Shown in pieces: positions 1 to 64,000 of a stretch of 64,000 nt of DNA. Position 1 is the first letter of the stretch. Each line of letters begins with the position of its first letter. Where the stretch lies: the NCBI RefSeq assembly GCF_963576615.1, contig NC_088711.1:64327248-64391247 (forward strand). The letters run 5' to 3'. The position numbers were made by a program, and so were the translations under genes. The stretch is from Watersipora subatra. Lineage: Eukaryota; Bryozoa; Gymnolaemata; Cheilostomatida; Watersiporidae. The notes below the pieces were generated by a model. That model saw only the letters and a program-made list of their open reading frames with translations. It was not told where the DNA came from and did not search any database.

Positions 1-86
1 AATAAAACCTCAATGAACATGGGCCCTTTTAGTGGCTTGGTTGTGGAAACCCCCCTAAAGTAGCAAATTCACTGGCAAGTCTGAAA

Positions 87-100
87 CCCCCCCCCCCCCC
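87..100. repeat. Poly-C homopolymer
   Basis: A run of 14 C residues. Simple sequence with no gene nearby; its length may be unreliable in an assembly. Confidence 0.9.
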
Positions 101-190
101 AAAACGTGATTTTGGGCCGAACCTAATAGGCCTTTTGGGGGAGTATCAGCCCTGGGGATATCCGAGAGAAAATTGTAGATTGCACTGAAT

Positions 191-1082
191 AAATGTATAT
201 ATGGCGCCTTACAGTGCCTGGCGTGGCGCATTCACAACTCGAGTTGTACAACTCGAGTTGCACAACTTGAGTTGTGAACACGCAACGCGATTTTTCAAAA
301 ATAAGGTGCAATATATTGGTATTACGGTAGCATAACCGTATATCTGGTTATATTAACAATGGTACATCAATAGGCACCCGTTAGCTAATAGAAATTAAAC
401 TATGTATGTACTGTAAAACTAGAACTAAATAGCGAATTATAGTGTGTCGAGTTTGCAACTCGAGTTGTACAACTCGAGCTACACAACTCGAGTTGTACAA
501 CTCGAGTTGCAAACTCGAGTTGTGTAAATATAACTCGAGTTGTACACTGAAGTTGCACAACTCGAGTTCATCAAAACCCAAGCCGAGTTCTTTCAACAAC
601 AACTGGAGTTAAACAACTCGGCTTGAGAACATCTCATCATTTCATTTTCTCTAGCTACGGTATATTTTTATATGGAATTTTTTGGTGCATCAGTAAACGT
701 TGTCGACCTAATTTCTATGTTGGTTTACTTTCGGTGTTCATTCAGTTTCTTGTCAGGTTCTAGAGAGATAACTCTTTTTTTCATTTGAAAAAAAAGTGGC
801 CCAGCTCCCACATAGATTGTTCTTTAGTTTGCTTTTTACATTCTACAATTGTTTTTGTCTCGTTATATTTATAGAAACAAATACGCGCAAATGTCGCCAA
901 TATATATAATTTAAATGTGTATATATATTTAAATTATTATTATTACATTTCTGTAAATGAGACACCCCAATTACTCACTTTGCTTTTTTTACGAACCCGT
1001 GTTAGTTTTGCGTAACACAACTCGAGTTGATCAAAAACCCAGGCCGAGTTGTACAACACGGCAACTCGAGTTGCGAACATGC
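191..1082. repeat. Fold-back repeat built of AACTCGAGTTG palindromes (left part)
   Basis: Clusters of the self-complementary motif AACTCGAGTTG occur at about 234-276, 448-615 and 1016-1072. The left edge (191-221, containing TATGGCGCC and CAGTGCC) is repeated in inverted orientation at about 4585-4613 (AGGCACTTTAAGGCGCCATA). The LTR element at 1083-4573 splits this repeat. I read the whole as one fold-back or MITE-like unit, 191 to about 4613, that was interrupted later. Exact outer ends and its own target duplication were not resolved. No coding sequence is visible in 1-1082; the short ORFs there are translations of the palindromes. Confidence 0.5.
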
Positions 1083-1281
1083 TGTTGTATAATCGAGCTG
1101 GTGGGCCGCGGGCTACGCTAATGCCCGAGGTCATGGTAGTTACAGGTAGTTACGAGAGGTCACGGGAAGTACGAGAGGTTACGGGAAGTACGAGAGGTTA
1201 CAGGAGTATAAAGGCGTGGGGAGATTGGGAGAGCTTCCTTCTTGGCATCAACCGCATGTGAGTACGCACGTTTATATAACA
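1083..1281 (+). repeat. 5' LTR of copy 1
   Basis: Starts TGTTGTATAATCGAG and ends TTTATATAACA. It contains short direct repeats of the type GGTTACGGGAAGTACGA. It matches 4375-4573 base for base as far as I can read. Confidence 0.92.
1207..1212 (+). promoter_or_regulatory. TATA box in the LTR
   Basis: TATAAA lies 75 bases before the LTR end, a normal place for the U3/R promoter of an LTR element. It is conserved in all four LTRs of the window. Confidence 0.55.
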
Positions 1282-1299
1282 TGGCGCAGTTGACGAAGC
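1282..1299 (+). other. Primer binding site
   Basis: TGGCGCAGTTGACGAAGC follows the CA end of the 5' LTR with no gap. TGG pairs with the CCA end of a tRNA. The same sequence follows the second element's 5' LTR at 5213. The tRNA species was not identified. Confidence 0.7.
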
Positions 1300-1560
1300 T
1301 CTGATTTTTTTTTCTTGTTTTGTTATCATTAGCGATAATTTTTCTGGTTGCGGGTAAGTTAAAACGGTTGAAGAGACCCTTTCACGGGCGTGCAGGTGAG
1401 GTTACGTGAGGTAGGGTAGTGTTGTGAGGTGTAGTAGCGGTGAAGTAGCGGCGTTGGTGAGGTGTAATTATTTATTACATATTCGGAGGTGGGAGTTACA
1501 CTAATTATACGAGTGGGGTAGAGTGTATTTGTGGCGAGGGAGATATTGTATCGGGTAGAG

Positions 1561-2856
1561 ATGGAGAGTGGGTTTCCGAAGCTGGTGTTTGGAGAGCACG
1601 GTGATGGGTCGTGGGAGAGATTCATAGAGGAGATGAATTTATGTATTGAGAGTGCTGTTGAGCGAAGAGGTTACGAAGGTGAAGGAGGCGATAGACGCCC
1701 TATTATGAGAGGTAGAGCTAGGTTAGTGCCACTATTGAGAGCTATTGGGCACAGTGGTAGAGAAGTATTGAGGGGTGCAGGGTTTGACGTAGATGGCGTA
1801 AATTCTACTTATGAAGGGGCAGTGGAGGTTTTACAGGGTTATTATGGTAGACAGGAGAGTATGTTCGTAAAGGGGCATAAGTTCCTTACGGCTAGGCAGA
1901 CACTTGGGGAAAGTGATAGAGAGTTTTTACAACGGGTAGAGAGTTTGAGCAGATATGCAGAGGTGACTAACGATAATGATAGGGTAAGGTTTGCCCTTAT
2001 TGTGGCGATTAACGGGTTGAGAGATAGAGAAGTAAGTAGAGAGTTAATGAAGAATGCCAATCTTACTTGGGCGTTATTGCAGGAGGCATTGAGGGCTCGT
2101 GAAATGGCCAACAGCTCTGATAGATTTTTGAGAGGTGAGGGTAGAAGTACCGATTTAAAGAGTGAGGTTAAGAGAGAAGTAGCAAAGGTATCAGAGTTTG
2201 ATAGCCGAGTGCAGTACAGGAGTAATGATAGAGATAGAAGTTATGATTCAGCAGGTAGATCTTCCCCTAGGGGTAGCCCTAGGAGTAGTAGAGAGTATTA
2301 TGGTAGTGAAGAGCAAGGTACTAGTAGATATGGGACAAGAGGAAGGGAGTATCACAAGGACAGTGACAGTAGAAAGTATAGAGATAATAGCAGGGAGAGG
2401 CATGTCTCTAGATATAGAGCAGGCAGTAGAGAAGGCAGTGAAGGTAGAGTATGCTACAATTGCAAACGTAGTGGGCATGAGATGAGGAGTTGTCCCTCCA
2501 TTAAATGTTTTTGTTGTGGACAGCGAGGACATGTATCCCGTTATTGTAGGGATAGGAGAGAAGTAGGTTATGACAGGCGAGGTAGTAGCAGGAGGTTAGG
2601 AGGTAGCCGTGATAGTAGCTATGAGCGATATGGCAGCAGGGATATTAGTAGGGAGAGGTACAGGGGCCGAGAAAGCCCCCGCGAGATGAGGGACAAGTCT
2701 AGTAGGTACAGGGACAAAAGTATGGATAGGTTTGAGGGGGAGAAGTATAAGGAGAGGTGCGAGACGAGCCAGTATGATGAAAGGTACCGGGATAATAGTA
2801 AGGGCAGAAGTGTTAGATTCTCTGGTTATAGAGATAAATATGGTGAAGATCAATGA
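1561..2856 (+). CDS. Gag-like protein with two zinc knuckles and RS-rich tail
   Basis: Structural protein of the LTR element. The first ATG is at 1561; the frame is open ten codons further upstream but only from GTG. The N-terminal half is a capsid-like helical region. The C-terminal half is very rich in Arg, Ser, Asp and Tyr (SR-protein-like). Two CCHC knuckles, CYNCKRSGHEMRSC and CFCCGQRGHVSRYC, lie at about 2450-2550 and should bind the element RNA. The frame ends at TGA (2854-2856) followed by CTAG, and the same frame stays open into the protease. Copy 2 has the same arrangement, so Gag-Pro is probably made by readthrough. The RS-rich tail is unusual for Gag. Confidence 0.85.
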   Translation: MESGFPKLVFGEHGDGSWERFIEEMNLCIESAVERRGYEGEGGDRRPIMRGRARLVPLLRAIGHSGREVLRGAGFDVDGVNSTYEGAVEVLQGYYGRQESMFVKGHKFLTARQTLGESDREFLQRVESLSRYAEVTNDNDRVRFALIVAINGLRDREVSRELMKNANLTWALLQEALRAREMANSSDRFLRGEGRSTDLKSEVKREVAKVSEFDSRVQYRSNDRDRSYDSAGRSSPRGSPRSSREYYGSEEQGTSRYGTRGREYHKDSDSRKYRDNSRERHVSRYRAGSREGSEGRVCYNCKRSGHEMRSCPSIKCFCCGQRGHVSRYCRDRREVGYDRRGSSRRLGGSRDSSYERYGSRDISRERYRGRESPREMRDKSSRYRDKSMDRFEGEKYKERCETSQYDERYRDNSKGRSVRFSGYRDKYGEDQ

Positions 2857-4059
2857 CTAGGCCAGGGAATTGTGCAGTATTTAGAAGTTAATGGAGTAAA
2901 TGTAGAGTTTACGTTTGATACTGGGGCTGAGGTGTCTATGGTAACCGAGGCAACAGCCAATAAGTTGAACCTACGGTTAAAGAAACCGTCGACAGTTTTA
3001 GAAACTGCTGATGGTAGTGAGCTAAAAGTGGTTGGAAGTGTAATAGTTCATGTGGAAAGTAAAGACAGGCATATGGATGCTGAAGTTCATGTGGTGAAAA
3101 GATTGAGAATGAACTTCTTGGGCATAACTGAGTTGAAGCAGCTTAAATTATTTGCTGTTGTAAATGCGTTATGCGAAAGTAAGTTTGAGGCTGTTAAGGA
3201 GTGTAGAAGTATTAAGCCAGTTGAGCCGTTTTCGTCAAGAACCATTATTGCTGGGTCAAGTTATGTTTCAGATGATGTCGAGTTGCAAAACCTGACAAAT
3301 AAGTCTGACAGAGAGAGCGAAGTTAAGAGAGGTCACACGGGTCAAGATTGGTGTACTTGCAAAACCAAGGAAGTGAAGAGTGGCGGATATGTGGAAATTG
3401 GTAGCCAACAGGGGACAGCCCGGGGCGCCAGGGATGTGCGGGTGTCTATGGGGTGTGATAGAGAACAGAGTCACGATGAGGTAAGGGAAGGTGCTGAGAA
3501 AGTAGCTAAACCAGTGTCTGTAATGGAAAAGGTTTGCTCTTTTTTAGCCGAGATATCCAGCAATGGAAGGTTAGACAGAGAAGGTCATGAGAAAAAGGTA
3601 GCGGCGATTGAGAGAGAGGAAAGGGAGGTGCGGAGGAAGTCGAAAGAGAAATTAGCTAAGCTGAAAGCCAAACGGGAGGCAGCAGTCATGGAGTTGGAAA
3701 ATGTCAAGGCATTCAGGGTAGTGGTGCAGGAGTTAGCCGAGGTTCAGAGGAGAGTTGCTAGTAGCAGACCTGCACTGGTTGCAGGTGAGGTCGAGCTAGA
3801 TAGGTCTGGGCCTATGCCAACTCCCAGCTCTGTGGTGCCATCCCCTGTGCAGCCGGTTACAGCCCAGGTGGAGACCTCCCACAGGAAGCCTGTCGAGCCT
3901 GCCTCTTATTGGGGAGAGCGAGGTAAAGACGGAAGAGACGGAGATGAGGTTGAGGAGTCATTACTGACCCAACCAAAAGACTCCGGGCTTGTCAGGGTTG
4001 GTGGAAGTAGTGTTGGAGATGTTGGTGGAAGGAGTGTTGGTAGTGACTGGTCACGGTAA
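2857..4059 (+). CDS. Aspartic protease domain with coiled-coil extension (readthrough product)
   Basis: This region continues the gag frame after the UGA. A retropepsin motif, FTFDTGAEVSMV, is seen at about 2902-2940, with LGIT further on as the family's second conserved block. A highly charged predicted coiled coil (about 3590-3760, EREEREVRRKSKEKLAKLKA) and a Pro/Ser/Gly-rich tail follow. There is no ATG near its start, which fits expression only as a Gag fusion. Compared with copy 2, two bases are missing near 4045, so the frame stops at 4057-4059 about 23 codons early. RT, RNase H and integrase are absent. Confidence 0.8.
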   Translation, partial: LGQGIVQYLEVNGVNVEFTFDTGAEVSMVTEATANKLNLRLKKPSTVLETADGSELKVVGSVIVHVESKDRHMDAEVHVVKRLRMNFLGITELKQLKLFAVVNALCESKFEAVKECRSIKPVEPFSSRTIIAGSSYVSDDVELQNLTNKSDRESEVKRGHTGQDWCTCKTKEVKSGGYVEIGSQQGTARGARDVRVSMGCDREQSHDEVREGAEKVAKPVSVMEKVCSFLAEISSNGRLDREGHEKKVAAIEREEREVRRKSKEKLAKLKAKREAAVMELENVKAFRVVVQELAEVQRRVASSRPALVAGEVELDRSGPMPTPSSVVPSPVQPVTAQVETSHRKPVEPASYWGERGKDGRDGDEVEESLLTQPKDSGLVRVGGSSVGDVGGRSVGSDWSR

Positions 4060-4064
4060 AAGTA

Positions 4065-4274
4065 TTGGTAGCGGCGGAGGTCAGAGTGATGAAAAAGCCA
4101 GTGCAGACTGGCAATGGAGCTGGCAGTAGCGAGAAGAGTACACTGATTTATACAACAGTGAGAGTGGAGGATCAGGAGAGTGAGGAGAGTAGTGCGGCCG
4201 GGTACGACAGCAGCCCCGGGTTGCTCGGGAGTGATGGTACGCAGGAGGTGTCGATGGAGGAAGACCTGGGTTAA
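4065..4274 (+). pseudogene. Short acidic ORF remnant before the 3' LTR
   Basis: About 60 codons in another frame, acidic and Ser-rich, conserved in copy 2 (ending at 8273). In copy 2 it overlaps the end of the protease frame. It may be the last bit of a deleted pol gene or a frameshift product. No domain recognised. Confidence 0.3.
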
Positions 4275-4350
4275 AGCGTAAGGTAAACTTCACCAGCAAG
4301 GTGAGTTGATGAATGAGTCCCAATGTATTTCTGGAAGGTTAGTGGCCCAT

Positions 4351-4373
4351 ACAAAAAAGAAAAGAAAAAGGGC
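4351..4373 (+). other. Polypurine tract
   Basis: A run of A and G (AAAAAAGAAAAGAAAAAGGG) ends a few bases before the 3' LTR. It would prime plus-strand synthesis. The same tract precedes the 3' LTR of copy 2. Confidence 0.75.
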
Positions 4374-4374
4374 A

Positions 4375-4573
4375 TGTTGTATAATCGAGCTGGTGGGCCG
4401 CGGGCTACGCTAATGCCCGAGGTCATGGTAGTTACAGGTAGTTACGAGAGGTCACGGGAAGTACGAGAGGTTACGGGAAGTACGAGAGGTTACAGGAGTA
4501 TAAAGGCGTGGGGAGATTGGGAGAGCTTCCTTCTTGGCATCAACCGCATGTGAGTACGCACGTTTATATAACA
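4375..4573 (+). repeat. 3' LTR of copy 1
   Basis: Matches the 5' LTR and is followed by the target duplication CATGC at 4574-4578. Confidence 0.92.
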
Positions 4574-5008
4574 CATGCAACGCGAGGCACTTTAAGGCGC
4601 CATATGTATATACTTGTGGCTTTTGTATTTTGGTCATAGAATAATAGGTAAATATGGATGCATATGTATAAAAATGACATATTCATAAATGAGTTCTCAG
4701 GTTTTTTGCCTCATATTGAGGATCTTAGTGAGAAAACTCCATTCTATTTCTGACTTAAACTGGTTTGCAATCGGTCTTTCAGGCTATGTGTAGATGGCGC
4801 TCCACGAATCTCAAAAATGTTTGATTATGGGCTCTTTCCATTAATAAGGCTTATTATAATGTAGTACTTTATTGCAATAAATTATGTAATCCATAATAGC
4901 TAGCTGTGTCAATCAATTTAATTAAATATCTTAAATTTTCACTGCTACTACCTACGTGAGCGATGCTTTACAGAGCTTAGCGGAGCGGTACTTGAAATAG
5001 ACTAAGAA
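4574..5008. other. Spacer between the two LTR elements
   Basis: The first ~40 bases are the right edge of the interrupted fold-back repeat. The rest is AT-rich with no gene or structure that I can support. Confidence 0.6.
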
Positions 5009-5013
5009 CTAGG

Positions 5014-5212
5014 TGTTGTATAATCGAGCTGGTGGGCCGCGGGCTACGCTAATGCCCGAGGTCATGGTAGTTACAGGTAGTTACGAGGTTACGGGAAGTA
5101 CGAGAGGTTACAGGAAGTACGAGAGGTTACAGGAGTATAAAGGCGTGGGGAGATTGGGAGAGGCTTCCTTCTTTACATCAACCGCATGTGAGTACACACC
5201 GTTTATATAACA
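5014..5212 (+). repeat. 5' LTR of copy 2
   Basis: TG...CA ends, 199 bp, same TATA box as copy 1. Followed directly by the TGGCGCAGTTGACG primer site. Confidence 0.92.
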
Positions 5213-5341
5213 TGGCGCAGTTGACGAAGCTCTGATTTTTTTTCCTTTTTTGTTGTCATTAGCGATAATTTTTCTGGTTGCGGGTAAGTTAAACGGTTGT
5301 ATAGACCCTTTCACGGGCGTGTAGGTGAGGTAACGTGAGGT

Positions 5342-5500
5342 AGGGTAGTGTTGTGAGGTGTAGTAGCAGTGTTGTTGAGGTGCAATTATTTATTAGGGTA
5401 GTGTTGTGAGGTGTAGTAGCAGTGTTGTTGAGGTGCAATTATTTATTAGGGTAGTGTTGTGAGGTGTAGTAGCAGTGTTGTTGAGGTGCAATTATTTATT
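5342..5500 (+). repeat. Three 53-bp tandem units in the 5' leader of copy 2
   Basis: The unit starting AGGGTAGTGTTGTGAGGTG is repeated at 5342, 5395 and 5448 with almost no change. Copy 1 has only one related stretch, so the expansion is specific to copy 2. Confidence 0.85.
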
Positions 5501-5584
5501 ACATATTCGGAGGTGGGAGTTACACTAATTATACGAGTGGGGTAGAGTGTATTCGTGGCGAGGGAGATATTGTATCGGGTAGAG

Positions 5585-6853
5585 ATGGAGAGTGGGTTTC
5601 CGAAGCTGGTGTTTGGAGAGCACGGTGATGGGTCGTGGGAGAGATTCATAGAGGAGATGAATTTATGTATAGAGAGTGCTGTAGAGAGAAGAGGTTACGA
5701 AGGTGAAGGTGAAAATAGGCGCCCTATTATGAGAGGTAGAGCTAGGTTAGTGCCACTATTGAGAGCTATTGGGCACAGTGGTAGAGAAGTATTGAGAGGT
5801 GCAGGGTTTGACGTAGATGGCGTTAATTCTACTTATGAAGAGGCAGTGGAGGTTTTACAGGGTTATTATGGTAGACAGGAGAGTATGTTCGTAAAGGGGC
5901 ATAAGTTCCTTACGGCTAGGCAGACACTTGGGGAAAGTGATAGAGAGTTTTTACAACGGGTAGAGAGTTTGAGCAGATATGCAGAGGTGACTAACGATAA
6001 TGATAGGGTAAGGTTTGCCCTTATTGTGGCGGTTAACGGGTTGAGAAATAGAGAAGTAAGCAGAGAGTTAATGAAGAATGCCAATCTTACTTAGGCGTTA
6101 TTGCAGGAGGCATTGAGGGCTCGAGAAATGGCCGACAGCTCTGATAGATTTTTGAGAGGTGAGGGTAGAAGTACCGATTTAAAGAGTGAGGTTAAGAGAG
6201 AAGTAGCAAAGATATCAGAGTTTGATAGCCGAGGGCAGTACAGGAGTAATGATAGAGATAGAAGTTATGATTCAGCAGGTAGATCTTCCCCTAGGGGTAG
6301 CCCGAGGAGTAGTAGAGAGTATTATGGTAGTGAAGAGCAAGGTGCTAGTAGATATGGGACAAGAGGCAGGGAGTATAACAAGGACGGTGACAGTAGAAAG
6401 TATAGAGACAATAGCAGGGAGAGGCATGTCTCTAGATCTAGAGCAAGCAGTAGAGAAGGCAGTGGAGGTAGAGTATGCTACAATTGTAAACGTAGTGGGC
6501 ATGAGATGAGGAGTTGTCCCTCCATTAAATGTTTTTGTTGTGGACAGCGAGGACATGTATCCCGTTATTGTAGGGATAGGAGAGAAGTAGGTTATGACAG
6601 GCGAGGTAGTAGCAGGAGGTCAGGAGGTAGCCGAGATAATAGCTACGAGCGATATGGTAGCAGGGACAGTAGTAGGGAGAAGTACAGGGGCCGAGAAAGC
6701 CCCCGCGAGATTATAGACAAATTTGGCAGGTACAGGGACAACAGTATGGATAGGTTTGAGGGGGAGAAGTATAAGGAGAGGTACCAAGATAGTGGTAAGG
6801 GCAGAAGTGTTAGGTTCTCTGGTTCTAGGGATAAGTATGAGGATGACAGTTGA
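5585..6853 (+). pseudogene. Gag of copy 2, interrupted by an amber codon
   Basis: Same protein as 1561-2856, with both zinc knuckles. A TAG at 6092-6094 replaces the TGG tryptophan codon of copy 1, cutting the frame in the capsid-like region. The frame downstream is intact to TGA at 6851-6853, again followed by CTAG. One substitution is the only disabling change seen. Confidence 0.85.
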
Positions 6854-8128
6854 CTAGAAAGGAGAATTGTACAGGTTTTGAAGGTCAATGGGAAGAACGT
6901 TGAATTTACGTTTGATACTGGGGCAGAGGTGTCGACTGTAACCGAGGGGACGGCCGAAAGGCTGAACCTACGGCTAGAGGAGCCATCTACTGTTTTGGCG
7001 GGAATAGATGGTCGTAAGCTAAGAGTAGTCGGTAAAGCAGGCGTTCAGTTGGAAAGTAAATATAGAGATATGGAGACAGAGGTATATGTGGTGAAAGGAT
7101 TGAGAACGAACTTCTTGGGCATAACTGAGTTAAGGCAGCTTCAATTATTTGCTGTTGTAAACGCGGTTTGCGAAAGTAAGTTTGAGGCTGTTAAGGAGTG
7201 TAGAAGTATTAAGCCGGTTAAGCTGTTTTCGTCAAGAACCATTATTGCTGGGTCAAGTTATGTTTCAGATGATGTCGAGTTGCAAAACCTGACAAAGAAG
7301 TCTGACAGAGAGAGCGAAGTTAAGAGAGGTCACACAGGTCAAGATTGGTGGACTTGTAAAACCAAGGGAGTGAAGAGTAGCGAATACGTGGAAATTGGTA
7401 GCCAACAGGGGACAGCCCAAGGCACCAAAGATGTGCAAGGGTCTATGGGGTGTGATGGAGAACAGAGTCACGATGAGGTAAGGGAAGGTGCTGAGAAAGT
7501 AGCTGAACCAGTGTCTGTAATGGAAAAGGCTTGCTCTTTTTTAGCCGAGGTATCCAGCAATGGAATGTTAGACAGAGAAGGTCATGAGAAAAAGGTAGCA
7601 GAGATTGAAAGAGAGGAAAGGGAGGTGCGGAGGAAGTCGAAGGAGAAATTGGCTAAGCTGAAAGCCAAACGGGAGGCAGCAGTCATGGAGTTGGAAAATG
7701 TCAAGGCTTTCAGGGTAGTGGTGCAGGAGTTAGCCGAGGTCCAGAGGAGAATTGCTATTAGCAGACCTGCACTGGTTGCAAGTGAGGTCGAGCTAGATAG
7801 GTCTGGGCCTATGCCAACTCCCAGCTCTGTGGTGCCATCCCCTGTGCAGCCGGTTACGGCCCAGGTGGAGACCTCCCACAGGAAGCCTGTTGAGCCTGCC
7901 TCTTATTGGGGAGAGCGAGGTAAAGACGGAAGAGACGGAGATGAGGTTGAGGAGTCATTACTGACCCAACCAAAAGACTCCGGGCTTGTCAGGGTTGGTG
8001 GAAGTAGTGTTGGAGATGTTGGTGGGAGGAGTGTTGGTAGTGACAGTGGTCACGGTAAAAGTATTGGTAGCGGCGGAGGTCAGAGTGATGGAAAAGCCAG
8101 TGCAGACTGGCAATGGAGCTGGCAGTAG
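6854..8128 (+). CDS. Aspartic protease domain of copy 2 (readthrough region)
   Basis: In frame with Gag after UGA-CUA-G. The retropepsin motif FTFDTGAEVSTV is at about 6903-6938. The same charged coiled coil and Pro-rich tail as copy 1 follow. It keeps two bases lost in copy 1 near 8045 and so runs about 23 codons longer. No own ATG near the start; expression is presumably as a Gag-Pro fusion. Confidence 0.75.
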   Translation, partial: LERRIVQVLKVNGKNVEFTFDTGAEVSTVTEGTAERLNLRLEEPSTVLAGIDGRKLRVVGKAGVQLESKYRDMETEVYVVKGLRTNFLGITELRQLQLFAVVNAVCESKFEAVKECRSIKPVKLFSSRTIIAGSSYVSDDVELQNLTKKSDRESEVKRGHTGQDWWTCKTKGVKSSEYVEIGSQQGTAQGTKDVQGSMGCDGEQSHDEVREGAEKVAEPVSVMEKACSFLAEVSSNGMLDREGHEKKVAEIEREEREVRRKSKEKLAKLKAKREAAVMELENVKAFRVVVQELAEVQRRIAISRPALVASEVELDRSGPMPTPSSVVPSPVQPVTAQVETSHRKPVEPASYWGERGKDGRDGDEVEESLLTQPKDSGLVRVGGSSVGDVGGRSVGSDSGHGKSIGSGGGQSDGKASADWQWSWQ

Positions 8129-8273
8129 CGAGAAGAGTACACTGATTTATACAACAGTGAGAGTGGAGGATCAGGAGAGTGAGGAGAGTAGTGCGGCCGG
8201 GTACGACAGCAGCCCCGGGTTGCTGGGGAGTGATGGTACGCAGGAGGAGTCGATGGAGGAAGACCTGGGTTAA
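8129..8273 (+). pseudogene. Acidic ORF tail of copy 2
   Basis: This is the end of a frame that overlaps the protease end and matches the short acidic ORF of copy 1. Function not recognised. Confidence 0.3.
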
Positions 8274-8373
8274 AGCGTAAGGTAAACTTCACCAGCAAGG
8301 TGAGTTGATGAATGAGTCCCAATGTATTTCTGGAAGGTTAGTGGCCCATACAAAAAAGAAAAGAAAAAGGGCA

Positions 8374-8572
8374 TGTTGTATAATCGAGCTGGTGGGCCGC
8401 GGGCTACGCTAATGCCCGAGGTCATGGTAGTTACAGGTAGTTACGAGGTTACGGGAAGTACGAGAGGTTACAGGAAGTACGAGAGGTTACAGGAGTATAA
8501 AGGCGTGGGGAGATTGGGAGAGGCTTCCTTCTTTACATCAACCGCATGTGAGTACACACCGTTTATATAACA
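8374..8572 (+). repeat. 3' LTR of copy 2
   Basis: Preceded by the polypurine tract (8351-8371) and followed by the target duplication CTAGG. Confidence 0.92.
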
Positions 8573-8577
8573 CTAGG

Positions 8578-11231
8578 TTAGGTTTATTCATGAGGGTGTT
8601 ATATTTAGTCCTAAATAATGTGAGATACATGGTCTACATCACCCTGTGTATAGTTTCCATTAATAAAGTTTTGTTTCTGATTATAACGATTCGTTAGTTG
8701 ACTCGCTGCTCATCTTAGTTGTTATAGATACGAAAGATACTTGTAACGCTGTCACCGCAAAACACGAGCCGAATTGAAATTCACTGTTGCTAATCTTTTC
8801 TTCTGATTGTTGTTTTTATAGGGAACCTTATTCTTGTTACGATGATTTGTGATTTCAGAAGAAAATGTTTTAAATTTAAACCAAAAATGTGTGTCTGACT
8901 CCATGTACTGGGCTAACGTTTAACAGGTTTATGAAGTAAAGGAGCTTCCTTTATTTTGTAACACAAAACTACTATGTATGTTGTACGTAGTTAATAACTT
9001 GGTTTAGTGTGTTTATCAAACACTTGGTAAGCAACAAGTCGCTAATACTTTTATTCAACGCTAAAACACAACTAAACTCTTAGCACATGTATGCAGTCAA
9101 AGCTGTTTACAACAAGGGAACAAACTGTACAATCCCAAATCAATGCCATAATTAAAATGTATCAAATACATTGTACACTTAGTACTAGACAGTAGTAGGT
9201 ATAAAACAATACAAAGTATGTGATAAATATTCACAATTTTGTTTCAACACACAAAGGCAACATTTTGTAACGCAAAAATACTTTGTGATACTCATTAATA
9301 ACATTGGGCGTGCAACCAATGATATACAGCCCCTGGGGGCTGTATATCATTGATGCAACAAAACAGAGTATGTGATATGTGTTCACAGTATGTGTACAAC
9401 ACAAAGCAGATGATACTTGTACATACTTGACAGTAGATCTACAACACAGACTATGTGATATCTGTTTACTATAGGTGTTCGTGTACAACACAGAGGGTGT
9501 CATCACCATTTACAGCAGACATAAAACACAACAGATACTTATTGACACGGGATATATAAGACAGAGTGTATGTAATCTGTTTTAACAAGAGAACCGGCAT
9601 AGGAGTATAGATTAGAGGTAACATGAGAAATCGGTCAAATGAAATCATCTACTTCAAGCACCTGTCGAGCACCTGTCCTTGTCAATATGGGGTCATGGTA
9701 ATAATCATCAGTTAGTTTGTTAGCCAAAGGGTGATGATATCTGTTGCTTTGAGAGTTGTTCATCTTCGGTGGTACTACTTGTCGCAAGTACTGCACTGAA
9801 CCGAAGATACGCTATTCTACGATATTCATTTTTAAGCTGGTGTTTGCTGTATGGCCAGTGACACACACCAGATCTTAAATACTTAGTTAAAGATCTGGAG
9901 AAAATTAACTACAAGACTGTTAGATGAACATATCTATGGCTTTAGTAAACTTAATAGTATTTCCTTTAAATTGATAAGTAGCAACTAGCAATCCCTTGAG
10001 CACAGGTGAGAGCTGAAAGATATGCACATCTTCAGTAAAATCCAATTTCAAGATCTTAAAGTTAATATTCATCGGTTCACACAACCAACTCTCAATATTT
10101 TACTAGACATAACAAATAGGCCTATGGCATACTATAAATACTAACAAAATGAAAATTAATCTTTAATCGAGTACTAGTTTTACAATTTATTTAACTTTTT
10201 TACTTCATTTTCCTAGAATTGAACCATTTTATATGCACAAGCTAACCATCCCACAGGAGATACCCGACAGAGATAGACAAACTTCTAGTATCTACAACAC
10301 TATTCTTTACCATAATTTCTTATTGCTTTCTCCTTTGCCTGCCAGACTCTCTCCATCATCACTTATTCTGATTATGTTGATTATACAAGGCTCCTACTGT
10401 ATAGTTTTAAAATACTTAAACGGTAATTTACGTTCACCACTCAGGCAAATATCTTATACTTCCCAGGGAATCGCGAGTCAACTATAGCAACCGTTGTAAC
10501 GAGAGCAAAGCTTTTTGCAATAAGAACTAAATTATTAGGTCTTTGTTAAAGTATGAAGGGAAGTTTGTCATCATTATTTTTATCATGATCATCATTATGG
10601 TCATCATCACACATTAACAAAGTAGAAATTGTTGAGAGAAAAGCTGTACATTTTATCTTGAGATTGAAGGGTAGAGAGATTACCAAGGCCAGGAATTCTT
10701 TGGGTCTAGTACCTTTAAAGAATAGAAGGAATTGGTGACCTGCATTAATCTCCTTTTAAACTTTTAAGATGCTCATTCAACCCTTACTGTGAACTCTTGA
10801 TAACATTCTCATTAGTTGGTCGAATCTAAATAGCCATAATACAAGAACGTCTGACTCAGCAGTTCCTCAAGCTGTTAATACAAACCATCAGGTTTACTTC
10901 AACAATTTTATGCCCAGAACTTCCAGAGACATAAGAAAGACTGCTCCATAACCATTTTAGTACAAGAAATATTTTAGTTTTTTTTCGACCTTTGATGACA
11001 CCCTTTCTTGTTTGGGGTGAGGTAATGGGATTCTCTTGTACTTTGACTGAGACTAGACTTAATTGCTATCAATGCACCCAAATAGCCATGTATTGAAGAT
11101 TACTTACATGTAGGGCTACGAATTTGATTACGTAATTATACTAATAACTCATGGCGCAATGAAAATTCTAATTGTGTATTTTTACCCATCTTTCAATGGT
11201 TAATTAGCATGAAATATATTTGTCTTTACAG
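8578..11231. other. Non-coding stretch upstream of the host gene
   Basis: AT-rich, with no convincing exon. About 9200-9560 holds diverged repeats of the form (A/T)GTATGTGATATNTGTT next to ACAACACA, and one strong palindrome (9317-9352). It may contain the host gene's promoter, but no core element was assigned. Confidence 0.5.
9317..9352. repeat. Near-perfect 36-bp palindrome
   Basis: Two perfect 17-bp arms (CAATGATATACAGCCCC and its complement) with only TG between them. It could extrude as a cruciform. No flanking duplication was noted. Confidence 0.9.
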
Positions 11232-11276
11232 AAAAGGAAGTAACTAAAAGACAATCCTAATTAGACAAATACCAGC

Positions 11277-11363
11277 ATGACAGATCTAGAGTATGTTGAC
11301 CAGTTGGCGAGGTCCTACAAGGAGAAAGCTGAAGTCTCTGGTAAATGGAGAGATTATCTTCAG
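11277..11363 (+). CDS. Inferred first coding exon of the nucleotidyltransferase-TPR host gene
   Basis: An ATG at 11277 opens 29 codons, MTDLEYVDQLARSYKEKAEV and on to a Gln codon, ending at CAG|GTAAAA (donor at 11364). A splice acceptor TCTTTACAG lies at 11223-11231, so a 5' untranslated exon probably exists further left. The exon ends in phase 0. The next plausible coding exon on this strand, at 40713, also begins in phase 0. The linkage is inferred: the 29-kb gap contains only mobile elements and repeats. It could instead belong to another gene. Confidence 0.5.
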
Positions 11364-13781
11364 GTAAAAATGTAAAAAATTTGTTTTTGTTAGTAGTCTA
11401 GAGATGTGATATGAAAATTATGTTGCCTTTCAGCTCCGTGTGGATACACATACTGCACATGCCGCTTCAAACGTGAAGCTCTGTTTATACCTCAACAATA
11501 TGTAAATGTTTATGGCCAAGCTGGGTGGACATAGACATCAATGATATATCAGACAGTTACCATAAATATAAGTATGGTCTGTTGTACGAACATAACCTGA
11601 GGGCAGGTCAGACTAAATGGGTACACTTATAATCTAGGTGAAGGTTTGTAGGACGTCTTTTAGATAATCAGCTTGTCTATAGATTCAGAGTTCCCTCAAT
11701 ACCTCCTCAACCAGAGTCTCTATTATCACCACCAGTTATAATTATTGGCCACATGACCATCGTGTGACATTAGGAAATCGATATTAGGCGTGAAATGTTT
11801 AGTGCTTGAGAATAGAAAATATGTTCCGCATGTCACTGCCAATAAATCGATACATCTATTGATTTTTCCTTGTTCATAGTTCTACTAAAATAATAAGTAT
11901 GCTACAGTGGTGCTGGCAGCATACAGTTAAGTTGAGAACCATGATCAGGTTTGTTAGAAAGTGTTGAACAAACAGACCTGATATTTACCAGCAGCTCCCC
12001 ATAATTTGTCATGAAAAGAGGTACACTCAAAAGAACTGTGAGAGACACATAGCGCTTACACTGACTCACAAACATATAATAACAAAGTGAAATTTATTAA
12101 TATATATTTAATATGATTTGTTAAAATGCTTCCAGACAGTTAACATGTGTCATTAATAACAGACAGAAAACGATTAGTTTTTTTTGTACATTTTCTCAGT
12201 TGTGTTGTTGGAAATTTATATAAAACTTCTTTAAATATTTTACAAAGACACTTTTTGTAACTCTCCCATTTAATTTTATATTCTCATCTTGTCACCAATT
12301 TCACACAGAATTATTAGGCTCATCTGTATCCTCATGTAGATTCTTTTTTACACTAATAAAAATCTATAGTTTACTAATTTATCTGGTAGACATTTTAACT
12401 AGTGAATGATAAGAGCTAATATAGTTTTCTACAACATATAAGGTTTAATCTGGCGAATATTTTTAAATTGACAGTATTTTAACCTAAACATGTCTTCAAA
12501 TGTAGTTATGACCATTTAAGTAGTTTTGCATATTGGAAGTCTAAACTAATGTAGCCTTTTGTGTCTTTGTAGAGTAGATGAGACTTTTAGTTGAACACAA
12601 GTTTGAGAAACCCCTTAGCAATGTCATATTGTTTGTTTTGGTCTTTTACTGCTTCCTTTCTTTAGCCTTCTTTTTAAAAGAGTTGTGTGTTAATGTAGCC
12701 AGACTAGATTGAGAACAATTATAGGAATGGTCTTCAGTTGTCATAATTTGATTGGTTTAAGGGCCAGTTGAGACTCTCTTAGCAAAATTACTCCCAGTTC
12801 TCATGTCAGAAGTTGATAATTTATGAACTGCTTAGGACCTCCCCCTCCCAGACTCATGCAGGAATTGAGCTAGTGTTGTGTCTATTCTTCTGTTTTCAGT
12901 AAATTATTGAACATACATCATGAGTTATCAGTAAGCATGCTTTTATTGTTAAACTCTGATTCTAAGGCAGTTCATCATCAGTCGATGCCGAGTACTCGAG
13001 TTACGCACATGGTGCACACACACTAATTCCATGATGAGCATGCTTCATAAATTTGAGTCAATCTGCCAGTTAATAGCGTCATGAAAACGGCATAAATCTG
13101 CTAGCTAAGCGAGTTTTGCGATTCGCAAAACTTCATCAAAACCATCATGCTTGCGAATAAGAGAAACAGCACTCGTGAATGATGCACATTAAAACATCGG
13201 GCTAGCTTTTAATTTTAAATTGTAAATTTTTTCTTTCTTCATTGAGTTTCACGTGTTGGCGCCTCTAACACGTGTGTCACTAACTGCATCGCTAATTATT
13301 AACTTATAGTGTGCAATTTCTTACCATCTTTCAAAAAGATGCCAGAGTTAATCCGCATCATGCGAATGTCTATAGAGACACTTAGTTCATACGGTAACGC
13401 CATGTGCGCACAACTCCGAATCAACATGATGCACTTCAAATGTGTCATAGAAATATAGGGATACCAAACGTACATTTATGCACCTAAGTATAATTAAATA
13501 AACACTGAAGCATAACCCATAATCTAGGATAATAATAACTCAACTTTTGTATACAAAAACTAGTCATGTTTGACATACCCAAGTCTAGCACTCAGTCGCA
13601 TTGATGAGAATGTCTCTGACAACGACGATAATGATGACTTGATAATTACATATTTGACGTCAAAACTGTGTGTATAAGTCGAACACTAAAGATGAAGTTT
13701 GATGGATATGTGGCCAAGGAATGAACTGTAAAAATGGCATCACCAAAGTTGGCAGGCTCATTAACTTCATTACTTGCAAAG
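11364..13781. other. Intron sequence (left part of the inferred 29-kb intron)
   Basis: AT-rich, no ORF and no recognised repeat. Ends at the target duplication of the 9-kb element. Confidence 0.5.
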
Positions 13782-13787
13782 GATGAC

Positions 13788-14519
13788 AGTAGTATGTAGA
13801 GAGCAGATCTACACAAAAAAGTGACGGATCCAGCGGGGGGATAGAAAAAGGGGGTTGCGAATTAAATTGGCTAGGGGTGTAGATTGAATTGCGTGGAGTT
13901 GAATGAGATGTTGGGGTTTGGGGGGAAATTGTGGTGTAGAGTAGGGGGTTGAATTCGAGGGGGTATGGATCCGCTCCCGGCGTAATCGGCGGATTATCTG
14001 TGGATGAGTCATCCGATTAGTGGGGGATGAGTCATCTGATTAAACGTGGATTATCGCGGGATTAGTCGGGGGAATCGTTGCGGATTAGTCGGCCGAATCG
14101 TCGCGGATTATCGGTGGATTAGTGGGGGGGTGAATATCTGGGACATCGAGGGCTGGTTGGTTTTCCGGAGTGGATCTCGCGGATTATCGAGGAGAGCGAG
14201 AGATTACAGATAGGTCACAATAAAGATAATATAGTATAAATGAAACATTGAATATATATAAGAAAATGTTCATGTACAATCTTTAAAACGAAGTTTGTAT
14301 CGAGTTGTTCATCAATCACTCATCGTCATCGGAAATAGTTATGATAGCAGGATCCTTTTTGCATTGTGCCGAACTCTCGTAAAATCTGCTTGCTTCTTCA
14401 TGTCCCATGACTACTACATCGTAGTATTCGCGAGTATTGTGAGATGTTACTAGCCCCTTGTATATAATGTTACCCGGATAATTCTCTTTCAACGAAAGGG
14501 CATATCTCGAAGGCATCGT
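13788..14519 (+). repeat. Left terminal inverted repeat of the 9-kb element
   Basis: Matches the reverse complement of 21676-22791 with few differences. The outer ~430 bp is G-rich on this strand, with repeated GGATTA-type words (CGCGGATTATCG, GGATTAGTCGG). The inner part includes the end of the 304-residue ORF. Confidence 0.88.
14316..14519 (-). pseudogene. C-terminal fragment of the 304-residue protein carried in the left TIR
   Basis: Encodes a close copy of residues about 240-304 of the protein at 20962-21876, including MPSRYALSLKENY and the acidic end ISDDDE. Homology stops at 14519, exactly where the TIR ends, so no upstream part exists. It is a by-product of the TIR spanning the 3' end of the right-hand gene. 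Confidence 0.85.
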
Positions 14520-14652
14520 CTTCATAAATTCTGAAATTATCCATCACTGTTATGGATCCACTACTTTTTTAAAGATAATGTATAAATTGATGAAGTATTA
14601 TTAGTTAGTGTTGATTGTTACTGGAGCTTCTGAGGAGTCAACTTCCAATAGT

Positions 14653-15232
14653 ATGAATATCGACAATATTTCTGAAAGAACTCCCCAATTGAATATGAAA
14701 CAAAGACAGTGTAGAAGACCAACCAAGTCTAGATTGAACAGAACTACGTCATTACGAAGATCATCAAGAAAAAGTTCGGTAGTAAAGCGGTTATTCGAAT
14801 CCAAGGAAAATTATATGGAAGGAGATGAGAAAATTACGTCACCTATTGCAACAGTTTTTAAATCCGAGGAAATGCAAGAACCATGGAAATGGATTGATCT
14901 AAAAGTTTTGGATATTCCAGCTTCGTTAGAAGTAATACAAGCAAATAAGTCTGAAGAAAATGACAATTGTGAGATTGCGTTGCAATTCTTCGTTGAACGT
15001 AAGGGAGAGCATGGTGGCATTATGTTCGATCATCGAACCTCAAAAGTATAACATTCCCTCATCATTTCAATGGTTGACACCAGCTCTCATGATATTGGAT
15101 CGAAGTGAGATTTACATGAACTCTAAGTCTTCATCAGGATTAAAACTTTTCACGATTGACGGAGCGTGCAATCTGAAGGAATTCAGAGAGAAATTAAACA
15201 AAGATTATAAACTCTGTATATCAAGACAGTAA
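14653..15232 (+). pseudogene. Basic-N-terminus protein, frame broken near 15045 or spliced
   Basis: The frame from ATG 14653 has an Arg/Lys-rich start, then a segment with WKWIDLKVLDIPASLEVIQA, ending at TAA 15051. A second frame, one base over, continues with FQWLTPALMILDRSEIYMNS to TAA 15230-15232. A poly(A)-like AATAAA lies at about 15330. The two halves look like one ~190-residue protein with a frameshift. Alternatively GTAAGG at 14999 and a CAG near 15081 could form a short intron that joins them in frame. No family recognised. Confidence 0.45.
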
Positions 15233-15396
15233 TTAGTTAAGGAAATGTTATTATGATTAAATTTTATATAGTTTATTTGATGATATATCATAGGAATTTA
15301 AACTTACTATCAATGGATATATTATTGAATAAAAGTTTTGTATATAAAAATGCTAAAACATAATATAAAAAAAGACTATTGAATATTGAATATCAT

Positions 15397-16604
15397 TCAA
15401 CCCCAATTTTCTTCTTCTTTCATTGACGAAAGAGAATGAACTGTCTACAATCAAAACATACATTATTTTTAGTGAGATATAGTAAAAGTAAGACATACAG
15501 ACAGATTAGATCATTCATTCAAACTAAAAAACAAATATAATGTAATACTTACTGAAGAAGAAGATCCATCCTTTTTCTGAATGGAATCTTCCTGTTGAGA
15601 TACGGGAGCCTGCAATTGCAATGATTACAGTCAGGATGGTTTACTATAACCTTGTTGAGATAGTAGACTCTACATTCACAATGAACTCCAACTTAAATTG
15701 TAATTTTCAATTGCATTAGTCATCGAATCATAGAATGATATGCAAGATGTAATGCAGACAGAATAGGATATGCAATCAGCTAGAGTAGGACATACAGACA
15801 ATAAGAAAAACAAATATGTTACATCACATAGTCAGACTAGGACACACAGACAGAGGAGGATATTCAGTTAAAACAAAGAAATAAATATAATGTGCTACTT
15901 ACTGAAGATTCAAATTTATAAACCCTTCTCCGAAAAGGTCTATATTTAGTTCGCTGATACCCAGGATCCTACAATTGCAATGATTATAGTCAGAGTAGAA
16001 TACGCAGACAAATTAAAACACAGTCAGGTCTTACTTTGAATTTCAATTCCAACACCTTTTGTTTTAAAGTGAAGTTATACAAATATTAATTACTGTTTTC
16101 ACAGACTGTTACTCATTTTAACATTCCTACATACCAATTGGAGTGAATTTTGTTGAATGTATTTGATCTTTAGTTACATGTTTTATCATTATACAACGAT
16201 ATTAGACGAAATAAATATAATGTAATACTTACTTTTAAAGTCAATGTAACATCGAAGTTACAAAATAATTCTTCTCTTTGTCGCTGCATGACCAATGATT
16301 TCTACAATAATTTCCAAATTACTTTGTATAATTTAATTGTTTCATTTAAGCAAGCCCTATAATTCGAAATATATTTAATATGTAGTTTATATTCTCAAGT
16401 TTCCTTTAATCAAAAATATAATTTAGTAAAATATTATAATGTAATACTTACTTTCTTTTGAAGCTTGATCTTGTTTCGAAAAGCCTTCTGTTTTTCAGGA
16501 TCTACCTCTCTACCCCAAGGGCAGTAGCCCCATATCTCAACACACGTGTCGATGCATTTTGTCTGAGTTAGGAGTCTATCCACGTTTTTGTCTCGAGCAC
16601 ACAT
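15397..16604 (-). CDS. Five-exon gene for a ~130-residue protein
   Basis: Read on the minus strand, the exons are 16604-16452 (ATG, 51 codons), 16301-16233 (23), 15968-15903 (22), 15609-15553 (19) and 15444-15397 (15 plus TGA). Every donor is GTAAGT, four are followed by a very similar (A)TTACATT or CACATT sequence, and acceptors read TTGTAG, TGTAG or TGCAG. All introns (108-293 bp) are phase 0. The product starts MCARDKNVDRLLTQTKCIDT, includes EIWGYCPWGREVDPEK, turns basic in the middle and ends Ser/Glu-rich. I do not recognise the family. It lies wholly inside the 9-kb element and its exons are too short for simple ORF finding. Confidence 0.72.
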
Positions 16605-16735
16605 TGTAAACTATTATAAATAAAATGAGATGAAAAACTTATTCTTTCTCGTTGCTTATATAGTAAGTAGAAGCAATGTTATGGTTCATTAAATTTGTGT
16701 AATTTATGTTCACGAAATTGTAAAATCAGCTAAAC

Positions 16736-17292
16736 AGTTTTCGCGAAATTCACTTTCGCGAAATTCAATTTCGCGAAAGTTGACTATATAATATATATGT
16801 GTAATTTCGCGAAATCCAATTTCGCGAAATTCACTTTCGCGAAATTCAATTTCGCGAAAGTTGACTATATAATATATATAATGTCTATTTTCGCGAAATC
16901 CAATTTCGCGAAACTCACTTTCGCGAAATTCAAGTTCGTGAAAGTTGACTATGTAATATATATAATATGTAATTTCGTGAAATCCAATTTCGCGAAATTC
17001 ACTTTCGCGAAATTCGATTTCGCGAAAGTTGACTATATAATATATATAATGTGTAATTTCGCGAAATCCAATTTCACGAAATTCACTTTCGCGAAATTCA
17101 ATTTCGCAAAAGTTGACTATATAATATATATAATGTGTATTTTCGCGAAATCCAATTTTGCGAAATTCACTTTCGCGAACTTCAAGTTCGCGAAAGTTGA
17201 CTATATAATATATATACATGTATATAATGTGTAATTTCGCGAAATCCAATTTCGCGAAATTCACTTTCGCGAAATTCAATTTCGCGAAAATT
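16736..17292 (+). repeat. Array of TTTCGCGAAA palindromes, left
   Basis: About seven units of ~84 bp. Each holds four TTTCGCGAA(A) palindromes spaced by short CCAA, TCAC and TCAA linkers, then GTTGACTATATAATATATA. The reverse-oriented counterpart is at 20345-20815. It is a plausible multi-site for a DNA-binding initiator or origin. Confidence 0.9.
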
Positions 17293-17929
17293 GAGTGAGA
17301 CAAGTTGGATTAGAAGTAATTTATAGCTTTTGTGAAGATTCCACCTCCTTGAACTTGACTAGTATAAATACAGCCAAGCTTGATGGACTCATCAATGTTG
17401 ATAATTTTTTTCCTTGTAGTTAATATACATGAAACAGAAGTTGAAGTTATAAAATTATTTCATATATAGAAGATACAGTTTGGAACACTTCATCTAATTA
17501 AATCGATATTCTCAGATCTTCGAAATATTTCTATGACTGACTGGATTATATATCTCAAATTTTGGATATCTACATATAATCTTCTCTCAGAACTTTGGAT
17601 TATATCTCTCTGAACTTTGAATATAGAGAGGAAATCTATCCGAAAACTACCCATTCAGAAGGAGAGTGGAGCAAATCAGATGGGGTAAGTTGTTTTAGAA
17701 TTAATTGGTGGAAAGTTTTAATAATTGAATAATAGTAGAGAGAATAGTAAAATGAGTTTTTAACTTTTACATCTGGAATTCTGCCTCACAGCTGTTCAAG
17801 TTTTCACAAAGAATTGTATCATCCGTTTCAACTGATAAATATATCTGCTTAGTTTGTTCAACTTTATTTAAGAAGAGTTCAATCCTCAAAAGATATGTCA
17901 AAATACATTCATCCCCAAACGAATAAAAA
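17293..17929. repeat. Inner inverted segment, left
   Basis: The stretch starting GAGTGAGACAAGTTGGATTA and containing CACCTCCTTGAACTTGACTA recurs inverted at about 20190-20350. It holds no gene. Confidence 0.7.
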
Positions 17930-19556
17930 TTCAGTGAATACTTGTGTTCTGAGTACTTGTAGCTGAATGTATATAGTATTTATTCTGAGTACTTGTAGCT
18001 GAATGTATATATTATTTCTTCGCTACAAGTATTCAGAAGAAATAATATATACATTCAGCTACAAGTATTCGGAGTAAATAATATATACATTCAGCTACAA
18101 GTACTCAGAATAAATGATGTATGCATTCAGCTACAAGTACTCAGAATAAATAATATATACATTCAGCTACAAGTATTCAGAAGAAATAATATATACATTC
18201 AGCTACAAGTATTCGGAGTAAATAATATATACATTCAGCTACAAGTATTCAGAATAAATAATGTATGCATTCAGCTACAAGTATATTTATTCTGAATACT
18301 TGTAGCTGAATGTATATATTATTTCTTCGCTACAAGTATTCAGAAGAAATAATATATACATTCAGCTACAAGTATTCGGAGTAAATAATATATACATTCA
18401 GCTACAAGTACTCAGAATAAATGATGTATGCATTCAGCTACAAGTACTCAGAATAAATAATATATACATTCAGCTACAAGTATTCAGAAGAAATAATATA
18501 TACATTCAGCTACAAGTATTCGGAGTAAATAATATATACATTCAGCTACAAGTATTCAGAATAAATAATGTATGCATTCAGCTACAAGTATATTTATTCT
18601 GAATACTTGTAGCTGAATGTATATATTATTTATTCTGAGTACTTGTAGCTGAATGTATATACTATTTATTCTGAGTACTTGTAGCTGAATGTATATATTA
18701 TTTTTTCTGAATACTTGTAGCTGAATGCATACATTATTTATTCTGAATACTTGTAGCTGAATGTATATATTATGTATTCTGAATACTTGTAGCTGAATGT
18801 ATATATTATTTATTCTGAGTACTTGTAGCTGAATGTATATACTATTTATTCTGAGTACTTGTAGCTGAATGCATATATTATTTATTCTGAATACTTGTAG
18901 CTGAATGCATATATTATTTATTCTGAATACTTGTAGCTGAATGTATATACTATTTATTCTGAGTACTTGTAGCTGAATGTATGTATTATTTATTCTGAAT
19001 ACTTGTAGCTGAATGCATATATTATTTATTCTGAATACTTGTAGCTGAATGCATACATTATTTATTCTGAGGACTTGTAGCTGAATGCATACATTATTTA
19101 TTCTGAATACTTGTAGCTGAATGTATATATTATTTATTCTGAATACTTGTAGCTGAATGTATGTATTATTTATTCTGAATACTTGTAGCTGAATGTATAT
19201 ATTTTTTATTCTGAGTACTTGTAGCTGAATGCATACATTATTTATTCTGAGTACTTGTAGCTGAATGTATATACTATTTATTCTGAATAGTTGTAGCTGA
19301 ATGCATATATTATTTATTCTGAATACTTGTAGCTGAATGTATATATTATTTATTCTGAATACTTGTAGCTGAATGTATGTATTATTTATTCTGAATACTT
19401 GTAGCTGAATGCATATATTATTTATTCTGAGTACTTGTAGCTGAATGTATATACTATTTATTCTGAGTACTTGTAGCTGAATGTATATATTATTTATTCT
19501 GAATACTTGTAGCTGAATGCATACATTATTTATTCTGAATACTTGTAGATGAAATT
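17930..19556. repeat. 36-bp satellite array with an internal inversion
   Basis: About 45 units of TATTCTGAATACTTGTAGCT followed by GAATGTATATATTATT. Units from ~18012 to 18290 and ~18330 to 18590 are in the opposite orientation to the rest, and these two blocks are near-identical to each other (~300 bp), pointing to a segmental duplication within the array. Single-base variants (GAGTAC/GAATAC, GCATAC/GTATAT) are shared between units. Confidence 0.92.
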
Positions 19557-20344
19557 AAATTATGCTCTTGTGAAAGCTTGAACATCTTTGAGGAAGATTT
19601 CCAGCTGCCAAGAATTAAAAACCTCATTTTACTATTCTCTCTACATTTATTCATTCATTAAAAATTTTTTCCACCAATTATTGTAAATCAACTCACCTCA
19701 TCAGATTTGCTCCAGTCTCCTTCTGAATGGGAAGATGCCGGATACATTTTCTTGATGTATTCAAATTTCGGAAATATATAATCCAGTGAAACAGAGATAA
19801 TCCAAAGTTCTGAGAGAAGATTATACATAAATATCCAAATTGTAGAATTAATCTAAACTTTTGTGCGATATATAATCCAGTTAGTTCGGAGAAGTATAAT
19901 CCAAAGTTCTGAGAGAAGATTATACGTAGATATCCAAATTGTAGAATTAATCCAAACTTTTGTGAGATATATAATCCAGTTAGTTCGGAGAAATATAATC
20001 CAAAGTTCTGAGAGAAGATTATACGTAGATATCCAAATTGTAGAATTAATCTAAACTTTTGTGAGATATATAATCCAGTTAGTTCGGAGAAATATAATCC
20101 AAAGTTCTGAGAGAAGATTATACGTAGATATCCAAATTGTAGAATTAATCCAAACTTTTGTGAGATATATAATCCAGTTAGGTAAAGAAATAGTTCGAAG
20201 ATCTGAGAATTTCATGTATAATAACTCCAGGAAAAAAGTCTCGATAATGGTGAGCCCATCAAACTTAGCTGTATTTATACTAGTCAAGTTCAAGGAGGTG
20301 GAACCCGGACAAAAGTTATAAATCTCTTCTAATCCATCTTGTCT
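19557..20344. repeat. Inner inverted segment, right, with 99-bp tandem units
   Basis: Three 99-bp units (19862, 19961, 20060, ending ~20160) carry AGATATATAATCCAGTTAGT. The part from ~20190 mirrors 17293-17440 in inverted orientation. Short ORFs here are repeat translations. Confidence 0.8.
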
Positions 20345-20815
20345 CACTCAACTTTCGTGAAAATTGAATTTCGCGAAAGTGAATTTCGCGAAATTGGATT
20401 TCGCGAAATTACACATTATATATATATTATATAGTCAACCTTCGCGAAATTGAATTTCGCGAAAAGTGAATTTCGCGAAATTGGATTTCGCGAAATTACA
20501 CATTATACATATTATATAGTCAACTTTCGCGAAATTGAATTTCACGAAATTGGATTTCGCGAAATTACACATTATATATTATATAGTCAACTCTCGCGAA
20601 ATTGAATTTCGCGAAAGTGAATTTCGCGAAATTGGATTTCGCGAAATTATACATTATATATATTATATAGTCAACTTTCGCGAAATTGAATTTCGCGAAA
20701 AGTGAATTTCGCGAAAGTGAATTTCGCGAAATTGGATTTCGTGAAATTACACATTATATATATTATATAGTCAACTTTCGCGAAATTGAATTTCGCGATT
20801 TTCAATTTCGCGAAA
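20345..20815 (-). repeat. Array of TTTCGCGAAA palindromes, right
   Basis: Reverse-oriented counterpart of 16736-17292, about five to six units, ending 150 bp before the start of the 304-residue gene. Confidence 0.9.
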
Positions 20816-20885
20816 AGTCTTCTGATATTATGGATGATGCAGCTAAATTTATCAAAACTCATTAATCATTTGATGAGGAGAATTG

Positions 20886-20892
20886 TATATAA
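20886..20892 (+). promoter_or_regulatory. TATA-like element of the 304-residue gene
   Basis: TATATAA lies 76 bases before the ATG at 20962. It is a reasonable core promoter position but otherwise unproven. Confidence 0.4.
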
Positions 20893-20961
20893 CCAGCAGA
20901 ATTTTACTAAAACGATATCAGTTCTTCATTCAAACTCAGAGAATTAACACACTACACAACT

Positions 20962-21876
20962 ATGGAGGATAATACTCAATCTGGAGTGATAAAACCTGGA
21001 TCGAATAGTTCAGTGAAGATGACGAAAAAGAGAAATTCACCTGTAACTCTTTCTAACACGACTCCTCCAACGAAGAAGAAGAAATCCAACCAAATCGAAA
21101 CGAATTTGGAGCAAAGGGCAAAAGATGTGGCAGACAAGTTAAGAACATTAAGTAAGGATACTTTAATGGAGGCAAAATCACTGCAGAAAATGACAGACCT
21201 TTCAGTAGGATTGATTATGGAGGTGACAAAAACGGAAGAAGCTCATTCGATCCATAGAGCGTGCTGTATCATTCACTTCAACTATGTGGAAAATGGGATT
21301 ACTAAATCTACTGCTGTATTTGCTCCAAAACGATTTCTAGATGAATCGCTGTCTTATCCAAGTATTATGGTATATCTTGGATTAAAACCTAAGAGTAATG
21401 GACAGGGAAGTTACCATGACTTAAGACGAGTAACAGAAGGAACCTCAACTCCCTTGGACATGAAACGCACTCTAGCCAATCTGAGATCGAAGAGACTTGA
21501 AAAACTTATACAACTTTTCGAGACTCGTCATCTCAAGGAGTTCAAAGCACCATCTATTTTCTACTATCACAATGTTGGAACAAGTGAATACAAAGATGCT
21601 GAAGGCAAGGTGAATGTGGTACCAACTGTAGCATTTTCAACCAAAGTTGATGGAGAGGAAGTTCAAGGAACTTTAACGATGCCTTCGAGATATGCCCTTT
21701 CGTTGAAAGAAAATTATTCGGGTATCATTATATACAAGGGACTAGTAACATCTCACAATACTCGCAAATACTACGGTGTAGTAGTCATGGGACATGAAGA
21801 AGCAAGCAGATTTTACGAGAGTTCACAATGCAAAAAGGAATCTGCTATCATAGATATTTCCGATGACGATGAGTGA
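20962..21876 (+). CDS. 304-residue protein with duplicated ssDNA-binding-like domain
   Basis: The ATG at 20962 follows a TATA-like box. Residues 1-60 are basic and low complexity (KKKK at 38-41, probable nuclear signal). A helical stretch covers 60-90. Two similar units follow: one at about 100-158 (VFAPKRFLDESL, YLGLK, YHDLR) and one at about 220-276 (LTMPSRYALSLKENY, IYKGLV, YYGVVV). The same pattern is seen in the 98-residue protein of the neighbouring Polinton (25486-25782). The tail AIIDISDDDE fits a SUMO-interacting motif or the acidic tail of many ssDNA-binding proteins. Function is inferred only. It is the only intact long ORF of the 9-kb element and could be its replication or DNA-binding protein. 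Confidence 0.75.
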   Translation: MEDNTQSGVIKPGSNSSVKMTKKRNSPVTLSNTTPPTKKKKSNQIETNLEQRAKDVADKLRTLSKDTLMEAKSLQKMTDLSVGLIMEVTKTEEAHSIHRACCIIHFNYVENGITKSTAVFAPKRFLDESLSYPSIMVYLGLKPKSNGQGSYHDLRRVTEGTSTPLDMKRTLANLRSKRLEKLIQLFETRHLKEFKAPSIFYYHNVGTSEYKDAEGKVNVVPTVAFSTKVDGEEVQGTLTMPSRYALSLKENYSGIIIYKGLVTSHNTRKYYGVVVMGHEEASRFYESSQCKKESAIIDISDDDE

Positions 21877-22791
21877 ATGATAAACAACTCGATACAAACT
21901 TCGTTATAAAGATTGTACATGAACATTTTCTTATGTATATATTCAATGTTTCATTTATACTATATTATCTTTATTGTGTCTTATCTACTTGAACATTTTC
22001 ATATATTTCAAGTTAAACATAAACTATTTTATTTTTATTGAAACAAAATGATGATGGAAATAATGAATAATACATATAAATATATCTTTTAAAGTGAATA
22101 ATTTTGTAATAAAACTGATCTTTCATTCAACATATTAATTTCTCCAACAAATTTCAATCTTACATACAAAAAAATACAAAAATAAAACCGAAAATAAATT
22201 CCTTAAAATTCTTAACCATTCAAGAGCTTCAACATTACAAAATCATCAAATCTTCAAAAAATAACTTTGTACATAAACACTTTCTCATATATATTCAATG
22301 TTTCAAATATATAACAATCTCCGGAAAATCAACCCCTCGGTGTTCCAGATATTAACCCCCTCACTCATCCGGTAATCTCTCGCTCTCCTCAATAATCCGC
22401 GAGATCCACTGCGGAAAACCAACCAGCCCTCGATGTCCCAGATATTCACCCCCCCACTAATCCGCCGATAATCCGCGACGATTCGGCCGACTAATCCGCA
22501 ACGATTCCCCCGACTAATCCCGCGATAATCCACGGTTAATCGGATGACTCATCCCCCACTAATCGGATGACTCATCCACAGATAATCCGCCGATTACGCT
22601 GGGAGCGGATCCATACCCCCTCGAATTCAACCCCCTACTCTACACCACAATTTCCCCCCAAACCCCAACATCTCATTCAACTCCACGCAATTCAATCTAC
22701 ACCCCTAGCCAATTTAATTCGCAACCCCCTTTTTCTATCCCCCCGCTGGATCCGTCACTTTTTTGTGTAGATCTGCTCTCTACATACTACT
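21676..22791 (-). repeat. Right terminal inverted repeat of the 9-kb element
   Basis: Inverted match to 13788-14519. It includes the last ~65 codons of the 304-residue gene and ~340 extra AT-rich bases (about 21966-22308) that the left copy lacks. Confidence 0.88.
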
Positions 22792-22797
22792 GATGAC

Positions 22798-24783
22798 CCT
22801 GAGTATGATTACAGAATTCATTGATTCCATGCTTACTGGGTGGTGTATGTTACGTGTTGTTCAGTAGAGTTTGCCGTGATGTCACAATTTGACAATTTAG
22901 CCGTAGCTTTTCTTTGTAAATTAGTCAAGTTAGATAGAAAGACTGAGAATATGGTTTGAATTGTACTAGATTAGAGAACTAGTCAGACTCTCCATAAGAA
23001 GCACCCATACATATGTTATTAGTATATAATAAGTTTAGCTAGAATATATAAGATACCAAATACACCTTCAGTAGTACTGTAATCAGAATAGTCACATGAC
23101 TCTCATTGTACCAGAAATATGAATAACTCTAGTGTTAAATGTGATACTGAAATATGAGTAACTCTATTGTAAAATATGATACTGAAATCATACCTGGAAA
23201 GTGTGAGCTCAATTTCTTGTGTTATAATTACTATAACGCATTTTTGTGTTTAGACTATTATAGTCTAATCACAAGAATAGCAATTGAAGGAAACACTAGA
23301 ATAGAGGCTATTGCATCACTATAATTGTCTTTACTCAAAATAGATACTGTACATTATCTATTTGAGCACCATTGTACTCTATTTTTTCACCCTACCCCAT
23401 GGTGGTGTTTTAATAGAGGTGAATTTAAATAGAGGGTGACGCTGTGTTTTTGCAAGCAGCTCATCTGACTTTTGAGAAGATAAATTAAATCCATCCAAGG
23501 GTGAAACAATAGTAATGTTGCACTTGTGTAACATTAATACACTCGTGTAACATGAATAGCAGTTGAAGGAAACATGAGAATAGAGGCTATTGCATCATTA
23601 TAATTGTAAACACTCAAAGATTAGTACCGTAAATTCTCTATTTGAACACCATGTATTTGTATTTTTCATTTTACCCCATAGCATTGCTTTATTAGAGGTG
23701 AAGTTTAAATAGAGGGTGGCGCTGTATTTTTCCGAGTAGCTCGTTAGAATTTGGAGAAAATAAATTTAACCTGTTTAAAGTGCGAATCGATGCTAACGGT
23801 GCCTTTATTTTTCACTCTCCTTTGAGCCGAGTGACATTCATGCTATTGGCCTCAGCATTTTTATTTAATCGTTTTTCACATACGTACGTCAAGGCATCAG
23901 ACCGAGTTAAACAAGTAACTACTACGGTAATAGCCCGAAACAGTTATTAATTATTCCGATGGCAAAATAACTGTAAACTTTGAAAGTTAGAAAAGAGGCT
24001 TTAATACACCATAAGAATGGCTACTATTACGTCGTACGGTGTTCCTGAAAAGCATTCTCTTCATTCAACAAAACGCTTTTGAGTTTTTATGACAGATTGT
24101 AAACTACACTATGAAGGTATCTGATGAAAATGGACATGAGTTAGACTTTAGTGACTTCGAATCAGAGTGTAGTTCTGACGATTGCACCGAATGATCTTCT
24201 CAGGTACACCGTCACTTAAAATATGACAACCACTACAGCAACATCAAAATAATCAATTGTTATTGATGTAAAATTATTAGCATTTTTATAATTATTGTAA
24301 GTGTTGTTATAATTTTTATAAAGTTATTAATCATTATTAGTACTGTTTTGTGGACACTTTTGTGAACACTGATCACTTTCTATTATGGGTTCTTAAAGAT
24401 CAAAGAGTTTCAATGTAGCGTTCCTATAGAGGTGGTGTCTAGGTACATGGTAGAGCGGTATTTTTCAACCCCTCTCCTATAGGAGCGTTCTATTAAATGA
24501 GGCGTTGAAATAGAGATTCCACAGTAATGATAATGTGAGGTGCTGGATCATCAGATGAAAGAATCTGTAATGTTGAATGATGACCTGATCGTAAAAGGTT
24601 TCCGGTTGCTGTCACAGATGTTCAACATGTGTTGAGATGTTCATAGATGTGTCCACATTTGAAAAGTTTCAGAAAAAGTTTGCAAGTACTGATCAGATAT
24701 GATTAAGATAAAATAGTTGGCTCTGTGCTGGAACTGTGTGCCAAGTACGTGGCTCCCATGTCTGACAAGATAATTACAGAGTT
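22798..24783. repeat. Intron spacer with MITE-like duplicated segments
   Basis: Two related ~220-bp units occur at about 23282-23500 and 23560-23775 (TTGAAGGAAACA, ATAGAGGCTATTGCATCA, TTTAAATAGAGGGTG). The second starts near TACCGTAAATTCTCTATTTG. A diverged inverted partner, AAATAGAGATTCCACAGTAA, is at about 24508-24527, suggesting a decayed non-autonomous DNA transposon (about 23625-24527). No coding region is supported. Confidence 0.5.
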
Positions 24784-24789
24784 AGATAT

Positions 24790-25322
24790 AGTAGTATGCT
24801 AATTAACTATTCTGGACCAGAATTTTCGCCCTGTCATTTTTTGTCTAAAGATGACTAAAAAACCTAGAATTTTAGAAAGTTTTTAAAATCCTTGGGATTT
24901 TAAAAAAATGGATATTAGAAATAAAATGGAGAGAGTTAGAAACAGGCACGGCTGTCACCTAGGTGACACGCGACTGCAGGACCTTTCGGTGCTGGTCACG
25001 CTTGCCATTTGCACCTCCTTTATTATAAGTAGTATGTAATATGGGGGTTTGCCCTGACAATTTTTATTAACCATGAAAACTCAAAATCAGATACACAAAC
25101 TCATGCTGATTTTTAAAAAATGGATATTAGAAATAAAATGGAGAGAGTTAGAAACAGGCACGGCTGTCACCTAGGTGACACGCGACTGCAGGACCTTTCG
25201 GTACTGGTCACGCTTGCTTTTTGCACCTATTTATTATACAAAATTCTTTAAACCTCTGATTGTCTATTTATTATACGCTTTTCTTTAAGCCTACATCAAT
25301 CGATTTGACTGAACAACGCTTA
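24790..25322 (+). repeat. Left TIR of the Polinton, internally duplicated
   Basis: Matches the reverse complement of 39939-40208. A ~145-bp unit (GGATATTAGAAATAAAATGG to the TTGCACC box) occurs twice, at about 24909-25016 and 25123-25230. An extra piece resembling the ATPase/capsid intergenic spacer is at 25220-25272. Confidence 0.88.
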
Positions 25323-25485
25323 GTGTAACAGAAATGTGTTTATTAGTTGTTAGATGCGCAAAGTGAATATCCTTCCTGTGCATAGCACTTGCAAGTATAT
25401 AGCGCTTGAATGATTTTGTGATATGACAGGCGTATGCAGTGCTCAGTTTAATGTAGGGTTAAAGAAAACTGTATAATAAATAACA

Positions 25486-25782
25486 ATGCCAATCACAATC
25501 AGAGGAAAAACATACGGAGCTTCGCATACTGCAGTGCATAAGATTTGTGCAATACCAAAGGAAATACCGCATGTGTGCCTAAGCAAAGAATCAAAGCCAA
25601 CGAGGTACGGATCCTACATAGCCACTGTATTCAATATGGATACTGAGGAAAAATACAAAGTGTATATGCCCGAGTATATAGCAAAAGAGGCTCTGCCAGA
25701 CAGGGAGTTTGTCTACTGCGGGCTTGTAAAGAAAACTGATGGCAGTGGACACTCATATCACTGCATAGAATGGCTAGAGTAA
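25486..25782 (+). CDS. 98-residue Polinton protein related to the 304-residue protein
   Basis: First gene of the Polinton, convergent with the RING gene. It starts after TATAATAAATAACA. The core pattern YIATVFNM, VYMPEYIAKEAL, VYCGLVKK and SYHCIEW matches both repeat units of the 304-residue protein of the 9-kb element. This looks like a small beta-rich domain, perhaps an OB-fold ssDNA-binding protein, but that is inference. No signal peptide or membrane segment. Confidence 0.7.
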   Translation: MPITIRGKTYGASHTAVHKICAIPKEIPHVCLSKESKPTRYGSYIATVFNMDTEEKYKVYMPEYIAKEALPDREFVYCGLVKKTDGSGHSYHCIEWLE

Positions 25783-25823
25783 ATTTGAATTTAAAACATT
25801 TTACTAAGAAAAATAGTGCGACT

Positions 25824-25861
25824 GACAATCATTGCATGTAAAAACTAATGCAATGATTGTC
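25824..25861. terminator. Hairpin at convergent gene ends 1
   Basis: Perfect 14-bp arms (GACAATCATTGCAT / ATGCAATGATTGTC) with a 10-base loop. It lies 41 bases after the 98-residue gene, and its right arm encodes the last residues of the RING gene. It is placed to end both transcripts. Confidence 0.6.
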
Positions 25862-26579
25862 TGCACATTGGACATGTGCTTGAGTTTTTAGCCCATTCCT
25901 CTATGCATTTTTTATGAAATATATGCTTGCAAGGTGTAGCCACCGCTTCTGCAATATCAGCTAAGCATATAGAGCATGGATCTTTTGCTTCTGCAGAGGT
26001 AAGTACTATAGGTTCTATTGCACGCTCATCTACGAAATTATGGTCTAACCAGAAACTCTGTGATCTTCCTCTTTCTCGTTCTTCTTCTTGAAACAGTGCT
26101 TGCGATATAACACTTCCTAGAGTTTCATTGCTTATATTTTGATAGTCTAGTATGTTTAGTCTCTGTGCTTGCTGTTCACAGTACACTCGCAAGGTTGGAT
26201 GAGATAATATCACAGCTCTTAGTGCATTTTTTCGATAATACTGCCAATAATCACGCCATGCTCTTATGTAAATATTTCTTATATTATCAATGCTCATTTG
26301 TTGGTAGTCTTGTAAATTAAATTCTTGCATATCACTCTCAAACTGTGCTCGCAATCTTCTTGCTTTTCTAGCTTTTTTCTTAGCTTTTTTTGTAGCATTT
26401 CTTAGCTCTTTTTTATCCATTTGCTGATAGCCTTCTATTCCAAACTTTCTCGCTTGACCTTCACAGTGAGCTCGCTGTATTGCTTTTCCTAGCTCATTGT
26501 TGCTCATACCCTGATAGCCTTCTATAGCCAATTCTCTTGCTTTCTGCTCTATTTGTTGTTGTCTATTTCTCCTTTCCAT
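25845..26579 (-). CDS. RING-H2 finger protein with four short helix-extension repeats
   Basis: 244 residues. The C-terminus (about 202-240) is a C3H2C3 RING: CSICL, CKHIFHKKC and CPMC give all eight zinc ligands, so an E3 ubiquitin ligase activity is expected. Before it are four repeats, (G/D)YQ-x-M/I-S-x-x-x-L/I, near residues 21, 49, 90 and 144, each after an Ala/Arg-rich helix. The same SAP-like pattern occurs in the polymerase N-terminus and the 99-residue protein of this element. It starts at TTAATAAATG, divergent from the integrase. Its likely target is a host or element protein; unknown. Confidence 0.85.
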   Translation of the reverse strand: MERRNRQQQIEQKARELAIEGYQGMSNNELGKAIQRAHCEGQARKFGIEGYQQMDKKELRNATKKAKKKARKARRLRAQFESDMQEFNLQDYQQMSIDNIRNIYIRAWRDYWQYYRKNALRAVILSHPTLRVYCEQQAQRLNILDYQNISNETLGSVISQALFQEEERERGRSQSFWLDHNFVDERAIEPIVLTSAEAKDPCSICLADIAEAVATPCKHIFHKKCIEEWAKNSSTCPMCRQSLH

Positions 26580-26603
26580 TTATTAACCCTTAATCCTTCA
26601 AAA

Positions 26604-26723
26604 TCTGTCGACATAAAATAAAAACCGTCGACATAAAATAAAAACCGTCAACCGATTTTGCAAAATCCGTCGACATAAAATAAAATCCGTCGACATAAAA
26701 TAAAATCCGTCGACATAAAATAA
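26604..26723. repeat. Tandem GTCGACATAAAATAAA repeats between divergent RING and integrase genes
   Basis: Five copies of a ~22-bp unit, CCGTCGACATAAAATAAAA, plus one variant (CCGTCAACCGATTTTGC). The last copy runs into the integrase ATG. It is probably a shared promoter region. Confidence 0.85.
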
Positions 26724-27665
26724 ATGGACAAGCTAAAGAAACTATATTATTCGCCGTCTGGCTATCAGCGTGGTAAGACAGCTGCTAGGAAGCTGCATGA
26801 AAAAATCCCCGAGTTGAAACGAAGTCAGATTCAAAACTGGCTTGACCGTCAACCCATCTACCAGATTTACAAGGCAAAGCCAAAGCGTATAAAATTTCCC
26901 CACTACAGCCAAGACAAACCAAACCATACTCACCAAATTGATCTGCTGAGCCTTCCCACTGACAAGGGGTACAAGTACGCGCTGACAGTGGTGGACATCG
27001 CTTCTAGGTACAAAGAGGCGGAGCCACTCAAAAAGAAAACAGCGGCTGATACGGTTGAGGCTATTAAATGTATATATAATAGGTCACCACTGGAATATCC
27101 AAAAGAAATAATGTCTGACAAGGGGCGTGAGTTTATGGGAACTTTCACAGAGCTGATGATTGAGAAAGGCATAAAAATATCTAGAAGCCTTAATAAGAAA
27201 AAGGTAGCGTTTGTAGAGCGTTTTAATAGAACGTTGTCAGAAAGATTGTTCGCTCACCAGTACGCTGAGGAAATTAAAACTGACAAGACCAACCGAGAGT
27301 GGGTAAAGAGGTTGCCGGGTGTAGTGGCTGCGATAAATGATGAAGAAACTAGTATGATAAATATGAAACCGATGGATGCTATAAAACTTGACAGTGTAAC
27401 ACAACCCGAGTATGACGAGGTCACTGAAGACTTGCCGATAGACTCATTGGTGCGGTATTTGTACAAACCCGGAGAAGAGCACAATGACACGCGGTACAGA
27501 GCCACTGATGCCATTTGGTCAGTAGATGTATACACCATAGATGAGATTCGTTCAGCTGAGAATCAACCATCCGTGTACACGCTCCAAGGCAATGATGACC
27601 GAACGTTTACTGCAGAGCAGCTGCAAGTTGTACCACCCGATACGGAGGGATTAAATATACAATAA
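26724..27665 (+). CDS. Polinton integrase (retroviral-type DDE)
   Basis: 313 residues. It inserts the element into the host genome with a 6-bp duplication. An N-terminal YYSPSGYQ...GKTAARKLH zinc-less helical part leads to an rve core with acidic residues D73 (HQIDLL), D132 (MSDKGREF) and E165 (AFVERFNRT). The D-E spacing is about 33 residues. The C-terminal SH3/chromo-like segment contains DSLVRYLYKPGEE and ends near VVPPD. The length is usual for Polinton integrases and the frame is intact. The next gene starts one base after the stop, so both may share a transcript. Confidence 0.93.
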   Translation: MDKLKKLYYSPSGYQRGKTAARKLHEKIPELKRSQIQNWLDRQPIYQIYKAKPKRIKFPHYSQDKPNHTHQIDLLSLPTDKGYKYALTVVDIASRYKEAEPLKKKTAADTVEAIKCIYNRSPLEYPKEIMSDKGREFMGTFTELMIEKGIKISRSLNKKKVAFVERFNRTLSERLFAHQYAEEIKTDKTNREWVKRLPGVVAAINDEETSMINMKPMDAIKLDSVTQPEYDEVTEDLPIDSLVRYLYKPGEEHNDTRYRATDAIWSVDVYTIDEIRSAENQPSVYTLQGNDDRTFTAEQLQVVPPDTEGLNIQ

Positions 27666-28244
27666 ATGACGGAAAAAATATATCTCAAACTGCCGACAGC
27701 GCCTCCGGATGGAGGTTTTGAGCGGTACAACAGAGTGCGCGATATTCGCAATGAGCTGCAGGTTCTGAGAGACAATCGGAATGGTTATTACAAAAAATAC
27801 AGCAAGGCGGTAAGTGGTCTACAGAATGCTCAAATAACTCTATCGTCACTGGCCTCCGTGGAATCGACAGCTGGTATCGCTACATCCCTTACTATAGTAG
27901 GGCTGCCCATTGGTGTGGTACTAACGGGTCTAGGTGTTGCGTCAGGTCTGATGGCTGCGGTACTGACACCCATAGCGAAGCACTGCGCCAAGAAAAAGGT
28001 CAAGCATGCCAAGAAGCACGCCATTCTGTGCACTGGCATATCTGTGCTAAACAAAAAGATCTCACGCGTGCTGGATGATAACTTTATTAATGACGCGGAG
28101 TTTGAGGACATTGTGAATGAATACAATGCCGTACGTCGCGAGCTCGAGTCTTTTGACGTTGACAAAATAAGAGCGGAGGCTAAAGAAGAGCTAACTCAGC
28201 AGCTGCTTCAGCGTATGCCTGGCACAAAAGAAGCTGCACAGTAA
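27666..28244 (+). CDS. 192-residue protein with a glycine-rich hydrophobic segment
   Basis: Directly follows the integrase (ACAATAAATG overlaps the boundary). Residues ~60-100 form a hydrophobic, Gly/Val-rich stretch (GLPIGVVLTGLGVASGLM) that could cross a membrane. It is flanked by helical, basic segments (KHCAKKKVKHAKKHA) and an acidic C-terminus. A protein of this type often follows integrase in Polintons. Its role is unknown; membrane or virion association is a guess. Confidence 0.7.
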   Translation: MTEKIYLKLPTAPPDGGFERYNRVRDIRNELQVLRDNRNGYYKKYSKAVSGLQNAQITLSSLASVESTAGIATSLTIVGLPIGVVLTGLGVASGLMAAVLTPIAKHCAKKKVKHAKKHAILCTGISVLNKKISRVLDDNFINDAEFEDIVNEYNAVRRELESFDVDKIRAEAKEELTQQLLQRMPGTKEAAQ

Positions 28245-28251
28245 ACCTCGC

Positions 28252-28281
28252 AAAATTTTATACTCGAGAGTATAAAATTTT
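28252..28281. terminator. Hairpin at convergent gene ends 2
   Basis: Perfect 13-bp arms (AAAATTTTATACT / AGTATAAAATTTT) around a CGAG loop. It starts 8 bases after one stop codon and reaches the stop of the facing gene. Confidence 0.65.
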
Positions 28282-28514
28282 TATTTAAATATGTTTGCGG
28301 GCAGTCCGGCGTCCTGTAGTTTCTTCAGAACAAAGCTAGCCGTTGCAATTTCTGCGGACAACATGCCAAGACTCTTGACCTTCATTTCGACGGGTCTGTC
28401 CTTGAAACCCAGTTCCTTAACCGCTTTTCTAGTGACTACTAACCCTGTAGCTAACAAAGCGCCTTGGTACAGCGCGTTACCAATATCCTTGAGAGTGTTG
28501 TTCATCTGCGCCAT
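28281..28514 (-). CDS. 77-residue small hydrophobic protein
   Basis: Starts at TATAATAAATG. It has a hydrophobic middle (GALLATGLVVTRKAVKELG) and a second Ala-rich stretch. No family recognised; likely a minor membrane or virion component given its place next to virion genes. Confidence 0.55.
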   Translation of the reverse strand: MAQMNNTLKDIGNALYQGALLATGLVVTRKAVKELGFKDRPVEMKVKSLGMLSAEIATASFVLKKLQDAGLPANIFK

Positions 28515-28522
28515 TTATTATA

Positions 28523-28834
28523 CTAGAATATTCTCGCTTTTACAGCGGGCGTTGGTGTAGGCTTTGGTGTGGGAGTTGGTGTAGGCTTTGGTGTGGGAGT
28601 TGGTGTAGACGTTAGTGCTAGTGGCTTTGTGTACCATTGCCAACCTATCAACAGTAGAGCTATACCGAGACCGACGGTTATCCACGCGTGTTCAGTTTCT
28701 TTGGGATGTTCAGTTTCTTCGGGATGTTCAGTTTGCTGGGTTATCGCGGAGAGCTCATCGTTAATGTCACTCAGAGGTTCTAGAGGAGTCTGCATCGGCC
28801 TCATCCTCTTGGGGTTCTTCTTGACCGTTGTCAT
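28523..28834 (-). CDS. 103-residue membrane protein with Thr-Pro repeat tail
   Basis: One transmembrane helix (WITVGLGIALLLIGWQW, residues ~51-67) is followed by repeats of TPTPTPKP. An N-terminal patch repeats EHP(E/K)ETEH. Starts at AAATAAATG. Its first ~20 codons overlap the end of the next gene in another frame. Confidence 0.6.
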   Translation of the reverse strand: MTTVKKNPKRMRPMQTPLEPLSDINDELSAITQQTEHPEETEHPKETEHAWITVGLGIALLLIGWQWYTKPLALTSTPTPTPKPTPTPTPKPTPTPAVKARIF

Positions 28835-29354
28835 TTATTTCTAGAGAATTTCCTACCCACTTGTAGTCGATGTGGTTGGCAGTAGTGAGCAGTACTGAGA
28901 AAGGGGCCAAATACATTCCGTAGTCATAGTAGAATGGCGGGAAATATTCTTTGAGGAATGCCTCGACAAAGACGTCTTTGTTTAGTTCAGCTTCCAGTTC
29001 CACCTCATCTACAGACACGACTCTAGACACAGATTTTGTCCAGAGTTTGGCGTACACCTTGGATACGTTACCGGCAACGTTGTCAATGATGCTCTGCTCG
29101 TGTTTGAGATATAACTTTTTAACTTCATTCTCTGACATTTTGGCAAGGTCTTCTTCCGTCTTGACGCGTGCCTTTACCAGCCTTTTTCGATAGTTGGCAT
29201 CATGTACTGATGTCTCTTCAGCCTGCTCCGGTAGTGAAATTGTTGGTTCCATTTTATTATACAACCGTTTCCATGTCAGGTAGCACTTGATGATTACAAA
29301 GCTTCCCAGAGAAAAGAAGAGTGAACCCGTCGCGTAGAATATTTGTTCAATCAT
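28767..29354 (-). CDS. Membrane-anchored protein, 195 residues (or 161 from an inner start)
   Basis: The start at 29354 overlaps the ATPase stop as ATGA and gives an N-terminal transmembrane segment (GSLFFSLGSFVIIKCYL). An inner ATG at 29252 is preceded by TATAATAAA, the element's usual start signal, and would make a soluble 161-residue form. Both may be used. The middle is charged and helical, followed by an aromatic block (EYFPPFYYDYGMYLAPFSV), and the C-terminus is acidic. Function unknown. Confidence 0.6.
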   Translation of the reverse strand: MIEQIFYATGSLFFSLGSFVIIKCYLTWKRLYNKMEPTISLPEQAEETSVHDANYRKRLVKARVKTEEDLAKMSENEVKKLYLKHEQSIIDNVAGNVSKVYAKLWTKSVSRVVSVDEVELEAELNKDVFVEAFLKEYFPPFYYDYGMYLAPFSVLLTTANHIDYKWVGNSLEINDNGQEEPQEDEADADSSRTSE

Positions 29355-29953
29355 TTGCTAAGGATCAAATACTGTGCAACGTCAGTGTTGATAAACAGCA
29401 TAAAAGTATTTACTAGTCCAGCCTTTATTTCAGCGTGGCGCTTTGACGGGATAAAGTCATTCTCGCTGGTAAGAGTCTCAAAAGACTTTTTACAAGTGTT
29501 TTTGGTTACCAAGACCCAATCAATATTTTCTCTAAAATCTTTGGGAGCCGAAAGGTAGCGCTGCGTTATGAACCAAGTGGTTAGGTTGGAATGGCGCCCG
29601 CTAAAAGCGGTTTTGCTGAGTGATGTGCGGTGTTTTTCGAGGTCCTTTTCCGCGCTGCAGTCGTCAATGATGATGAGCGACTTTTTACCCGACAGTTGGC
29701 CGCCTTTGGAGTGTCGCTTGATCAGGCTTTCTAGGTTGTCAACCAAGTTACCGTTGCACAAAACTGTGCACCTATTCAGCCAAGGACGATTGTAAGTCTT
29801 GTTGTCATGGAATGTGGGACAGATGATAAAAATGTGATCAAAAGCATGAAAGTAATACCTTTCAATTACATTTAGCGCGTGATAAGTCTTACCCGAGTTT
29901 GTTCGTCCGCAAATGATTGCGTTGTGTGGATGCTTTGGAAGTAAATTGTCCAT
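29351..29953 (-). CDS. Genome-packaging ATPase (FtsK/HerA-like, A32 type)
   Basis: 200 residues, as in other Polintons and virophages. Walker A is GRTNSGKT (16-23), Walker B is SLIIIDD (92-98), followed by a conserved TTWFITQRY sensor region. It would power loading of element DNA into capsids. It starts at a perfect TATAATAAATG. The frame is complete. Confidence 0.93.
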   Translation of the reverse strand: MDNLLPKHPHNAIICGRTNSGKTYHALNVIERYYFHAFDHIFIICPTFHDNKTYNRPWLNRCTVLCNGNLVDNLESLIKRHSKGGQLSGKKSLIIIDDCSAEKDLEKHRTSLSKTAFSGRHSNLTTWFITQRYLSAPKDFRENIDWVLVTKNTCKKSFETLTSENDFIPSKRHAEIKAGLVNTFMLFINTDVAQYLILSK

Positions 29954-29961
29954 TTATTATA
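29951..29961 (-). promoter_or_regulatory. Start-associated motif TATAATAAATG (example)
   Basis: TATAATAAATG with the ATG as start codon. The same or nearly the same motif begins the genes starting at 28514, 31139, 33192, 33513 and 39921. AATAAATG or a close variant begins those at 26579, 26724, 27666, 28834, 34070, 34081 and 35873. It may be a promoter fused to the start codon, or double as the AATAAA poly(A) signal of the gene before. Confidence 0.55.
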
Positions 29962-29990
29962 CAAAATTATTTAAACCTCTGATTGTCTAT

Positions 29991-31139
29991 TTATTGTTCG
30001 ATATTACTCAGTTGGTTATTTACAAAAGATACGCGTTTGTCAGTCACTAGAAATACAAACGCTTTGCCATCGTCTTGCGTTACATCTTTTGATAGCTTAA
30101 GCTTGACATAGTCTTTGATCTGTCGACCCGTCCCACTCGATCTTTCATCATTCAAAGTCCTCATATCTATAATTAAACAAAACTTGTCCGTGTAAAATTT
30201 TTCTTGGTTGATGAACGCTTCTCCATCACCAAAGTACTTGACCGCGTTCTCATACGAGTAGGGAGCTAAGTAATTTGATGTAAATTGCTGGTTTGTTGCG
30301 CCGTCTATATCTAGTCCGACATCTTTTAGCATCGGATTCCAAAATGTAATGTCAACAGAGTTATCCTTCTTGAAAAACACCAAGATCGCTCGAAGACTTT
30401 CATAGCTCACGTTTATGTTTATTTCAAACTCGGACTCTTCTTTTTGTATATCCTTGATCGTGTGAGATTTGTAATCGTTGATAATGTGACTATGATTAGA
30501 ATATTTTTGTTTAATACCTTCAGCCAAACTGGGTTCTAAAATGTAGTCATATTCTAAGCAGAGGTTGGTCAGCGTATACTTACCCGCGGCGAATTTGATA
30601 TGAAACTCTACATTGTTTTGGATTGCCTGCGGAGTAAAGGCGGCGTAAGTCAAAAATGATCCTAGGTGAAAAGAATATCTCTCACCGTGAATCTTTGCGA
30701 GAATGTCTTCAGCCGCGCCGTTTATTGAATGTCGTTTCTTTTTAGTCGCTGTAGACTGAATACCTCTATGCGTAAGATTGTAAGTATACTTTTGCTTCGA
30801 GTGCCAAAACTCTCTATATATCGCTAGATGAGCGTAGTTGGATATGTCGGATATAGTTTGACCATTTATGGTCATCTTAAACTTTTCTACGATCGCCGAT
30901 GTAAGGTGATCGGGAATGTCCGCTTCAGTTCCATCGCTGGCTAGTTTGAAATTGTAGGTTAGATTAAGCGATTTGGGGTAAAGAACTGCATTGGGCGTTA
31001 GCTGGGGCATTTTAATTACTAGCTCATCGCTAGGACTCGCTGTAGATGGATTGTGCACGACTCGCGCGCGCATCTTGTGCTCTTTTAGACCCTGCCTGTC
31101 TCTCGCGGACAGGTTATGGTTTAATTCTCCTGTATACAT
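29991..31139 (-). CDS. Major capsid protein (double jelly-roll type)
   Basis: 382 residues, at the usual place near the ATPase. The N-terminal block VIKMPQLTPNAVLYPKSLNL, then IVEKFKMTINGQTISDISNY and FWHSK, follow the Polinton/adintovirus hexon-like capsid pattern. In the second half FFKKDN, FWNP, the NQQFTSNYLAPYSYENA block and FCLIIDMRT fit too. It would form the icosahedral shell. It is shorter than some relatives but no break is seen. It starts at TATAATAAATG, 18 bases from the divergent next gene. Confidence 0.82.
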   Translation of the reverse strand: MYTGELNHNLSARDRQGLKEHKMRARVVHNPSTASPSDELVIKMPQLTPNAVLYPKSLNLTYNFKLASDGTEADIPDHLTSAIVEKFKMTINGQTISDISNYAHLAIYREFWHSKQKYTYNLTHRGIQSTATKKKRHSINGAAEDILAKIHGERYSFHLGSFLTYAAFTPQAIQNNVEFHIKFAAGKYTLTNLCLEYDYILEPSLAEGIKQKYSNHSHIINDYKSHTIKDIQKEESEFEININVSYESLRAILVFFKKDNSVDITFWNPMLKDVGLDIDGATNQQFTSNYLAPYSYENAVKYFGDGEAFINQEKFYTDKFCLIIDMRTLNDERSSGTGRQIKDYVKLKLSKDVTQDDGKAFVFLVTDKRVSFVNNQLSNIEQ

Positions 31140-31157
31140 TTATTATAATAAATAAAT

Positions 31158-32618
31158 ATGGATTTGGAAGGTAAAGACTTTAACCCCGATGTCGATGAAA
31201 TCCCGGGAGAACCATCATTTATCGAGCCCGCATCATCATTTACCGAGCCGCGCATTCATGAACAAAATGATGCGATATCCAAGGCGAATAATTGGCTCGC
31301 TCAAGCTGACTTGCCCAGCATTGATGAAATAATTTTAAAAAAGGGGAAAGGTAGGGTTGTAGATAAACGATTGTTTTCGGCTATTGTTGAAGTCGTAAAA
31401 CCCCGAGATGTTGATGGAATAAATGCGGCTATAAATATTTATGACAAATACTCGCGACGCGGAGGTACTTATGATGACTTTGTTAGTAAAAGGTTTCTTA
31501 CGCGAGAAGAAATTGATAGCTATCTCACCTCTTCTATAGATAGTGTACCTAATCCTCTCGTTAACACGCCTGGTGTAGACACGCACACGCAAAATACAAT
31601 CGGTGTAAAACTATCCAAGCTGGATATATACTCTGGTATAGATCATTCCAAGTTTGTTCTGATGGATGACGGTGGCCTCGCGGTAAAAACGAGCAAAGGC
31701 TCGCAAATGTTGACTTATGTGCGTAACCCTGAGCTTTTTGTCAAGAATCCAAAGATCCCAACCGTGGAATATCAAGGACTTTTTGGCTTGAACAAAGATG
31801 AATACACGAAAAGAGTAGAAAAAGCCAATGCTAGAACCATCGCTCCGGTGGATGAAGAAGTGGATGCGGATCAAGGCAATTTGACTGACTTCAAGTCATG
31901 GCTATCTAAACAGGGAGATACGGTGAAAGACCGAGCAAAAAATTTCATAGATCGGCTCAAAAGTAACAGAAAAACATCAGAGTTTAATTATCGCGAAGAA
32001 CTTGAAATGAGTGATATAGAGGGAAGGTTACCGGAACGAGAGTTAGTAGCTATTGATCAGAGATTTCAAACTATAGAAGGACAAATATCAGTGGCTGTGT
32101 CAAAAGCTGCGAACCTGACAGAGCAGATACAACAACTCGATGCTAAAGAGGACAAATCTCCTAATGAACTCGCAAAGTTGCAACAACTAAAAGAAGAGTT
32201 GGATGCGCAAAACGGTTTAATCAGTGATCTAAAAGGAGACCTTTCGGATAATACAGCAAAGATGCGAAAACAGCGCAACCTAATTTTAGGCATTGGTGGT
32301 GGGTTAGCCGCTGGAGGAATTTTAACGGCCATATTCGAAGCGGTAGCGAATGCATTGGGATCTGATGCGGTAAAAGATCTTATTCCTAAATCTACCGATC
32401 CGAAGGATATTATCGAAAGCGGCATTGGCAAAATTATCAAGAAAAATCTGGAAGACTTGGCCGCGTACTTTCATGACAGATATCTAAACACTTCCGGCGC
32501 AGTACAAGAATTTTGGCACATGATGGAAAATGCTGTAGATTATCTCGAAAGCAACTTGTGGATAATCATCGCCGCGGCATTAACTTTGTTAGCGTATGAA
32601 ATAAATAAGCACAGATAA
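31158..32618 (+). CDS. 486-residue protein with coiled coil and C-terminal membrane helices
   Basis: An acidic N-terminus, a central globular part (~60-210), a long charged coiled coil (~300-395, with AANLTEQIQQLDAKEDK) and a Gly/Ala-rich hydrophobic segment (LILGIGGGLAAGGILTAIF) follow in order. A final helix (LWIIIAAALTLLAY) ends in KHR. It is probably a virion or membrane-linked structural protein. No named family recognised. Confidence 0.7.
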   Translation: MDLEGKDFNPDVDEIPGEPSFIEPASSFTEPRIHEQNDAISKANNWLAQADLPSIDEIILKKGKGRVVDKRLFSAIVEVVKPRDVDGINAAINIYDKYSRRGGTYDDFVSKRFLTREEIDSYLTSSIDSVPNPLVNTPGVDTHTQNTIGVKLSKLDIYSGIDHSKFVLMDDGGLAVKTSKGSQMLTYVRNPELFVKNPKIPTVEYQGLFGLNKDEYTKRVEKANARTIAPVDEEVDADQGNLTDFKSWLSKQGDTVKDRAKNFIDRLKSNRKTSEFNYREELEMSDIEGRLPERELVAIDQRFQTIEGQISVAVSKAANLTEQIQQLDAKEDKSPNELAKLQQLKEELDAQNGLISDLKGDLSDNTAKMRKQRNLILGIGGGLAAGGILTAIFEAVANALGSDAVKDLIPKSTDPKDIIESGIGKIIKKNLEDLAAYFHDRYLNTSGAVQEFWHMMENAVDYLESNLWIIIAAALTLLAYEINKHR

Positions 32619-32643
32619 ATCTTTTATGACGCCATAAAAGATT
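32618..32643. terminator. Hairpin at convergent gene ends 3
   Basis: Perfect 11-bp arms (AATCTTTTATG / CATAAAAGATT) with an ACGC loop, overlapping the TAA of the 486-residue gene. Confidence 0.6.
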
Positions 32644-32768
32644 GCAAAGATTACAAAGATTGTTACAAAAATTACAAAGATTGTTACAAAAATTACAAAG
32701 ATTGTTACAAAGATTACAAAGATTGTTACAAAAATTACAAAGATTGCAAAGATTACAAAGATTGTTAC
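32640..32768. repeat. ATTACAAAGATTGTTACAAA tandem repeat
   Basis: Ten-base-like units (TTACAAAGAT, TTGTTACAAA) fill the gap between two convergent genes. The right arm of hairpin 3 has the same AAAGATT core, so the array may have grown from it. The 73-codon ORF here is a repeat artefact. Confidence 0.85.
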
Positions 32769-32769
32769 C

Positions 32770-33192
32770 TTATTGGATTAGCGCAAAACCTCCTACACTC
32801 GCAGCCGTGGCAGCGCCTACAAAAACTCGCTCATATTTTTTTTGTTCAGAGCTAGGGGTGTAATCTAAAGAAGGCGCTTTTAAATCGGGGTGAGGTAGTG
32901 TAGGCTTTTCACCGTAGAGCTTTTCATAAGTATCAAAGGCCGAATTTACCGAGTATATTTCATCGGTAGCCTCCTGCTTTCGAGCATTTTGCTCGTTTAG
33001 CCAATCTTGGTTTTTGGCTCGTTTGATGTTGTAATCCGCTTGTTCAGCGTTTAGCTTTTCTAACGCCGCATTATGTCTCTTGGCTTCTTCCTGAGCTCCA
33101 TTTTTATCAATCTTTGAAAAAAGATAATTTCCACCGGCGAACGCTAAAGAGTTTACGACGGCTCCCACTACCATAATCGCGATACTAGCCAT
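32770..33192 (-). CDS. Conserved small Polinton virion protein, 140 residues
   Basis: Begins MASIAIMVVGAVVNSLAFAG then GNYLF, a hydrophobic start seen in Polinton proteins from many animals. A helical segment rich in Ala, Glu, Asn and Trp (KRHNAALEKLNAEQADY, WLNEQNARKQEA) follows, and a second hydrophobic end (VFVGAATAASVGGFALI). It starts at TATAATAAATG and sits beside the minor capsid gene, as usual. Probably an internal virion or membrane-active protein. Confidence 0.7.
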   Translation of the reverse strand: MASIAIMVVGAVVNSLAFAGGNYLFSKIDKNGAQEEAKRHNAALEKLNAEQADYNIKRAKNQDWLNEQNARKQEATDEIYSVNSAFDTYEKLYGEKPTLPHPDLKAPSLDYTPSSEQKKYERVFVGAATAASVGGFALIQ

Positions 33193-33195
33193 TTA

Positions 33196-33513
33196 TTATA
33201 TCTCATAAAATACTATAAGCTCTTTTATATCAGTACTGAATACAACACAGGTCACAATTCCGTCTACCTGAAGATTGATCGCGTGTAGTTCATTAGTTAA
33301 CACCCCGGAATATGTAACAATTTCGGATTTGTCATTAAAAAATTGTACATCTAACCTCACAACGGATGAGTATGGCCAGTAGAGAATAATATCTTTGATA
33401 TTTCCACCTCGAGGAATAACTATCTGAAACAAGGCTTTTTTATCAGAAACACTTATCCGCTTTAGCCTGACTTGATGCACAGTCACGGATTTTAATTTTG
33501 ATCTGCCATACAT
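33196..33513 (-). CDS. 105-residue beta-rich protein
   Basis: Starts at TATAATAAATG and overlaps, in another frame, the end of the minor capsid frame. Alternating hydrophobic and polar residues (ALFQIVIPRGGNIKDIILYW) suggest a small beta domain. Place and size suit a capsid accessory protein. Not identified further. Confidence 0.6.
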   Translation of the reverse strand: MYGRSKLKSVTVHQVRLKRISVSDKKALFQIVIPRGGNIKDIILYWPYSSVVRLDVQFFNDKSEIVTYSGVLTNELHAINLQVDGIVTCVVFSTDIKELIVFYEI

Positions 33514-34070
33514 TTATTATACGACAACTCAATCTCAGCAACAAACTTGCCAAGATAGGCATTACCTCGTTCATCCGAGATTGACACGTTTAAGCTGTTG
33601 AGCTCGCCAATGAGCATGGATTTGTAATTATTAGTAGGATGGTGTTGTATTATTTCTCCCACATCAGTTCTGCCTATAGGAATAATTGAAAGAAGATTTG
33701 ATCATTTACCGTTCCATAAATTTTTAGACGTGTCTATTCCATCGATGTATAAATACAAACACAATGGGGTCAGATATAAATATTCATTCTCTATCAGTTT
33801 GGCTAGTCCACCCGTAATCGTCGCGTCAGTACTAACCTTTAAAGTGTTTTGATGAACTTTAAATGAGCCTGGTAATTTGGAAAGGAGCTGCTCGTACGTG
33901 TAATACCCCGGCTGAATAGTAGTCGTTCTACCGTTGTACGTGTAACTGGTCACCTCGGTCAAATTGTAAAAAGATAAATATAACGTAATTGTCTTAAGGC
34001 TAATACCAGTTGCCTTCACGGATCGATCGAGCTCAATGCGACCGGTTTTGTTTATTGTCAAAGAGGTCAT
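33492..34070 (-). pseudogene. Penton-like minor capsid protein, split by an in-frame TGA
   Basis: The frame starts at a TTAATAAATG and stops at TGA (33702-33704) after 122 codons. The same frame then stays open for about 69 more codons to TAA at 33492, and the part after the stop still resembles the Polinton minor capsid family (NVSISDERGNAYLGKF). The N-terminal part has the GYYTYEQLLSKLPG block. A single-jelly-roll pentamer at the capsid vertices is expected. The TGA is followed by TCA, not a known readthrough context, so I take it as a disabling mutation. Confidence 0.75.
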
Positions 34071-34083
34071 TTATTAATAAATG
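34068..34083. promoter_or_regulatory. Perfect palindrome holding two divergent start codons
   Basis: CATTTATTAATAAATG is its own reverse complement. The ATG of the minor capsid gene and that of the next gene are its two ends, so the start signal is read identically on both strands. Confidence 0.75.
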
Positions 34084-35553
34084 ACTGGACAACTATCAAG
34101 CGGTTATCCCATAGATTTTTACAACTTAACTGTCGTCGTAGCGATAGACGAACATAACAAAATATCGTATAGCTTTGTCAAAAAGTTTGTCGATATCTCA
34201 CCAGCACCGGTAGTGGTTAAAAGCTTTGATGATGTCAATCGATGGTATGATGACCCCATGTTATATTATTTTCAGCAATATAAGTTTGCCTTATACTGCG
34301 CGACTGCTTTGTGCGGTGTGAGTAAAGATCAGCTGACACGAGGTCTACCTCTTACAAAAGCTATTTTAAACTTTCACGTTATGTACCAAACTAAAAAGAT
34401 GTTGGCGCAAATGGAGATTAGAAATCCCGGAAATCGAGATTTTGATCCGTACAACAATCCTTACAACAAAACCGAGTACTGCAAATTGCTCAATGAGTTT
34501 AGAGTAACCGCTAAAGATATTCCTGAGATTGATCAACCAGCCAGAGGTCTCGGATTTATCATACAAGACGGTGGTAGTAAAGTAGGTTCTTTAGAAAAAC
34601 AGATGGCCGATCTAGGCAGGCATCACAAACCGTATCCAAAATATCCATCAAGCAGTAAAGATAAGACGGATATGGATGTGCATCGGAGTGGTGCCAATGG
34701 TTGGGGTACTTATTACCAGTTTCCGGAGTGGAATTTGAGTGTGGGTACTAAAATGGTTTCGGTAACTCAAGACCCATTTGACTACAAAAGGGTAGTGCCC
34801 GATCATAGTAAGTCATTCACATCCCCCGGAATAGTTAGACTTAATGATAGTATTAGAGCTTACGTCTACTGTTTACTGGGAGCTCAGGTGCAAGCTAGAC
34901 AAGCGGGTTCCTCCCTCGAGTCTCAACAAGAATTTTTAGTTCTGGTCAATGACTTGATCATGAAAAAGCAATCTCTCCAAGATTCTATATCAAACTTTGA
35001 GGACGCCCTCACTAAAACTCGCGGGCAAACAAATTATGTTATAGCCAAAGGTCTGTACATGATACCGTCAGACTTGAACTTGAACGCTTTAGGACAAAGC
35101 GTAAAAGGATTTAACGATAAAATTAAAATAGCCCAAGCGTTTGATAGCGTAGGAATAAAACCTCCACCTCCACCACCGAAACCAAAACCCACACCGCTAA
35201 AGCCTTCACCAAAACCCAAACCCGCGCAACAGCCAAAACCTGCGCAACCTGCACCAAAACCCGCGCAACAGCCAAAACCTGCGCAACAGCCAAAACCTGC
35301 GCAACCTGTGCCACTACAACAGCCACCGAAACCCAAACCTGCACCACTAAAGCAGCCTCCAGCACCGACACTAAAATCAACTCCTTCTGTAAAGCCATCT
35401 ATATTTCCTACAGAATTATTTTCACCAAAACCTGCCCCTTCTGTAAAGCCATCAACAGAATTGTCACCACCCGAGGGCAACGTTCACGAAGGAAATAAAT
35501 TGTTAATTGGCGGCACTATAGTCATCGCGGGTATAGCTTATTCCATGATGTAA
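34081..35553 (+). CDS. 490-residue conserved Polinton protein with Pro-rich stalk and C-terminal membrane helix
   Basis: The central block LNDSIRAYVYCLLGAQVQAR, then ESQQEFLVLVNDLI, is a pattern seen in large Polinton virion proteins of unknown role. Residues ~360-470 are PKPAQQPKPAQP-type repeats, a likely extended stalk. The end (LLIGGTIVIAGIAYSMM) is a single membrane helix. Overall it looks like a surface or vertex protein anchored at its C-terminus, but that is inference. Starts in the palindrome shared with the minor capsid gene. Confidence 0.72.
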   Translation: MTGQLSSGYPIDFYNLTVVVAIDEHNKISYSFVKKFVDISPAPVVVKSFDDVNRWYDDPMLYYFQQYKFALYCATALCGVSKDQLTRGLPLTKAILNFHVMYQTKKMLAQMEIRNPGNRDFDPYNNPYNKTEYCKLLNEFRVTAKDIPEIDQPARGLGFIIQDGGSKVGSLEKQMADLGRHHKPYPKYPSSSKDKTDMDVHRSGANGWGTYYQFPEWNLSVGTKMVSVTQDPFDYKRVVPDHSKSFTSPGIVRLNDSIRAYVYCLLGAQVQARQAGSSLESQQEFLVLVNDLIMKKQSLQDSISNFEDALTKTRGQTNYVIAKGLYMIPSDLNLNALGQSVKGFNDKIKIAQAFDSVGIKPPPPPPKPKPTPLKPSPKPKPAQQPKPAQPAPKPAQQPKPAQQPKPAQPVPLQQPPKPKPAPLKQPPAPTLKSTPSVKPSIFPTELFSPKPAPSVKPSTELSPPEGNVHEGNKLLIGGTIVIAGIAYSMM

Positions 35554-35576
35554 TTTTATACAGTCGTATAAAATTA
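35551..35576. terminator. Hairpin at convergent gene ends 4
   Basis: Perfect 11-bp arms (TAATTTTATAC / GTATAAAATTA) with an AGTC loop. The left arm begins with one gene's TAA and the right arm ends with the facing gene's TAA, so the stop codons are part of the stem. Confidence 0.7.
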
Positions 35577-35873
35577 TGACAATGCGGCTTGTAGAGCCGC
35601 CTTTTTCATCGTTTTGTACCCGGGTATATCTTTTGCCTTGGCCAGCTTTTTGAGTTCGGGTAAGTTAACGCACAGTTCTGGTGGCATTCTGTTCTCATAC
35701 CTAGGTATGGGTCTACCTCGAACTGTATATCTTTCCGTTGACTCTTTATATTCGTCATACACAGGGGGTCGGACGAGATCAAATAACTCCATCGCATTGA
35801 TCCATCTTTGACTCAACTCATCTAAACTTTCTTTTGCTTTCCTATTCAAGAAGTGCGGCATTGTTAATGTCAT
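35574..35873 (-). CDS. 99-residue protein ending in a SAP-like motif
   Basis: Starts at AGAATAAATG and overlaps the polymerase stop by 32 bases. The C-terminus LKKLAKAKDIPGYKTMKKAA has the same helix-extension-helix pattern as the polymerase N-terminus and RING repeats. Possibly DNA-binding; no function assigned. Confidence 0.6.
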   Translation of the reverse strand: MTLTMPHFLNRKAKESLDELSQRWINAMELFDLVRPPVYDEYKESTERYTVRGRPIPRYENRMPPELCVNLPELKKLAKAKDIPGYKTMKKAALQAALS

Positions 35874-38541
35874 TTATTCTATAATGTCCGTGTGCCAAGC
35901 TATTTATTGAATCTAGGTAATAGCGTTTGTCGTCAAAGGCCGACAGAGTCTTTTTTCTAAAAGTCCAGTTCTGGATCTCATGCAGTCGTGATCGGAGAGT
36001 TGTCATTTCCACTTCCGCAGCAGGATTTCCGGTATTCAGACACCGCTTGTACGTATCATAGCTTAGATTTTTAGTTACACATTTTTTCACACCTTTGCAC
36101 TTACTCACACCTTTGTTTCGTTTCTTAATTTCATTTATCAGACACTTGCAGTTGTTAGAGTCTTTGCAGGAACATTTTATTCCTTTACTAGGTTTACTCT
36201 TTTTATTGGGTATGAGGTTTGCCTCAACAGATTTATCGAGATCCCAAGGTCGATACTTTATGCAGTATGACTTAGCCCTAAGAGCCACAAGCTGTGCAAT
36301 TGGTTGTCCACCACCTTCATCCTTGGGCAGACCTATCACTTTCTTTTTTTTCTTGCTGTAGCACGGGTGATCTTTAGGGTAGTTGCTCGTATCATACTTT
36401 TCGAGCGGCATTTCCTTATAAAAATCTTCTGTCTCGATTAATAACACTAAGCTGTCCGTGTCAGTGTACATCATTCTAGCATCGGGGTATCGCCGTCGTA
36501 TGTCATCGTAAAAGAATTTGTACATGAGCAGTTTGGACAGATCTAAAATGGCCTGACCGATGTAAATAGGTTTGTTTAGGGCCACTGTAGATTTGCTCAT
36601 GAGAATGGCCGCCAAGTTGTCATTAAACTCTTTCTTACACTTGAATCGCGGCTTATTTATGAGCTTTTGTTTGCGATTCATTTTAGTAGTCAACTCTACA
36701 TCTATCCGTTTGCGAACATTCTCCATCGATTTCCCGAATACCGCATTGTTCATGAGCTTGAAAAAATCTTTCTCAAAATCAGTCTTAGCTTGCTTTCGAA
36801 GATCGGTGTTTAGTCGAATGTATGGCTCCATCCATGCACTTTCTTTAAACTTGATAACTCGGTGTACTTTAGTCAGACGCAGACTCTTTTTCAAATAATA
36901 CTTTAAGATACTGTGATGTACGACGTACTTGCGCTTATCTCGAAGATTTGGCACCAGCTTAGGAACTTTTGCATAGCACGGCTCTCCAAGCTTGTCAAGC
37001 TCTCCCACATCACGCATATGCTCTGACCACTGATCAGGTTTCATTGATTCGGGTGCCAGCGGATAATCATTGTGTTCGTCGTGGAGCTTGTTTGGGTATT
37101 CTAGATCTACCTCCGCCATATAGCCCTCATCATCATTAATGTCTGGCAGCCCTTTCGATTCCACCCATTCGAAACCACCAGTCGGTAGCTTTTGCGACAT
37201 GGCCCACCCGTACAGGTTATTCTCATCCAAGTACATCAGGTAGGTAGCTGGTTTCTTTTTATCATACCCCTCCACATAAGGATTGTTGGCCTTGGCGTAT
37301 CGCAAGCCTCCGCATGTAGACACACCACCTCTTATACCACTATCTACAAAATTGTACATGTCTACATCACTGATGAGCTCCAGTTCTTGTTTTGTTATTT
37401 TAAGCAATGCATCCCATGACAATGAGGGTGCTGAGATGTAGTGACACGGATCGAGACCATATACATCCATGGCTGTCGATCTATGGCTCTCAAAAACATC
37501 AGTCAAAAGCAAGACATCCGTCTTAAGATAGAGATCGTGATAATCACCCAAAGTCTCACACCCCAGCTCCTTCCACACTTTTTGAGCATGCAGGTAGTCA
37601 CCTGGCTGCAAGCCCGCATGATTGTCTAGCGATGAGCTAAAGTGTATAATCTTTGGAAGTTGCTTTTCTTCAAATCGCTCATGAGAATCCATATACTCAT
37701 ACGGATACACGCCCTTTCTCGCCAACAAGCCATAGTGTTCCGGAAACTCCTGTTTCAAGTGTGGGAGATCGTCTAGTCCTTCCACCAGTTCAGCCAGTGA
37801 ACTGTTGAGGTGTTGCATGCTGTCGATAAACTTAATGCGGTCTATTCTCATTGACATGTACTTTTCATCCGTGTTCGCTATAACATCGATGCCCTTGTAC
37901 CCCTCGTAAGCCTTGACAATTAAATGAGAGTCATACCCCTTGAGGTTGTGAAATATCAAGTTAATCTTTTTTGTCTGTCTGTGCTTGAGATTGCAGCTAT
38001 TGTGCGCGGGGCCTCTGTACGACCCAGAGACATGATCATGATCTCTAACTAGCCAATCTTCTTCCGTAGCCTCACGCCCACACATGTAGCACTCTGTCGC
38101 AGTTTTAAATTCTCGCTCTTGCTCCGGAGTGATTATTATTTTCGCGATTGGAATGCTATCTATCAACTCTTCTATTCTATCCAGCTCTGCAAAGAATCTC
38201 TCCATGCAATCCTCACCCCTGTAAGTCTCAAACCTCAATGACTTTCCTAAGCTGTTCACCAGGTTTACGCCGTAGCCACACGCTGTATGGACTTTGCTAT
38301 TTTTGTCTATAATAGACTCAAAGTCCGCGTAGATGGTGTAAGGCGCCTTTTCCATATTTTTAATGTTCTTAAACTTCATGACCGAGCCAGGTTCAGGCAT
38401 CTTGATGACGCAAGTACTATCGTGAGCGGCTAGGCACCCTTTGATGTGGTCCTTAAATGTTCTCTCACACGTTGAGTGGTGGAGACATCGTAGGCAGGTA
38501 TAGTTGCTACGACCTCCTGTGTTATCAGTTTGCTTCCACAT
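35842..38541 (-). CDS. Protein-primed type B DNA polymerase, exonuclease and polymerase part
   Basis: 899 codons. Zinc-finger-like CLRCLHHSTC...H is at the start (17-35). ExoI is YADFES (71-76). A His-Me finger endonuclease insert (CYMC, RDHDHVSG, RGPAHNSCN) covers 151-188. ExoII is NLKGYD (199-204) and ExoIII is YLKTD (338-342). Motif A is DENNLYG (439-445), motif B is NNAVFGKSMENVR (598-610) and motif C is YTDTDS (~692-697). All catalytic residues are present. It replicates the element from protein-primed ends. The frame is directly contiguous with the ORF at 38542-39921, separated by one TAA, so this is the C-terminal part of one polymerase gene; the ATG after the TAA could allow reinitiation. 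Confidence 0.93.
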   Translation of the reverse strand: MWKQTDNTGGRSNYTCLRCLHHSTCERTFKDHIKGCLAAHDSTCVIKMPEPGSVMKFKNIKNMEKAPYTIYADFESIIDKNSKVHTACGYGVNLVNSLGKSLRFETYRGEDCMERFFAELDRIEELIDSIPIAKIIITPEQEREFKTATECYMCGREATEEDWLVRDHDHVSGSYRGPAHNSCNLKHRQTKKINLIFHNLKGYDSHLIVKAYEGYKGIDVIANTDEKYMSMRIDRIKFIDSMQHLNSSLAELVEGLDDLPHLKQEFPEHYGLLARKGVYPYEYMDSHERFEEKQLPKIIHFSSSLDNHAGLQPGDYLHAQKVWKELGCETLGDYHDLYLKTDVLLLTDVFESHRSTAMDVYGLDPCHYISAPSLSWDALLKITKQELELISDVDMYNFVDSGIRGGVSTCGGLRYAKANNPYVEGYDKKKPATYLMYLDENNLYGWAMSQKLPTGGFEWVESKGLPDINDDEGYMAEVDLEYPNKLHDEHNDYPLAPESMKPDQWSEHMRDVGELDKLGEPCYAKVPKLVPNLRDKRKYVVHHSILKYYLKKSLRLTKVHRVIKFKESAWMEPYIRLNTDLRKQAKTDFEKDFFKLMNNAVFGKSMENVRKRIDVELTTKMNRKQKLINKPRFKCKKEFNDNLAAILMSKSTVALNKPIYIGQAILDLSKLLMYKFFYDDIRRRYPDARMMYTDTDSLVLLIETEDFYKEMPLEKYDTSNYPKDHPCYSKKKKKVIGLPKDEGGGQPIAQLVALRAKSYCIKYRPWDLDKSVEANLIPNKKSKPSKGIKCSCKDSNNCKCLINEIKKRNKGVSKCKGVKKCVTKNLSYDTYKRCLNTGNPAAEVEMTTLRSRLHEIQNWTFRKKTLSAFDDKRYYLDSINSLAHGHYRINDINNAALLE

Positions 38542-39921
38542 TTACGCTGACATACTCTTGATCCACATGTAATGATCTTTGTAGAGAAGCAGGTTAACCT
38601 CGGGGAGACCTTCCGCCTCCTCAGTATACAACCGGTTATCCGTGTGGACAATCTCCATTCCACCATCTTTCCACTCAAACACATTAATCACAAGTTTGTT
38701 TTTGTTAGCAAACCTTTGTATCTGATCAACCGTCACCGGATACTTTAACATTTTGGTATTCAAGCTGTTTTGATATGGTGTGTAATTTGATAACCTGCCT
38801 ACGTGATCCGATGATGGGTATAGGCATGAGAGTATCGCCCACAAGAAGCACTTGTTATCATCCAAAGCCTCTGGATCTATTTCTTTTATTTTTTTAACTA
38901 ACGCTGATTTCTCGGTTTTGGTAGTAAAAGGAATGTCCATAGATTTTGCAATCCGTTTTATCACTGCCATTGTTTTGGCACCTCCATTGTTGACGTTTAT
39001 GATGGCATTTTTGTTCGCTAAAGCTTTAGGGGTTGGTTTGTACGTTCCACCTCTTAGAGGTTTCCACCGATAAATTTCCAAATAAAATCTAGATACTTGC
39101 TCCAAAATCCACCCCGAACCGTTGTTCGTAAATTCATCAATTTTTCTGATTATATTCGCTAGCTGTCTGTTTAATTCTTCATCCAGATTGGTTGATGCTA
39201 GGATTGGTATGGCGCCTTCTCTAGGGGTACCCCAGAATCGAGTGATTATAGTACCACGCTCCAGATGGTAGAATGCAACTTCAGCACTTACGCGAAGTTT
39301 TTTAGTTCGGTTAAACGCATCATTAATCCTACCTATAATGACGGGTTTGGCATGATTCCATACAAAGTCTATGTTGGCTGATTGATAACTGGATACATCT
39401 ATAGTAGATTTGTTGGTGACCTCATCTACAAAAGTGGTTCTTATCTCCACCCGTGGCGCTCTGTCAACACCTCTCAATGCGTCCACCAAGGCCGCTTTTT
39501 TCATACGCGGCCCAACTGTTATATCTCTGGCTTGAGCTAAAGATTTTAGATCTTTCATGCTCAAGTCATCCACTGTAAGACGTTTCTTGCCATTGACAAT
39601 ATCCTTTAACTCGGCTTTTCTCAGCTTTGCTGTATTCCCAAACCCCATCCGCTTCGCCTCCTCCCTCATCTGACTGGAGGTAGAGTCTCCGTACAGGTTT
39701 CTCACATTGCGGAGGGCATCATCCGGGTGTGGCTTTTTGTAAGTACCGTCTACCACTATTGGTATACCCTTACTAGTTTTACCAATCACTTTGGATCGAT
39801 CGCCAGCACGATACGCGAGCTCCGCTTTGCTCATTTTGCTGTATCCCTTTACACCGCTTCGCTTGGCATCCTGTCGAAGCCAGCTCGTATTCCCCTCTCC
39901 ATAGAGGTTTCTAATATCCAT
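38542..39921 (-). pseudogene. N-terminal part of the PolB gene, ended by an in-frame TAA
   Basis: 459 codons in the same frame as the polymerase ORF that follows immediately after TAA (38542-38544). It begins with SAP-like repeats (GYSKMSKAEL at 26-35, TAKLRKAEL near 97-105, ARDITVGPRMKKAALVDAL near 131-149), then a domain with NKCFLWAILSCLYP and HYMWIKSMS. In intact relatives that last block leads straight into the zinc finger now found after the stop. So the TAA most likely inactivates a ~1,360-codon gene. Starts at TATATAATAAATG. Confidence 0.8.
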
Positions 39922-39938
39922 TTATTATATAAAGCCTT

Positions 39939-40208
39939 TAAGCATTATTCAGTCAAATGAATTGATGTAGGTTTAAAGAATTTTGTATAATAAAGGTACA
40001 AATGGCAAGCGTGACCAGCACCGAAAGGTCCTGCAGTCGCGTGCTCTTTGGCAGCCGTACCTTCTCTCCGTACAAATTTCTAATATCCATTTTTTTAAAA
40101 TCCCAAGGATTTTAAAAACTTTCTAAAATTCTAGGTTTTTTAGTCATCTTTAGACAAAAAATGACAGGGCGAAAATTCTGGTCCAGAATAGTTAATTAGC
40201 ATACTACT
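39939..40208 (-). repeat. Right TIR of the Polinton
   Basis: Single-copy counterpart of the left TIR. It contains a stretch (about 40060-40092) resembling the first codons of the PolB gene 140 bp away (CTCTCC...TTTCTAATATCCAT). Confidence 0.88.
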
Positions 40209-40214
40209 AAATAT

Positions 40215-40712
40215 TATGATCCTAATATATTATCTTAGGATAGAATATTGTGCCTAAAACTACAATAACAAGGACATCAAAACCTTGCCAGCAAATAAAA
40301 TTCAACTATACAAGATAATGCTTGATAACTTTGCAATTGCTTGTTAGACAAATTTAAACTACACACAATTATCAAAATTTGAGAAACTAAATCACATGCA
40401 TATTTTGTTGTAAGTCTAAAAATTTATAGCAACAAAACATGCTACTAACAACAAAGTTGCTGAAAAAATACCATGTGAAGCTCAAAGTTGTTAAAACGCT
40501 CTTTTTGAAAATTCAAATTATATTTTGTGTTAAGAAGAAATAAGATATTATGAAAAAATAAAAAATTTAGTATCGTTTCACTTAACAAATAACCTGCATG
40601 TCGCATGTCTCTTTTTACAATTTACGATTCCTTCTATCTGTAAAAATCTGATCATGCATTTGTGTTATTTCATTAGATTGTAATATAAAATAGTAATTAT
40701 TTTATATTACAG
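40215..40712. other. Intron end with splice acceptor
   Basis: AT-rich, no ORF. Ends in TTTTATATTACAG, a good acceptor for the exon at 40713. Confidence 0.6.
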
Positions 40713-42467
40713 GCCCACGGGATAGCCAATTTCTGTGTGACTTTAGCACCAATTGCTGAAGCTACTAAAAGGTATAGACTAGTTTATGACATAGAAAAAA
40801 GTTGGTACAAAGGAAACCATCCTCTCAGCTATGATGAACATCAGCAGATGATTAGTAACCATAAGGCACTTCTAGAAAAGTATAGAGAAGATACCAGAAA
40901 AGACTTTAGTGCTCTTGATGCTTTAGGAAATTCTGTGAGTGATGATGACATATTCAGTGAGGAAAATCTTAGAAATGCCGAGTTTGCTAGTCAGAAAGTA
41001 TTTTCAGCTAGCGAAACCTGCAGCAAGAGACTTGTGAAGGTATCTAAAAAAATTCTCCAAGCAAGCATTGATGTGCTGAAAAAGAACGATGAAGAAGCTC
41101 CGTGTAAGTTTGCTATCATTGGATTGGGTTCCATAGCAAAGGGAGATGCAACTCCATACTCTGATCTAGAGTATGCTATCATCATGGAGAAGGCATCAGA
41201 TTACTTTGAAAACCTAGCAGTAGACAGCTACTTCAGAATAGGAAATCTAGGTGAGAGTCCTCTGAAGTCCTTTGATATTGATGAGTTGGAGACAAACAGT
41301 GAGTTAAGTAAGCTAGCTAAAAAGGCTGTCACTGGATACAGAATAGATGGAATCACTACAAACTCTGGTAACATTCCAACAGGTAATGGTAGGGAGGGAG
41401 GTCTGAGTCTGACACTAACAGTAGAACAGTTCATGGAGCTTTACAAATATGAGGCTGAGAAACCAGTTGGACGCCTTGCAGATAAATCTGACATGCTCTC
41501 CTCTACTGTCATCATATTCTCAAGTGAGGACTCAACTGATCAGAGCCAGCTGTATGATCAGTTTGTTTTTGAAAGAAAAGCATATGAAAATTGTTCTGTA
41601 GGAGCGAAGGTGAAGAAAAAGCGTTTTGATTTATTCAAAAGGGACATTGATAAATATACCTTTTTACCAGAATTCGTATCATTTCGACCCCCTCAGAATC
41701 TGAATGTCACTGTGAAAGAGAAGATATTCAGATATCCAACTCTCCTTGCAAACAATTTGAAGATGTGTCTTGGACTCACTTTTAGGCAGTCTTTTGAAAT
41801 GTACAAAGAGATGTATATGCAGGGTCTGTTGTCATCAGAAAACCTACAGTGTTTCAACATACTCCTCGCTCTTTCTATATACATTCGTACTTCCTCTTAT
41901 CTGAAAATGAGATGTCAAGCAGAGTTTGTACAAGTCGAAAAATACTACCAAGGTGGTCAGATATTGTCCTATGCGGTTCCTTCACATCTAGTTGTTATTA
42001 TGGGTTGTCTTCTCTTTCCGATCAAACGGTTCATCAAATCCAGGATGATGGAACTCAAGTTTTCTGCCGAGACTAATAAACAGTCAAGCATCGATGTGGC
42101 ATCATTATTTAAAGGTCTTCAAGTTCCTCAAAAAGATTTTTGGCTCAAGTCAGAAGTACTCTACTTCACAGGCCAATACCATGATGCTACAGAGGAAGTC
42201 AGCAAAGCGATTGGACAACCCATTACCTCAACAACCTTTGCTGAGCTACAAAAAATCAGTCAGGTGTCGGTAGATGGAGTTGCACTTGATAAGCGTTTGC
42301 AGTTGTGCACATACCTTTTGTATTACTCACACAACTACAAGTTAGCTTTGGAATGCTTTCAATATTTTTGTAAAAAGCAGCCTCAACGAAGCCTTTGGAA
42401 GCTGCTGGCAGCACACTGCAGCAAAGAGATTGGGGACTACAGGGCTGCTCAACAACTGCTTAAAGAG
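40713..42467 (+). CDS. Nucleotidyltransferase-like exon of the host TPR gene
   Basis: 585 codons between acceptor TATTACAG (40712) and donor GAG|GTGAGT (42468), phase 0 at both ends. The stop at 42480 lies in the intron. It contains GLGSIAKGDATPYSDLEYAI (about 41124-41183), the G-S-x(n)-D-x-E signature of nucleotidyltransferases of the DUF294/GlnD-like group, then LPEFVSFRPPQNLN and a helical C-terminus that looks TPR-like (DYRAAQQLLKE). The two acidic residues are kept. Proteins joining this domain with TPRs are known in marine invertebrates; substrate unknown. No break is seen in this exon. Confidence 0.82.
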
Positions 42468-43580
42468 GTGAGTCAGTTGTAGCATATCACTGGATGTATA
42501 GTTGAGTGATAGTAGAAAGGTAGGTAGGCTAGCTTAGGTGACAAGGGATGACAGGAGAGAGAAAAAAGAATGAGAAAGTTAGTTTTTAAAAGTAGAGAGG
42601 TTATCTACACTTACAGCAGTATTATAATAACTCCCATAATCAGATGGCCGCAATAGACACAGACCATCGGGGTAGATGTATTGATGTTGTAAGATTACAT
42701 ACCTGGATAATCTATACTGATCAGTATCTAAAAGTATCTAACACATGACTTCTTGAAGCTTAGTGTGTTGTGGGACTGAGCTCGTATGTCAATTTACTCT
42801 TGTCTCAAAGCACTATTTCCTATATAAAATAACTATGGACAAATAAATTCATTACCACGCAATTAAAAAGCAACCTAAAACAAAATATTACGGTAGAAAA
42901 GAATGTTTTTGATTGTTATAATTGAGTCCCTATGCTAACAAAGTAATCAATACTTATTTAGTATAATATATATATATGTATTTAGTTGTTATTAGGTGCA
43001 ATAAAATGTAACATCACTATCTACACTACTCTACGGAATGTTGCCTTCTAGACAGACATTGTGGATAACAATGGTCTGAGAGAAAGATTTAGCAGCTATG
43101 TGTTTGGTACACTAAACCTTTATGACCCTACGTAACAGATAATTAGAATTTAACTTAAATGAATATATAGCTTACTGAATGCACACTTGAAGCTAAGTTT
43201 TAATCTTTTATTAAACTTACTTTAATTTTGCTGTCCTATTTTTTACTATTTGCTTCCGGTGTGGCGCTTTTGGTCTCACGTTCACTATAAGTTTCATTCA
43301 ACTTTGTAGAAAACCTTTTGCCAACTTTTTATAGAAAAAATACCTAGCGATGCTGCTCTCAAATGTGTCCTTTCACACCTTTGGCCATGTAGTGGCCATG
43401 GCGGACTGATTCATGCGCTCAAATCTGATTGATTACTTGTATCTAAAAAAGAAATTGCTAGAAAGTTTACTTGTATCTCGAGTTTATCGCATGTTGGGGC
43501 ATTCATATGCAGAGATACGGCTGTATATTATATGTAACTTTAGTGATTGTTTAATACCCACTAAGTATTTATTTCTTGAG
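42468..43580. other. Intron of the host gene
   Basis: 1.1 kb, AT-rich, with a short TA run near 42965. No other feature seen. The acceptor ATTTCTTGAG before 43581 is weaker than the other sites. Confidence 0.55.
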
Positions 43581-44534
43581 GCAGAGCAATCTTTGGAGAA
43601 GTCAGATGTTAATACTTCTGAGGGTGTAAAGGAGAGCCACAGAGACACATTAATTACTTACACAAACATCGATTTAGTGTATCGGGCATTGAGTGAGTAT
43701 GAGAAGGCATCGCAATACTTCACCAAAGCTCTGAGCATCACCAAGGCTTTATATCCTGATACCAAGCATGCCATTGCAGACAGAAGTCTTAATAACTTTG
43801 GATTGGCTAATATCTGGCAGGGTGATTATGAGCAAGGCAATTGCTGTGAGTTATCTGACATGCTAGAAGCAAGTGTGGAATATAAAATAGATGCCATACA
43901 TCCTGATATGGCTACTAGCTACAATAACATAGGTTTAGTGTATGGCTCTTTGGGTGGCTACAGACAAGCATTAGAATATTACACGAAAGCATTAGACATG
44001 CAAAAGGCTGTGTATGGAGAGGACACCAACTGCACTGATATTGCTACATCCTACAATAACATTGGTTCAGTATACAACTCATTGGGTGACTACAGACAAG
44101 CATTAGAATATCACATGAAAGCATTAGACATGCAAAAGGCTGTGTATGGAAAGGATACCAACCACACTGATACTGCTTCCTTCTACAATAACATTGGTTT
44201 AGTATACCACTCTTTGGGTGACTACAGACAAGCATTAGAATATTACAAGAAAGCATTAGACATGCGAAAGGCTGTGTATGGAGAGGATACAAACCATACT
44301 GATACTGCTACCTCCCACATTAACATTGGTTCAGTATACCACTCTTTGGGTGACTACAGACAAGCACTAGAATATCACAAGAAAGCATTAGACATGCAAA
44401 AGGCTGCGTATGGAAAGGATACCAAACATGTTGGTATCATTGGCATCTGCCGTAACATTGGTTTAACATACTACTCCTTGGGTGACTACAGACAAGCATT
44501 AGAATATTACACCAGAGGATTAAACATGCTATAG
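43581..44534 (+). CDS. TPR-repeat exon of the host gene, truncated by TAG
   Basis: Starts in phase 0 with AEQSLEKSDVNT, matching the phase of the previous donor. At least six 42-residue TPRs of the NPHP3/kinesin light chain kind follow (SYNNIGLVYGSLGGYRQALE, YYTKALDMQKAVYGED). Neighbouring units are highly alike at DNA level. TAG at 44532-44534 ends the frame, yet the next 15 codons still match the start of another repeat (MYGENTINTDIASS) before a second stop. The C-terminus therefore seems lost in this allele or copy. TPRs normally bind partner proteins. Confidence 0.75.
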   Translation, partial: AEQSLEKSDVNTSEGVKESHRDTLITYTNIDLVYRALSEYEKASQYFTKALSITKALYPDTKHAIADRSLNNFGLANIWQGDYEQGNCCELSDMLEASVEYKIDAIHPDMATSYNNIGLVYGSLGGYRQALEYYTKALDMQKAVYGEDTNCTDIATSYNNIGSVYNSLGDYRQALEYHMKALDMQKAVYGKDTNHTDTASFYNNIGLVYHSLGDYRQALEYYKKALDMRKAVYGEDTNHTDTATSHINIGSVYHSLGDYRQALEYHKKALDMQKAAYGKDTKHVGIIGICRNIGLTYYSLGDYRQALEYYTRGLNML

Positions 44535-44872
44535 ACAATGTATGGAGAGAATACCATCAATACTGATATTGCTAGTAGCTAAATTGCACCTAGCTCAACA
44601 TTTTTTCTCATTGGGTGATTAGGAACAAATGTCAGAATGTGAGTCCAAGACATCAGGCATGAAGTCCAAGAGGAATGACAAGAGTTCAGCTCATCCTCAT
44701 GTTAATGGTAACACACAAACAGAGAGACATTGTGAATAAATTAATAAAACCAAACATAACAGAGATGGTCACATCAGAGATGTTGCACATACACAGAAAA
44801 CAACCATGATGATTCATATACTTGTTAGTTAAAAATGCCTATCCATGTAACCAGGTGTCCTAACATTTAACT
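44535..44872. other. Spacer with a TPR remnant
   Basis: The first ~48 bases are a decayed TPR unit in frame with the gene. The rest shows nothing. A 25-base segment, CCAGGTGTCCTAACATTTAA and five more, at about 44851 recurs at 45711. Confidence 0.5.
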
Positions 44873-44876
44873 TTAA

Positions 44877-45687
44877 ACCATAACTGTCCCGAACAACTTT
44901 TATCGTATTTACTAGGTAAATCAAGCACACTGATTCCGATTTTGTACTCAAAATAAAGATTAGTCTACTAACTTTCAGAGTAATGAAGGCTTTTTACAGC
45001 GTTTTAATATCGGTCTCGAAAACAACACAATCGGCATAACAAGCTCCGCCCATAAATACGTGACGTAACCTAGCTTTTTAGGAACAGAAGTTACGTAGAG
45101 ATGTTTAGACCGGTTTAGGATAATAGAGATGGGTGTTTTAAAATCCATTAATATCTAGATTCAGTCTTAAAAATAATATCGTTCTTTTCTAAAAGGTCTG
45201 ATATTATCTGACAGTCTTTTTTTTTCTATTTAGCATTGCGTATTTGAAAAAGCGCGATAACATCGCTAGCGTGTAAATAAACCGCGCTTTTTGAGCTCAT
45301 TTTTCTCGGCTTTCAGCCCATTTAAACGTCATGTAACAAGCTACGAGCAATTTTAAATAGTTTATATACTTTTCATAAAAAACTGAAATTATTTTACAGG
45401 CTGGATTTAGATAATAATGGGTTTTAAGACACTCATCTCTATTATTCTAAATCGGACTAAACATTCCTAACTTCCGTTCCTGAAAAAGCTAGGTTTCATC
45501 ACATATTTATGGGCGGAGCTTGTAATGCCGATTGTGTTGTTTTCGAAACGGCTATTGAAATGCTTTAATAAATCCTAAATGACTTTGAAGGTTAGTGGAC
45601 TAATCTTTATTTTGAGTACAAAAATCGGAATCAGCATGTCTGATTTACCTAGTAAATACGATAAAAGTTGTTTCTGACAGTTATGGT
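44877..45687. mobile_element. TTAA-flanked fold-back MITE, 811 bp
   Basis: Bounded by TTAA on both sides (44873-44876, 45688-45691). Terminal repeat ACCATAACTGTC. The two arms of ~330 bp are inverted copies of each other (CTAGGTAAATCA, ATGGGCGGAGCTTGTNATGC), about 85-90% alike by eye. No ORF. The TTAA target fits piggyBac or Kolobok mobilisation. Confidence 0.8.
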
Positions 45688-45691
45688 TTAA

Positions 45692-46280
45692 TACCCCAAG
45701 TTTAATAACCAGGTGTCCTAACATTTAACTTTAATACCCCAGGGTCGGATACAACCCGTCCCTTAATAATCTGACATTTGCCATATAACTACATGTAGCA
45801 GCAAACATTAGGCAGAGTGAGTTGACTTTCTGCTGGCTCACTTTGTACTCGGTGCCTACCATTCTCATATTTTATACTGAATATTATGGTTTCATTTGAT
45901 CTGCTAGCCTACTATATACTAACTTGCAAGTTTTATGTTTATGGAAATATGATTATTAATAAACTCATGTTTGCTTGTGAGATGTTCCACTACCTTAATA
46001 TTCTGTGCAGCCATCTTGGAATATATTTCGATGGCACACAATGATCTTGACCTCTATAAAAATATTGCAAATTACACCTTACCATATTGAATATAGGAAT
46101 AACACTAAACAGTTCAGGAAAATATTTGATACAATGCACAGAAAAAAAGATAAATAAACTTGGCAAGGCAGTTTTATAACATTTTCCAAATGAAGCAGCA
46201 ACTAAGTCATTCTTCTATACAAAATCATGAGATCAATATTGAACATTTTAATGCCTCTTATTATTTCATAAACATTCATG
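45692..46280. other. AT-rich spacer
   Basis: Contains the second copy of the CCAGGTGTCCTAACATTTAA segment (45711). Nothing else is supported. Confidence 0.5.
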
Positions 46281-46284
46281 ATGA

Positions 46285-47190
46285 GTACACCTCACTCACT
46301 CGCTCGCCATCGCTCTCTCGCTCGCTGTCACTCTCTCGCTCATCATCGCTCTCTCGCTCGCCATCACTCTCTCTCTTGCTCGCCATCACTCTCGTTCGCC
46401 ATTGCTCTCTCACTTGCCATCTCTCTCTCGCTCGCCATCGCTCTCTCGCTCGCCATCGCTCTCTCGCTCGCTATCGCTCTCTTGCTCGCTATCGCTCTCT
46501 CTCTCTCGCCATCGCTCTCTCACTCGCCATCACTCTCTTGCTCGCCATCGCTCTTTCGCTCATCATCGCTCTCTCTTGCTCGCCATCACTCTCTCTCTTG
46601 CTCGCCATCACTCTCTCTCTTTCGCCATCGCTCTCTCACTCGCCATCACTCTTTCACTCGCCATCGCTCGCCATCGCTCTCTCGCTCGCTATCGCTCTCT
46701 TTTTCACTATTGCTCTCTCTCTCATCATTGCTCTCTCTCGCTCGTCATCACTCTCTCGTTCGCCATCACTCTTTCTCATTCGCCATCACTCTCTCTCGTT
46801 CGCCATCACTCTCTCACTCGCCATTGCTCTCTCGCTTGCCATCGCTCTCTCGCTCGCCATCTCTCGCTCGCTTGCCATTGCTCTCTCGTGATCTTTCTCT
46901 CGCCATCGCTCTTTCGCCATCGCTCTCTCGCCATCGCTCTGTCGCCATCACTTTTTTAGCCATTGCTCTCTCACTCGCAATTGTTCTCTCACTCACCATC
47001 ACTCTCTCACTCACCATCACTCTCTCACTCACCATCTCTATCTCACTCACCTTCGCTCTTTTGCTCGCCATTGCTTTTTTGCTTGTCATTGTTCTCAGAG
47101 CTTGCCGTCCGCTCACTGTCGTTTGCTATCGCTTGTTGTCAATTGCTGTTGCTCACCATCCCTTGCCCATCGATCGCCGTCGCTTGCTGA
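46285..47190. repeat. CTCTCGCTCGCCATCG low-complexity tandem block
   Basis: About 900 bp of variable 12- to 18-bp units based on CTCTCGCTCGCCATCG. It degrades toward the right. The long ORFs in several frames (Ser/Leu/Arg/His-rich) are artefacts. Confidence 0.93.
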
Positions 47191-47231
47191 TCGAAAAGCT
47201 ACAATCAATAGATCAACAACATCTATGACTT

Positions 47232-48194
47232 ATGCTGGTAGACCAAAAAAGGGCTCAGATGGTTATCTTTATGAAGGTGATATTCCCACGACCAAACAGA
47301 GTGAAGCGATTGGTTGGGAGACTTATGATAAATGCACATGTGCACACAACTCCCGAAAATTATTCATCAACAATGAGACGAACCAAAATGTATCAAAATT
47401 TAGTCAACAAATTTAACCATTGTTTTGTAGAGTCATTAAAGTATAATAACGATGCAAAACACATACAAACCTATTTAAATATGTTACCAAGTCTTTGTAA
47501 AACGTCGTTATTATCTTAAAACTTACCCATCTGATCGGATTATACACAAATTGACTGATTTATTTGGACGAAAATTGCCACAAAACGCTTGAAAAGCTCG
47601 GTTTAATAAAAGTTAGACCGAAAATTGAAACGCCAATAAAGCCGTGCGACAGATAGTAGAACTATTTAGCAGTGCGCATTTCACGAGAAAACCTTTGTAA
47701 TTTCACCAGTCTATGGCCTTGTTTACTTGTAATCAAACTTATTCGAAGGTTTCTGTAATAAACGTAGACCGTTTGAGGCGTAGACCGATTTACAGGTACG
47801 AAATTGTGGTGCACAGTTTATCAGCCTATGTTTTTTTTGTCCAATCACCGAAAGTTTCATTGAGGTATTTAAGACGTTAGTCGAAATTCTTTACAACCTA
47901 TGTACAAGCTAGGGCCGAACTACAATGCCCCTTTATGACGAGGCATTCCTCTCGATCTAGCATGGGGTTTGACAATACACAAGAGTCAAGGTTCTAACAC
48001 GGCTAAAGCTGTCATTGATATAGGCCACCACGGAATGACCGCTGGAATATCGTTTGTTGCTCTATCTCTCTCGAATTCGAAACATCAATGACTTACTTGT
48101 TAACAACTTCGCTAGGGAGCGCATCACTCGATTAGCTATCAATGACCAATTCTTACAACGCAAAAGAGAGGAGACTAGACTGCGTGACATTTAA
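47232..48194 (+). pseudogene. Decayed PIF1-like helicase, part of a dispersed repeat
   Basis: At 47939-48080 the frame reads RGIPLDLAWGLTIHKSQGSN and then ISFVALS, the motif V/VI region of PIF1/Helitron-type helicases. A frameshift near 48065 moves the end (SRIRNINDLLVNNFARERIT) to another frame that stops at TAA 48192-48194. Upstream (47232-47800) the sequence recurs inverted at about 60960-61560, but is broken by stops. It is a dead mobile-element helicase, family (Helitron or other) unsettled. Confidence 0.6.
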
Positions 48195-49618
48195 CAGATA
48201 CCGTATAGCCTACTTATAACAGATATTGTAATATCAACAATTACCAATTACTTGTATACCTGGTTTCAACCCAACATTACCTCCAAAATAAATTGTTAGT
48301 TGCACCTTTTTAGAGTCGTGCTCCCTCAAATTTATTTTATATCATCTCAAACAAGTCTCATTTACACTATACTCTGTCAATTCCTGCTGAGACATACTTT
48401 TTTAACAATCTACAGTACCCTTTCTTTTTTCCATTATCACTTTGGTCGTGGGCTGTATGACAGTGGAATTTCTAGTTTGCACAAAATGTTACTCTTGTTA
48501 AAGAAGATCCCTTTGATGAGTTAGATAATTAAAAGTTGGAGTGATGAGTCAGCGTGTACAACGTCAGTACTCTATTCATAATGTAAGTTATACCTTCAGC
48601 TTAGCAAGACTTACATCACTAGATCTGTAAGTTGTAGCAACCTAGCAAGCATTTTTAGTAGACTCCCTTGCTAAGCAATTGTTATATCACACAGGATGCT
48701 ATACAACGTATTATTCTATATATATAATTCTCAGAGTTTGTCATTTATCTGTTTAAATATCTGTCTGTACAGTTATAGTTATCGAATGATGGATTTGAAC
48801 TCAAGGAGAATGCGACCGTTAGGAGAATGCTCTAACAAAGCATTAAAACACTGAGTTATACAGTCCTTAGAATTCTATTGCTCTTATCATATACTGTATA
48901 CTCTTTTCTCAATTACACACGCTAAATGACGTATTAATTGATATGTCAATTAATTGATAATTAATTGTGCCCACGTGTTGTGCAAAATATTTTGTGTACA
49001 AATCGACGCTTTTTCGTCTTCGCCATACTAGGGCGAATTTGTTTCCAGTCATACGATATCAACAATAACTTCTCTCAAAATTAAAATTTAGCCATTATTT
49101 CACTGATTAAGACAAAATAGAAAAAAATTTGAAATGCTATTTTTCCGCTATCAGCGTTATCCACTATGATAAAATGAATCCGCAAACAGATAAGTAATAA
49201 AATTCTAGTTCAAAATTAGAAGTTTACTAAGATACATACTAAAACTTCATTCAAGTATGTGTTTAGTAAGCCAAATTCATTTAAATTAGCTTCAGCGTTT
49301 TTGTTCCGCTTCTATCTCAAAGGTAAGAACTCTGCACATAGTACATTGCAATGTTATATTATTTTGCGGATCATAACCGCAAAATGCACTAAAGTTATTG
49401 TAGGTACTATAGTTACTAAGGTTAATATATTGTGTTGTTGCTATTTTTAATAATGGTGATTTTTGATGATTTTACCATGAGGTGATTGCACTAAATAATT
49501 AATATGGGTTTCTATACCACTCTATACGTCTATACGATATTTTCCTTTTATGCCGCCAACACTGAAAAGAACTGAAATCATGTAAATGCATACCAAATAA
49601 ATTTTCATTGTAATCGTA
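48195..49618. other. Spacer, partly repeat-derived
   Basis: 48405-48480 (TTCCATTATCACT, GGTCGTGGGCTGTATGACA) has an inverted match at about 59755-59825, so the dispersed repeat continues to here. From 48540 on, nothing recognisable; AT-rich. Confidence 0.5.
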
Positions 49619-50863
49619 TAGTCCAGTGCATGTGATGCTGAATTGTAAAATAACAGAAAATGGCCAGCAGAAGTTTTTTGATTATTTTAAAATGGTTAAT
49701 GTGGCATAAATTAACTAAAATAAAGTTTTTGGAATCTGAAAACTTGCCATTTCTAGTAAAAATGTTACAAAATATAGTTGCACTATTTCACAACGAGCAG
49801 TCATGATTTTATAATTACTACGCCATGTTAAACAATGCGCTTCACTATGAGTAATCCGGTTTGTTATTATTAAAGAAAGTAGTGCGTAAGCCGCATGCAT
49901 GTTTGCAAGTTGAAATGGGTGAAAAGGCTGCTACCTCATGTGTTTTCACTGTCTGAAATCAGAAAATGACAACTGTAACGTGATTGTTTTATCATCAAAG
50001 CGGCTCGGCACTGCTGAGTCATATGCTCAGCAATAAATTAACTGTTATCTTGAGCCACAAAGGAGTTTATCCAGACTATATTTGCAACGATCTTCTAAAG
50101 GACTAGGAGCCTCAGCATCTTCTACCACTACCAACACCTCTCAAGATATCACTATCGGCTGCCATGAGAAATGCTACAGCCATTTCACTCACAAGAAAAC
50201 ATTACAATCAGCTCAAAGAACTGAAGTGAGTTGAGTAATACTATCTCAAACAACGATCTCCTTTGCTTATAGCCTTTGGAAGACACCATGAGAGTAAAAT
50301 AAAGTTGTGTCACTCTGGGAAAACATTCAGAAAGCAGAAACAAAAGCATAAACAAGCTACAAACAAAATTCCCAATTTTATTTAAATACATTTTTATTTC
50401 AGATTTTTCGTTCATTCAGTATTACAAAAACGATCGTTTTTGTTTCTCAAAACGGCTTTTTTTGTTGCTAGCAGAGACCAATCTATTGTAGTTTACTATT
50501 GGTAAAAAAATTAAATAAAAAAAGACAATAAGCTAACCAGAAATCAGTTTATAAAAAACGTTCGCGTGGTGACATAATAGTCACTCTGCCCACCAGCGTC
50601 AGTATCGCAAAAGGGTTAAGGCTTATGTATATATAAGATGCAACTGTTTTACGCAGAGTACACAAAAGTTTAGTGAGTATGTGTAAAATAGTCTGACTCG
50701 GTGTTATCAAGTTATCTGGTTGAGAACTCGCCACCCCAGCTTGGCCTTTCATTCCATCATAATATAAACCTATTCTTTGCAAAAATGAAAGTAAGTTTGC
50801 ACATTTTGCGTAATATCACCACAGCCAGAGACAGACCCAGCTGTTAATATTAATGAATCTCAA

Positions 50864-51339
50864 ATGGAAAATGAGGGTATAGGAGAGACACCTAGGCCTG
50901 CTAAGAGAAAACGAGTGGCAAACCAGCGACCAACCTTATCTCCAATATGTATTCTGTGTCAGAAGGAATGCAAGTACATGACTGGATGTGTAACCACTAC
51001 TATTGATAAGCTCCGAAAAATCCAGCCCAAAACTGCAAGTATGTCAGTGAAGAATGTTTAAATAACCTGTGATGGCTGATTTGATCTAGTTGGTTTGATG
51101 GCATAGTGTTATTATGGCGATATCATCCGATTTTGACCTACTAAAGGTAACTTGTGATTTATTGTATATGTTTGAGTTGTGCTATTGGTTGTGCTATTTT
51201 TCAAAGGTAAATTCCAGGACTGTGCAGAGATCTTTGGAGATGAACGTATTTTGCGGGAGTTTAGCTGGAGTGATGCTGTCGCTCGAGAGCTGAAATACCA
51301 TAAATCCTGCTATGATAAATATGTATATGACGCCGAGAG
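50864..51339 (+). CDS. Two exons of a zinc-binding transposon protein (element P)
   Basis: Exon 50864-51038 begins MENEGIGETPRPAKRKRVAN (nuclear-signal-like) and includes CILCQKECKYMTGC. A GTATGT donor and TTTTCAAAG acceptor lead to exon 51207-51339 (KFQDCAEIFGDERILREFSW...ELKYHKSCYDKY), which ends at GAGAG|GTAAGT. The join is in frame (phase 1). C-x2-C plus H-x2-C suggests one zinc site. The gene's later exons would lie beyond the inserted copy; the last one is at 54921-55025. Function unknown. Confidence 0.6.
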
Positions 51340-52024
51340 GTAAGTTTCCTATTCTATTTCTTTTTAAGATTATTATTGTCGTTAGTGCATTATAGTCTCT
51401 GTGTGAACAGGTATTCTATCTTTGATATTTGTTTGCCATGTAAAACACTCAACACTGCAAAGCATGATTTTGTTTAACAAATTACGCAGGAAAGATGATG
51501 TGGTATGTATAGAGTGTGTAGAATAGTAGGTATAAAAAGTGTATGGTATATGTTGTGATTTGTGTGGCCTTTTGCTATATAGTCCAGTGCATGTGATGCT
51601 GAATTGTTAAATTTTTTTAGTTTAGGAAACCAAAAGCAGAGTAGGATTTGATTGTTCCAAAAGATCACTGTAATGTATGTCTTTAGAAATTCACTTTGTC
51701 AGAATGACCAACCTTGCCAGTACTCAATCAGCGTCAAATTTATTGGCGGCGACATTTGCCATTTACACATGTACTGTGTGCGTGGCAGTCTAAGGTGACC
51801 TAAAAGCTTTTAAACAACTATTTAACTTTGTTTTATATATAAGGTGATTTATATCTATGTATTTCATACCTAGTCGCTGAACTATTACACAGGTGAACAG
51901 ATGCATTATGCTATTAAATGTATTTTCTACAGACACAAGGGAGACAACTTCAACAAATAATTGTGGTTTTTATTGAGATTTGATAAATAACAGTACATAC
52001 ATGTTAATAACTTAATAATAAGAT

Positions 52025-52291
52025 TTAGCTCTCGTCTTCCTCATCATCATCCTCCTCATCCTCTTCTACACCCCTGTTAGTGCATTCTGTATTGGTGCAG
52101 CTACAAAGGTCGCAGCATGGTAAGTTGGCCATCTTACGTGAGCATCTTTGGTGGCAGCTATTTTTGTCGCACTTGCAATGTACCGCCTTCAGAACTTGTG
52201 GTGGTATGACAGGTTTCTGATACCAAGTTATTTCTAGTGTGTCTTCTTTAGTCATGTGCCAGCCATTACCTTGAGGTGGAGGAATGTTGGG
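52025..52291 (-). CDS. Last exon with CXC-like cysteine cluster (element M)
   Basis: Starts after acceptor TTCTTTTAAG in frame PNIPPPQGNGWHMTKEDTLE, goes through TWYQKPVIPP, then the cysteine cluster CKCDKNSCHQRCSRK...CCDLCSC, and ends in an acidic tail EEDEEDDDEEDES. The cluster resembles tesmin/CXC-type DNA-binding zinc motifs. It is the C-terminus of the protein whose N-terminal exons lie at ~53400-52915 on this strand. Role unknown. Confidence 0.6.
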   Translation of the reverse strand, partial: PNIPPPQGNGWHMTKEDTLEITWYQKPVIPPQVLKAVHCKCDKNSCHQRCSRKMANLPCCDLCSCTNTECTNRGVEEDEEDDDEEDES

Positions 52292-52914
52292 CTTAAAAGA
52301 AATAAAGTCTATATATGTGCGATGTTAATTCATACCAAAAACAGCAATGGCATTATATCAAATTGTTAGACAAGCATGTGAAAGTTCTTTATTAGCAGTC
52401 ATAGCGTGAGTAGATGTTAGCAGGATAATAATGAAGCCATGTTGAAAAAGAATTATATAACACAAATCCTTTGTTTTTTTCTACTAAGATTACATTGCAC
52501 TGATAGATTTATGTTTGAGGTGAGTTATTTGCCCCTGCCGAATAATTATGATCCTTAACTATATCAAAGAGTCTCAAGTTGAGATTTATTAATAATCTAG
52601 TTCAGCGCCACTATGTTTGGGGTTGTTGTTTTGCCTCAAACTACAACTGAAATAGATTGTCAATCTCTATAGTGGAAGGCCACACAAATCACAACATATA
52701 CCATACACCTTTTATACCTATTATTCTACACACTCTATACATACCACATCATCTTTCCTGCATAATCTGCTAAATAAAATCATGCTTTGCAGTGTTGAGT
52801 GTTTTACATGGCAAACAAATATCAAAGATAGAATACCTGTTCACACAAAGACTATAAAGCACTAACAACAATAATATTCTTAAAAAGAAATAGAATAGGA
52901 AACTTACCTCTCAG

Positions 52915-53405
52915 CATCATATACATATTTATCATAGCAGGATTTATGGTATTTTAGCTCTCGAGCGACAGCATCACTCCAGCTAAACTCCCGCAAAATA
53001 CGTTCATCTCCAAGGATCTCTGCACAGTCCTGGAGTTTACCTTTGAAAAATAGCACAACCAATAGCACAACTCAAACATATACCATCAATCACAGGTCAC
53101 CTTTAGTAGGTCAAAATCGGATGATATCACCATAATAATACTATGCCATCAAACCAACGAGATCAAATCAGCCATCACAGGTTATTTAAACATTCTTCAC
53201 TGACATACCTGCAGTTTTAGACTTGGTTTTTTGGAGTTTATCAATAGTAGTGGTTACACATCCAGTCATGTACTTGCGTTCCTTCTGACACAGAATACAT
53301 ATTGGAGGTACATGTAAGATTGGTCGCTGGTTTGCTACTCATTTTCTCTTAGCAGGCCTAGGTGTCTCCCCTATACCCTTATTTTCCAATTGAGATTCAT
53401 TCATA
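52915..53405 (-). pseudogene. N-terminal exons of element M, damaged
   Basis: Reverse-strand counterpart of 50864-51339. The second exon (53045-52915) is well kept. The first has stop codons where element P reads RKRVAN, and a short insertion before the CILC motif. Confidence 0.55.
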
Positions 53406-54920
53406 TTGACAGCTGGGTCTGTCTCTGGCTGTGGTGATATTACGCAAAATGTGCAAGCTTACTTTCATTTTTACAAAGAATAGGTTTATATTATGATAGA
53501 ATGAAAGGCCAAGCTGGGGTGGCGGGTTCTCAACCAGGTAACTTGATAACACCGAGTCAGACCATTTTACACATACGCACTAGACTTTTGTGTACTCTGC
53601 GTAAAACAGTTGCATCTCATATATACATAAGCCTTAACCCTTTTGCGATACTGACGCTGGTGGGCAGAGCGACTATTATGTCACCACTCAAACGTTTTTA
53701 TAACCTGATTTCGGGTTAGCTTATTGTCTTCTTTTATTTAATTTTTCTACCAATAGTAAACTACAATAGATTGGTCTCTGCTAGCAACAAAAAAAGCCGT
53801 TTGAGAAACAAAAATGATCGTTTTTGTAATACTGAATGAACGAAAAATCTGAAATAAAAATGTATTTAAATAAAATTGGGAATTTGGTTTGTAGCTTGAT
53901 TCTGCTTTTGTTTCTGCTTTCTGAATGTTTTCCCAGAGTGACACAACTTTATTTTACTCTCATGGCGTCTTCCAAAGGCTATAAGCAAAGAAGATTGTTG
54001 TTTGAGATAGTATTACTCAACTCACTTCAGTTCTCCTTTGAGCTGATTGTAATGTTTTCTTGTGAGTGAAATGGCTGTAGCATTTCTCATGGCAGCCGAT
54101 AGTGATATCTTGAGAGGTGTTGGTAGTGGTAGAAGATGATGATGCTCCTAGTCCTTTAGAAGATCGTTGCAAATAGAGTCTGGATAACTTATTTGTGGCT
54201 CAAGATAATAGTTAATATATTGCTGAGCATATGAATCAGCAGTGCCGAGCCACTTTGATGATAAAACAATCACGTTACAGTTGTCATTTTCTGATTTCAG
54301 ACAGTGAAAAGCACATGAGGTAACAGCCTTTTTCTCCATTTCAACTTGCAAACATGCATGCGGCTTACGCACTACTTTCTTTAATAATAACAAACCGAAT
54401 TACTCATAGTAAAGCGCATTGTTTAACATGGCGTAGTAATTATAAAATCATGACTGCTCGTTGTGAAATAGTGCAACTATATTTTGTAACATTTTTACTA
54501 GAAATAGCAAGTTTTCAGATTCCAAGAACTTTATTTTAGTTAATTTATGCCACATTAACCATTTTAAATTGATCAAAAAAACCTCTGCTGGCCGTTTTCT
54601 GATATTTTACAATTCAGCATCACATGCACTGGACTAATAGAGATTGACAATCTATTTCAGTTGTAGTTTGAGGCAAAACAACAACCCCAAACATAGTGGC
54701 GCCGAACTAGATTATTAATAAATCTAAACTTGAGACTCTTTAATATGGTTAAGGATCAAAATTATTTGGCAGGGGCAAATAACTCACCTCAAACAAACCC
54801 ATCAGTGCAATGTAATTTTAGTAGAAAAAACAATTGATTTGTGTTATATAATTCTGGTAATATTATCCTGCTAACATCTACACACCATATGACTGCTAAT
54901 AAAGAGCTTTTACATGTAAG

Positions 54921-55025
54921 ATGGCCAACTTACCACACTGCGACCTTTGTGGCTGCACCAATACAGAATGCACTAACAGGGGTTTGGACGAGGATGAGGA
55001 TGATGATGAGGAAGATGAGAGCTAA
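54921..55025 (+). pseudogene. Last exon fragment of element P
   Basis: An open frame MANLPHCDLCGCTNTECTNR followed by an acidic tail matches the end of the exon in element M. The preceding part is frameshifted. Confidence 0.5.
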
Positions 55026-55471
55026 ATCTTATTATTAAGTTATCAATATGTATGTATTGTTATTTATCAAATCTCAATAAAAACCACAATTATTCGTTGA
55101 AGTTGTCTCCCTTGTGTCTGTAGAAAATACATTTAATAGCATAATGCATTTGTTCACCTGTGTAATAGTTCAGCGACTAGGTATGAAATACATAGATATA
55201 AATCACCTTATATGTAAAACAAAGTTAAATAGTTGTTTAAAAGCCTTTAGGTCACCTTAGACTGCCATGCACACAATACAGGTGTAAATGGCAAATGTCG
55301 CCGCCAATAAATTTAATGCTGATTGAGTATTGGCAAGGTTGGCCATTCCGACTAAATGAATTTCTAAAGACATACAATACAGTTATCTTTTGGAACAATC
55401 AAATCCTGCTCTGCTTTTGGTTTTCTAAACTAAAAAAAATTCAACAATTCAGCATCACAGGGACTAGACTA

Positions 55472-55804
55472 GTAGCAAAACAGACTATATTAAGCCATTA
55501 CTTGCTAATGATTTCACATTTTCATTCAAAAACCTTTACAGTTTTATTTTTCCACCTAATTTATTTCAACAAAACACCTCTAACATGATATGAAAGTTAA
55601 AAGTTACAGTTGTTTGAACAAGTTTAAAAAACCTTTACAGTGGTTTTATTTTTTCTCTCAAGTCATTTGAACCACACAAAAGCCACTTTTCTCATGATAT
55701 GAAGTTTAAAAGTAGAATGGTAAAGTTTGTATATCTACAGTTGTGTTCATAAAATAATATTAACACCCTTGGAATAATGAATAGTTCAAATGAGAGGAAT
55801 ATTA
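55472..55804. other. Spacer before the Kolobok-like element
   Basis: A ~55-bp AAACCTTTACAGT-containing segment occurs twice (about 55530 and 55627). No gene. Confidence 0.5.
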
Positions 55805-56302
55805 TTAAAGGGAAAGTAAACACAATTGACTGATAAAGGGCAATTTTTACCCTATTTGTTTTGTGTAATGTACTACGTTTAGTTTAGTTTTAATTTACTA
55901 TGTTTAGCAAAATATAAATTATTTCTTACAACAGATAAATACTCAGAATAATACTTCAAAAAAAAAAAATGCCCGTGCATTCACATATAACTGTGTACAG
56001 TCTTTTTCCAATTGCATATTTTGCAAAAATCGGATAGATAACGTCATTTTCAAAATGAGTGTGAAACGGACATGCCACTGGGAACACTGATTCTCAATCA
56101 ATCATCCAATCACAAGACACGTAGCGTTGGACTTGAACCGTGATGTAATGGGAGGGACATCGCACGTCTCCCGCAATTGTGACAATCCGGAAACAAGTGC
56201 ACATTTAGAACACGTCTTTGATCGTCATTGCTAATACACATACCGCTAAAATATTTCAACTTAAATTTATTTCTGTCATTGTTCTATTACGTTCACAATA
56301 CG

Positions 56303-57043
56303 ATGGCTAAAAGACTCACAGCTAAAACAACCACTCCTTATAGAAGCTATCAAATTGATGACGAAGTTGAAGATGGGCAAAGATATAAATATATCAGTGG
56401 CGAACTATTCAATGAGCGCAAGCAAAACAAACAATTAGATTCATCATCGACATGTTCAACAACGATTAGTATAGCAACGACCACGAGCACTACTATTACT
56501 ACCACTGCTTCAACTACAATTGCTTTGCCTACAACTACCTCCACTGACGTCTTACTAACTCCAGATAAATTTCGCAAGTGTGGCAATCGTTCTGACTTGC
56601 CGACAGCTATTGAAAAAGTTTGTTGCTTCACTGAAAACTTGACTAATACAAACTTTCAAAAGGATCAGTATATTTCCGGAATAAATAGCTGCATCCTGCA
56701 GTCTAGTTTACTAATACATCAGATATTGGGGAAAGTTGCCATACAACTCTCACGGTTCAAGCATCAAAGGTATCTTGGCTTCAGAGGGGATGCTCTTCTG
56801 TTTACTAACATGACTAATTTAAACTACAGACACCATTCTTATAGAAACTATATAGATTTTGTCTATGAGTACCTTGGAAGAAGAAACTGGAAAGTTATTC
56901 CTTCATGCGTTGTTGCCTACATACGAACAATGTGGCCTGATCCAAATGGGAGTTATTTAGGCATCAAAAATGTGGAATCAGAAGATGAAGATCAGAATGA
57001 CGCGGATAAAGTGGAGCTTTTTATTATGGATAAAGGAAATTAA
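56303..57043 (+). CDS. P2RX7_C-type domain protein of the TTAA element
   Basis: ATG at 56303 (MAKRLTAKTTTPYRSYQ); the frame extends 25 codons upstream but that part looks untranslated. A Ser/Thr-rich linker (STTISIATTTSTTITTTAST) is followed by a conserved block: RKCGNRSDLPTAIEKVCCF, SCILQSSLLIHQILG, YRNYIDFVYEYLGRRNWKVI then PSCVVAYIRTMWP and GSYLGI. This matches the cysteine-bearing intracellular domain of P2X7 receptors, common as a free-standing domain in invertebrate transposon-linked genes. It has no membrane part. The frame is intact, with AATAAA about 100 bases after the stop. Its role in transposition is unknown. Confidence 0.75.
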   Translation: MAKRLTAKTTTPYRSYQIDDEVEDGQRYKYISGELFNERKQNKQLDSSSTCSTTISIATTTSTTITTTASTTIALPTTTSTDVLLTPDKFRKCGNRSDLPTAIEKVCCFTENLTNTNFQKDQYISGINSCILQSSLLIHQILGKVAIQLSRFKHQRYLGFRGDALLFTNMTNLNYRHHSYRNYIDFVYEYLGRRNWKVIPSCVVAYIRTMWPDPNGSYLGIKNVESEDEDQNDADKVELFIMDKGN

Positions 57044-57666
57044 TGTAAGTTCAGTTGTGAGTTGAGCAAAATATGGTTTTTATAAATAGTTTAACTGAAT
57101 CTGACAGCAACGTTACATAGCTGATCTTCATGACTTGTTCAGTGAATAAATGAATAATGTATGGTTTGAGAAATAATTATATTTCAATCATTTGACTTGC
57201 GCCATGAAAACACCACATTTAACAGCTTACGTTACATAAATCTAAATCGTGTTATACAAAGAACTGCATAATATTTATAAGTTGAGTAGCTTGTTATATT
57301 AATTTTATCAAAAAATATCTCACATGAAACTAGAAATTGAGTTTAACTTTTATGTAAATCTTGACCTATGCATTTCTTTCGCTGTGTTACCATCTGGATT
57401 TTTTGAAAGTAGAGCTGCTCTGTCCTGCAATTCAAATATTTGTATATTACACCATCATAGTAATTTCAGAATGTTGCACAGTACAGTGTTAGGATAATTT
57501 AAGACTGCATGTTGACTGTATGTTCATGCATTATTCAGCAAACTGTGTGATAGTGATTAATTCAACCAACATCTAGAAGCAAAATGTGCTTTTATTACAT
57601 TACAGTTTAGGTATGACTTACTGCATGTACTTTTGGAGTTGATCCAATAGATTTCTTACAGATAAT

Positions 57667-59478
57667 CTACAAAAGCTCTCTTCGAAGTTCAAATCTTTTT
57701 TCAGCATATACATTTCTTGTGCAAAAGCCTTTAACTTCTTTAGAGTAATAGACTGTCATCTTCAGTTTCCCATCGCTATCTTTAATAAATAATTTTATAT
57801 AATTGATAATAATTAAAATTTAAAGCCAGTTATCAGTTGTGTTATTACAATCTCTGCATAAATTTATCTTTAATGTTGTACAAGCTGTAAAAGTTGTATC
57901 CTTGCTGAAGTGTAGTATAATCCATGTATAATGTTATTGTAGATACAGCTTACCAGTCAGAACTTTTCTTCCCACATTCGCGTTGTGATCTATCACTGCT
58001 AGTTTAATTCTTGTAAAATATCCTGGGGTATCAAAGTCTATTCGCTTTGGTGCATAACTTAATATGAGGCTGTGGAGGTTTTCTAAAGCACCCGTGTGTT
58101 GACCATGGTTCAAAAGATGTAATGTGTTTAGCAGTCTCGCTTGCCCTAACGCATCACAAATGACTTTGTGCCCTGCAATTCCCGGAATTAACTATTTCAC
58201 CTTTCTTTCTATGTCTTTGTAAACATCAAATTATTCGCTGTTGTTTTTCAAAATATGATAAATCTGCAGTTTCTGTTTATTCAAATGTCAACCAGCTGCA
58301 GAATATTTACCATTTGTACAATTTCTGTTTAATATTATGCAAAAAATGACTAACTATTCTTATATCACAAACCGAAGGCATTTTAAGTGATATATAAAAT
58401 ATTATATTACACATCTCCATGCGCTTTGATATTTCTGAATATATTATTAGATTCTATACAGCTTTCATGTCAACATTGGGTATAAATGATATATTTTTCC
58501 ATCACTTACAGATCAATTGGTTCATGAGAGCACTGGATGAACTTGTTGTGTTCTGGAAAGCTCCTGTGAATATTAGAGACATGGTTCGTATACTTGCATG
58601 GGATGATTGCTAAAATTATAGAGGAAAAAATAAATGCCAACACAATCAATAACAAACTGAGGCCTAATTTAAATCTGCAATTTATTATTGTATAGTTAGA
58701 TTGTAAAAGTTAGGTTTTCTTTTGATGAAACAATGTTACAGAACAACGCAAACACTACAAATATAATCATGTGGGCTACTCGCTTCAAGTGATCTGTAAA
58801 GCCTATATTAGTAATGGTAGCATGAATATAGCAATAATAATACAATCCAAATTTTATGATAATATTAGTCATATATTTTATGAACAATTAGAGCATTTCT
58901 GACAATTCAAACCGGACAGAAAATTTAAATTCCCTTACTAACTTTTACTCAGTTAACCAAGTTAATTCAAGTGAATCAGGTTAACATCAAACGTAGCCTA
59001 TGCAACTCAGCCTGAGTCTCATTGTCATCCAGTCATATTAAATCATTTCTTTGTACTAATGTACAGTACTACATATTTTGACTTATTATATTTATTAATT
59101 TATATTATAAAATAACTATATTTGTTATTAATATTTATTTAAAATTCTTCATAAATTACTTACGGTTGAGGTTTTCCTGTTTGATGATGCTCTCTTGCTG
59201 CATAGTACAACACCATTAGGGAATGGAACCTCTCCCTCTTTCACTCTTAATCTCGTAGTTGTCCCAAATTGCTCCGAATAAAGCTAGCTCTTATGGAAGT
59301 GCCTAATGCACACGACCGCACTAGCAGGTAGTCTGCAAAAAGTTAAGTCGGCACGCTTTGCCTTAGACAGCCATAGTTTTGCTAAATTTGGCGACTGAGA
59401 GACAGGAAATCTAAAAAAGGTTATGCTACGACTTCTAGTGTCAGATTCACAACTAGCAAAGAGACATCTACCCATCAT
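57667..59478 (-). pseudogene. THAP-domain transposase, broken and internally deleted
   Basis: Minus-strand exons: 59478-59164 (THAP zinc finger CLFASC...ITFFRFPVSQSPNLAKLWL...VCIRHF, interrupted by TAG at 59284-59286, donor GTAAGT), 58563-58510 (FPEHNKFIQCSHEPID, donor GTAAGT), 58172-57954 (LNHGQHTGALENLHSLIL, YAPKRIDF, LAVIDHNANVGRK) and 57779-57667 (KMTVYYSKEVKGF, ends TAG). Exon phases of the last two agree. The blocks fit a THAP plus HTGxLE-H family common in invertebrate genomes. Only 0.6 kb separates the THAP exon from the next, too little for the usual DDE core. Confidence 0.65.
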
Positions 59479-59681
59479 AATTAACTGACTGTAGATTATT
59501 AGCAGTATTAAGAATCAGTGATGGTCCGACGTAAATGCACCAAAATATATTTTCAACTTTGAACTTGCTAAACTAGTAGAAATATCTTCTAAAATTTTGT
59601 TTTCTCGTTCAATTAACATAGTATCATGCATTACCAATCATATAAAACAATGTTAAAATTATGTGTTTACTTTCACTTTAA

Positions 59682-61560
59682 ACCACTTTAAGTCTAACCA
59701 TTGTGATAAACCCAACAATTTATACATCAAAACGAAGCTGAGACTCCACTCTTTCTAATAGAACTAGAAATTCTCTTGTCATACAGCCCACGACCATAGT
59801 GATAATGGAAAAAAATAAGGGTACTGCTGGTTGATAAATGCAATATTAGCAGTCAAATGGTACTGCAGTGCAATAGAAGAACTGCAATGGTAGCTGTAAT
59901 GTACTGGGTGTTATTATGTATAACAAATAGCAATAATGAAAGGAAAAGATTATATGTTTATATATTTCCCCTGCAATAGAAGAAATGCAATATTAGAAGT
60001 AAAATGGCAAGCTGCTGTGTAATATACACAGTTTGAAAGTTTGTTGTGTTGAATAATAGAATGGTTTCGACAGCGATCTGTAACCAAAGTGAAAAAATGG
60101 GTCATGATCACAGAAACCATGGTTAAATCAGGTGTGTGAGATTTAGAGTTATCTACATTAACAGAACAAAAAATTCTCAGTTATTTTGCAACAAAAAATT
60201 TGATTCCATCTTAATTACCAGAGATTTTATGGTCAATAAACTGAATGCATGTTTACCATTAGTGCGAAACATAGTTCTGAGAAAACTGGTGTTAAAGTTT
60301 GAGAAACAAATGCCAATGCACAAATTTGCTTACATTTCAAAACGTCATAGCGACCAATATCAAGAAGTTGTGATATTCATCTAGATTTTTGTATTTATAT
60401 GCAAAGAATTTTGCTGGATTTAAAAATCTAAACAGATTTTAGTTGGTTGTCATAAAAATAGCTGTATATCTATAAGAAAGTGTAGACTTATAACTTAATT
60501 TTGCAGATATTAAAATGGTTTGACAGTACCGCAATATTGGGCACAGCAGTAGTATCATCAACAAAACCTTTAGAAAAATAATAACAGTAACTTATTGCAC
60601 ACCATCCGCCGCTGTATACTTTGATCTTATAAATTTGAATGATTATTCTTATAATTAAATCTTATGATAATCTTATAAAATCGAATAATTATTCTTATAA
60701 TTAAATATTTTTGCAAGATATTAAAATCGGTTTGGCATTACCGCGATATTGGGCACAGCCGTATTATCATAAAAAAAATCTTAAGAAAAATAATAACAGT
60801 AACATATTTCTCACTATCGGTCACTGTATACTTCAAACTTGTAAATTTGAATGGTTACTTTTATAATTAAATCTTATAATAATCTTATAAAATCGAATAA
60901 TTAGTTCTATAATTAAATATTGATATAATCTTATAACAATCGTTAAAAAAATATCATCGTCATTTCCTTTACTTGCACTGCTTTGGACATCAGTTGGAAT
61001 ACTAAAGTACTCATTATACATGTAAGTGTCCAAAATGTCATTAACTTTAAAATCGGCAAAAAAGAAATGATTGCTTTTCAGTACTTCTCCGTTAATTACA
61101 GAAACCTTTGGCAGTTGGACAATGCCATAGACTGGTGAAATGTACACGTTTTTTTCGTGAAATGCGCACCACTTAATGGTTCTACTCACTGTTGCACGGC
61201 TTTATCGGCGTTTTGTTAGCCGGTCTTAATTTTGATTAAAAAACGCTTGTCAGGCTTTAATGGCGATTTTAGGCCAAACTCATCTGTCTAGTTATGTATT
61301 ATCCGATCAGATGGGTAATTTTTAGGATATTTTCTACACTTTTCAAACACTTGGAAACATATTCAAATAGATTTTTATGTGTTTTGTATTGTTATTATAC
61401 TTAAACGACTCCATAGAAAAATGGTTAAATGTGTTGATGAGATTTTGGTACAAGGGTTTGGGATGGATGTTGATTAATAATTTTCGTGAGTTGTGTGCAC
61501 ATATGCACTTATCATAAAGCTCTTAAACACTCGCTTCACTCATGTTTGGTTGTGGGATTA
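59682..61560 (-). repeat. Inverted partner of the PIF1-like repeat, with a 210-bp tandem duplication
   Basis: About 61560-60960 and 59825-59755 match 47300-47800 and 48405-48480 in reverse (TACCCATCTGATCGGAT, GCGCATTTCACGA, CACCAGTCTATGGC). A ~210-bp unit (AGATATTAAAAT...GGGCACAGC...) is duplicated at about 60506-60711 and 60717-60930. No intact gene; the 118-codon minus ORF at 61189-60833 is part of the decayed repeat. Confidence 0.6.
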
Positions 61561-61950
61561 ATTTTATAAAGATTGTAAGAATTTCTCTCACTCCCATGGT
61601 TGAGTTAATTTTTAGCAAATTTCACCGATTTTTTACTTTTTGATCGTTTACCCACAAGTTTAATCAAAATTACCTGAGAGTCAAATTTTGATTTTCAAAC
61701 ACAGTTTCAACATTGTTCAAGACAATGGAAAAAACTTGAGCATTTAAGCAACTTTAAGTAGTCATGAACTGTTACAAAGGAGAAGAATATTTTGTACACT
61801 TTTCATTGACAAAACAATGAGGTTGTTAATATTTATGAATACAACTGTATATATAAATATTTCTTAAAGTATTAGAGCAGAATTTACCACCCATACGGGG
61901 TATCCGGGGTGAGGAAACAATTTTATATATATATATATATAAAATTGGGT
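61561..61950. other. Spacer ending in a TA microsatellite
   Basis: No gene. TTTTATATATATATATATAT at 61921-61941 abuts the 3' end of the Penelope copy. Confidence 0.6.
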
Positions 61951-63100
61951 AAAAATGAAAGTTAAAGTTAAGTTTAAAACAACTTTATTACTAATAGTTT
62001 CATATTGCCATGCAATAATCATTAGATAAAATTGTTAGCACTGAAAACGACTTATATATAGATGGAAATAAAAGCGTAGGTCTTAAAATACCTAAATACA
62101 CCACTGATACGTAGGATTAAAATTAGCAAGCAACACGATTTAAAGCCTCAACAAAGCAGAAGTTTAAAAGTTAAGTCTTAAAATTGCTTAAAAGGAATTT
62201 GCCAGCATGTCTACATGTTGAAACTAGTTCGCAGCGTTTGTTTAAGGTAGCAATGTTAGGATTGTATATAATATAAAATTTCTCATACAGACATAGGTTG
62301 CATCTGCCTGTGGTCTTGTTGTATGATGTAGCTCTTTTGACTATGCTCCACTTGATGTTATATTCTATGCCTTGGTCTTTTAAGGTCCATATGTGCTTAC
62401 TGAGCTCGGTGCTTGATCTTTTCTCTACATTTCTAAAGGTTGTCATATGATTGTAATAGCGTTGTTTGAATGTGGTGTCAGTCAATCCTATGTAATGTTC
62501 GTCCGCAGATTGATCATTGGTGGTGACTGTCGCCTTATATATAATTGACTTGCTCAGGCACTTTCCTTGTAGTGGGCAGCCATTCTTATGTCGGCAGTTG
62601 CATTCTCTTGGTTCTGTAGTTATAGGGGTCTCATTGTGATGCTGCAGCAATCTGGTATTATGAGCGCTAATGATACTGCTCACATTGTTCATACAGCTGT
62701 AGCTTAATTTCACAAAGTTTCTATTGAAGATCTTACTAAGAGCGTGTGATTTAGGGAACTCTGTGTCCAGGATATTAAAGAAAATCTTACCGATGTTATT
62801 AGCTACATTTTTGCTGAATGGCGGGTTGTACCATAGTATCGGTCTTCGTCTGGTATTCTTGTCTCTGTTTTGCGCATTGTTTGTCGGGGCAGGCTGAAAC
62901 ACAAGCTTGTGCTTGTGTCCGCTTAGATTGAGTGCCTGCTGGTATATGTCAGTTTCGGTGGTAAATGTGGAGTTGTCTGATGACAGGCTGCTCAGTCTCC
63001 TATTTATACCTAGTGGTATATTGTTAATTACTCCAAGTGGATGATTGGACTTGGCGTGTACATACTGTGGATGTGTATTTGGTAGTACATAGTATCGGTC
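61951..63100 (-). mobile_element. Penelope-like element, 5'-truncated copy, minus strand
   Basis: Contains the C-terminal part of a Penelope-type ORF and its 3' UTR (AAAATGAAAGTTAAAG at the end, next to a TA repeat). The 5' side stops at 63100, where an inverted second copy begins. Confidence 0.85.
62171..63098 (-). CDS. Penelope RT thumb/linker and GIY-YIG endonuclease, partial
   Basis: Open for ~309 codons with no start, because the element is 5'-truncated. It begins with the RT end region (SNHPLGVINNIPLGINRRLS, YQQALNLSGHKHKLV), then a linker RRRPILWYNPPFSKNV and IFNRNFVKLSYSCMNN, a CxC...C zinc-like site (CNCRHKNGCPLQGKC), and the GIY-YIG domain (YKATVTT, YIGLTDTTFKQRYYNH). It ends with CNLCLYEK and CRHAGKFLL. 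This nuclease nicks the target in retrotransposition. RT catalytic motifs are absent here. Confidence 0.85.
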
Positions 63101-63119
63101 AGACGAAGACCGATACTAT
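63089..63119. repeat. Palindromic junction of the two Penelope copies
   Basis: ATAGTATCGGTC and its complement GACCGATACTAT are separated by 7 bases at the point where the strands switch. Confidence 0.85.
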
Positions 63120-63781
63120 GGTACAACCCGCCATTCAGCAAAAATGTAGCTAATAACATCGGTAAGATTTTCTTTAATATCCTGGACACAGAGTTCCCTA
63201 AATCACACGCTCTTAGTAAGATCTTCAATAGAAACTTTGTGAAATTAAGCTACAGCTGTATGAACAATGTGAGCAGTATCATTAGCGCTCATAATACCAG
63301 ATTGCTGCAGCATCACAATGAGACCCCTATAACTACAGAACCAAGAGAATGCAACTGCCGACATAAGAATGGCTGCCCACTACAAGGAAAGTGCCTGAGC
63401 AAGTCAATTATATATAAGGCGACAGTCACCACCAATGATCAATCTGCGGACGAACATTACATAGGATTGACTGACACCACATTCAAACAACGCTATTACA
63501 ATCATATGACAACCTTTAGAAATGTAGAGAAAAGATCAAGCACCGAGCTCAGTAAGCACATATGGACCTTAAAAGACCAAGGCATAGAATATAACATCAA
63601 GTGGAGCATAGTCAAAAGAGCTACATCATACAACAAGACCACAGGCAGATGCAACCTATGTCTGTATGAGAAATTTTATATTATATACAATCCTAACATT
63701 GCTACCTTAAACAAACGCTGCGAACTAGTTTCAACATGTAGACATGCTGGCAAATTCCTTTTAAGCAATTTTAAGACTTAA
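63101..63781 (+). CDS. GIY-YIG end of the second Penelope copy, partial
   Basis: Same protein as the minus copy from RRRPILWYNPPF to the stop, seemingly identical. It lacks the RT part because this copy starts at the inverted junction. The GIY-YIG motif and cysteine cluster are intact. It could not be expressed as a full element protein. Confidence 0.85.
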   Translation, partial: RRRPILWYNPPFSKNVANNIGKIFFNILDTEFPKSHALSKIFNRNFVKLSYSCMNNVSSIISAHNTRLLQHHNETPITTEPRECNCRHKNGCPLQGKCLSKSIIYKATVTTNDQSADEHYIGLTDTTFKQRYYNHMTTFRNVEKRSSTELSKHIWTLKDQGIEYNIKWSIVKRATSYNKTTGRCNLCLYEKFYIIYNPNIATLNKRCELVSTCRHAGKFLLSNFKT

Positions 63782-64000
63782 CTTTTAAACTTCTGCTTTG
63801 TTGAGGCTTTAAATCGTGTTGCTTGCTAATTTTAATCCTACGTATCAGTGGTGTATTTAGGTATTTTAAGACCTACGCTTTTATTTCCATCTATATATAA
63901 GTCGTTTTCAGTGCTAACAATTTTATCTGATGATTATTGCATGGCAATATGAAACTATTAGTAATAAAGTTGTTTTAAACTTAACTTTAACTTTCATTTT
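63101..64000 (+). mobile_element. Penelope-like element, second copy, plus strand
   Basis: Inverted duplicate of 61952-62856, running to the window edge through the same 3' UTR. Few or no differences were seen between the copies. Confidence 0.85.

Follow-up and report, generated by a model that had tools for sequence, protein, structure and literature searches.

How could an element with the ends of a Polinton but no recognizable Polinton core gene be inserted and copied? The question is raised by a 9,004-bp element at positions 13788-22791 of a 64,000-nt window (the whole stretch of DNA analyzed) of Watersipora subatra (assembly GCF_963576615.1, contig NC_088711.1, positions 64,327,248-64,391,247 of the forward strand). 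The outer ends of the element read AGTAGTATGTAG...CTACATACTACT. With a probability of about 0.6, the element is a foldback-shaped, non-autonomous hitchhiker, integrated in trans by the integrase of a Polinton and probably copied in trans by a Polinton polymerase. The features of the element and of the neighboring Polinton are listed in Table 1.

Table 1. Features of the element and of the neighboring Polinton (window coordinates)
Feature	Position	Strand	Description and basis
Target site duplication GATGAC, left copy	13782-13787		Exact match to right copy
Left terminal inverted repeat	13788-14207	+	420 bp, starts AGTAGTATGTA; 98.6% identity with 22372-22791
Terminal core AGTAGTATG, left tip	13788-13796	+	Common to Polinton ends
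Second arm segment, left	14208-14519		Inverted copy of 21676-21986, 93.6% identity
69-aa ORF copying R C terminus	14316-14525	-	Mostly inside left second arm segment
ORF M	14653-15051	+	132 aa, possibly broken gene; family matches all below cutoff
90-aa ORF	14960-15232		Other frame, overlaps ORF M; ORF list
L exon 5	15397-15444	-	TVHSLSSMKEEENWG, stop; assigned once P0005 was known
L exon 4	15553-15609	-	Predicted, matches P0005
L exon 3	15903-15968	-	Predicted, matches P0005
L exon 2	16233-16301	-	Predicted, in P0005; missing from P0008 (named isoform X2)
L exon 1	16452-16604	-	Start codon at 16604; predicted, identical to W. subatra model P0005
Left palindrome array	16739-17289		20 exact TTTCGCGAAA, upstream of L
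Central tandem units	17947-19553		36-bp units in both orientations, foldback center; repeat analysis
Tandem repeat, right inner arm	19797-20181		99-bp unit, 3.9 copies; repeat analysis
Right palindrome array	20369-20815		17 exact TTTCGCGAAA, upstream of R
Gene R	20962-21876	+	304 aa, single intact ORF; ORF list, protein search, domain analysis
Second arm segment, right	21676-21986		R 3' end and downstream
Right terminal inverted repeat	22372-22791	-	420 bp; 98.6% identity with 13788-14207
Terminal core AGTAGTATG, right tip	22783-22791	-	Motif search of window
Target site duplication GATGAC, right copy	22792-22797		Exact match to left copy
Neighboring Polinton	24790-40208		Candidate helper type, 2 kb away; ends, flanks, Pfam
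Apparent second Polinton left end	25028-25238	+	AGTAGTATG, ~70 bp that mostly differ from first end, followed by 132 bp with 95.5% identity
Polinton 98-aa ORF	25486-25782	+	Predicted beta-beta-beta-alpha-beta-beta (OB-like) topology; weakly like R residues 61-165
Polinton integrase	26724-27665		Pfam rve, 2.9e-12
Polinton A32-like packaging ATPase	29351-29953		Pfam, 1.6e-11

The signature of vertebrate Mavericks (Polintons), as stated in a passage of PMC8097293, comprises (AGT)2//(ACT)2 or (AG)3//(CT)3 tips and 6-bp target site duplications, and a passage of PMC10045372 also gives the 6-bp duplication. The element carries GATGAC on each side, and the AGTAGT...ACTACT tips of its 420-bp repeats match the (AGT)2//(ACT)2 motif described from vertebrates; the duplication and AG...CT ends reported in the earlier note are exact at these boundaries. 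The 9-base tip said in that note to be common with the Polinton was found, as AGTAGTATG, at all four ends. This core occurs six times in the window (0.70 expected), a count reached in none of 100 shuffles, and its first six bases are (AGT)2, a motif of Maverick ends in general rather than of the neighbor alone. The sites are both tips of the element, both ends of the Polinton (24790 and 40208), position 25028 inside the Polinton, and position 44467, which is without explanation. The remainder of the terminal repeat is unrelated to that of the Polinton, as had been claimed: blastn with the first 233 bp found nothing in common with the Polinton end beyond the first 9 bp, and at site 25028 only the first 11 bp matched, together with chance-level pieces. 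The whole element has no blastn match in the rest of the window, and the exact 22-bp tip has none among viral contigs, a collection in which W. subatra records may not be included.

The neighboring Polinton has flanks (AGATAT and AAATAT) alike at five of six positions. Besides its integrase and ATPase, it contains two ORFs without a family match that we take to be the capsid (29991-31139) and the PolB-type (35842-38541) genes. Its second left end is apparent, with no target duplication of its own seen. The two left-end copies share the first 9 bp, diverge over about 70-106 bp, and are then 95.5% identical over 132 bp; the inner copy has 11 bp in common with the tip of the element. Since the same pattern is seen within the Polinton itself, a 9-bp match followed by an unrelated inner repeat is plausible as a functional end. 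Relatives of the Polinton integrase were not confirmed among viral contigs, which again may not cover W. subatra records.

Pfam scans covered all 10 ATG-started ORFs of at least 60 aa listed for the element, stop-to-stop ORFs of at least 120 aa, and the L model P0005. No polymerase, integrase, ATPase, capsid, or transposase family was found in the ORFs scanned, including R, L, and M, in agreement with the earlier note. The scan that recognized rve in the neighbor found no RVE-type integrase in the element, and the scan that detected the neighbor's ATPase found neither a packaging ATPase nor a protease. The negative Pfam result for a jelly-roll capsid is weaker than that for the ATPase because Pfam does not name the neighbor's presumed capsid ORF, and the protein-primed family B polymerase was not found in the element ORFs by a Pfam scan that also missed the neighbor's PolB-type ORF. 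Pfam matches above the cutoff in ORF 16713-17309 (Pentapeptide_4, Pentapeptide, and DUF2960) were rejected as the translated palindrome array. R is the longest nonrepeat ORF, and at 9,004 bp the element falls short of the 15 to 20 kb given for Polintons/Mavericks in a passage of PMC4028283.

Self-comparison reveals that the element is almost entirely an imperfect foldback. All 37 TTTCGCGAAA palindromes of the window are confined to two mirrored arrays, from which L runs leftward and R rightward, each outward from its own array; both genes have a TATATAA box in the interval that separates the array from the start codon. The arrays and boxes may control the transcription of the two genes, whose functions are likewise putative.

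The N-terminal part of the R product is rich in lysine, and the protein also has two possible OB-like domains and an acidic IIDISDDDE tail. A lysine-rich part, one or two OB-like domains, and an acidic, SUMO-interacting-like tail would most likely belong to a nuclear single-stranded DNA-binding or replication accessory protein. R matched no known family above the cutoff in family searches, and no relatives were confirmed among viral contigs, phages, and prokaryote genomes, collections that W. subatra records may lie outside. A protein search with the 304-residue product of R, as proposed in the earlier note, found relatives, among them a full-length one that is 88% identical and has no frame break. 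In a rough neutral simulation, an ORF as clean as R arose in 0 of 400 runs at one assumed indel rate and in 5 of 400 at another, an argument biased by the fact that the protein database admits only open ORFs. Most differences between the arm copy and the R C terminus alter the protein; either the arm copy or the copy of R here thus seems free to drift, and the comparison speaks against strong recent constraint on R in this element.

Gene L, missed in the earlier note, is a five-exon gene on the minus strand. Exons 1 to 4 were predicted before the identical W. subatra gene model P0005 was discovered, and other contigs carry a model with 91% identity as well as a shorter isoform. L matched no known family above the cutoff in family searches, and no relatives were confirmed among viral contigs, where W. 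subatra records may be missing. A junction between the final exon of L and the arm-borne copy of the R C terminus was rejected for the element in the window: the two are out of phase, and P0005 terminates in an exon of its own. Models P0002 and P0007 do continue into R C-terminal sequence. Relatives of R and models of L are spread over at least three chromosome-size W. subatra contigs, so the genes at least form a family. With no fewer than two genes of its own, the intact R and the spliced L, the element is more than a deletion remnant, and the earlier claim that it has its own genes holds.

R may also be linked to the neighboring Polinton. It resembles the 98-aa ORF with a BLASTP E value of 0.002, and its residues 61 to 165 score a p of ~0.003 against both that ORF and its relative P0004. 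The C-terminal part of R resembles neither (p of 0.95 and 0.88), and the two parts of R compared with each other reach a p of only 0.04. An unbiased scan of 264 pairs ranked R and the 98-aa ORF second (p of 0.009), behind ORF M and the Polinton RING protein (p of 0.006), a pair taken as chance. Homology between R and the 98-aa ORF serves as a lead only. ORF M was rejected as a further instance of the domain, every comparison with either of the two M ORFs giving a p of at least 0.27.

This weak resemblance also counts for the alternative that the element arose by deletion or foldback from an autonomous Polinton family that has the 420-bp repeat too, with L and R as accessory genes of that Polinton; the element would in that case rank as an ordinary non-autonomous Polinton rather than as a satellite lineage in its own right. 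The duplication and tips are indeed those of a Polinton, and Polinton accessory genes vary, with optional proteins beside the core (in a passage of PMC5718144). However, L has four introns, whereas intact vertebrate Mavericks are described as intronless in a passage of PMC8097293. Searches with R and L retrieved seven distinct proteins, six of them W. subatra models and one unnamed, and no record is labeled a Polinton protein, judging from names alone. The element shares inverted terminal repeats with Polintons as well, and it differs from them in size, in lacking a PolB, RVE integrase, packaging ATPase, or capsid family by Pfam, in its foldback arms, and in its spliced gene. Such a derivation is unlikely, though it deserves serious consideration.

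An improbable explanation is an autonomous transposon from a different superfamily, known or unknown, in which R or L acts as transposase or initiator and the Polinton-like ends reflect convergence or an ancient kinship. Formally, a new enzyme is possible since neither protein matches a known family above the cutoff, and IS3EU and GingerRoot also make 6-bp duplications (passages of PMC10045372). However, according to the same passages, IS3EU has TA..TA ends and GingerRoot mostly TA..TA, occasionally TG..CA, and they encode a transposase, whereas the element has AG..CT ends, 9 to 11 terminal bases that agree with Polinton ends, and no detected transposase or integrase domain. At this single insertion, with its 6-bp duplication, neither another duplication length nor a transposase of its own was seen.

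The long, internally repetitive inverted arms recall the FB, Galileo, and Tetris foldbacks, and gene-bearing foldbacks are known (FB-NOF), which gives some precedent for a Mutator- or P-type foldback with captured pieces of host genes. That origin is very improbable: the element has a 6-bp duplication and Maverick ends, whereas Tetris has 8- to 10-bp duplications, which partly underlie its placement in Mutator, and no conserved ORFs (passages of PMC4079207). A palindromic, immobile segmental duplication of the host with Polinton-like ends by chance, for which the single insertion analyzed leaves some room, is scarcely credible given 420-bp inverted repeats flanked directly by an exact 6-bp duplication, the 9-bp Polinton core on both tips, and relatives of L and R on several chromosome-size contigs.

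A satellite that would use Polinton replication and integration is the most economical reading of the sequence. The element carries putative cis signals of Polintons/Mavericks, terminal AGTAGTATG and inverted repeats; the RVE-type integrase of resident Polintons would insert it in trans, generating the 6-bp duplication, and an integrase-bearing Polinton 2 kb away is counted in support. Slide-back initiation uses ends of the type seen in the AGT-AGT tandem of the tip, and this makes copying in trans by the Polintons' protein-primed polymerase probable. More tentatively, and at somewhat less than even odds, the element may represent a lineage of Polinton satellites in an animal that has kept only 9 to 11 terminal bp of the Polinton as a passport, has symmetric control arrays and genes with and without introns of its own, and relies on Polintons both to integrate it and to replicate it by protein priming.

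Hitchhiking is known from virophages, satellite viruses, and transpovirons, which exploit larger DNA viruses or elements through common replication signals and bring a few genes of their own. The mode proposed here is the same, whereas the putative helper is an integrated Polinton and no capsid or polymerase was found in the element. The maize element Ds1 (Ac/Ds) is likewise non-autonomous and shares 11-bp terminal repeats, some subterminal repeats, and little other homology with its helper (PMC3260210, in part), but it is ~400 bp long, belongs to a different superfamily, and contrasts with a 9-kb element with its own genes. A full-text literature search, assessed from titles and abstract openings and with Repbase, Dfam, and most subscription papers outside its scope, found no such element among the papers listed, no paper under phrases for non-autonomous Polintons/Mavericks, Polinton-derived MITEs, or Polinton satellites, and none on bryozoans together with Polintons.

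If the proposal is true, animal Polintons have parasites of their own, an animal counterpart of virophage and transpoviron parasitism one level lower, and non-autonomous transposons and satellite viruses would be joined in one system. The minimal Polinton end, of about 9 bp, would be readable from the comparison of element and Polinton. The activities of Polinton integrase and polymerase in animals are largely inferred, and the element would be a direct substrate for testing both.

The 9-kb element, which lies 2 kb from an integrase-bearing Maverick/Polinton, is an imperfect foldback over almost its whole extent. Alignment of the element against its own reverse complement gives, inward of the terminal inverted repeats (420 bp, 98.6% identical), an inner arm pair (14208-14519 with 21676-21986, 93.6% identity) and a further pair (about 16721-17616 with 19982-20830), and the centre is made of 36-bp units in both orientations. 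The symmetry is interrupted by a left block (14520-16720) and a right block (20831-21675), which are where the genes L and R sit.

Coordinates and features of the element and its two genes
Feature	Position	Strand	Description
Element	13788-22791		9004 bp, flanked on both sides by GATGAC
R	20962-21876	+	304 aa, single open frame
L exon 1	16604-16452	-	GTAAGT donors, AG acceptors, phase match
L exon 2	16301-16233	-	GTAAGT donors, AG acceptors, phase match
L exon 3	15968-15903	-	GTAAGT donors, AG acceptors, phase match
L exon 4	15609-15553	-	GTAAGT donors, AG acceptors, phase match
L exon 5	15444-15397	-	encodes TVHSLSSMKEEENWG, C-terminal end of P0005

Other inverted repeats occur in the window. 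A second large foldback within 49619-55480 has two arm pairs, 49619-51582/52665-54636 (94.8%) and 51570-52140/54913-55480 (93.2%), the coordinates being those of arm matches and not element boundaries. A perfect 901-nt inverted repeat (61952-62852/63100-64000, 247 nt apart) is cut by the window end and carries similar ORFs on both arms, which we take to be GIY-YIG retroelement-like; the 100% identity of its arms may mean that it formed very recently or that it is a palindrome created in assembly.

The element ends in AGTAGTATG at one tip and CATACTACT at the other. Vertebrate Mavericks are recognized by the end motifs (AG)3//(CT)3 and (AGT)2//(ACT)2 together with 6-bp duplications (PMC8097293, citing Kapitonov and Jurka 2006), and the element has both an end motif and a duplication of this kind. 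IS3EU and GingerRoot also make 6-bp duplications, but their tips differ, being TA..TA in IS3EU and mostly TA..TA, occasionally TG..CA, in GingerRoot (PMC10045372). Tetris elements are likewise foldbacks, whereas their duplications are 8-10 bp long (PMC4079207).

By Pfam, the neighbouring Polinton (24790-40208) encodes an integrase (rve, E 2.9e-12) and an ATPase (A32-like, E 1.6e-11). Its flanks, AGATAT and AAATAT, are alike at 5 of 6 positions. An 899-aa ORF was presumed to be of PolB type from a YTDTDS motif and its position. Database support for this assignment is poor: Pfam names just an endonuclease VII piece, PDB gave no match, and the best 8 of 246 protein matches include one to a phage type B polymerase (E = 3). 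This ORF and a 459-aa ORF (38542-39921) are consecutive within 35842-39921 in the same frame, separated by a stop with an ATG immediately after it, and may be two genes or a single interrupted gene. A RING-finger protein is encoded near the left end (25845-26579; zf-RING_2, E 4.5e-13), with weak Rho_N matches below the cut-off.

AGTAGTATG recurs within the left side of the Polinton at 25028, where 11 bp are shared with the element tip. This stretch agrees with the true left end (24790) in its first 9 bp; the two then differ up to positions 106 and 80, respectively, but for a weak match of 18 bp, after which 132 bp are 95.5% identical. The 25028 site can be read as a second, alternative left end, with no target duplication of its own seen; only the terminal 9 bp would then be preserved from one alternative end of a Polinton to another, so that a functional end would be expected to look just so, with 9 bp shared and the rest unrelated. 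The two left ends apparently stand in tandem (24790-25238), as if ends had been exchanged or one added onto another.

Protein searches revealed a full-length relative of R (P0001, 88% identity), aligned with one 1-residue gap and the frame unbroken, and partial relatives among W. subatra models (P0002 and P0003). In neutral simulations run to the same protein divergence (400 runs per setting), a clean ORF (no stop, at most 1 indel) was left in 0 and 5 runs at 1 indel per 8 and per 15 substitutions, respectively, these ratios being assumed and the protein database biased to open frames. The majority of differences between the R C-terminus and its arm copy alter the protein, which counts against strong recent constraint. 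The first 64 or so residues of R also open P0003, a model named TRIM56-like, as though a copy of the element had supplied a host gene with its first exon.

Exons 1 to 4 of L were derived before a later search found P0005, a W. subatra model identical to L at 115 of 115 residues. P0006 is 91% identical to L, and P0008, named isoform X2, omits exon 2. A second L type comprises P0007 and the N-terminus of P0002, the latter only 37% identical to the first type over 43 residues; both models continue into R C-terminal sequence. The first 17 bp are identical in introns 1, 2, and 4 and match at 15 of 17 positions in intron 3, and introns 2 and 3 are also alike at their 3' ends (25 bp, 92%), which suggests that the exon-intron units arose by duplication. 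R and L models are spread over contigs of 67,125,504, 66,307,180 (including P0003), and 65,553,477 bases in a genome of 783.70 Mb with 11 chromosomal pseudomolecules (PMC12902671). Sequence counts are 5 for P0005, on 2 contigs, and 3 for P0002, on 3 contigs; the window itself may account for some of them.

All 37 copies of TTTCGCGAAA in the window stand in two arrays, 20 upstream of L (16739-17289) and 17 upstream of R (20369-20815), with none in the remaining 55 kb. For both genes, TATATAA lies between array and start codon, and L and R would be transcribed outward, away from the mirrored arrays. TTTCGCG in the arrays resembles an E2F half-site, which, as a guess, would tie expression to S phase; equally, the palindromes are conceivable binding sites for R.

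Gene-bearing foldbacks are already known. Among the titles and abstract openings listed by literature searches, none described an element that depends on Polintons and has spliced genes of its own, and an exact-phrase search for non-autonomous or satellite Polintons found nothing. Tlr was once proposed as a non-autonomous Polinton derivative, a view contested by PMC4028283. Non-autonomous elements sharing little but terminal bases with their helper are a known kind, such as Ds1 with Ac (PMC3260210). The structure, 6-bp duplication, and genes of the element are directly observed, and we propose that the steps in trans are as follows. The integrase would come from an active Polinton sharing the nucleus with the element; it would work on the AGTAGTATG tips and join them to sites staggered by 6 bp. 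The polymerase, probably from the same Polinton, would start on the AGT repeats and may copy entire linear molecules, which the long, near-identical terminal repeats would fit.
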